From the NCBI GenBank assembly GCA_018398765.1, contig JAHBMJ010005945.1:22501-68206 (forward strand): a stretch of DNA of 45,706 bases, given 5' to 3'. The stretch comes from Chromera velia. Lineage: Eukaryota; Sar; Chromeraceae. The notes under the pieces are model-generated. The model ran no database searches, was not told the DNA's origin, and saw nothing but the letters and a program-made list of their open reading frames with translations. The translations under genes were made by a program, and so were the position numbers. Of this stretch, positions 1-45,706 are shown piece by piece. How positions within the stretch are numbered: the stretch's first letter is position 1; each line of letters opens with the position of its first letter.

Positions 1-205
1 TACACACAGATGATTCACTGTCTAGTCGAAGTGTCACAATCCCTATAGATGGTACTCTGCAGTTGTTACACAGTAAAAAACTGATTAGCAGAAAGATAGA
101 GCGAGCACGAGACGCCAGTGCGATCCCTTGCTCTTGATCCCTTCAGCCTGTGTCAAGCGTCACCAGCAGCAACAGACACCATACAGCCAAAGCCTTCCTC
201 ATTCG

Positions 206-2562
206 ATGAAGGTCAATGTAAATGGGAGCGTCGGGACGCTGAATTTGTATTCGGGAAAAAATGCTACTGAGGTGCACGTGAATGGCAGCGTGGGAACTCT
301 CAACATTTTCGACGACAACGTGAGTCCTGTAGATCATTGATTGATTGTCTGCGATGGATGACTTTTTTTTCTTTGATTCATTTGCCAATCTTGTCGGCCA
401 TTGATCAATTGGCTCTGCACCTTCTATGACTGATTTTGTCCACTCATTGGTGTCTTCCCACTATGTCACGGCGTCGCCAGCCAGACGGAAGGTTCTTTGC
501 GAGAAATAGAGTCACCCACAGTTGCACTGAAACGCTTGCAAGATTGGCGTCAAATTCCATACAATGTGTCTTCTATGCAAGCCTTCCATTGTTTTGCTGT
601 CACTATGTCTTTTCAGGGACAGAAGACCAGGGTCGCCTCTGACGGACGGCCCGCAGAGGCGGAGGTCCCGTGTTCATCAAATCCTACTGGAAACTCTAGT
701 GGCAGCTCTGCGCACACTGCAGTTCCTGAAAGGCGGGTGGGGGAGGAGGATGGGGAGAGAGGTGGGAGGGTGCATGACCTTTTTGGCTCTGCATTTGACA
801 TCTTCGGACGAGACGAGACGGAGGCATTCAGATAGATGGAGTTAATGTTACGTTGGGAAGGAGAAACGAGAGGCAGCAGAGTGAGAGGAGAAACCTAGGT
901 GCCAGGTGTGTGAGTGGGGTTCTCTTGAGGGACGGAACAGGCACGGGGGGCGAAGGGGATAGCTCGATAGGGGTAGGCCTACGTGCTGCGGCAGCCATGA
1001 CAGAGGCGTTTGACGTTGGCTCCTCTGTCGTCATCCAAGGGCTGCAGAACCGTCCTGAGCTCAATGGGACGGCGGGGGTTGTCAGGAAGGGTGCGGACCC
1101 GAAGACCGGTCGGGTGGAGGTCGCTCTCCCCCCTCCGGTAATTCCCTCCGAGTGAAAACCTCCAATCTTGTTCCGTCTCTTTTTGCGGCTGGCTCATGCA
1201 AATTCTCAGACAGTACCTTTGCGCGTTCCGTCCAGGAAAAGCTCTGGGGAGGTAGTGGGGCCGAGGGGGAGGAGTGCTCTGTGCCTCGTGTGTCTCTCGA
1301 TGGGGCTGCGGGCAGGGGTGAGTCGGATGCGGAATTCGCGAGACGGCTTCAAGAGGAGGAGTGGAAAAAGGGCTCTCAGCAAGACGGTGAGAAGCGGTGT
1401 GCAGTGCTCCTGGTGCCAAGGGATTGTTGTCGTCTTCGAACAGTTCCTCTTCTTCCTCCTCTGTAGTGCGCCCACAGCCTCCAATCACAGCAGCAACAGA
1501 GGGAGAGAGGGAGGGGAAGGGAAAGAGACGTCCACCAGATTGGGTGATGTCTCCGAGTCCCTTGGCGTGCCCGTCTTCAGAGGGTTCGGTGGAGCGGTGA
1601 GTCGATGTGGCTGGCCGGTCAAGCAACCTTCAATTGAAGTTGGGGATATGTCGTGGGGAGGGAATTTGCTTAGGGAAAGGAGAGCAACACAAGGGGGGGA
1701 ATCAGATTTTGCGTGCATCCGCGTCAGACAGAATCGACATGATGTTGTACGATCCCCTCGTGTCTCATCGTGGCATTTCAATTTTTCACTGAATACACGC
1801 AGTTGGATATGCAGCTTTGCAAAATGACATAAAAGCACGAAAAGAAAGCATGAGGCAGGCTTAGAGGCAGGTGGTGGACCTTTTTCTTCCTTCTCCAAAT
1901 TTCCTCTTCCATCGTTGCCGCCATTCGTTTTTCCTTGGTCTCACCTTCAGGGAGGAATCTTCTATCGTCAAGTTTTTATCCTTTTCTTGTCTGTCTCTCG
2001 AGACACAGTGAGGCAGCAGCACGCACTATCTCATTCCGTGCGTACATGTGAAAAAGCCCAAGAAGATGATCTTTTCACCTGGATTCCAGGAAGCACTCCC
2101 CGCTTCATGCAATTCGTTCAGGCTGGGTCCAGATTGATGGTCCCAAACACGGCCGGAATCCTCAGGGAGAACCCTCTCGGCCTCAGCCACCGCTCAACAT
2201 CTGCAGGTCCGTCGTTTTTCTCCAGCTCCTTCTACTTGTCTTTCTGTCTTTCTGCCTGTCGCTCTGTCCGTCTGGTCCTCTGGATCTGAGCGTCGACCGT
2301 CCGTTGTCTGTCGACCTGTCTTTCTCTGTCTCTGAAATTCTTATGAACGTGATGAAGTGAAACTTATCAGGGCTCATCGATGCTTTGAAATTATGTGAGC
2401 CTCTCTGTAGTTGCTCCCCTTCATGTTCACTGCGTGGCTGTGTGTGCAGAGACATTGTCAAGTTTGACGGCGACTGCTGGACGCGGGCTGAGGCAGATTG
2501 GGGGCGATGGGGGACAACTTGAAGGGGGGGGGAGGGAAGAAGCGAAAGGATCGAGACTCTGA
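206..2562 (+). CDS. Hypothetical multi-exon protein with NGSVGTLN repeats and an LNG/GR domain (5' end and middle uncertain)
   Basis: I do not recognise this protein as a whole. Phase-compatible exons are 206-319, 617-761, 995-1137, about 1210-1317, then after an unresolved stretch 1951-2206 and 2450-2562 (TGA at 2560). The first exon carries the motif NGSVGTLN twice, about 18 residues apart. The third exon encodes VVIQGLQNRPELNGTAGVV followed by TGRVEV, which resembles short algal and protist domains built around a conserved 'LNG ... GR..V' pattern. At 1210-1386 two frames overlap: one continues the GR domain (VPLRVPSRK), the other reads DSTFARSVQEK and later SDAEFARRLQEEEW, a motif like the 'FA..LQ.EE' of ubiquitin-linked proteins. 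I could not decide between them. The ATG at 206 may be internal, since the frame is open further upstream. Function unknown. Confidence 0.42.
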
Positions 2563-3447
2563 CCGTGAGTGTGAGTCTCAGTCGAGTAGGCGATCTGCAT
2601 CAAGAGAGAGACCGCAACAGAAGAGGAAAGAGGGAGAGAAAGAGGGGAAGGGAAAGGAGGAGGGGGCCTCGGAGGCGGACTCGGTGCAGTCATCGTGATT
2701 CTCCAAGGGGACTCGATGAGAAGGGATGGAGGGAAGAGAGATCGTCTTGGGTGGGGAGTTCCGCTGTCAAGCTAAATTGAGCTGCATTCTTTGGGTCGTC
2801 GATCGAAGGGGGAAACGGAAGGGGAACCGTCGCGGGTCACTTGCAGACAGGCAGGCTGTGACACATGCAGCATGCATGCACTATTTGCGTGTGTGCAGAA
2901 AGAAGCGTTTCTCTTTCAGCTGCCACGATAAGATTGATGAAAGATGATCAAATGAAGATCAATCTGCTACAGTCTTCCCTCTGTCTTTCTCCCTCTCTTT
3001 TGTTGTCTTCTGCTCTAGCTTCTGCTTTTGCCAAAAGGATCCAAAAGCTTTTCAGCTTAATGAAAGATTTTCGCTTCACACGGAACTCTTTATTTGATAC
3101 AGATCGAGAGCTAGGATTTGTAACGGGAATCATCCAGTTGTCCTGGTATGATGGTATCTAACGGAGTCTTAATTACTGCCAGTGTACCTATACAAACATT
3201 TAAACTTTTAAAGATTGAATATAATTAATTGATTTTATCCTGCCCTAATTTGTAGAAATCTATACTAAGCTAGATTTAACCGTCTCCATTCAATTTAATT
3301 TAATTTGTCTGCAGCGTATATTTTTTTAATTTGGTAAAAACATTTTTAAAAAACTGAAGAAAAACTAGGAGAAAAACATAAAGTTTATGATAAAAGATCG
3401 CCTTGAGGATCGCCTTCCTAGGCTTTGCACTACATTTAAAAAAAAAT
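2563..3447. other. Intergenic stretch, no gene seen
   Basis: A Lys/Glu/Arg-rich open frame runs on to 2698, but the splice-consistent frame of the upstream gene stops at 2562. From about 3060 the DNA turns AT-rich, with runs of T and A. I see no exon with believable splice sites here. Confidence 0.4.
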
Positions 3448-3518
3448 AAAAGGAGAGAAAAAGTTTTTTTTTATAGATTTTTTTTTTATTTATCATGGCA
3501 TTCAATAGGTAAACAACT

Positions 3519-3521
<3 letters not shown>
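3448..3521. repeat. Left copy of a 74/75-base direct repeat (probable old target-site duplication)
   Basis: This AT-rich stretch, containing TTTATCATGGCATTCAA, recurs with a few substitutions and small indels at 6465-6539. The two copies sit exactly at the two ends of the minus-strand retrotransposon remnant. This is what a target-site duplication made at insertion and since diverged would look like. Confidence 0.7.

Positions 3522-3551
<30 letters not shown>
3519..3551. repeat. (TTAG)n tract, probable 3' tail of the minus-strand retrotransposon
   Basis: About eight tandem copies of a tetranucleotide. Read on the minus strand this is (CTAA)n at the 3' end of the element. Short-repeat tails are common in non-LTR elements that do not use poly(A). 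Confidence 0.65.
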
Positions 3552-4453
3552 AGGATGCCTAACTCCAGTTGGAGCCTGAGCGCTAAGCTCCCGGGCGGCA
3601 CAATGCCGGGCACATACATATATAGTTGTTGTTTGTTAAGTTACCGGTGGAGTTGATCAGTTAATCACTTTCTAGAATTGGGAGATAGACATCAAAGAGA
3701 TAGGCCGGATGCGAGTGTAGAAGCGATCGAATAACATTGCGGATGAATAGTTCAGATGTACTTATACCGGGGAGTGGACAGTTACAATCATTTGAATTAA
3801 TGGATTCCAGCTCAGCCAGACAGTGCAGGAATTATCTTTCATTCAGCCACTTGGCACATGAAAAAAGTCTATGCATGAAGTCATCAACATACCGAATACA
3901 AGAATAATGTACACAGAGTTTGTGGTCGCTACATTCAATAGACAGAGCACTGCTTTCGCCTTGTGGGTTAAATGAGAGCAGACGTAAGAAACCAAACAGA
4001 GAGCCGTCGGTTACTGTGAGAGCAGATCAAGGGAGGACGGAAAAGGAGTAGAGACTAGCGGCGGATTTATTATAAAAAAGAAATACAGACATGCGATAAG
4101 AGGAGGGAAAAGCTTGTTGAAGGGGGGTGAGCTTGGCAAGAGGAAGGAAATATGAAGAAGCGATAGCCCCCGCCCGCCGCGTGCAGACCTCTTCCGCAAC
4201 TGCATATCTAGCTCTGCCCTTAAAGAAGAGAGAGCCGGTGCCTTAAACTCTCCATCGCTGCTGCCCGCTGGTGCCAGTGTGTTGCAGCACTCCCACCCCT
4301 AACGAATAAACAAAATCCAGACCAGCCCAACAAAGCAGCGGCCGCAAGGAGGCTCTCGAAAACACTGGACAACTGTTTCCCTTCCAGGCATGCAGCATTG
4401 CAGTAGGAATGGTATACATGGTTTGCGAGAGCAAGTACCACCAGTTGGCCACT

Positions 4454-5016
4454 CTAAAGCAGGGCTTTTGCAGGAAGCAGGCTAAAAATATACAAGGAGG
4501 GCAAATGAAGACTGCGAGCAGACAGACGGCCAGACCAGCGTGCAAAACGGAGCTGCAAAGCATCGATTGCAAGAAGATTGGCATCACGAAGAGGGAAGCA
4601 TTCGAGGCAGTACAGTGCGACAAGGGACCAACATGCTCTAAAAACAGTCATCTACGCATCTACACTAAGGGGACCTATGCTGGCAATCAGACTAAACACA
4701 GCCCCTAGGGCGCGGGAGGCCGAAGCAATACGCGATTCAACTGTCTCACTGAGGTATCCCCCCTCAAAGAACAGGCACCCTAGGTACTTGTATTCCGTTG
4801 CCCATTCAACCTCTTTCCCTTCATATACCACCAAACCAGAGCTTTCTCCAAATGCAGAGGTAGACAGGCGGAGAATCTTTGTCTTTTTTAGATTGACTGT
4901 AAGTCTCCATTCTTTGCAATACTTCTTGGGAGCAGAGAATTTCTTTTGAAGGTCTGAGACGGAATGGACAAGAAAGCAGAGATCGTTAGCATAACCCAAA
5001 CTGTCCAGGAGACCTC
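4454..5016 (-). pseudogene. Reverse transcriptase fragment, catalytic YADD region onward (broken)
   Basis: The minus-strand translation has the core of a LINE reverse transcriptase: the YADD box appears as GYANDLCFLVHS at about 4999-4964, then a helix ending in WRLTVNLKKTKIL and the following YKYLGCLF motif. These match the palm and early thumb layout of RVT_1 proteins. The second Asp of YADD is Asn here. An in-frame TAG at 4652-4654 interrupts the frame after SVDA. The same frame then resumes with a segment (LYCLECFPLRDANLLAIDAL) like the region after the thumb in LINE enzymes. This is a remnant, not a functional gene. Confidence 0.8.
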
Positions 5017-5033
5017 CCTGAATCTAACTACCA

Positions 5034-5232
5034 CTTGAAAGTTTAGGCCGCATTTTTGGATAAGCTTGAAAGTCCGCACCGCAGGTGCGGATCATTTATG
5101 GTTTTTTGAAAGCCAAAGCCGCATATCTGGACGGTGTCTTGACCATCTACGCCGCAGGCATGGACGGTCTCTTGAAAAAAAATGCCACAAATAGAGATGA
5201 TCTTGATTATCAGCGTTTTTAGACACTGCAGC
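5034..5232. repeat. Six degenerate ~31-40-base subterminal repeats starting CTTGA(AAG)
   Basis: Units begin at about 5034, 5065, 5105, 5138, 5171 and 5202. Most share a TTGA start, then GCCGCA, then a TGGACGGT-like block. Spacing is 31, 40, 33, 33 and 31 bases. The first unit overlaps the left inverted end. Subterminal repeats of this kind are often binding sites for a transposase. That role here is inference. Confidence 0.5.
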
Positions 5233-5456
5233 GTTTGTGCGTAAACGCCGCGGTGCCACGGAGCGGCACCGCGCGCCGCGGGGCGCCCGAAGGGCGCGTC
5301 GCGGGGAAAGCCGCGGGGAAAAAACTTGGAGGAGAAGGGGGGGACCGCGATGCGCCACTCCATGGCGCGGTGCCGGTCGAGCAAGTTTCCACGGCGGGTC
5401 CGCCAAGTCGGGACCGTCGCCTTTGTCTCTCCGCGGCGGCATAAAAAAAAAAAAAA
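5219..5456. other. GC-rich hairpin-forming block ending in an A14 run
   Basis: This sharply GC-rich island lies in AT-rich surroundings. It holds inverted repeats such as GCGGTGCC...GGCACCGC near 5250-5272 and GCGCC...GGCGC near 5353-5370, and it ends in fourteen A at about 5443-5456. All frames through it are arginine- and proline-rich shadows. A short retroelement with an A tail is possible. Confidence 0.4.
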
Positions 5457-6234
5457 TGGATCGTCGAGATCGAGTCCACCAAGTGTTGCTCTGATAGCTC
5501 TCAGCCCAGAAAGCTGTACAGATTCTTGTCAAGCGATCAACTGAGAGTCTCTAGTCTGAGAGCAGCCGCTCAACAGTGGGCTCAACCTATCAAAGGAACA
5601 TTTATCTATATGATTTCTATGCTTCTATGAATACTAAGTTCAATACTTCACAGTTGAATCTGCTCACTTGACTCTGAATTTTTGCCCAAACTCTCTTACT
5701 GTCCAGAGGAGAGAAGACTTTATGCTTCTAATGCACCCTGCCTTTTCCCTCTTTTCTCTGTCAGATCTGTGATTTGATTGATTAGTATTATATTTGACAA
5801 TGTCAAACAATGTTTTATAGTGTATACATTCATAAATAGTTTGATTCATTTTTATTACTACTCATTTAGATATATTGAGGGTTATTGAATCTAATATTGA
5901 ATAATAGTTCAATTGATAATCTAGTTGATGATGTATGTACAGTTTTTCTTTTTATTACCTAACTTAATAGTCATTTTGTTCTCAAAACGCCTTAACCGGC
6001 TTATATAAAATAGGATGGGATTTATATTTTGGGCCACCCCATGGTCCACTGCCGGGCCTCGACTTGCACCCTGAGAGGCATGGTTGTCGCTGCGGGGCGG
6101 CAAACAGTCAGAAGTAGGCTAGAACCACGGCGCTAGCACTGCGAAAAGCTTGGGCAGGCACCGTGGCGCAGCCATGGTGCTCAGCAAGGTTACAGTAACT
6201 TTAGAAACACTGTTGATTATATTTTTTCAAGTGG

Positions 6235-6464
6235 CACTTAGGTTCAAGAAGGTTGTCTAGGACACAATCATCTAGCAAAACTGGCTCCGGCTCGCTCTCT
6301 GGCTCCTCTCCACTGCCCGCTTCCATTTTTACGTCTATCCGCTCTCGCTTGACTGCCTCGCTAGCATGCCTTGCCTCGCTCTTGCTTGTAGAACACACAC
6401 GGGGGAGATCATTTATGTACAAAAGAAAAAGAATAGGCGAGAGGGCATCCCCTTGCTTCACTCC
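6235..6464 (-). pseudogene. Reverse transcriptase fragment with the KQGDALSPILF motif
   Basis: The minus-strand frame opens with VKQGDALSPILFLLYINDLP, the classical motif just before the YADD box in LINE reverse transcriptases. A charged linker rich in Glu, Lys and Arg follows, then VLLDDCVLDNLLE, which leads into the catalytic block found again at about 5016. The frame is cut at 6464 by the 5' truncation of the element and at 6234 by the nested insertion. Confidence 0.8.
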
Positions 6465-6539
6465 AAAAGAAGAGAAAAAGTTTTTTTTTAATGGATTTTT
6501 TTATTATTTATCATGGCATTCAACAGGCAAATAACTGTT
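6465..6539. repeat. Right copy of the 74/75-base direct repeat
   Basis: Partner of 3448-3521. It abuts the truncated 5' end of the minus-strand retrotransposon, as expected of a target-site duplication. Differences between the copies are scattered substitutions and changes in T-run length, which point to age. Confidence 0.7.
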
Positions 6540-6680
6540 GTTCACGTGTTGCAAGAGTGTTGCACGGGGTGTTACATTGAAAACCATATACTTTTCAGTT
6601 GATAAATAAAATAAAAAAATAATTAAAAGATTGGAAACTTTTTTTTTTCTTCTTTTTATTTATTTATGGAGTACAGAGCC

Positions 6681-7625
6681 CTAAGGGTGGTTGCTAGATA
6701 GATTATTTATATTAGATCTTCAAAAAAAAAATCTATCTAACTAATCTAACTAATTTAAACGCGACAACTCCTCCCTGGCCTACCTTCCAGCAGGGCGATC
6801 CACGCAACAGCTAAACAACAGTTATTTTAGAGAAAGAAAAAAAAACTTTCTGACAAATCGAGATATGTATTTTTTTTTTCTCCGTGACCTAGTCTGTGAC
6901 ACTCCTAATTCAGTTGCTCCGAAGCCGTAGCGAAGCGTTAAATGTGTTATGAACCACCCCAGTTCAATCACGCCTATACCATCCGGCTTGCCTTTGTCGC
7001 GGGGCAGCCTCGTCACCAATGGTGCAAGTAGCGCACCGCCCGTGCACTGCCTGTCACCCAAGGAGTGTGATCGTTGTGTTCGTCTGGTGATTGTCTTTAA
7101 TTCGTACTTGATAAAGATTCCGTCATACTTTCAGGTTCATAGGAGAGGCCGTCTGTCTTAGTTTTAGCCAGAGATATACGCTACGATCGATCGATCAGTT
7201 TCTGCATACATTGCTATGCATTGCTACATTGCAACTCTGCATCTCTGTGCATCACGCCTCTTTATGCGCGTGCGGCCTACTGCCAACGGCCCCGGAAAGC
7301 GGCCCAGGGAGAAATCCCAACAGTACTTAACTGACACTACAGTGTGTCACTACTCTTTAGCTACCGATGGAGGTCCGATCGACCTGATTCGATCTGTCCA
7401 CCCTGCGATCGATCTAGCGATCCATCAATATGGCTCCACTCAGTCATATTAGAATTGAGGCTGATTGTCTTGCGAAAGGCCAACGCCCAGGCCGATGCTC
7501 AGACGGCTTTCGCCATAGATTTTTTACATATTTTTTTTTTAGATTTTTTAGATAGATCAATATATTAGTTTGGAGGGGGTAAAAAATCTAAACTAAAAGA
7601 AAATCTATCTAAAGACCACCCCTAA
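6681..7625. mobile_element. Possible non-autonomous element bounded by ~25-base imperfect inverted repeats
   Basis: The left end CTAAGGGTGGTTGCTAGATA (6681-6700) matches, imperfectly and in reverse complement, the right end at about 7602-7625, whose inverse begins CTTAGGGGTGGTCTTTAGAT. Further AT-rich TCTATCTAA motifs sit just inside both ends. No protein is recognisable inside. The size of about 945 bases would suit a MITE-like element. No target duplication was identified. Confidence 0.4.
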
Positions 7626-9313
7626 GCAGAGCCTAGTCGCCTTCTCTTATACTGACTTCCCAATGTAAACCTGCTATGCAGTACGAGTGTAATACCATGA
7701 ATCTAGTGTGTATGATTACTAAAAAACAATTTGGCAATAATTTTTTTAAATATTCTAAAAATTTAACCACTCACTCAGGCTATTAATAACACAATGAAAT
7801 CTCGACTAGTATACTCAGCTCAGACTCTATAATTGATCCTCACGGATAAGGCAAGGTCGCGGGAAGACATGGAGAGCTTATTTTGATTGTTATCATAACT
7901 GGAGGGACTCTATAATCGATGTACTAGTAGTTAATATATATGAATGTACTTTATAAGCTGCCAGTATAGTCTGTGCTGGCATTATTTTAAATTCCCTAGC
8001 TATTGTTTTCATGGTTCATTAGATTCTATTATTCTAAGCAATGCTAAAATATTCAAGCTATGAACCGAAGTAAGAATCGAGAGAAAATGCAGTAAACTCA
8101 GGAGAAACAACCGCATTAAAGCATATTAAAGCTTTGAAAGTCCAAAGATAAATGCCCTTGAAAGACTGTCGAGATTACAGCCTGAGTCAAGAGAGACGGC
8201 ACATATGCAAGATTGAAGTGCATAGACTCTGAACGTGCTGAGCCAGGAACTGCAACCCTGAAGCCAGCCGGATCGAGTCGCTCGATCTGGCAGACAAAAA
8301 CGCTGTGCAGCAAGACGATTTTCTGTCTTTCTCCACACGCGCCATGGATGAGTCACAGTGTCCATTCAGCCCGATTCAAATGTGACACAAGGAGACTTGG
8401 GAGAGGAAAACCCTGCACATGAATGATTGGTAATGAATTTACTGCATGCTTGTGTCACGCACGAAAAGATCGACAGATCGAAGAGGGGCGACGCGGGCCT
8501 TCCTCTTCCTCTTCCACTCTCTCCTCCTGCCTCCAACTTCACGGATGGACTCACCGAGACACCTTCGTTGCCTTCCAAAGTCCGTCGGCCTGACAAAACA
8601 TGGCGTCTACGGAGCAGACAGTCGATCACTCACCAGACCAAGGAGCGGAAGAGACAACCAAGCACTCACGGAAGGCCTCTGTCTCAAACAACATGCAGTC
8701 ATGCAGCCTGGTTTGAAAGAAGAAACAATTAACGTACACGCGGTTACACAAGACCTGCACTGTGGACGCACACGCTCTTCATTCGGACTTTCACGCTTCT
8801 CCATAGGAGCTTCAAAGTGCGATCGATCGCTCCGTCTTCCGTCTTGCTTCATGCATCGATCGAATCCTTTGCTTGAGAAGTTTGAAGCAGACGTACGTGC
8901 AGACATCGTGCTGGTATGCATTTCCGCATGAATAAACAAACAAGTCATGTACGCATCGCTCGGACCCTGACCCCACAAACATGCTTTCGTTTGCTGTGCG
9001 ATCCGCCGACCATTTCCTTCCTTTCGACCGTTCGTATGGTAATTGAGAAGTGATTTCAATTCTTTCAAAGCAAGATGGCATTGAGACGGCACAATTTTTC
9101 AGACGGGGAACAGAGAACGAGCAGCCTGCGCTTGATCTGACTGATCTCGTACGCCAACACGCCTTTCTTCACTTCATTCGCGCTCGATTCCAGTGCCTGT
9201 TGAGCTGTCGATGGCGATCGAAAACTAGGTCACTGCGGTCGAGCTCTGAGGCAGACGACGTTGATCGATCGAGGCGGCTTCTTCTTTAGGTGCTTTCTTG
9301 TCCGTGGGTACGG
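7626..9313. other. Intergenic, no supported gene
   Basis: 7626-8100 is AT-rich. Two 161-codon open frames overlap on opposite strands (8446-8931 plus, 9092-8607 minus). Neither shows a domain, a signal peptide or believable splice sites. I do not annotate either. Confidence 0.4.
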
Positions 9314-10280
9314 TCAGATCGTCTTGCTCTCGGAGAGGCGACGGCCGTAGGGTTGTTTTCCATCGTACGCAATGAGGTGCAAGATGGCACCAGACTGGAG
9401 TTTGCGGTCCGCTGCATGCACCCACCCATAGGGGAGAGAGGGAGGGGAGTGAGAGACGGAAGAAGTGAGAGCACACAGACACCCAGTCAGGAACCCGTGC
9501 AGAGGAGGGGAAAAGGTCACACGCGTCACACAAATTAAGACGTATGACAGCTGCTCAAACGCTCAAACGAACATCGAGCATAAGCAATGCAGCATACAAA
9601 CCTTCAGCCCCATTCGGAATCTGTTCCCGTTCGGTGGCGCCCGTAGAATCCGTGGAGAGTCGGCGGAAGGTCGGGTTGTCCTTGTGAGCTTTGAACTTCA
9701 GAATCGAACCCGCATGGAACCCCCTGCCTATCCAAAAACGTCGCAGCAGATGGCGCCGGGCTGCACGGAGGGAGGAGGGATACGGGGGGGGCATTGGGGA
9801 TCCGCAGGTCGCGAACAATGGGTGGTGGGTGATCCGACAAGATCCAAGGGCAGAAAGTTTGAGACAAGGGGGATATAGCCTTTCTGACAGGAAAACTGAG
9901 AGAAAGAGACCTGCAGAAGAGGGCGGACTGCGCGGATGCTCACCCGTTGGCTCAGTCCCGTCAAAGACCTCCCACGAGACGACCGGCACCAACACCTTGC
10001 CGTCCTCGAGCATGACGGCCTCGGAGAAGACTCTGTCAGTACCGCTTTCCCTGGATACAACCGTGCTGTGCACGTCGTCAGCGTCGGGGTCCGCCTCCAG
10101 TGGAATTGGAGACGCGGGGATGTCATGTGCCGTCTCCGTCCCTGTCTCCAAGGGTACAGATCCTGGAAGTGGAGGCATCGGTGCAGCCTCGGGAGCTGCG
10201 GTGACACTGCTTGCCTCCGCCTTCAGTGAAAAGTGGTGAAGCGCAATAAGCAGGACAGCACAGAGAATTTTGCGGGCCAT
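9314..10280 (-). CDS. Small secreted protein with a duplicated 'GxIL...RRLS' module, 3 exons, 197 aa
   Basis: The minus-strand exons are 10280-9944, 9760-9602 and 9411-9314. They join in phase (594 bases) with GT-AG introns and stop at TGA 9316-9314. The protein starts MARKILCAVLLIALHHFSLK, a clear signal peptide ending near A-E-A, so it is probably secreted. A Pro/Glu/Asp-rich stretch follows, then a segment with VMLEDGKVLVPVVSWEVF. Exon 2 encodes FHAGSILKFKAHKDNPTFRR. Exon 3 encodes KLQSGAILHLIAYDGKQPYG followed by RRLS. The two share the spacing of the small Gly, the aliphatic ILxxxA core and the RRLS end, so they look like an internal repeat, one per exon. I recognise no family. The function is unknown. 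The start is the only ATG before the hydrophobic segment. Confidence 0.75.
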
Positions 10281-12071
10281 TGCGGAGCCAGAGAACGAAA
10301 AGAAAGGGGTCGGGGACTATTGGAGACGCTTCAAAGAACAACTAAGCAGTCAACCAAAATTCTCCTTTGATCGAGACAAGGTCACAGCATTAAATTGCAC
10401 TGAGCTTCTATCAATACGGCCTCGGTGGCTGCTAGATGGTGTCTGCAAAGGCTGCGAGATACTGCAAGGCTGCGTGCAAACCAGTTGAATCCTTCGTTTT
10501 CTTGGTGATTTCGGAGTCTTCCGCGACCGCATCCAATCATGCATGCATGCATGGCGCGCGCGCGAAAAAATCCCGGATCGGTAGATCTGACGCAAGCAAG
10601 CTTGCGAACGGCCCCGGAAAGCAAGAAAAATGAGAACTTCACGATTGACGCACGCATGCCAGCCGATCGATCGGGCAGTCGCGCCGACCCCCCCCCCCCC
10701 NNNNNNGGGAAAAGCCGTTGAACCCCCCCTCCCCCAGGAAAAAAGCCCAGGGATGCAGCCTGTCGCTTTCCGGGGCCACTGACGCACGCATGCATGGTTC
10801 ATACACGCTTTTCTGGGCCATTTGGGGCGGGATCTTTCCGGAGCCTTTTTTTAGCAAAAATCGGGTAATCGGGTCTGAAGTCTACCTGACGTACGCACAT
10901 TTAGCGCACATTTAGCCTTTTGGGGCCGGGTTTTTGCCGAAAAACAGCGTGCATACACGTGGGCTGGAGTATTTCTGTTTTCTAAGTGCCCCCCGCTTCG
11001 CTTTCCGGAGCTATTTCCGGATCTTTACCCCACAACAGGGTCCGCGGGGGATCGGGCTCCCCCCCCCTCCCCCCTCGCCTACCCACCCACCCACCCACAA
11101 TATCACAATCATCCCAAGAAGGAGGTCTGTCTTCAAGCGCGGGTGCGCACGCGTACGTTAACGTTGTGTGTTGGTGTTTTTTTTTATATTTTATTAAATT
11201 TTTGTATGAATTTTACAGTCAGATTGTCTTTTTCATACCTTCCATGCTCTGGGCTCTTCGGCGACTTGCATGTATACATGCAGATCTGCGTACAGATAAG
11301 TACATGCGGACCCTATTAGGGTAATGAACCAAAATCCCCCGGGCCCATGCATGCATGCAGTCCCACATACTCTGACTTCCCGCGCCGCGGCGAGCGCAAC
11401 TCTATGCTTCGTACGTGGGGCGCGCCCGTGGGTAGGCATGCTACCTAAGTGCACATCATGCTCAATTGCAAGGGTTTGAAGATAGAGGGAACGTGGGCAC
11501 TCACATACATTCGCAGCGATTCTGAGGTTTGGGAAGCCAGGGAAGGTTCAGCTTTATCTAGACCTCAAGACGCCCATTCAAAGTGTAATTTATTGTAATT
11601 TCAAACCTTTTGACTGTAGTATTAACGATAAATTTTTTTGCTGAGTCTTCATAGATTTTGAGTACTACGAGTCAGTAGCGTTCACTTAAGCTTTTGAAGA
11701 CATATTTTCTGTTCCACTCATTATTGTAATTATTCTTCATCTGCAAAAAATCAAACCTAGAATAAAATTTCATCTCAAACTTCTTGTATTTAACTTTTAT
11801 CTATTTCCATCTAAACTTTCATTAACCTCTATATACTTCTAGATATACTTTCATAAAAATAAATTAAAACTCGACCGTACTCGACTAGGTACTTAACGTA
11901 CCAGTATGACAAATTTATACAATTTTATTTTTATGATGGACCTTGATGGTCTAATCATACACATTAAAAAATTAGAAAATAGATGGAAAAATACATTTCA
12001 ATAATTAATTATGACAACCAATGACGACATATTTTCAGCTTGGTTGAAAATTGGGTGGAAAGGTTGCACAG
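10281..12071. other. Intergenic, low-complexity DNA around a sequencing gap
   Basis: This stretch holds a run of C, GCATGC and CCCACC repeats, and GC-rich words such as GGCCCCGGAAAGC on both strands. From about 11460 to 12030 it is AT-rich. No exon was found. The 6-N gap lies inside. Confidence 0.45.
10701..10706. other. Assembly gap (6 N) after a run of C
   Basis: Six N follow a homopolymer of about 13 C. The true length here is unknown, so translations across it mean nothing. Confidence 0.95.
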
Positions 12072-14135
12072 TTATGATACCGGGGGCTTTCCTCGTTGTC
12101 GAAATACATCGATCTGTTCTCCTGCAGATGCAGGTTTGATCCCGCCACCAGACCCAGCAGGGCCGCCAGCCCCAGGCCCTGACAGGATCTGCCCCCCACC
12201 GCCCAACATTTCTAAGGGCGCGACTTGTTTCCCTCCCGCCAACAATTTTAGTCCAAGATCAGCGTCTCGTGCAAACCGCTCCCACTGCCATACCTGCAGT
12301 CACCACAGCCAATTGCACAAGGAAGGCAACATGCGTCACTTTGTTTTCCACCATGAGCGGCCGGTCTAAAGAAAACATTTAAAGGCCGCCGGCCCGCCTT
12401 ATGGGTTCACCTCCCTTGCGTGCATGCATCTGGCTATCCCAATGGCCAGAGAAAGGAAAACAGAGAGAAAGACACACAGACACCCAAAACGGGATGCGGC
12501 CAGGAGAGCATGTGCATCCGGTCGAAAGACACGCACGCAAACAACGTTGAAAGACCGTATGACACACTGGATGTTTTTTCTTTCCCTCGTCCTATCCTTT
12601 TCACGAAGGAGAGACAGACTTTGCACAGACAGACTACATCGTCTTTTCTTTCCCTTTTTCTGACTGACAGACAGACAGACAGACTATATGTTTCTTCTTC
12701 TTCTCCCTCCTTACAGACAGACAGGCAGACACACAGAAAGACCGACGAGGACGGAAAAACAGACCTGGCTGGGATCTGCCGCATTGCATTTCTTCATTGC
12801 CACCCGACTGCTTCCCCGGGTGTTCATCTCTCCCTCTGCCAGCACTGCCAGGCACATATCTTGGCTCGGTTGCACATTGTGCCATCGTCTGCACGGATAG
12901 TGTCAAAAGAGGAGGAGAGGAAGGGACAGGACACACAGAGGTTATGTTCCAAGAAGAGACTGATTACAGGAGTACCTGGATGGATGAACACCGGAGCCTC
13001 CAAATTTTCGTGAACAAGCTGAAAAGATGTGCCCCCTCGCTTCTTTTCTCCTTCCAGGAGAAAGATAAATCAACGGATTCTCTCTGTCAGAAAAATTGAG
13101 GGAAGAAGACAGAACGAGTGGAGTGCATTGGTAAAATGGCCGATGGACAGGTAAAATATAAAAATTCAGAGAAGGGGGGAGCAACAAAAACAAAGGTCAG
13201 CCTGCCGCTGCTCAAATCCCACTTTTCGGCTTGCTTCACCCACTACCTCACTCACTGACTTATAGCCCAAAAGCCCCTCTTGATAGTTCGCGTCGTCTGT
13301 CAGAGGGCCCTCACTTGGAACCACAGGCCGCCATTCCCATCTGCACTCAGTTTCTCTTTCACACACAGAAATGAGGCGTGCATTTCCTGATTATCCACGC
13401 AGTGTGGCTGGCCCACTTTCGAACCTTCACAAAAACAGGTAACTGCTCGCTCCGCTGATCTGGAGAAGAAAGAGGACAAGGTGTCCAAGCAGACGCTGTC
13501 TGTCTTGGCCGAGATACCAAATCATCCACCAACTTTGCCTCCGACCCCCTGACAGACTGAACCACTGACTGACTGACAGAGTGACAGACAGATTGCCTGA
13601 CTGACGGACGGATGGACGGACGGACGGACAGACTGCCTGACGGACGGACGGACAGACGAACTGCCTGACTGGCTGACGGACGGACGAACTGACTGACTGA
13701 CTAACTGACTGACTGACAGATTGACAGACTGACTGATTGACTGCCTGCCTGCCTGATTGACTGCCTGCCTGCCTGACTGCCTGCCTGACTGTGACTGCCT
13801 GCCTGACTGACTGACTGACGGACATCTGCTGGTTCTGTTGGCACCACTCCATGTAGATCTCGTCCTTCTCTTTCGCGTGCGTCGGGTCCGACCCCCTGCG
13901 CGCAGTCATTGATCGATTTAGGGGAGGGGAGGGTAGTGTGGCATTTTTGTTTTTTTCTCTCTGGTCTCGTCGGGCCTTCTTTCCTTCCCGTATGGAGTAT
14001 GAGGCTCGGTCAAGACAAGCCAACCCAATCAAGTTTCACCACGAAGATTTGAAACGAATGCCCGGAGAGCCTTTCCGTCCACTCTTTGAGCTGAACTCTC
14101 TTCCGTGTGTATGCGTGTGCGTGTGTGTGTGTGTG

Positions 14136-14171
<36 letters not shown>

Positions 14172-15492
14172 GACATACAAAGCGAGCTCTTGCACCCCAC
14201 CTGTGTTGCAGGCAGGCCTCATCATTTTTGACAGGCATGATGTGGCCGGGATTTCTGAAGTACATCCAAGCAGGTCCTCTGTGAAAGTCCACGTAGCGCT
14301 GGGAGTTTGCTAGCAGGTGTTCCTTTGCCCCTGAGGAGACAAGATAGTCCTCCGAGGGGCACGGGCGCTCTCGGACACTCCCTCCTGGGGAGCCGCTGGA
14401 GGGCTCTAGACAACTGCAAAAAAAAAGATTGGTGGACGCAAATAGGATGCACAAAGGCGAATGAAAGCGAGCTCTCTCTCTCTCTCGCGCCGCACGCGCG
14501 CTCTGGCTCGCAAACCCGTAAGCGAGCGGCAACATTGAGTCGACAAGTGTGGTTGGAACAAAAAGTCTCACTGCCTGCCTATCTGTCCTTTTCCTTCCTT
14601 CCTTCCTTTCTTCCTTGCATCCTTCTTTCTTTCATTGCAGCCTGCTTTCGGGATCACGTCCAACCCTTCGTTCGCTCAGTTTGAATTCTTTCTGCCTGCC
14701 TTGTTCTGTCTGTCGCGTTTCACCACATGGCCTCACTCCCTCCCTCCGTTTCTAGTCTGTGCCAGTACCACCTCATCAACTGACTCACACTTGCTGCCCC
14801 TTGTTCCGCAGCATTCCGAGAAAAGGGACGTCGGCAATTTCACGCACGTAGCTCTCCGGCCAGATTTCCTTCATGAACCAGTTGAAGTTCCTGTCAAGGT
14901 GGGGGGGGGGAGAAAGCGATCGAAGGACACAGACAGAAAGGCAGGTGAGATCAAAAAAATAAAGAGAGACAGGAATAAATTGCTCTGTACAGGTCCTGGA
15001 CCTTTCAGTTGCACCTCTCTCTGTGTCAAACAGGTTTTCTCTGCATATGCGCACACGAAAATCCTGTACCCTATCAGGCACGTAATCTTTGTTTCCTCTG
15101 ATCGTGTCTCTTTCAACAGACCCTCGATCTCTCCCCTCCTCTTTTTTCACAAACAAAAAATGCGAACAAGGAAGCAGATGCCTCCATGCCAGCGATCCAC
15201 CAGCCCACTGCCTGCCTCCCTGGCTCATTCACTTACTCACTGACTTGCACTTTTGTTCCTTCCTCATCTGTATCCGATCGTCCAGAGCCCCGATGTCCAG
15301 TTGGGGTCTGCCTAGAACAGCCCTGCAGTGAGGTGAGTGCATGACAAGGGGGGGGGGGGAGGGATGATGGAACGCTGAGGAAAGCCTCAAACACAAAACA
15401 GCAGGAAAGAAAGAAAGACAGAGAAGTCACTGCAACCAAAGCATGTACACGAAATTATACACACAAGGTTCCTCCGCTGTCCAACTTCCTCT

Positions 15493-15528
<36 letters not shown>

Positions 15529-18500
15529 AGTGTGTATGTGTGTGTGTGTGTCCTTCTCTCTCTGTTTCTCTTTCTCTTTTTCTCTCAAAAGCGACGAGAA
15601 TGTCCGCAGTTTGTGTCCATGAAAACGATTTATCAAATGCACACGACCTCATTCTTGAGGCAAGACAGGGCAGGCATTAATTGCTGGAGAGGAAACGTAT
15701 TCGTGTACGGCAACTTTCATTTTTCCCTGGCGTGCAGCTGCATGCCTGTTTTTCCCTGGACAAGAGAAACAAAGGGAGGGAGAGGGAGACAGAGCAACTG
15801 ACCGTGCGAGTTCTCCCAATTCATCCATCCATATTGCTGTGGTGCGCATGCGATTGATTGTCACGGCATTCCCAGGAATCTGCAGGGAAGGGACAGAAGC
15901 CACAAGATCGAGGGTAAAAGGTCAAAGGATAAACAGCAACCAATCGTAGGACGGAAAGAAAGCTTGCAGCAGACCATAAACAAATGGAAAGCATTGCCGC
16001 TCACTAAGGCGTCACTCACAGTTTCTTCTCTCCTCCGATATGCAGAGAAGGAGATAGAAGAAAAGAGAAGAGACACGGAGAGGGAAAAGTGAGGGACAGA
16101 CGGACAAGCGAACAGAGACTTTTTTCGACACGGAAAGAAGTGAACAAGTAAGCACAGGAGGGGCCGCTGGTGGAGTGGAGAGCCCTCTGCCTGCCTAAGT
16201 ACCTGACTGACTGACAGACTGGCTGACTGACTGACTGAGTATCCAGCCCCCCCTTGTCTGAAGACATGGAAGACGCGGGAGCAGGGGGAGCACTCGAGGG
16301 ACCCCCCGCACTGCCAGAGTCTGCGAACGCATGCATGAAAGCACACAGGGAAGCATGCAGACCTTTAGTTGCCTTTTTCCTGATGCTTTCTTAAGTTTCA
16401 TAGGCCCAGAGCGAGAGAGGGAGGGGGGGGATTGAGAGAGAGAAAAAGCGGGCATGTATTTTTCTTCTTCAGAGACGGAAGCTGTGTCTTTCTCTTTTTC
16501 GGCTCCTTCTGCGTTTTCACTCTCCTTTGGGCGCCTTTTTGTCTTCCTCTTTTTGTGAGCCTCTCTTTCTCCCCCCTTTTCCGCTGAAATCTGCTCACGT
16601 CTCCTTTGCGCAAAGGGAAACCCAATTCGGTCACATCCATCACCGAAAACCCACACAACCGTGGACTCATTTGACTTAGAGACATCAACTCATCTTTCAG
16701 GTTGGAAACTGGCAGTCACTGCCCAGCGCCCCCNGAAGGACAGCTCCAGGTTCTCAGTTCCCCAGTAGAGGAACAGAGGGTCATACCCCCCCGCCTCAAG
16801 GAAGTACTTGGTGTTGGCAGCAAAGAGGCCCCCTGCCATGGCAGGAGACGGGATGGGGTCGATGGCCGAGCTCCGGAGCTTCAGATCCTTCTGCTGCTCG
16901 GGGACCGCGTGCTCGATCACCTTCCAGATGAATCCTGTGTGTACAAGGGGGGGGCGGGCAGGTAGGCGGACGTCAAGCACAAGGACTGTGCAAAATGCCG
17001 AAGGAAGATAAAGAAGAACTTTGGCAGGGTGAAGAAAATCGGAAGGTAGAACGTGTGAAGTCTGAGGGTTGCAAGATGGTTGAATTGAAGAGAACAAAGA
17101 ATAGACAAGAGTCTCATGTTCACCTCCTGACCAACCGACTGACCAAGAGTGCATCCGATGCCTCCCTTTGTGTGTTTGAATGTCTGCGCGTCTGTACCGT
17201 CGATCATCGGCATGACAACGCGGGTCCTCCCGTCTTCTCCCATCAATCTGTGCATCAGGGGCTCGGCCCACCCAGGTTGGACCTGCATGTACGCATGTAC
17301 GTATGCATGCGTGGAAAGGCAGAAAGGTTGAGAGTGCGAGCAGAATAGAAAATTGACATCGACAAACAGTACAGTCGGGAACTTGCTTTGCCTGGTGCGC
17401 CCAGCTGGTTCTGTTCCTTCTCAGAGTAGTGCGAGAGAGAAGGATCTCAAAACAGAACAGGTTACAAGAATCTCCCAACTCTCTCGATGCTCAATATCTA
17501 CAAGCAGTCAGCCTACCAAGGTTCTGACATATCAGCCACACACACCCCTTCCCACGGCGACCGAGAACTGCTCTTTCTCGTGCTTTTCATTGCTATTCCA
17601 ACACGTACGTCAGTCAGAACGAACCTCAATGTGGGAGTCGAGAATGACAAAAGTCTCCGCCTTCGCGTTTTCAATGCCCATCAGTCGGGCGGCAACGAGC
17701 CCTGCATGTGTGTTGCAGTCGGGTGTATAAAGGCACACAAAGGGACAGATACATCACAGAGAGAGACCCCTGTATAAAAAATCAAGAAACTGCAAAAAAC
17801 CCAAGCAATGAAAGCCAAAAAAAAAAAGCCGCCAAAGGTGGATGGATGATGTTGAAAGGAGAAAGACGACAGCCAGGCAATTTTCCGCTGAGCAGAAAGT
17901 CAAAGAGCATTCTTCTTCTTCTCCTTAAAACCAGATCGACCGATCTTGTTTCATTGATCTTTTTATCTTCAGCTTCCTCCCATTCTTCGCTTTTGAGGTA
18001 GACGCATGGGCGATCGTCTCTCAACAACAGGAACGGAGGGAGACCAGAGAAGAATGCAGAAAGAAAAGAAGTGCCACGTAAAGAGACCAAACGATTCGAC
18101 GGAAGTCCTACTACCGCCTTCTCGTCGGTCAGCTACCCCCATCTCACTGACCTCTTCTCTCAGGCAACCTGAGTAGTCTGGTCTTCGGCAATCCCTCTCT
18201 GATGTACTTCTCTAGTTCCCCTGTGCCCCCCTTCTCGACGCTCTTGATCCAATCAATGTCACTCCCGTCATCCACAAGGATGATCTCCTCCAAAAGCTCG
18301 GGGGGAGTTCTGTTGAACACAGAGTGGACAGACCTCATCAAAGTCGACAGAGGTTCGTTGAAGAAAACGAAAATGACACTGGTCCTCGGCAGACGGGCTG
18401 TCGCGCTGATCTTCTCCACATACCCCGCACAGAGATTGTCTCTCATGTCAGACACAGGACGGTTCAAAGAGATTGAATTCGAAAGCGCGAGGTTGAACCC

Positions 18501-19005
18501 TCCACCTTGCGCGAGGGCTTTGCGAACATCTTGCTGCACAGAAGGAGAGGTAGTAAGAGGATGGGAGGTCCAGAAAGAGGCGCAGCGAGTGAGAGCATCA
18601 CTTGATTCTCTTTTCGCTGAAAGCATGAGTGTCTGAATGAGTGAGTACATGGACGACTGAGCAAGTGAGGGAATGAAACGGAAAATGATATCACTCTCTG
18701 AATCGCTGATCAAGGCACCCTTTTCAGATTCCACGTCAGATTGTCTCAAGCGCACACATTGCGTGCACAGAGCTTCGAGAAGAGGGTGGTATCGAAACCG
18801 TGTCTGACAGAAGAAACGAGCGAGCAGAAGAGAAGGGAGAGCCGTACAGGAACCACACAGCATGAAGAAGGCAAAGAGGCAGAGAGAGAGAAACTGAAGC
18901 CTGGAAGGAAGCAAGGAAGGAACACACTGGAAGGAACCAGCATGGATTAGGGATTAAGAAGATGAGACCAAACAACAAATGGACTCACTCCGACGATCAC
19001 TTGAT

Positions 19006-19047
<42 letters not shown>

Positions 19048-19983
19048 TGTGTGTCTGTGTGCCCCCCTCGACTCACATTCACAGGTTTAGGTTCAGGGCT
19101 CCAGAGAGCATTGCCATCAGTCCCGACGCCGATTTTGATGCCGTGCATTCGCTCGGGGCCTTGCCCTTCGTAGACTGCATGGATGGATGCGTCAGAGGAG
19201 ACAGACAGACAAGCGGGTGTGTGTGTTTACCTCCACGTATGTGTCTTGAGATTGGCGCAAAGAAAATCTTCCTGCCTGTCTACCTGCCTCTCCAACTTGG
19301 TGACTCATGTGCAGGGCAATCGACTCTCCTGCTCTGCTCTTTGCTTGCCATAATGGCCTTCCTTTTGTTTTGATGTGTGTCGTTAATTTACGCACTCTCA
19401 CGAGCACTCACTCACCTTGAAGCACTCACTCGTCTCTGAAGGCAGAAAAAAAGGTCAGAAAGGCTAAGGACGCTTCTGGGCGAGCGGGTCATAGCAGGGA
19501 GGAGAGATGGCGGCGACCGATTGAAAGAGAGAACACAAAAAGAGAGAGGGAGACTGGAGGAGACGGACCAACGACTGGTGCTGGAGGGGCCTCTGGGGGC
19601 GGCATGATCTGAGGGAACGGTTTTCCCTCCTCCGCCGCCACAAACATCTCAGGAGAGGGAGGGCCCCTCTGCACCCCCCCTGCTGCATCGGAGGGGGGAG
19701 GGAAGGGGCCGCGCCCCCCCGCCCCGCCCGGAGACGGGGGAAGGGGTCCGGCTTGCTGTGGAGGGGCTGGCTGATTAGGTGCCAGTGCCTTGTCTCTCTC
19801 TTCTGACAATTGCATCGTGAGGTCATTGACTCTTTTGAAAGCCCCAAAGGAAGGCAGCTGGGGGCGGTGCTTTTCGCTGAGCTCTTTGACAAAGAAGAAG
19901 TGGAGAAGGAGCCAAAGGACTCCCGCCACTAAAAAGGTAAATTGCATCAGACGAGTGAACGTCAGTCGTCCGAACAGACTCAT
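12072..19983 (-). CDS. Polypeptide N-acetylgalactosaminyltransferase (GT27) with C-terminal R-type lectin domain, 16 exons, 805 aa
   Basis: The enzyme transfers GalNAc from UDP-GalNAc to Ser/Thr of secretory proteins, the first step of mucin-type O-glycosylation in the Golgi. Exons: 19983-19569, 19174-19077, 18533-18152, 17701-17625, 17282-17144, 16934-16733, 16320-16236, 15879-15803, 15322-15245, 14890-14789, 14413-14201, 13895-13824, 13459-13365, 13296-13260, 12888-12765, 12293-12072. All join in phase. Residues 1-15 are cytoplasmic, 16-33 form the type II membrane anchor, and a coiled and Pro-rich stem runs to about 138. The catalytic domain shows GGFNLALSNSISLNRP, TSVIFVFFNEPLST, VDDGSD, the Mn-binding DSH (320-322), GW.EPL, MAGGLFA, YWGTENLELSF (GTEN replaces the usual GGEN) and WQCGGSLE with CSRVFHVFR (His456). 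The lectin domain starts at Cys553 and ends with QVWQW near 732; a Gly-rich tail follows. The end of exon 1 and the N-bearing exon 6 border are the least certain points. Confidence 0.9.
13555..13822. repeat. (GACT/GACG/GCCT)n tetranucleotide array within a GalNAc-transferase intron
   Basis: About 260 bases of imperfect GACT, GACG, GCCT units on the plus strand. On the coding strand this is GTCAGTCAGTCAG starting directly at the 5' splice site after the exon ending at 13824. Confidence 0.85.
15494..15553. repeat. (TC)n and (GT)n microsatellite in an intron
   Basis: About 32 bases of alternating CT, then a short GT tract. It lies between the exons at 15879-15803 and 15322-15245, so it is non-coding. 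Confidence 0.85.
16734..16734. other. Single N at the expected exon 6 / intron border of the GalNAc-transferase gene
   Basis: On the minus strand the catalytic block runs ...ELSF and then the unknown base plus G. The next exon begins with A, CTC, TGG, CAG. Base N + G + A would complete the Arg codon of the conserved SFR/WQCGG motif. The intron should start with GT immediately after, but the sequence reads GGGGCG. Bases are probably missing at the N. Confidence 0.7.
19008..19054. repeat. (TC)n(TG)n microsatellite in an intron
   Basis: A CT run passes directly into a GT run, immediately 3' (minus strand) of the exon ending at 19077. It is non-coding. Confidence 0.85.
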
Positions 19984-20705
19984 CCTGGCTGGGCGTCTTC
20001 TTCAAGCTCGACAAAAACCCGGGCTTCGGAGGGTTATTGGGGCCTCTGGGTAAATTCAAACAAAAGAACCACACACAGCTTCACCACGACAAAAGGAAGA
20101 GACAAATTACAAGCGGAGACTGCACTTTCACGTATCCACAAATTAATTGGTTCCTGCCAGACCTCACCCTCCGACCTTCCGTGGAAGTGTGACAGAGCAC
20201 CGTTGTCCTTTTTTGACACCTCAAGGAATCTTACAACGTTTCGACCATACGTGTTACGATCGTACGGGCTTTCATGCTACTAAGTATGCTTGCCTTATCA
20301 TGAAGGAGACTTCAATTTCGAGATCGATCGACGCGCGAATTCAAACTTAATTTTTCGGACGCGGCCGGCGGCGGATGCGGGCCGGGGGGGCGCGCGGGCG
20401 GCACCGCCGTGCTGCATGGGGGGCTAATTAATGCATGCGATCGGACGTCTCTGATCGCGTCTCTCTCAAGTTTGATCAAAGTTCGAAACTGTTCGATCTC
20501 AACCCCTGTTCGAACGAAGCAAAGGTTTCTCCAGTCATTTGGACGCGTGCTTCGAACGATGAAGCACGCAGGCTGCAATAGAGATTCACAGGGGAACCGT
20601 AAGTCCATGCGATCTGCAGAGAGAACGTTTTCTCAGTTTTCGGTTTTGACTGTTCCGCTTGTCGAACAAAACCTTTTTCTGATTCGATTGTAAAGGCTTT
20701 GTCTC
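19984..20705. promoter_or_regulatory. Divergent intergenic region between the GalNAc-transferase and the small membrane protein gene
   Basis: The two start codons, minus at 19983 and plus at 20706, face away from each other across about 720 bases. So both core promoters probably lie here. A very GC-rich patch (20355-20405) is present, as are several CGATCG words. No TATA box or known motif stands out. Confidence 0.4.
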
Positions 20706-21164
20706 ATGTCTCAGTTTGAAGGCAACGAGACTGGTAACGGGATCACTTTGCAACCCTGTCGTCACTTCAGCATGGCAGCAGTGCTCATCCCCCAATGCAG
20801 ACGATCACGCGGTCTCGCAGCCCCCTTCCCGTCTCCAGTGGACCCTCACAGTTTCAAAGAAGTGCAGGCGGCTGCAGGGGGAAACTGCACCTTCTGTCGG
20901 ATCATCGGGACGGCGCTCTTTCTCTCCATCAGTGGTATGAGTGCCGCGAGGTTCGTGAAGACTCCGAAGATGTCGCCAGACCGCCCTTTCTTCGCAGGGA
21001 CCGCTGGAGCTTTTTTCCTCTTAGGTCGGTCAGGAGACAACTTGCAGTTTTTTTTTTCTCTTCCGTGAATCTTTAGTTGACCAAGGTAAACCCCTGTGTG
21101 TGTGTGTACCTGCTTCTTTTGCTCTGGCTATATGTGTGCAGGGCTGTACAGAGCTGTCAAGTGA
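20706..21164 (+). CDS. Small two-helix membrane protein, resembles DMAC1/TMEM261-like (DUF4536) proteins, 113 aa
   Basis: Exons 20706-21024 and 21142-21164 join in phase and stop at TGA. Residues 23 onward (MAAVLIPQCRRSRGLAAPFP) look like a mitochondrial presequence, so the second Met may be the real start. A hydrophobic helix follows the motif GNCTFCRIIGTALFLSISGM, and a second one spans PFFAGTAGAFFLLGLYRAV. A short CxxCR motif at the head of the first of two helices is typical of DMAC1-like subunits, which help assemble the distal membrane arm of complex I. The match is by eye only. The GT at 21160 in CAA|gtgagg is also a good donor, so the protein could instead extend into the exons at 21660-22551. 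The phase does not fit without an extra exon. Confidence 0.5.
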
Positions 21165-21659
21165 GGGGAATTCAGAGGTTAGTTGCACCGAATAAATGAA
21201 TGGACATTCCATCTCGTTGTTGTGCCTTTTCGCTGCCTGTGGGGAGGGGAGGGGTGCATGTTCCTGTGTGATGGAGAGAAGGACAGTCTCGGGAGAGTGG
21301 AGACGGTGAAGAGTTGGCGTGAATGGGTGAGCGAGAGAGGGACAGGGAGAAGCAGAGGGAGGGAGGGAAAGAGAGAGGCAGGCATACAGACCCACGGACA
21401 GGGAAGGAATCGAAAGACACAAAGCTTCCTTGGACCAACGGACCGACTAGAGGGCCTCGCTCGGTCTTTCTCGTTATTAGAATTAGCACCAAAACGATAC
21501 GTGGGAGCGCCCTGTGACTCTCTTCCTTACGCCATTTCTCCATCTGCCTGTCTGGGAGTTCGAATGGGTTCATTCATTGTTCTGTGCCTTCATCAAGGTT
21601 CACGTACAGTGCATGCCTCGCATTGTCCGCCTCTCCAAAGTTCTCCCTGACACCCGCAG

Positions 21660-21698
21660 GGGACAAGAAGCATTTCGTCAAGAAACTTGTACGTACGT

Positions 21699-21733
<35 letters not shown>

Positions 21734-22551
21734 TGTGTGTGTAGACATGTATTCCTTTCTCCCTCTCTTTCACTGACACCTGCAGGAGGACGAGAGGGAG
21801 AAGAAGAGAGTGCAGGAGGAAAAGTCAATGCTGAGGACGGAACTGGACCAGCAAGTCCAGGAGAAAATGTGCGTGCGTCAAACGAACAACAGAAACATTC
21901 TCAAAGACTCAAAGGAACAACAGCCACCCCTTCCTTGCATGATTTGGTTTCAAGAAAATGTGCAGACATCAACTCAATGACAGATAGACACACAGGTACA
22001 TAGATATGCACAGACCCCCTGGTGGTTCCATTTTCTGGTTCTGTCCCTGTGGAAACATTTCCGTCTTGACGTTCTCCTTTCTCGACTGGCTTTGAAGTTT
22101 ATCCTTGGGTGCGAGGCGATGTCTTTCCTTTCTTTCCTTTACTTGCCTTGGGTTTTTTTGTTCGTTGTCTGCGTCGCCTCTCCTTGCGCTTCCAGCCAAT
22201 CCTTCTTCGTAGCATCTGGCCTCGACCGTGGCTTGGAATTGAGAGAACCCCTCAACAGGGACAAAAAGATGCAGTCGAAGCAGGACGAGATGAAAACGCA
22301 CAGAATGGAACAGTGGCGGGTGCCAAGACGGTAGCTCTTGTCTTTTTTCTTTCTACTTCTCTGATCCGCGTTCTGCTTTCTCCTTTGCTGCATGCAGAAG
22401 GAGCACATTGACAGAATCGCCCCACGATGTCTGCAAGGACCTTCAAAGGGGTGTGCGCGTCCACCCTTCCTTCCATCCTTCCTTCCTTGCTTCCTTCCTT
22501 CCTTCCTTCCTTCACACAGCCTCCCTCATGAGCCTCAGGGGGAGTGCATGA
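21660..22551 (+). CDS. Exons of an unrecognised coiled-coil protein (5' end not found)
   Basis: Four exons agree in phase: 21660-21688 (GDKKHFVKKL), 21786-21868 (EDEREKKRVQEEKSMLRTEL and on), 22196-22330 (SFFVASGLDRGLELREPLNR, then a Lys/Gln-rich helix ending EQWRVPR) and 22398 onward, with the first in-frame stop at 22549-22551. The first two would form a charged coiled coil. The last runs through CCTT repeats before the stop, so its true end is doubtful. No start codon with a good context lies nearby. These may be 3' exons of the gene just upstream, or an independent gene. Function unknown. Confidence 0.4.
21701..21742. repeat. (GT)n microsatellite at an intron start
   Basis: An alternating GT tract lies right after the GTACGTACGTAC donor of the intron 21689-21785. 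Confidence 0.85.
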
Positions 22552-24957
22552 GGCTACTGGATGCTGTTCGGAGTCTCAGGTTGCTGGGGGGATTTGATAA
22601 ACCCTCCTCAAATCAAGAGCTTTGATGTGCCTGACAAACTTAGCTCATGTGGCAGCAATTTATGGAGGGGGCTACTTGTTCCCACTAAGGACCACTACTG
22701 CAGCTGTTTGCGTCCCATGAGTAGCATCACGCATTGCCGTCATTCCTTCTTCCTCACCGTCTCTACTGGCGAGCACTGAGGCGGACTGTTTCGCTGCAAA
22801 ACTGCTGCCAAACTTCGGCGAGGCCAGATTTATTTGCCCTACAGTGTCATCTCTAGGAAAGAGCTGTGACGACTGTCGAGATCTCTCTGGGCAGATGGAC
22901 GCACTTTCTTCGTGTGGTTGTTCGATGCGGAAGTCCTTCTAGGCTGGGGGAGAAGAGAAGACTGGCCTGAGGGGAGGAGTGTCTCTCTAGGAGAGGAGGG
23001 ACAGACCGAAAGAGGTAAACTTTGCCGGTATCGTCAGTCAGTAAGCCAACAGACAGACACCACCGAAGTTCCGAGAGCAGCCAGAGTTGATGCTCACAGA
23101 CGATCCGAATTCTCTCACTCACGTCAAGCATCATGCTTGTCTCTGAACAGCATCCATCACGCTCAATTTCTTTCTGTTTTCTTCGCTCTCTTGATGTCGA
23201 CTCCCGATCTCCTTGCGCGGCAGCACAAGACTACCGAGGCTGTCAGGGCTCCATTATCGGGACAGAGTGAATCCCAACAGCCTCTCTTTTCCAAGGCCTC
23301 CGCTTTCTTTCGAACTTCGGAGACGCCTTCTGTTCTGGGGAGGCACAGTGACGAACAGACAGCCAGAAGAAAAACCTGGTGCTTGTTTTTTCTTTCTGAT
23401 TTTCCGTCTTTGCTCAGCTCCTTTCTTCCTGCCTTTCTGCTTTGCTTTCTCTGTGTGTCCGTGCATGTGTCTGCCTGCATCCAGTCAACTCAACGCTTCG
23501 GGCAACATCTTCTGTTGGATTGATACGCCCCCTGCCTGTGTCACATATATCCTCCCTTCTTCCCTTCGTGTACCATCTAGCTCCCTCCTGGGCTCCCTCC
23601 CATTTCTGTCTTTCTGTCTGTGCGCAGGCCTCGCGATTCGTTCCCTCATCGTCCGCGCGGGCGAGCGAAAGACTCGTCGAAAGTTTTTCAGTGGAGCTCT
23701 GGATACGCTGCGTACGCTTAGTATAAAATAGCCAAATCATGACCAAAGTAGACCAGAGTGTCAAAAAAAAATAAAATGAAAACGCCGAATTCTTAATAGG
23801 TATGTTGTTTGATTGATTGATTGATTGATTGATTGAGAAAGTATACCAATGTTTCTTAATATTAAATTTCAACGGTTTCACGAAATTGGATCTCTGGGTT
23901 AAAACAATTTTTAGGGCCAGGCCATCTTTTGTGAAAAACCCGAAAAAACCTGAAAACTGCCGACTAACTTTTAACTAGCGCAGATAGCTGCAGGAACCCA
24001 CTGAGGTCCCGCTCAGTCCCGGCGTGCATAATTAGTTTTTACATGCATACTAGCTTTTCAAGCCAAATCCGATGTCGATTCATCGTCGAATAATTGACTA
24101 AAAAAAAATAATTGGCTATTATTATCGGCTACTAGGTCGGCTACTGCAATTATTTGTACTGCAAGTTGCATGCAGTACAGGCTGACCAGAGTATTATATG
24201 TCACGGTTGCCATTTTTTGCCTTATCAGCAACTTGTGAGCACGCCTAGGAGCAAGCAGCAGGTAGGCAGGCAACCGAGTACGTATTAAATAAAGTAATAT
24301 ATAAGTAAAGTGGACATATATCTAGATATATATTATTTTTAAACTACAATTTTTTCAGTTTTTATAACCTGCATATCGCATTTTTTTTACTCAAATTTAG
24401 ATTTCTAGTTAGATTTAGAATTATATTTTAGAATATTTTATAAATGCGGATGCCTCTGCGTGAGGAAGCGCAAAGAGGCTGTGCAAAAGCTGCGTGCCAA
24501 CATTTGTCGCTTAATTTTTGCAAGCGCTTTTGCAAGAAGAGATGATACACAGAGAATGACTTTAAGTGGTTTGCTGCCGGCCTAAGCTCTCACCCTGTTT
24601 GTCTCGTAGCTATCCATATTGAGTTAATTTTGACGTTTGTTTGTTTCAAAGTTTTTTTTGCAGCTTGGAATCAACTGCTTCGCATGATATATTTGAAACC
24701 GTTTGTTATGTTCCACTCAGGCCTCTGGCGCGTCGAAGCGAGATGTACGGGGAGGGGGATCGTTTGTTTTTCTTGCTCCCCGCCCTGCTTCGCAGCTCTC
24801 TATTTGTTTCTATGTTTGTGTTTCTCGCCCGTCAGAGTTGGATTTCTTCAAAATGTCAACTCTGATTCTCGGCCATTTTCTGACTGCCTCTCCTCCTGTG
24901 CGCTGAACAGAAAACACGAATCAGAAGGTCAAGAAAGGAGTGCCAGAAAGTCCAGCT
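22552..24957. other. Intergenic; no supported gene
   Basis: A 203-codon plus-strand frame (22912-23523) begins with a non-ATG codon and crosses T-rich, intron-like sequence. I could not fit exons to it. 23720-24640 is AT-rich with a (TTGA)n tract at 23809-23836 and looks like repeat-derived DNA. No protein motif is visible. Confidence 0.4.
23809..23836. repeat. (TTGA)n tetranucleotide tract
   Basis: Seven tandem units. The unit is the reverse complement of the (ATCA)n tail of the retrotransposon at 45550-45572, so it may be the tail of a minus-strand copy. No body was recognised. Confidence 0.75.
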
Positions 24958-25678
24958 CTAACGCGAGGCGGCACTCTCGAGGTCCATCATTGCCACTATC
25001 TTCATCGCCTGGTCGAAGACTCCCTCAGGCTGCTGCACCGCGCTCTGCAGCATCATGAAGATGCATTGGCCATGCAAGCACCGCACAGGTTCGCAAGAGG
25101 GGAAGGAAGACAGCAAAAAAAGGGGAACGCAAGAGGGATGGAAACATAACGGCCACTCAAAGGACTGGAGCGGAGTGTAGCGGCGTCAGTTCCTGTCACC
25201 TGCAGAGAGGGAACGCAGGGACACACAGACAACACACAGCGAAGGGGGGAAGACACACAGGCCGGGAGAGGGAAGCTGTCGTGAGAAGGCCTCTTCCCTT
25301 TTCTCAAAGTCCACCTTCTTCACCGTGAACGAAGGGAGATGGCATGAATGCAAAGCAGGCCTCGCTCCGGGGAGCATGAAAGCATCGACCTCGGTACACC
25401 CTTGTGACGTGATGCATTTGTCGATTTATTCGGCCCTAAATTGGTGAACTGGGTGAGTCGAAATTAACTGTTGAGTCAAAAAAGAGCCCATACAGATCGA
25501 AGACGGGGGACACTCGCTTGGAGGGTCTTACACCTTGACGTCGTGTGCGTCTGCAGGGGTGAGGCAAGAGAGGGCAACAAGCTAAGCTAAGAAAAGAAAG
25601 GAAGAGGGATCAACTCACCTGTCCACGAGAAAACGTTGACACAATCTCAAGAAGGAAGCACTCAACCTTTTCTCTCAT
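24958..25678 (-). CDS. Tentative small multi-exon protein
   Basis: The last two exons are well supported by splice sites and phase: 25199-25146 (VTGTDAATLRSSPLSGRY) and 25044-24958 (SAVQQPEGVFDQAMKIVAMM and on, stop TAG). Upstream, a segment near 25325-25250 (KVDFEKREEAFSRQL) and an ATG exon 25678-25619 (MREKVECFLLEIVSTFSRGQ) are in compatible phase with a GTGAGT donor. However, the acceptor before KVDF is weak, and a 17-base exon at 25550-25534 does not fit. The protein would be about 90 residues. I do not recognise it. Confidence 0.35.
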
Positions 25679-25899
25679 TTCTTCTTTCGCAAGCAGGGAA
25701 GGAGATCGTGAAAACACAAAGACACTGACCAGAAGTGGGTGGTCTCAAATTCTGATCACGTGCGGCGCTGTCGAAACTGTCGAGAACGTATGTTGCTGCA
25801 GAGGAATGTCAAAATAAATGGTGAAACACAAGGAGTCGATTTACGCAAATGTGAATTCGAACGCTTGATCATTGATCTTCATACCGCCTGCTGTGTCAG

Positions 25900-25935
<36 letters not shown>

Positions 25936-27290
25936 GGATGTTACAAGGCAGAAAAGACAGGTCAGCAGCAAAGCAGATGCCGACAAAAAAACGACGCACT
26001 TCGGAGGCGACTTTCATGCTGATCGATTTCATTCACCTGCTAGCCCACTGCAATTTGGCTCCATAAATTAGTGAAAGTGTCCTGAGGCGAAATAGAGTGA
26101 AAGCTGATTGAACCTTGTACAGAAAAGCAGCACGATTTGTTGTGAGGTGTATAAAACGTTTTCGTTTACATATGCGCGCAGGCTGACTCCAACAGGGAAA
26201 GAAAAAAGTAGCCGCGCGTTGTTCTCACATTGACCAGACTGACTTATTTGGTGTCACAATTGGTCGTTTAGTTGTCGCTTGGAGGCTTTCCGTTCTGCAT
26301 CGCGCTGGAATCTGTCCCCAGAGGAAGAAGTCAAGTACGTCAAGTCGCCGATCCGCTCTCCGCCAGAGCTACACTCCGCTCCGTCAGTCCGGCCAGCCAA
26401 AAAAAAAGAAACAGAGGACCGGGCGGGGAGCAGCACGCAACAAGTACAAGCATGCATGGCCAACCTGAAAGGCATCGTCGTCATCACATCCTCCTCCTGT
26501 CTTCGCTCTTATCCGTTTTGTTCGTCCCTCATTGTATGCTCTCCCATCAGCTGATCCAGCCTGCTGCCGAAAACGGGTACACGGTTCTTTCTGTGTAATC
26601 CGAATCACTCGAAGCAGATCTCATGAAAGGATGGATGGATCATGAGGTTCCACACATGCACATGCAATGCCCACGCACATGTGTAAATTCACGATGCCTG
26701 CAAGCATGCTTTCGAGAACAAAAACAAAGGCCCATGCAGCTTCGGAAAAATAATTGGTCATGGCGAAGGCTGAAGGACGGGGGGAGAAGCGTTGAATCAC
26801 AGAATTGATTGAATGCAGTTCTGTGATCGTCGTGTGTTTTTTTCCAAAAACTTAATTGAACGCACAAATTGAGAGAAAAAAGCGTTTGTTTTTTGCTTTG
26901 GTCATCCATTCAATTGGAAAAAGAAGAGAAGAGCTGTCCTTACAAGTGTTCAACGTATTCTGACACCAGCAGCAACTTGAAAGAGACTTGCATTTGCTTG
27001 TGTTTCTGTTAAGGACGTACGAGATGGCAGATCTGTTCTGCCTTTTGAAGAAAATGGATGATCCATCACTGACGAAAAAACTGACTGTGCCATCGGACGC
27101 CCTGGCTGAACCCTCCGAGGTCCCGGAACAAGGTCCTGGTGTCACTGTTGGAGAGGGCTGGGGGGGTGGAGGGAGCTTCTTGGCAAACCGAGGTGCAAGA
27201 ATGCCCTTAACATGCCCAGGTTCGTCGCTGCGACTGGCTTCTTGTAATCTGGTGGGACGGTGACGATGGCTTTGTACGTGATCTCCAATC
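25679..27290. other. Intergenic; (GT)n tract, no clear gene
   Basis: A GT microsatellite sits at 25901-25934. Overlapping open frames exist on both strands at 26254-26608 and 26852-27263. None has splice sites in agreement with a protein-like reading frame. The minus-strand frame at 27145-26940 could hold a 3' exon of the repeat protein gene, if that gene does not stop at 27291. Confidence 0.35.
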
Positions 27291-29582
27291 TCACGGGGAT
27301 TCCGATGTCAGGCTGTCTCTCTGTGCACCCGCTTCAGATTCTTCGCCTGCAAGCACCGAAAGGGGCTAGAGGGGTGTGGACAGCCTGAGGGAACATGAAT
27401 CTGCAGTGGCTCTTCAGTCATTCGGTGATACGTACGCTTCATGCATTTCTTTCTGTCAATTGTTTGTTGCCCTGATTCAGAATGTCCTTTGTCAACTCAG
27501 ATAAATTCCTGTCATGCGCCCACTGTTCATCAATTTCCATGCAGCCTTTTTTTCACCATCAGTTTGTCGACCCATTCGATCATCCGGTCATTGATGGTTT
27601 CATTTGTGTGCGCATTCATGCATTCTCCTTGACTTTTTTGTCCATTCATCGATTCGGTCAGTCAGTCAGTCAGTCAATGAGTAATCCAGTCGATCATCTA
27701 CTGACCCGTTTCTCTTTCAGACTGACTTTCTCTTTCTATCTCCGTCACTGTAGCATCAGCCGCGGTCGCAGAGGATTCAGACTGGGCGCGTGCTCCTCTC
27801 ACATCGTCTGCGCTGTCTCTGCCAAAGTGGAAAAGGGCCTTCTCGAATTCCTTCTCCGCCGGTTCCTTTCCGCCCTCCCTACCTGCAAGATCTAGAAGGA
27901 AACGGGGGTGCAGAAGGGGCATAAATCTGCAGTGACTTGTCAGTCGTTCCATATGCGCTTCATTCCTGTTCTCCCTGTCCTGAATATTCTTTGAATTCTC
28001 AATTTTCAATCACTTACTGAGCCGCCGATTGAACATCTCAAAGACGCATTTGTCTATTCACCCGTCCGTCTGTCAGCTCATCCACTCATTCATTTATGTG
28101 CTCATTCATGCATGCATTCATTCATTCATTCATTCATTTATTCCTTTATCTTAGACTTTTCTTCTATGCACTCATTCATTCATTCATTCATTCATCTATG
28201 CACTCATTCATTCATTCATACATGCATTCATTCATTCATCTATGCACTCATTCATTCATTCATCTATGCACTCATTCATTCATTCATTCATTCATTCATT
28301 CATCCAAGCAGTCATTCACTGATCTATTCATGCACTCGTTCATTGAGTCGGTAAGTCACTGCGCGAGTAGTCCAGTCAATCAGTCAGTCAACCAATCAAT
28401 CATCCGCTACATATTCCACTGACCCTTCTCACTCTCCGTTTCGCTCTCAGGGTCTTCGGAGATTGTCAGCACTTCGTCTGAGTTGCTGGATACGGACTGA
28501 GGGGGGGGGTAGACGGAAGTTGCCACCGGTGGACTGTTCGAGGCAGCAGGATCTTCGGAGATTGTCAGCACTTCATCTGGGGTGCTGGATACGGACTGAC
28601 GGGGAGGGTAGACGGAAGTTGCCACCGGTGGACCGTTCGAGGCAGCAGGACCTTCGGAGATTGTCAGCACTTCATCTGGGCTGCTAGATACGGACTGATG
28701 GGGAGGGTAGACAGAAGTTGCCACTGGTGGACCGTTCGAGGCAGCAGGATCTTCGGAGATTGTCAGCACTTCATCTGGGCTGCTGGATGCGGACTGATGG
28801 GGAGGGTAGACAGAAGTTGCCATTGGTGGACCGTTCGAGGCAGCAGGATCTTCGGAGATTGTCAGCACTTCATCTGGGCTGCTGGATGCGGACTGATGGG
28901 GAGGGTAGACAGAAGTTGCCACCGGTGGACCGTTCGAGGCAAACTTGTCCCCTCCAACCCGTCTTCCGAATATCCCGCCTCCGAATCCCCCCCGTGCAAG
29001 TGGAGTTGGTGCTCTTTCTTGTGCGGCTCGGGCAGCTGATTTTATTCGCACTTGTCGTACTGGGACTTCTTCTCCCGCTTGCCTCCCTGCCGAAGCCCGT
29101 GAGAGTGTTCCTGCCCGAACAGAGGAGGAAGACGGCAGCGGGACAGGCGGGCTGGAGAGCGCCGGACCTCGCATCCCCCCTCCGAGTGACCCCCCCTTTC
29201 TCGGGGGAGGGAGGCCGGGTGCCCACCCTTCCGCCCGAAGTTGGGCTTTCCAGAACTCAGCATCGTGTCTTTGTGGGGGGCTGACTGGCCGGTTCTGTGC
29301 GTTTCTGTGGGGGCTGTTGTTGTCTTTGTTTTCATTATCTCTGCGGATCTGTGGCTTCAAGATGCTGGTGACCACACGATTGACTCCTTGGGCATCTACC
29401 CGCACAGTCCGTTGCGGCTCCTTCCTCTCTCCTGAGGCTCCCGATTCCTCCCCAACCGATCTTCTGTCACCCCCACTGGCAGGAGTCTCATGAGGGATCT
29501 GTGGGTTTTTGTGTGCGTCCGCCACTCGCTTGCCGTCCTGCCCCCTTTCCCGTCCCCATTGATGATGTCTTTTGTCCTGCAT
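27291..29582 (-). CDS. Low-complexity protein with five 33-residue tandem repeats, 3 exons, 456 aa
   Basis: Exons 29582-28424, 27882-27727 and 27346-27291 join in phase and stop at TGA. The N-terminal half is polar and rich in Arg, Gly and Pro, with a segment DAEFWKAQLRAEGWAPGLPP. Residues of about 215-380 are five copies of a 33-aa unit built on ASNGPPVATSVYPPHQS and a SPDEVLTISEDP end. The C-terminus is rich in Glu, Ser and Ala (EKEFEKALFHFGRDSADD). No signal peptide or membrane segment is present. It is probably an intrinsically disordered, possibly phosphorylated protein. I do not recognise a family. The last codon region CCC|gtgaga is also a good donor, so a further exon is possible. Confidence 0.65.
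28091..28325. repeat. (ATTC)n tetranucleotide array in an intron of the repeat protein gene
   Basis: Imperfect CATT/ATTC units over more than 200 bases, within the intron between 28424 and 27882. The plus-strand frames through it (repeated His-Ser-Phe-Ile) are artefacts of the repeat. Confidence 0.85.
28451..28940. repeat. Coding minisatellite, 99-base unit x about 5
   Basis: The word TCTTCGGAGATTGTCAGCAC recurs (with one substitution in one copy) every 99 bases from 28453. The units differ by only a few bases. The unit length is a multiple of three and it lies wholly inside the first exon of the minus-strand gene. Confidence 0.95.
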
Positions 29583-30882
29583 CCAGCATGCAGACTCACA
29601 GATTAATATACACTAGAATATACACTTGTCAGATCGAGATTTGTGTGCAAAGAGCAAGAAAACGGACCAGGAAAAGAAAGATGCAGCAATATGGAGATAT
29701 GGAGAATGACTCAACGACAAATCGGACACCTGAATTAAGCGGAAAGCCTAGGCAAATAGGAATAACCAGCACAATTAAAGGCCAGGCTGTGGGGGGAAGA
29801 AAGCTTTCCAGAGACCTCAGACCTGGTTGGAGCAAAAGATGTGAGGAAAGCAGCACAAATTTGGCACAAAAGGCAACCAACAGGATTCCACACTGACCAT
29901 GAGACCTATATGTTGTAGAGAGGGCGCTCGGTTGCTCGGTCGGTCGCTCTGTCGCTCGGACGGTACCTCAAGAGAAGGAGGGAAAAGCTAGGAAGTGAGA
30001 TATATATATATGTCCGTCTGTGTCTGTCCGTCTGTCTGTCCGTCTATCCCGTCAGTTCGTCTAGCTTCCCATTTGTCCGTCTGTTTGTTGGTCGGTCGGT
30101 TGTGTTTTCTTTTACTCGATCTGTTGGTCGGCCCATGCAGACACATATATATATTACTCTTACCCACTCTCGTGTATATATATATACGAAAAAACAGAAG
30201 AATTGAAAACAACTATAAGTTATAGGGCGCGCGCTCGTATTGCGCGCGCGGAAGTTCACTTAATTGCGTGCATTCGCGCGCGCCTTGCGCGCGAACTGCA
30301 TGACTTGTTTCAATTCATATATGTCAATTGCATGTGAATTTTGTTTTTTGTTGTTCACATGCATGCATGCATGCATGCATGCCGTTGCATGTTGTTGTTA
30401 ATACATATAATTCTTCGATCGAGAGATTTCGTAATTCGGAGGAAGTGATACTTAATTATATACAAATTCCCATATCGAGCCTCACAAGTGCAGACTGTAC
30501 TTCTTCCGTACACACGATGAACAAATCTGCAGTGAAAAAGCAACTGCACCAGTAAACACAAGCAGTTCTGCACGTGTCGACAATTTAAGTTGGAAGGTCT
30601 TTGATCCCTACATACTCATATATTCATATACCGGTACAAACAAAGCCTGGCTTCAGGTTTGTACAAAACAGTCGTCGATCACGTGGCCGTGCTGTCAAGG
30701 ATTTTGCACAGCCTTTTCTGAGAACCCTTAGATTGCATCTCTGATCTACAAGCGCGGCCTTGATGAGCACAATTGCTGTGTACATAGTGATGAAACAGTA
30801 CCTGGAAAACAGCTTATTTGACCTGTCAAACACATTCATGTACCAGAAAATCATTTGATTGCCACTGTCAGGCAGGGGTGCA
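29583..30882. promoter_or_regulatory. Divergent intergenic region between the repeat protein and the receptor gene
   Basis: The two genes start in opposite directions (minus at 29582, plus at 30883). The region contains a 71-codon plus-strand frame from an ATG at about 29681 without recognisable features, a (TCTG)n array (30010-30060), TATATA tracts (30000-30010, 30147-30186), CG-rich palindromes (30223-30300) and (ATGC)n at 30358-30382. No defined promoter element can be assigned. Confidence 0.4.
30223..30300. repeat. Cluster of CG-rich palindromes
   Basis: GGGCGCGCGCTCG, TTGCGCGCGCGG and TCGCGCGCGCCTTGCGCGCGAA occur within 80 bases, separated by AT-richer spacers. The last is a near-perfect hairpin (TCGCGCGC...GCGCGCGA). 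Confidence 0.7.
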
Positions 30883-33800
30883 ATGATTTCCAGGCAAAAG
30901 ATCTGTGCGACTGGGTGGGCCCTCCTCCTTGCTCTGTGGGCGAGGTCTGTTGCAGGTGCCACCATCAAAATCGGGATCATGGCACCCTCCACAGGAACTG
31001 GTCAGATAGAGCACCCATGGCTCTGCAATGCAGTCACCTACTTTCTTGCATATCGATCACCTGATACAATTACGCAATGCACGGGAAAGGCGCACACGCT
31101 TCTACTAGTTTCTTTTGTCTGCGGCCACTTCAGCAACTCGTCTCCACTGAATTCCGAGACATGATGCATGCATGCATGCATGTGTACATGCACGTGCATG
31201 CACTGACAGCATCGGAAAGTCACCCACATGCAGAATCGAGAGAGCAAGGTGCACCCCGAACTTCAACAGAGCACAGAGGCATCTATCTTTGGCATTTTGC
31301 ACTGCACAGTTTCGTGCCATGCATGTGAATTATGCATTCTTCCTTCCTTCCCTCCCTCCTTCAGCTGGGTACATTATGGACGCCGTGATGCCGATTGTGA
31401 ACATCTCCGTGGCGGAGGTGAACAATAACGGGGCCGTCCTTCCATCAGGTCCGTTGCCTTGCACAACTGCAAAAGAGTTTGAAAGACAGCTTCGAAAGGA
31501 AATCAGAGAGAAACTTCAGGGGTTGAGGACTCAAAAGAAGGAACCACAGTGTTGAGGACACATTCAGAAGGAGAAAGAGACAGAGACACGACCACAGGGA
31601 CTCTCTGTGTTGCTTTGTTTGGCTTCCTTCTGCGTCTTCCTGCAGACACAATTGCTTTGAACTTAATACAGGACACGGGGTGCGACCAATATGTTGCTGC
31701 GGGAGTAGCCCCTCACTTTGTGGAGACGGATAGACCGGCACTGGTGGTGGGACCTGCTTGCTCATCGGCAGCCACGGGGGCAAATTTGGTGGGTCGATCT
31801 CTCTGCCTGTTAGTCTGCTTCGTTGTGTTTCTTCCGATGAGTCTGTCCGTCTGTCTGTCTATTTGCCTGTCTGTTTCTTTAATTGTATTTACGTATTTAT
31901 CACTTTGTTCTGACTAGCCATCTCTTTTCTGCTGCATGGGCTCTTTGCCCGTCTGGCTCACTGTCTAAAAGACGGACGTATGAACAAATCCGATCGATGG
32001 GGAATAAACGTCCCGGTGGACTTTGGCGGAATGATCAAGGAACACAAAAGAGCATTGCATAGGTCGTTGAAGACAGAAAGAAACGCTCAAGTGTTCGCTT
32101 CATCTCCACATGTCAACTGCCTGCCTGCCTGCCTGCCTGCCTGTAGGTCTTCACTGGCTTCAAGATCATTCACGTCTCTCCATCAGCTACCAGCCCCACT
32201 TTGTCAGACAGCTCGACTTTCAAAGGGCTTCTTCGAGTCTTTCCGGTGGTGGAATACATGGGACTGGCAGGGCTGATGAACTCGTTCAACGTTGGAAGGT
32301 TTGTCCGTCTTTTTCGCCTTTGCGTCTGTTTGTCCGTCTGCTTGTCTGTCTGCCCGTGGGTCTGTTTGTCCGTCTGCATGACTGTCTACTTGTCTGTTGT
32401 GCGCATGAAGAGAGGAAGAGTGGGAGAACAAAAACATACAGTCTGTCTGTCAGTCCAAATGCCTGTCTGTCTATCTGTCTGTCTGTCTGTCTGTCTGTCT
32501 GAGGGAAAAGAAGAAACCGTATAGTCTGTCTGTCTGTCTGTCTGTCTGTCTAGAAAGGAAGAGAAAAGGAAAGAAAAGACGATGTAGTCTGTCTGTCCTT
32601 CTCTCTGCCTTTATCGACGCAACGTGCATGCCGTGTGAGCGTGGAGAGGCAAAAAATCTACGATCAAATCGACCCTCGAGAAGGAAGAATCCTCTCTGCC
32701 TCTTTTTGTACTTGATGCATGCATGGGAGGTTTCTTTCTAGTGCTGACAGACGCTTCCTTCCTCATTCATTCCTGCATCCATCCATGCGGCATTTTCCCA
32801 TCCCTTTGCTCTGCTTCCTGTGTGCAGGTACGGAATCGTGAGCACCGACCAAGGTGAGCTTTCAATCAGTCGGTCGAGAATGAGACAGAACAGGCGGTTG
32901 TTGACGGACCCGCTTTAAGCTTTCAACCAGTACATAAAAATGGAAATCAAGGGAAATTGGGGAAGATGATATGATGTCATGTCTCTTCATTCAGCACTGA
33001 CGCCCGGCTTTGTGCTTTCCCTTTGCCTTGCAGACGTTGCACTGAGCACCGTGGCCGGTCTGAAGGCGCAATTTCTCTCGGCCGTGCTGCTTTTTGAGGT
33101 TCAGCTGGCAGCAAGCAGCATCGCTGTGGGGACAGATTTGTTCGACTCGACCATCGATCTCATGCGAAACTCTGACGTGAAGGTGGGTGGGTGGGTGGGT
33201 GGGTGGGTGGGTCAGTCGAGAATGATGAAATTGATTGGTGGGCGTGGCTGCGTCGTGATATGGGGCACTTGAAAGTTTGTCGCAGAATACACTGTCAAGA
33301 AGGCAGTGTGACACCGTACAGTCAGTCAGTCAGTCAGGCAGGCAGGGAGGAAGACAGCAGACGGCAGGCAGTCAGTCAGGTGTTCTTGGACTAAGCCATA
33401 CAATGTGGTAGCTTGGCACACATGCAGGACGGTTGAAGGAAAAACAACCATTTGATGCTGGAATCGCGCCTAGACTTTTCCTCCTACATTACTCGTAAAG
33501 CGAAACAAGTTGGTTCCCTTTTTGAAGCTTGACCGACGGCATGATCACATCAAAGTCTTCGACTGTCTGTGTACGTGTGCACTTTTGGTACGACGCTGAG
33601 AGCAACCCTGCATGCTGTTTGCAGGTCATCGTTCTTGCCGGATACGCAAATTTCCTTCTGGGCCTCTGGTGTGCTGCGTACAAAAAGGGATTCTACGGTA
33701 ACGACATCATGTTCATCTACACCAACTGGTCGGTGGGTCGATTAAAGAATTCATGCATGATTGAGAGCAATCACTTTGGGCGCGCAAACGTGAACCTCGG

Positions 33801-36800
33801 AAGTCATCCTTAAGGCTTTAGCCAGTCAGCTAGGAGATTGGCGCTTTGCTGTCTCCCGCCTGGGGTCCAGAGGGGTCGACAAAGCCACTAGCGGACATGC
33901 ACGAGGAATTTCCCGTCAGCGCCCATTCAGTGAGAGCTTCCCCAAAAATACCGCCAATCTCTGTTTCTTCTTTTCTCCCTTCGCTGCCTTCCCTCGTGTT
34001 TGTTCGTGCGACTGACTGACTGACGCACGCATCGCACCTACTGCAGGGTACAGGCCAACTTCATGACCACCGTGCCGACGCTGACCGACTGCACGAAAGA
34101 GCAAGTCCTCCTGGCCTCCAGCAACGCATTCGGCACCTACGGGCCCCTCTTCCCTGTGGACTCCTCAGCTGAGGCCTCCACCCAAATGAGTAACGGGAGG
34201 ACGCCGGCCCAGGTCAAGACGGAATATCTGGCAGCCTGCGGGTCCAGCTGCCATGAGGTGCGTGAGTGAGTTTGGTCTTTTTGCTGTCGGCATGCAATCA
34301 CTGCCCTATTTTGTCGGTTGTCTCCCACATCAATCACATTCCCAAAGTGAGCAGGTCTCAAATCCGTGCACACCCACTTCCATTCTTGGTTCTTTCACGC
34401 ATCATTCCTTCCAAAAGACCACGTTACGACCATCCATCCTCCATCGGTAGATTTTCCTCTTCTTCTATCGTCCGGTGCTGTGCATGCATGCAGGCTCTTG
34501 CCTCCCTCTACTACGACGCGATGTGGGATTCGTTCTACGCTCTTCACAACTTCATGAACAACGCCGCGACCTGGACAGCAAACGGGCTGAGCTCTTCCGG
34601 TGCGTTCGCGAGGGGCTTCTTTTCTTTTCTTTCAGGCGTGTAGAGGATCGATCGATCAATTATGCATTTGTTTCTTGATGGCTCTTTCATCCCATGCGCG
34701 CTCTGACTGCATGCATGCAGACTTCGGGACCTCCCCTGACCCCAAACGCACACAGCTGTACGACGGCCTCTATGCCCAGTTCCTCTCGAACAGCTTCACG
34801 GGTATCACCGGGGCCCTCTCCCACGACGCGAATGCGGACAGAGAGGGGAGGCTCACCATCACGTCAGTCGATCGATCGTCTTGATTGGATTCCCTTCTTT
34901 TTGTGGCGATTGATCGAGTCAACGAAACGCAGACAGAACATACCTCTCTTCATGCACCCCTTCATACATTCATACACGCATTCATGCTGTCTCTGTGTGT
35001 GTGCGTGTGTGTGTGTGAGTGTGCAGGTGGATTGACTGGCACTCCGGAAGCGGGGAAGTGATCACTGCGGGAATTTGGGACCACATCTCAAGTTGGTTGA
35101 TGGATCGGTGCAGATCTTCAGTTTTGTTTCCGAGATAGGGCTTCTCCAGTCTTGTAAGGAACATGCATTTCACATGATGCCACTCGGTCAATTCAGTAGC
35201 CGTCAATTTCCCCGCGGACATAGATTCTCATCCACTTCCGGAGCGCACATATTTGCTGACCTGGTTCGCTCTCTCCTTTCTTGATCTCTTTCTTTGTGCA
35301 GAATCAGTATCGTGGCAGAGGACAGTCTACCTCCGAGACGGCCAGACGCACGCACCATCTGCGGGCAGCACGGCTGCATTTGCCGACGCCCCAATTACGT
35401 GTCCAGCAGGTCATTATCTACCCACATTCATAAGCGTGCCTCTGGTCTTCTTTTTTTATGGCTGCAGGATGAGCGCGGCCAGCTTATCTATTTGAGGACA
35501 ACAGTGCGTCGATCTACTTTCACCTCCTTCCTTATGCCTAGCTCGCATACAAGCATCCCTTCCCAACTGTCTTTCCACCCCCCGGCTCATAATGCTTAAT
35601 TGCCTGCGTGCGTGCCCCGCCTGCAATTTTGTTCTGTACTGGTTTCTCGATTTCTCTCAAACTCTCGCTTTTCCTTCCATACACGCGAGTTGAACCTGCA
35701 GGCACCCAGCGCAATGCCTCCCGTACCTGTGAGCTCTGCCCCCCGGGTCAAATGAACAGCGCAGAGGACGGGAGCTGCGTCGAGTGCGGGATTGGGACCT
35801 ACTCCAGCGCTGAAGGGGCCACTGAGTGTTTGGCGTGTCCGGCGGGGACTTTTGCTTTCGGTACAGGTCTGTCTGTCCTCCTACCTCCACTGCTTTTGTA
35901 AAGTAGCTGAAGCTCCGTTGGTGCCCTGCTACTGCAGTAGCTGTCATTTGCATGGATTGGGTTTCTTGTAAGATTTCCGCGTGTTTTTTCCCGGAATTCG
36001 AGGTCTACATGGGGTCTGAGAGAGAGAGGGAGAGAAAGTATTCTTGAGGGACGAAGAGCAATCACTTCCGTATCATTTCTTTCTGAACGCAGGAACTGTT
36101 ACGTGCCAGAACTGCACAATCGGAAGAGCAAGAGCAGCAGATACCGACGCCTCTGAATGTCTCAGGTACGCCACAAAACCTGTGGGTCCTCTCGCATCAT
36201 GGACCCGCATGTATTGTATTCCTAGCAATGCACTTGGTTCCTTTCTCTTGCCCGTCTCTTCTTTGATCTTCTATTCAAGATCCTTTGTACGTTTTCCTTC
36301 CGCCTAAATGACTACGGCATTCGGCTTCCTCGGACGGTTGTCTCTCTCTCCCTTTCTTTCTCGCGTGTATGCGTATGGTTGCATGATGAGGCATGTATGT
36401 CCTCACGACAATGATCGGACAACCACCGCTGCATGCAGGTGCGAGGTGGGATACTACCAGGAGAAGGAGGGCCAGGCAGCCTGCATCCAGTGCCCGACGT
36501 CATTCACCACGGCCTCGGAGGGAGCCAGCGTCGCTTCGGACTGCCGATGCCCTCCCAATACGTATCTCAACAGAAAGGTCAGTCAATTGACCAAAAAGTG
36601 AATGAATGGATGCATAACTCCAAGTCCGTCATTGTTCAGTCCAAATCAGTCCGAATAAAATAGATCAATCGTGTAGTAAATGGCAGCCCCCGATCCGTAT
36701 CAAGTACGTTCGTGAGCAAGTGGCTGCGCAGACACACCAGTGCAGCTAGGCTTGCTGAAAGGAAGACAGGCCCATGCACGCGTTCGTGTCTGTACATGCA

Positions 36801-39800
36801 GTCGGCAGGCAAACTGTTCGTGCAAGGCACAGCAGAGCGATTCCAGTCCAATCGATCAGAGAATTAACAAGCTTCGATCCAAAATGTCCTCTAAATTGTC
36901 ATGTCATGTCATGCGTGCAGAGCAACTTATGCACGAGCTGTGCCTCCTCGTTCGAGGAGCTGGACTGTCCGGGCGGCTCCGGTCTTCCTTCCTTGAGTCC
37001 CGGCTTCTGGGCTCTGCCTCTGGAGTCGGAGGAGGCAGTGACTTTGTTTGAGAAAGCCACGATCTATGTCTGCAAGTAAGTGGACTGCCTGCATGATCCT
37101 CTCCTTGGCTCCATGCAATCTGTCTTGAAAGCACACACGTACTTTCTCATTGATTCTCGGTGACCGCATAGTCGAGGGCTGTCAGCAGTCCGAGGTGCAA
37201 ACAAGACCGGGTTGAATGGAGATTCTCCCAAGGAGTCCGAAGTAAGACGTACATGAACCGACAAAGAATACATTGCATAAATTTTTTTCTGCTCTGAAAT
37301 TACCGGAAGTCGGAGGGATCATTTTTGCGATGCCAAAGGTGTGACATAAAGAGACCAGCGAGTTGCAGACACATGTCCTTCGCTCGATCACCCCCCCTGC
37401 TGCTGCCTGCATGAATGAAACAAAACAGAGATCGCGACGCCTGTCTTGGGGGACCTCTCTCTTCTCTTGGGAACGCCTCTGTGGTCTCTGCCAGCTCTGC
37501 GCCGTCCTCCTTGTCCGGCTGTAAGGGGAAGCGCATAGGGTTTGTGTGCGACGAGTGCCCGTTGGGGTACTTCAAGGTCAGACGGCTGCAGGAGGGGGCA
37601 GAAAAGGGCCTTCAGGAGGACAGTCCATTTTTCGTCTGTGGGTGTCTGTGTTTTCGTCGTTTGTTGGAATGACAAACGGCGCTTGTTCACTTTTTCCCTT
37701 GTCGTCATGTTTTCCTCCGTCGTTCCAAAACCTGCTGCCTGCTGTGTTTGGACAGAAGTAAATCAACATGGGCAGGGCACGAGAGCCAAATGGGTCTGCA
37801 GGTCGATCGCTGTTCTCCTCCACTGACTGACTGTGATTAGCAGTGGGACAGGCGAATTGAACCAAATAAATACTTCGTCCTTCGAATTCAATTGTCCGAA
37901 TTCTGTTCCACCATGATGCAGACGGACTGCCGCAAATTCTGACAGATGCAAACATTGATTGCACGCCCCCTCTTTTCCTCCTCTCCCTCCTTGAATTTTG
38001 CAGAACAACGACGATGACTGTTCTTTGTGTTCTGGGAACTTCTCCTGGCCTTTTTTTGTTCTTTTTGTTGGCTGTCTGCTCGTGGTGATCTTCCTCTACT
38101 ACAACATCAACGGAAGGTACACGCCCAGGTGGGCGCCTCTGTCGGCAGCCATCACGGCAGCCACACTCACAATCGTCTTCATGCAGGTAGGTAGGTCAGG
38201 GGGTCTCCTTGGAGAGGAGGAGGAAAGATGGGATGCATGGGTGAAATTGCGCTTTTTTACTATGCGGACCGTCTCATGATTTCTTCTTATGGAAGCTCGC
38301 TCTTGCATTCAATAAATCAGAATGACCGAGTAAGTGGATGGATCAGTATGAATGACAGACAGGCGCGAGTGCATACCGGCTGTCCAAAAACAATCTTTGT
38401 TGGCACTTGAATGAATGAATGTGTGTTCAATGCTGGACTGCATATGAGTACATGAGGCAGGAAGCAAGAGCGAGCAAGTGATAGCCACCCTAATGACACG
38501 GAAGGGAAGAGCGCATCTCCCAGGAGAATGGATACCCACTGACTCACTCACACTCCTTCTTGCTTTCTCCCTCCGTCCCTGTCTCTGTGCGTATACTGGT
38601 GGAGTGAGTGCGTGGGCGGGACGACTAAGGACGCTCATGCATCTGCTCATGTGGGTCCATGCAGCAAGTGGCCGTCCTTGTCAGCATCGACATCGCCTAT
38701 CCGACGATAATCAAGGCCATCGCCCGGGCTGTGAAGATTCTGTCGATTGATTTCGACACGCTACAGTGGTCCGCTCATTTGTGTGTAGCCACATGGAGAT
38801 TGAGAGTCGGTTTCAGCGATTGGAGCTTCATTCATTCAGACTCTGGGTACACAGGCAGGCAGCAAGACATTCTTGAACATTGTAGTGCAATTTCGCCTAG
38901 CTCCCTCTTCTGAAAGTCCTGTTTTTCTTTGCTGAGTGCATTTCGTCTGACACCATTCCTGCGTGTGGGTAGCTGCCTCTACATCTTTTCTGTATTTTTG
39001 CGCAGCCAAGTAGTGCATTTTGCTTTGTGTCAACATCAATGAGTGTGGAGTGAGGGCGTGCTGTACGCATGCGTGGGTTCATGCATGCAGGGACTGTATG
39101 GTCGAATCCAGGAAGCCTTTCAATCGTTATGCGTTTCGTCTTGCTCTCCCCTTGTTCTTTTCTGCGGCACTCTTCGGAACCCTCGGCCTGACCTACCTGC
39201 TCCATCTGTACTTCAGACAGCGCCTCTTGCCGTGGGAACTCAATAAGGTCAGCGAGTAAGTCGAATGAAAAAGGTGCAGGAAGGAAGCCAAACCTACAAA
39301 GAGCGAGAGGTGGGAAGACAGACCGGCGGCCGGCCTATGATTTTTTCTGTGCACTGGGTAAGTAGTAGGGGGGGGATCTTTGCAATTCAGCCTGAAGGTC
39401 CATGCAATCTGCATGTAAAACTCTCTGCCAGCCATCGAGTACATCAACAAACTTCTTTATCTTTTTGGCCTTTTTTTGTCCTGTGTCTTCTCTCTCCGAT
39501 GTCTGCAGGCGCTGAACACTTTGGGTTTTGTCATCTCGGTGTTGTATATATGGGTGTCTGTCAGCTGAATCGATCTGCTCTCTTGTGAGTTGGTAGCTCG
39601 GCACTCAAAAGTGAATTGGGCCTTTGAAGCCAATACCTTAGCTGAACCCTTCCTGATTGAGGAGCACTATTTAGCAACACGATTGTGAAAGGAAGGCATG
39701 CAGAAAACCGGTCAACAGTCTGAGATATGAGCTCAGTTAGAGAGGGAGGTGCTGCACGCAAAGACATTCCGAGAGGCTGCGGAGAATAATCACAACAAGA

Positions 39801-41239
39801 GAAGAGAAGCCTATCAAAGAACAGAGAGAAAGTAGACACAGTGCCTAGAGGCAGAATGAATGCGTCCAGCGGAGGGAGACTTCAAATGTCTCTTGACCTC
39901 CCTCTTGACCGTTGTATGCATGCACACATGGATAGGCATTTTTTGCATTGCTGTGCTCAATGTATGTATGTGTGCATACATGCAGCTGTGTGTCAGTTCT
40001 GTCTGCTTTCGATTGTCGGCACAATCCTTCGGGCGACGTGACTCTGAGGGAGTATCCGTCTGTCTTCTGTGGAAGTGAAGGTGCGTCCGTCAGCTTTTTT
40101 TGTCAAAGCGGACGGCAAGGAAGAAAGAATGGGGTGTCGCTCGGTTTCTCTATCCCTCTCTCTGTGACTTCGTTTTTTCTCTTTGTGGCGTTTTTTCACT
40201 TTTCTTTTGCATACATTGTGAGAACTCGCATGTCGCTGTCTGTCTCCAATTTGACTTGACAAAAGTGGTTGTTGCCGCTTCGGTTCTTTTCTTCGCGTCC
40301 AAATCTCACCGGCATATGCAGGTGGCCGGTTAATTCCCTGTATGCAAATGGATGGATGCACTTGCATGAATCCCCCTTCCTCCCTACCTTCCTTTCTTCC
40401 TTCCTTCCTTCCATCCTTCCTTCCTTCCTTCCTTCCTTCCTTACTTCTTCCTTCCTTCCTTCCTTCCATCCTTCCTTCCTTCCTTCCTTCCTTACTTCTT
40501 CCTTCCTTCCTTCGCTCCTTTCTTCCTTCCTTCGCTCCTTCCTTCCTTCCTTCCTTCGTTCCTTCGTTCCTTCCTTCCTTCCTTCGTTCCTTCGTTCCTT
40601 CCTTCCTTCCTTCCTTCCTTCGTTCCTTCCTTCTTTTTCCTTTCTTCGTTCGTTCCTTTCTTCTTCCCTTCCTTCCTGCGACCTTTTCTTCTTCCCTTCC
40701 TTCCTTCGTTCCTTCCTTTGTTCCTTTCTTCTTCCCTTCCTTCCTTCGTTCCTTTCTTCTTCCCTTCCTTCCTTCCTTCCTTGCTTCCTTCCTTCCTTCC
40801 TTCCTTCATTCGTTCGTTCCTTCCCTCCGTCTTGCAGAGCATTTTGCGTTCCAGCTGCTTGGCTGGTTCGCCATCGCTTTGTACATTGTTGCCGTCATGA
40901 CGTTCGTTGGTGTAGTGATCTTCAAGGTGCCTATATGGAACAACGTGTATGAGGGGTTCGGGGTCAGGTCAGTGGACTGGGTGCAGAGAGGGGAATGGAT
41001 CGAGTGGCTGTTTCTTTTGAGTTGCCTGAATGGATGCGGGTTTCGGTGTGGAGTGCATTCCTTAGTCATTCATGTGAAATTAAGGCGGGCTCTTGTACTG
41101 CACAATTGGTTTCAAGCTTGTATCCGTGACTGTATTCTGTAATGTACCCGTGACGGTGTTTGCAAAAGATCGATAAGCCGATGATCGATTCTTGCCTCAC
41201 TCACTGGCTATTCTTTGGAATGTGATGAATTTCTCTTTC

Positions 41240-41319
<80 letters not shown>

Positions 41320-44300
41320 TTCTTCTGATCGATCCTTCCTCCCATGCATGCAGGTATAAATTCCTGTTTGTGAGGTTCCAGCCCCGCTACTGGTGGTGGG
41401 GCCTCGTGTATACTCTTTATGTCAGTCTGTCTGTCAGGATGGGCACATGCAGAAAGTCAGGCCGCTTCTCCCTCTCCACCCAGAGAGCACACGGACCGCA
41501 CCAGCTCTTCTCCCTTCCTCTCCCTGTCTCTCTATCGCCAGCCCAGTGTGCAGCTCTGCAGAAAGAAAGAAAAGCAAAAGTCTGCCTTGAGGTGCTGCGA
41601 GCTGAGTTTGCACCTCTTTCTCCTCAAAACAACTGCTCCTTTTCCTTCATTTGTGCGTGGTTCAGTATGTGGGAGCTGAGCGACCAACTAGCTCTTGTGA
41701 TTGAAGGCACAAAGTCCGTCCAGCGATTGTTTGCCTGCCCGTACGTCGTTCCAGCTGCTTCTTCTCCTTCTGCTTCTGTGCATGCAGAATTTTTCGGTCG
41801 CCCTTGCTCCTCTCTTGGAACCGGGTGAGCAGTTTGCTAAGCGTCTGTTGTTTCTGTTGATTCTCTGTCTTCCATGCATGGGCTTGCATCGCGTCTCCGT
41901 TTCCCCATGTGTGCGCTTGTCCATCCATTGTACTCCATGTCCTTTTGCCGTACACCGTCCTCACCCCCCTCTTGTTGTTTGAGTTTTCCTTTTCGACTTT
42001 CTTCTTGCCTGCGTCTGATGTTCTTCTAGTTCTGTCCGATCTCCCCCAATGCTTTCGATTTTTTTGGACTTGTTTGGGCGTTGTGTGTGCGTTCGAGCGC
42101 CTCAAATACCATTTCCCTCCTATCATTAACGCTCTCTGGTCGTTACTTCTTTTGCTGCCTCCCTCCCTCCGCCCCTCCCTTATTTATTCCGTTTGCAGAT
42201 GATGCCAGGATTGCAGTGCTCATTCTCTTTATCTTCACAGTGGTCAATTTAATCTTTCAAGTGTCAGTCTCTACCTGTGCCCCCTCCTGCTAAGGTTTTC
42301 TGCGTGTCAGGAATCCATCCGAAGCATGTGGATCGCTGACACTCAAAGACTCCGAAATTGGGAGTCGATCAGCAAGAGAGAGAGAGAGAGAGGGCACGGC
42401 GCCTTTCTTTTCTGTGCCTTCTGTGTTCCTTTTTTGTGTTGTCGATCTGCATTGCACACGAGAAGGAACGCACGTGGATCGACAGGCCGGCCGGTTGCTT
42501 ATCTTCTTTGTCTCTGAAGCGTGTGAGAGAATATGGATTCCTTCTCCTCCGCATCATTCGTCTGAGCAGGCAATACAAACCTTGGAATGATGAGTCAGTC
42601 TGCCTATCTGTTTGTCTGCACGGGAAGGACCGTCAGGTGACTTTCTTTCTCGATCAACTCTGCCGTTCTTCTTTCTTGGATGTATAAGGACGACTTCAAC
42701 GGGCCAGGAGGCAATAAAATTCGCCTGAAGGACGGCTCTTCTTCCCTTCATTCAATAGAGCGCACACACAACCTCCCGATCTTCTTTTCTCCTCTCTTCT
42801 CTTCTCCAGACCTCAGACATGTACAAAAAGCTCATCTGCTCGCTCTTCAATGAATAAATTCTGGAGAGAGATTTTGTTTTTTAGAGAGGCGAACTCGGTT
42901 TCAACGTTCTCAATTTGACCGCTTTCATGACCAATCTCTCCGTCTCGCTTCCCGTGTCCAGTGGAAAGATATGAATTGACTGATCGATCGATGAACGCTG
43001 CCTGCCTGCAGACTGAACAACTTGATTGATCTGGTCCAGTCGTCTGCGTACATGTTCCTCTGCTTCATTGGCATCGCGTATTCGAAACAGACAGACAGAT
43101 CGGACAGCGCTCTTGCCATCGTGTCCGTGACAGTCATAGGTCAGTGAAAAGCTGGATGAGCGGGTTTCAGTTCGAAAAGAGTGCTCAGGAGAATCGTAGC
43201 AAAATCCAATTGTGCCCTTTTGACGCGGAAGCCGAGTAAGGCAAGGCCTTCGTGTCGTTAACGGGAAGGGAGTTGGTGCCTGAATTGAATCTGCCTAGAT
43301 AACTTTGAATAATGGGACAAGCTTCGCATTTTGATCTATCGACTCTTGCGCGGCGTTACAGTCAGCTCAGAGTGGCATCCTCATTTGTGTCGGGTCTCTT
43401 GCTTCCGTTTTCCGTCTCTTCCTGCCTTCATGCACGCAGTTGCTGGGGGAGTTCTCGGTCTGGGAGTGATGGCTCGTGCGTTGATTGCCCTCTGGCTGAA
43501 GAGACGCACTGCTTTTTTGGAAAGACGAAATGTCGTGCGGGTCGCTGGCAACACTCTGAGAGCAGCGGGCCTTCTTGTGAAGGAGGCACAGGAGATGAAC
43601 GAGCATGCGGGAGAGGAACATGAGTCTGAGGGGGTAATTGTGGGAGAGGGGGTGTCTCCATGGGAAGCAAAGTTTATGGACCTCTCGAAACAAGACATGG
43701 GGACTTTAGAGTCAGTCAGCCACTTAGTTAGTCTCCTTATTTCTTCAAACAGGTGTTTCAATCATGGCATCGAGAAAAGTGACTTCCTCTCTGACTCAAC
43801 CGATTCCGAGCTCTTTCGCTTGAGGCCTCTCAAACGAACAAGTCCTACAGTTCAAGACTACTTTTTGTCTCCTCTCCACTGCGTAGCTTTGAGATTCATT
43901 TCGGCACCGAGAGAGATGCAGTGAGGAACACAAGAGCTGTAAATTGAACTCTGCACTGGCTTTTTCTTTCTGAGTCACGATGTTGCTTTCTGATTACTTC
44001 TTCTTGTTCCTGTTCTGCGCATGCAGTCTTTTCTACGAGCTTGCAATGCAAGAGCTGGTCACGTTCGCCGGGCTGCTGCACCACAGAGCCTCGACGAGAC
44101 TGAAGACAAGCAGACGGCCGCTGATAGGGGCAGACAATCACGAACTGAAGCGGGGACTTTCATCCACCCGGAAGCCGCGTGCGACTTTCCTTGAGTTTGT
44201 CAGACACGACCCTGAGGCAAAAGGGGAAGAGGAAGAGGAAGCATATAATTGCAACGGTTCTCAGGGAAATTTGAAGAACTCTGAGAGGGGGAGTGAGAGA

Positions 44301-44573
44301 GGGGCCTCAGTCGACGACTCATGGGCGGTAAAGGAAGAAGGAGGGGAAGACGGAGATGTGTGGCCACAACTCGCGAGCAGGAAGAGCAAGAAGGAGGGCT
44401 CTGAGTCGCACAATCCGTACCTTCCCCCCCCTCTTCCAGATACTCCGCTTGATGACCAGGAACTTGAAGCAGAGTATGACTCTGAGGGGGATCAGGGGGA
44501 CTCGATTGTCGGGGAAATTGTTGTTGAGATTGGGGACGAAATGGGAACTGAAGAGGCGATTGAAGGGAGTTAA
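30883..44573 (+). CDS. Receptor-like membrane protein: signal peptide, PBP1/ANF-type ectodomain, Cys-rich repeats, ~9 membrane segments, acidic tail; 30 exons, 1317 aa
   Basis: Exons, all in phase: 30883-31000, 31365-31448, 31646-31788, 32147-32298, 32828-32853, 33034-33182, 33625-33728, 34047-34257, 34494-34599, 34721-34862, 35027-35091, 35302-35409, 35702-35866, 36093-36165, 36439-36577, 36921-37075, 37429-37576, 38004-38186, 38665-38780, 39091-39247, 39509-39555, 39986-40080, 40838-40967, 41354-41420, 41788-41824, 42199-42262, 42570-42593, 43012-43139, 43440-43710, 44027-44573. Residues 1-26 are a signal peptide. Residues 27 to about 433 resemble periplasmic-binding-protein type 1 / ANF-receptor domains (IKIGIMAPSTGT, AVMPIVNISVAEVNNNGAVL, ALVVGPACSSAATG, IHVSPSATSPTLSD, LRVFPVVEY). 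Residues about 466-705 are Cys repeats of the ephrin-receptor/TNFR type (CPAGT, CELCPPGQMN, CVECGIGTYSS, CLACPAGTF). Hydrophobic helices lie near 709, 740, 812, 850, 900, 950, 978, 1012 and 1040. The last 250 residues are Glu/Asp-rich. It probably senses an extracellular ligand at the plasma membrane; the ligand and output are unknown. Confidence 0.88.
32429..32560. repeat. (GTCT)n arrays in a receptor-gene intron
   Basis: Several runs of GTCT lie in the intron 32299-32827, which opens GTTTGTCCGTCT. Non-coding. Confidence 0.85.
33183..33212. repeat. (GTGG)n tract beginning exactly at a 5' splice site
   Basis: The exon ends GTGAAG at 33182 and the intron is GTGGGTGGGTGG... for about 30 bases. 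The first GTGG is the donor itself. Confidence 0.85.
40375..40825. repeat. (CCTT)n pyrimidine tract of about 450 bases before an acceptor
   Basis: Imperfect CCTT/TTCC units fill the 3' half of the intron 40081-40837 and run up to the CAG at 40835-40837. The long Phe/Pro/Ser and Lys/Glu/Gly frames here are artefacts. Confidence 0.9.
41244..41331. repeat. (CT)n microsatellite before an acceptor
   Basis: CT units with scattered TTT interruptions, inside the intron 40968-41353. Confidence 0.85.
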
Positions 44574-44810
44574 GGTAGAGCAGTCGGACGAAGGTGTTCT
44601 CCAAAAGATGAAAGTCACCGGGACCCCACCCATGCTCATCTGTTTTAATCAGAAGCGCGATATACGTACATGTAGCCGAATATTTAAAAATCTTGATAAT
44701 TTTAATTCATTCAAAATCAAAATTTAAAAAATCTTTTATGATCACCGTGGACCTACTTTTATGTGCATACATGCAAAATAGCCGTATTAGCAAGAGTTGC
44801 AGAACACTTG
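44574..44810. other. 3' flank of the receptor gene
   Basis: Sequence becomes AT-rich after about 44640. It probably contains the 3' UTR and polyadenylation site. No clear AATAAA was seen. Confidence 0.35.
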
Positions 44811-44909
44811 ATATTTTTTTAAAAAATCTCTACTACTAGAATCTCTAGCTCAAAAACAAAATAATAATAGACTATATAGTCTTATTTTTAATTATACAAT
44901 TTGTACTAA
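44811..44909. repeat. Left copy of a perfect 99-base direct repeat (target-site duplication)
   Basis: Identical by eye to 45573-45671 at a constant offset of 762. It is AT-rich, contains CTCTACTACTAGAATCTCTA and ends GTACTAA. The copies border an insertion that ends in a simple-repeat tail. Confidence 0.9.
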
Positions 44910-45572
44910 GTGACAGAGAGAGAGCAGAAATGTTCAGAAAGATAGAAGGGAAATGGGACAGCAAGATGGAAGAAAGAGCCAGAAAAGCAGCCACAGAAAG
45001 AGAAGGGCTCAACAGAGAAGAGGGAAAAAGGGACAACTTGACGCTTTTCTGTTTTCTGTTGAATGAATGTCATGCCGGAGTGGATGAGTTTTTGGGATGG
45101 GCGTCATTCAGACGGAGGGTGTTTGAGGAGTGTCCAGGATGGTACGGACACATAGAGGGAGACGCTCTGACGGCCAGACATGCAGGAATCACCGGAAGGC
45201 AGCGGGCGATCGAGAGACTAACAAAAGAATATGAGGAGACAATTGATAACTTAGAGACGACCGAAGGAACGTTAGGGTGGGGAAGGAGGGAGCCGCAGAA
45301 GAAGATTGATAAAACAAACAAAAAGAGCGAGGAAGCCCAAATCACATGCCGTTTCAGATCGATTTTCAGGCCGGAAAGCCAACGCGGATCCAGAGCCGTG
45401 GCTCGAACAACGAATAATCATGCAGCAGCGGCCAGGGAAACAGACTCTGGCGGGCCCCGAGGGCGGGGTCTGATACCTCAGCTTAGGCTGCCCGCCCTGC
45501 TAGCTCTGGCGACAGATAGACATAGCGGGAAGGCCCTAGGGCGGAACATATCAATCAATCAATCAATCAATC
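44910..45572 (+). mobile_element. Recent 5'-truncated non-LTR retrotransposon insertion (663 bases)
   Basis: Bounded by the perfect 99-base repeat and ending in (ATCA)n at 45550-45572, the hallmarks of target-primed reverse transcription. One frame is open from the first base of the insert to beyond the tail. From Met at 44930 it reads a charged helical protein (WDSKMEERARKAATEREGLN, later GWASFRRRVFEECPGWYGHI). It has no recognisable catalytic motif and is probably the 3' part of a longer element ORF. The GC-rich end (45440-45545) could be a structured 3' UTR read by the element's own reverse transcriptase. Confidence 0.75.
45550..45572. repeat. (ATCA)n tail of the retrotransposon
   Basis: Nearly six tandem ATCA units directly before the right target-site copy. 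Confidence 0.85.
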
Positions 45573-45671
45573 ATATTTTTTTAAAAAATCTCTACTACTA
45601 GAATCTCTAGCTCAAAAACAAAATAATAATAGACTATATAGTCTTATTTTTAATTATACAATTTGTACTAA
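45573..45671. repeat. Right copy of the perfect 99-base direct repeat
   Basis: Partner of 44811-44909. The lack of differences points to a recent insertion. The last 35 bases of the window follow it and are featureless. Confidence 0.9.
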
Positions 45672-45706
45672 ACTTTGTTATCGGGAAAGCCTAGCGCAGA
45701 ACCAAT

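Follow-up and report, generated by a model that had tools for sequence, protein, structure and literature searches.

The window, a stretch of 45,706 nucleotides from a contig of Chromera velia, contains a gene whose predicted protein combines a signal peptide, a Venus-flytrap domain, a Cys-rich region, a multi-pass membrane domain and a C-terminal tail (Table 1). Flytrap, Cys-rich part and helices follow one another as in metabotropic glutamate receptors (mGluRs). This raises the question of whether the protein is a class C G protein-coupled receptor (GPCR) or whether a flytrap has been placed on a membrane domain of another kind.

Table 1. Features of the receptor-like gene, in window coordinates
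Feature	Position	Strand	Basis
Whole gene, predicted receptor-like protein of 1313 aa	30883..44573	+	30 exons rebuilt by hand from raw sequence
Signal peptide, residues 1-25	30883..30957	+	Judged by eye from a basic N-terminus, a hydrophobic core and small residues preceding the cut
Venus-flytrap / ANF_receptor domain, residues 27-433, exons 1-11	30961..35091	+	Pfam PF01094, PF13458; GABA-B likeness
Ser107, aligned with GABA-B1b Ser130	31762..31764	+	Alignment, counted by hand
Thr130, aligned with GABA-B1b Ser153	32189..32191	+	Alignment, counted by hand
Tyr231, aligned with GABA-B1b Tyr250	33643..33645	+	Alignment, counted by hand
Trp259, codon split by intron 7, aligned with GABA-B1b Trp278	33727..34047	+	Alignment
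Cys-rich region, residues 466-705: ephrin-receptor-like repeats, then a final CxxC motif ahead of helix 1	35397..38030	+	Pfam PF07699
Membrane domain, residues 709-1061, nine hydrophobic helices	38040..43498	+	Hydropathy; PF06011 (TRP) on residues 934-1060; paralogue conservation
Acidic C-terminal tail, residues 1063-1313, predicted cytosolic	43502..44570	+	Composition

Gene structure and paralogues

The rebuilt gene starts with the ATG at 30883 and ends with the stop codon at 44571-44573. All 29 introns are GT-AG, and the 30 exons form one stop-free frame. An earlier note on this DNA had described 30 exons joined into a single protein of 1317 residues; the exon count and the single open frame stood, while the length came to 1313 aa, presumably because of a different splice choice. 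The junction chosen between exons 21 and 22 is supported by both C3826 and C2099, the two close paralogues of the gene.

The paralogue search used a spliced aligner written for this work, which was validated only on residues 601-1100 of the window protein, where it exactly recovered 14 exon pieces. Elsewhere in the genome, five loci carry flytrap, Cys repeats and membrane part, and a sixth has the flytrap and the membrane part. The count of flytrap loci is a minimum, since the genome search with the Pfam ANF_receptor profile missed the flytraps of the window gene, C3826, C2099 and C1680 because they are split by introns. One in-frame stop is present in C3826. Within the compared spans, 22 of the 24 window intron positions are common to C3826 and 20 of 23 to C2099. 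The dN/dS ratio of the window gene is 0.14 against both, at dS values (1.78 for C3826, 2.95 for C2099) that are near or past saturation. No relatives were confirmed on viral contigs in two scans (2 and 36 pattern matches) or on prokaryote genome contigs in one scan (62 pattern matches), and a PDB sequence search with the membrane part returned nothing up to E 10.

The gene model comes from genomic sequence alone, and two neighbouring genes or a faulty join might thus have produced a composite protein that is not real. At the six further loci, however, flytrap and membrane matches occur in the same order and on the same strand. At one of them, C3717 (locus L039), a single unbroken exon runs from the flytrap into the first Cys repeat (query 263-482), and a second one runs from the last Cys motif into helix 6 (query 659-976). 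Together with the conserved intron positions, this makes two genes or a faulty join extremely improbable, and the observation of a composite gene is confirmed.

The flytrap domain

The N-terminus has the basic start, hydrophobic core and small residues at the cut that are expected from the signal peptide described earlier, as judged by eye. The flytrap proposed for residues 27-433 was recovered by Pfam, with ANF_receptor (PF01094) matching residues 51-411 at 95.7 bits (curated cut-off 25.4; E 3.7e-27) and PF13458 matching at 9.9e-10. The closest solved structures are GABA-B receptors (9.1e-17 to 2.3e-11), and the alignment covers most of the flytrap length. Judged by these profile and alignment matches, the presence of a flytrap of the class-C/PBP1 type is certain.

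In GABA-B1b, Ser130 is a ligand contact in lobe 1, Ser153 is a further ligand contact residue, and Tyr250 is an agonist contact in lobe 2 (PMC7411975). Four of the seven GABA-B1 contact positions that we compared are retained in the window flytrap, either as the identical residue or with Thr in place of Ser. Among the others, His170 is replaced by Phe, Trp65 aligns to a gap, and Glu349 falls on a Leu, although the alignment is uncertain there. Among the paralogues, the residue equivalent to Trp259 is Trp in the C3826, C2099, C3717, C3693 and C1680 models. The position of Tyr231 is Phe in C3826 and is not retained in C3693, while that of Thr130 is Ile in C1343. Since contact residues vary among paralogues and relative to GABA-B1, the ligand may differ by paralogue or may not be an amino acid.

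GABA-B2 has a flytrap but is not the GABA-binding subunit. Such a precedent, and the several contact positions that are unlike GABA-B1, would fit an adhesion or structural surface protein in which the flytrap no longer binds a ligand and serves in dimer formation or cell contact. Nevertheless, the flytrap dN/dS against C3826 is low (0.09 at dS 1.60), and the Ser, Thr, Tyr and Trp contacts are all retained in the window protein and in C2099, so we regard this role as unlikely.

The Cys-rich region

Ephrin_rec_like (PF07699) matches the window protein in three stretches (66.2 bits, cut-off 23.1; E 2.3e-18), in agreement with the longer set of CxxC repeats reported earlier. The NCD3G Cys domain, typical of the mGluR/CaSR/T1R branch of class C GPCRs and also considered earlier for this region, was not supported: it reached 18.0 bits against a cut-off of 38.9, and its best score among the paralogues was 22.1 bits, in C2099.

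The membrane domain and tail

A hydropathy scan read by eye gave nine hydrophobic helices, the number estimated before, and the loop charges are weakly consistent with an N-out, C-in topology. The tail of 251 aa contains 53 D/E and 29 K/R, and is thus about as long and as acidic as first described. Its dN/dS against C3826 (0.22) is the highest among four parts of the protein.

The earlier note held that the membrane part is unlike 7tm_3 and unrelated to known membrane domains of this plan. Pfam indeed listed no 7tm_3 match at E up to 10, either for the whole protein or for the membrane part alone. Relatedness is another matter, as PF06011 (TRP) exceeds its cut-off in the last four helices, 6-9 (30.4 against 28.5 bits; E 2.4e-7). 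The earlier interpretation is supported in part. This match covers profile positions 277-407, which is 131 of 426 and not the full domain. The window protein alone exceeds the cut-off, by 1.9 bits. Six relatives match below it: C3826 (2.5e-5), C3693 (1.9e-4), C3287 (4e-4), C1680 (0.0061), C1343 (0.0082) and C3717 (0.054, not significant alone). Thus, six of the seven scanned membrane parts that contain helices 6-8, the window included, have E < 0.01, and the matches of all seven overlap in one profile stretch. Of nine block-shuffled versions of the window membrane domain, five were scanned and none matched PF06011, which does not support a chance match from hydrophobicity. One of the shuffles instead matched DUF4731, an unrelated family, at 0.94.

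A divergent class C GPCR, with a degenerate 7TM bundle, two additional helices and signalling through heterotrimeric G proteins, would explain the mGluR-like domain order and the GABA-B-like flytrap. Ephrin_rec_like repeats are also reported in choanoflagellate glutamate-family GPCRs (PMC12716839); those proteins are grouped by their class C 7TM, which was not found in the window protein. In addition, one of six G-alpha matches in the genome rose above the cut-off once neighbouring matches were added (53.4 against 48.8 bits). All six, however, are confined to profile positions 159-262, and the two that we inspected, including the best, resemble the small GTPases ARL3 and Sar1 by eye. The window protein shares the flytrap and the overall plan with GABA-B receptors and mGluRs, but it has nine helices rather than seven, its NCD3G score is below the cut-off, and a different Pfam family (PF06011) matches where 7tm_3 would be expected. 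A 7tm_3 search of the genome gave no matches, but it also gave none in 14 controls and is hence uninformative. Overall, a class C GPCR is very unlikely.

PF06011, the family of the fungal Flc and Pkd2-like proteins, is matched above the cut-off by helices 6-9 of the window protein but not by its first five helices. Fungal PF06011 proteins are not known to carry a flytrap or ephrin-like repeats. The window protein could be a ligand-operated cousin of them, a TRP/polycystin-like cation channel in which the flytrap gates a pore formed by the last helices. The recurrence of the PF06011 match in the relatives and its absence from the shuffled domains point in this direction. Fission yeast Pkd2, termed a polycystin channel, passes Ca2+ on membrane stretch (PMC11277609). 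The Pfam name TRP does not prove conduction, however, and less than a third of the profile is covered. No pore motif was identified in the membrane part, and a six-frame genome search with PF06011 matched no family locus and gave a weak match at C12. AlphaFold2 models of relatives were too poor to support a fold (locus L044 exon, helices 1-8, 7 rows: pLDDT 45.9, pTM 0.28; L039 exon, helices 1-6, 19 rows: pLDDT 52.4, pTM 0.40), and the 37 matches that Foldseek listed for the L039 model at E up to 10 included none < 0.001. A ligand-gated channel of this kind is therefore a minor, though real, possibility. From these profile matches, the membrane part of the family appears to resemble fungal TRP-like channels in part, and it does not look like a recognisable G-protein receptor.

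Similarity to cysteine repeat modular proteins

In Toxoplasma, rhoptry release is triggered by cysteine repeat modular proteins (CRMPs), which are reported to be numerous and diverse in Chromera (PMC9815656). Some of their Cys modules are ephrin-receptor-like, nine helices are predicted for those of Toxoplasma and Plasmodium, the C-terminal tails are long, and environmental sensing has been proposed for them (PMC9815656, PMC9670195). As far as these descriptions of CRMPs from Toxoplasma, Plasmodium and ciliates allow comparison, the window protein is alike: its Cys repeats directly precede the membrane core, nine helices are seen by eye, and its tail has 251 aa, compared with cytosolic tails of 478 and 565 aa in Toxoplasma CRMPs (PMC9815656).

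There are two apparent differences. The CRMP heads named in the available text of these papers are Kringle, MAR, C-type lectin and similar domains, with no flytrap mentioned there, whereas the window protein has a flytrap. The conserved CRMP core is said to hold two EGF-like domains by SMART (PMC9815656), while Pfam listed no EGF family in the window protein at E up to 10. The layout resembles that of CRMPs, and the two may be related. Dictyostelium homologues of CRMPs have been named (PMC9815656); therefore, if the two are indeed related, the membrane core extends beyond alveolates. Among the open-licence titles and abstract openings listed, none described a CRMP or TRP core headed by a flytrap, or a flytrap receptor of Chromera, although such a protein may well be published, for example in a supplementary table.

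Proposed function

The window protein is probably a ligand-sensing receptor, likely at the cell surface, with a CRMP-like layout of Cys repeats, nine-helix core and cytosolic tail headed by a class-C-type flytrap. A small carboxylate, most likely an amino acid or a close relative, would close the flytrap, and the Cys-rich stalk would transmit this movement to the nine-helix domain. The latter might then open a TRP-like cation path or alter the cytosolic tail. For such a receptor, a tail-based signal without a channel has close to an even chance, and channel activity is somewhat less probable. The resulting Ca2+ or protein signal may control regulated secretion or behaviour. A bolder and rather doubtful proposal is that the whole family consists of amino-acid-operated TRP/polycystin-like cation channels, with a class-C flytrap on a CRMP membrane core; CRMPs would then be related to ligand-gated sensors and have a pore as their core.

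Published accounts treat the way in which CRMPs perceive the host and set off rhoptry discharge as an open problem (PMC9815656, PMC9670195). A free-living relative with a CRMP-like core and a recognisable small-molecule clamp would offer an assayable input for the same kind of membrane domain, and Ca2+ entry is one concrete output to which the partial TRP match points. The predicted protein also shows that the class C plan of flytrap, stalk and membrane domain can be mounted on a different membrane machine.

Gene structure and intron positions

Open segments were listed and exons were joined by hand, which gave a stop-free gene of 30 exons with GT-AG introns that encodes 1313 residues. The earlier note had read one open protein over 30 in-phase exons, and this was recovered here, but its length of 1317 residues was not; the four-residue gap presumably comes from a differing splice choice. 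The exon 21/22 junction chosen here was also shown by both close paralogues, which are on contigs C3826 and C2099 of the same genome. Introns were at exactly the same positions for 22 of the 24 window introns within the span of C3826, and for 20 out of 23 within the span of C2099 (27 introns in each paralogue model). In another paralogue, C3717, a single open exon carries the flytrap and the first Cys repeat, and another carries the last Cys motif and helices 1–6, and thus the flytrap and membrane halves are linked in that paralogue. The individual parts are known and the composite gene is judged to be real.

Features in and around the gene are listed in the table. The perfect direct repeats, 762 bp apart and directly downstream of the gene, may stem from a mobile element or from a join made during assembly. 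The minus-strand region 18147–20001 looks by eye like a GALNT-type glycosyltransferase, and the tandem repeat may be a minisatellite.

Positions of features in the window
Feature	Position	Strand	Evidence
Flytrap, Cys repeat and nine-helix gene	30883–44573	plus	
99-bp direct repeats	44811–44909; 45573–45671		perfect
Open frame, 250 aa	44849–45598		Pfam Tlp 0.0018, below threshold
Glycos_transf_2 start	18147–18953	minus	Pfam 3.7e-6, 27.4 vs 23.3 bits
Open frame resembling a membrane anchor, near Glycos_transf_2 start	19492–20001	minus	
Tandem repeat of ~33 residues in open frame	28482–29036	read on plus	by eye

Flytrap domain and its ligand site

The flytrap check proposed in the earlier note, a profile search with ANF_receptor and Peripla_BP_6, placed both over their cut-offs (ANF_receptor 95.7 bits, residues 51–411; Peripla_BP_6 39 bits vs 31.7). 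Peripla_BP_5 was under its cut-off (11.6 bits vs 27), and an NCBIfam model of branched-chain amino-acid binding proteins matched residues 15–146 at 1.1e-11, far under the model cut-off (44.5 vs 477 bits). The closest solved structures are GABA-B receptors, represented by 16 different sequences with E values up to 2.9e-11, followed by mGluR8 at 5.7e-5.

Ligand-site positions were counted by hand in the alignment to GABA-B1 (4mqe_A), with the chain offset set so that Trp65 is at chain position 18; Glu349 is also a ligand-site position. Four of the seven contact positions are kept if Ser to Thr is counted as kept: Ser130, Ser153, Tyr250, and Trp278 of GABA-B1 correspond to Ser107, Thr130, Tyr231, and Trp259. 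His170 is replaced by Phe147, Glu349 aligns with Leu331 where the alignment is uncertain, and Trp65 is in a gap. Ligand-site roles of Trp65, Ser130, Ser153, His170, Tyr250, and Trp278 are described in the available text of PMC7411975. Read by eye, C2099 retains all four contact residues, C3826 has Phe at 231 and retains Trp259 (lobe 1 is outside the compared DNA), and Trp259 is also retained in C3717, C3693, and C1680. Tyr231 is not retained in C3693, and C1343 retains the Ser and has Ile in place of Thr130 (both by eye). These residues point weakly to a carboxylate as the ligand, and weakly to ligands that differ from paralogue to paralogue.

Cys-rich region and membrane domain

Ephrin_rec_like matched the window protein in three stretches (66.2 bits) and was over cut-off in all five paralogue models holding the Cys part. 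The NCD3G search proposed in the earlier note gave a match under cut-off (18.0 bits vs 38.9), TNFR_ELAPOR1 was also under cut-off (17.4 bits vs 33.2), and no EGF family was among the Pfam matches up to E 10. Near the last Cys motif and first helices, PF05571 JAMP matched under cut-off in the models of C3693 (residues 470–540, 3.3e-4) and C2099 (residues 652–736, 0.0011).

Hydropathy gave nine hydrophobic helices in residues 709–1061. When the membrane domain was aligned with three paralogues, 50 of 298 columns were invariant; Cys accounts for four of these ahead of helix 1, one in the helix 2-3 loop, and two between helices 4 and 5 (loops assigned by eye). That this part is unlike 7tm_3, as the earlier note claimed, agrees with the absence of 7tm_3 from the Pfam matches up to E 10, and a PDB sequence search with the membrane part alone found no relative up to E 10. 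PF06011, the Pfam TRP family, matched residues 934–1060 at 30.4 bits (cut-off 28.5). Among the seven scanned membrane parts containing helices 6–8, six had E < 0.01 (window protein 2.4e-7, C3826 2.5e-5, C3693 1.9e-4, C3287 4e-4, C1680 0.0061, C1343 0.0082; C3717 had 0.054), with only the window protein over cut-off, and all seven matches overlap in one profile stretch. PF06011 did not match the scanned parts that lack these helices (the C2099 model to residue 938, the C3454 fragment, and the first piece of C3826) and matched none of five block-shuffled membrane domains. Against the PF06011 reading, a six-frame genome search with this profile matched at C12 only, below cut-off, and at none of the family loci, and two structure predictions of the membrane domain were unsuccessful.

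Because neither 7tm_3 nor NCD3G matched over cut-off, the window protein is not classed, by sequence, as a class C GPCR. A G-alpha profile search of the genome gave six matches, all inside profile positions 159–262, and the best was over cut-off once neighbours were added (53.4 vs 48.8 bits). Two of the six were read, the best and the runner-up, and to the eye both resemble small GTPases (ARL3 and Sar1), so a G-protein route is without clear support; introns limit this search.

The family in the genome

The genome searched has 177.8 Mb in 4040 contigs, and the window is positions 22501–68206 of its contig C4016. The membrane domain matched 51 places on 18 contigs, including the window's own, and ANF_receptor matched nine places on seven contigs, an undercount since the window's own intron-split flytrap was missed. 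Four of these nine, on C3717, C3693, and C1343, adjoin same-strand membrane matches. The other five, on C2089, C2966, C3630 (loci L001–L004), and C973, are on contigs without a membrane-domain match and are other flytrap proteins. A more distant relative, locus L044 (G000:C3287:66000-69500), encodes helices 1–8 within a single exon and has a long hydrophilic insertion; it may represent a branch of its own in the membrane family.

Spliced models of C3826, C2099, C3717, C3693, and C1680 have the order flytrap, Cys repeats, helices, and the second flytrap lobe is present at least partly in every one of them. Identity to the window protein is 66.9% over 1120 aligned residues for C3826, 51.6% over 920 residues for C2099 (model reaching residue 938, at the end of the available DNA), and 34.1%, 31.0%, and 33.3% for C3717, C3693, and C1680. 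The model of C1343 (25.8%) includes the membrane part and segments of both lobes, and its Cys part was not recovered; the four weaker models (C3717, C3693, C1680, C1343) are unreliable at their ends. ANF_receptor scored 106.9 bits in C2099, 48.9 in C3693, 48.9 in the N-terminal part of C1343, 25.9 in C3717, 25.2 in C1680 (just below the cut-off of 25.4), and 15.8 in C3826 (half domain).

dN/dS against the window gene was 0.14 for both C3826 and C2099, and by part against C3826 it was 0.09 (flytrap), 0.11 (Cys), 0.14 (membrane), and 0.22 (tail); these values are rough because dS ranged from 1.56 to 2.19 across the parts of C3826 and was 2.95 overall for C2099, with two of its three parts saturated. 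Despite its low dN/dS, the spliced model of C3826, the closest paralogue (G000; L047, L016, L022, L037, L033), has one in-frame stop. The locus may have become a pseudogene recently, or the stop may come from an error in the assembly or in the model.

Comparison with known proteins and proposed mechanism

Among the literature matches listed, the combination of a flytrap, ephrin-like repeats, and nine CRMP/TRP-like helices is not described. The nearest published neighbour among them is the Ephrin_rec_like domains in choanoflagellate glutamate-family GPCRs, in the available text of PMC12716839, which reports the ANF plus NCD3G module from animals only. The combination is also unmentioned where the appendix of the chromerid genome paper treats extracellular proteins (section 55).

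Cysteine repeat modular proteins (CRMPs) resemble the window protein in their described layout: a set of Cys repeats, some of them ephrin-receptor-like, is followed by nine helices and an extended C-terminal tail (PMC9815656, PMC9670195, available extracts). Their core includes two EGF-like domains (PMC9815656, extract), whereas the window protein has no EGF match in Pfam. The same extracts (PMC9815656, PMC9670195) report that Toxoplasma rhoptry secretion requires CRMPs, that PANTHER labels CRMPa and PfCRMP1 GPCR-like, and that homologues are named from Dictyostelium; many diverse CRMPs are reported in Chromera and Paramecium, and a role in environmental sensing is suggested.

Its fold and the example of class C receptors suggest that a ligand would close the flytrap; the Cys stalk would presumably pass the movement on. 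The nine-helix core might then open a cation path, as PF06011 would suggest, or rearrange the tail, as in the CRMP model. Compared with CRMPs by layout only and not classed among them, the window protein would, by this analogy, work like a CRMP-type sensor.
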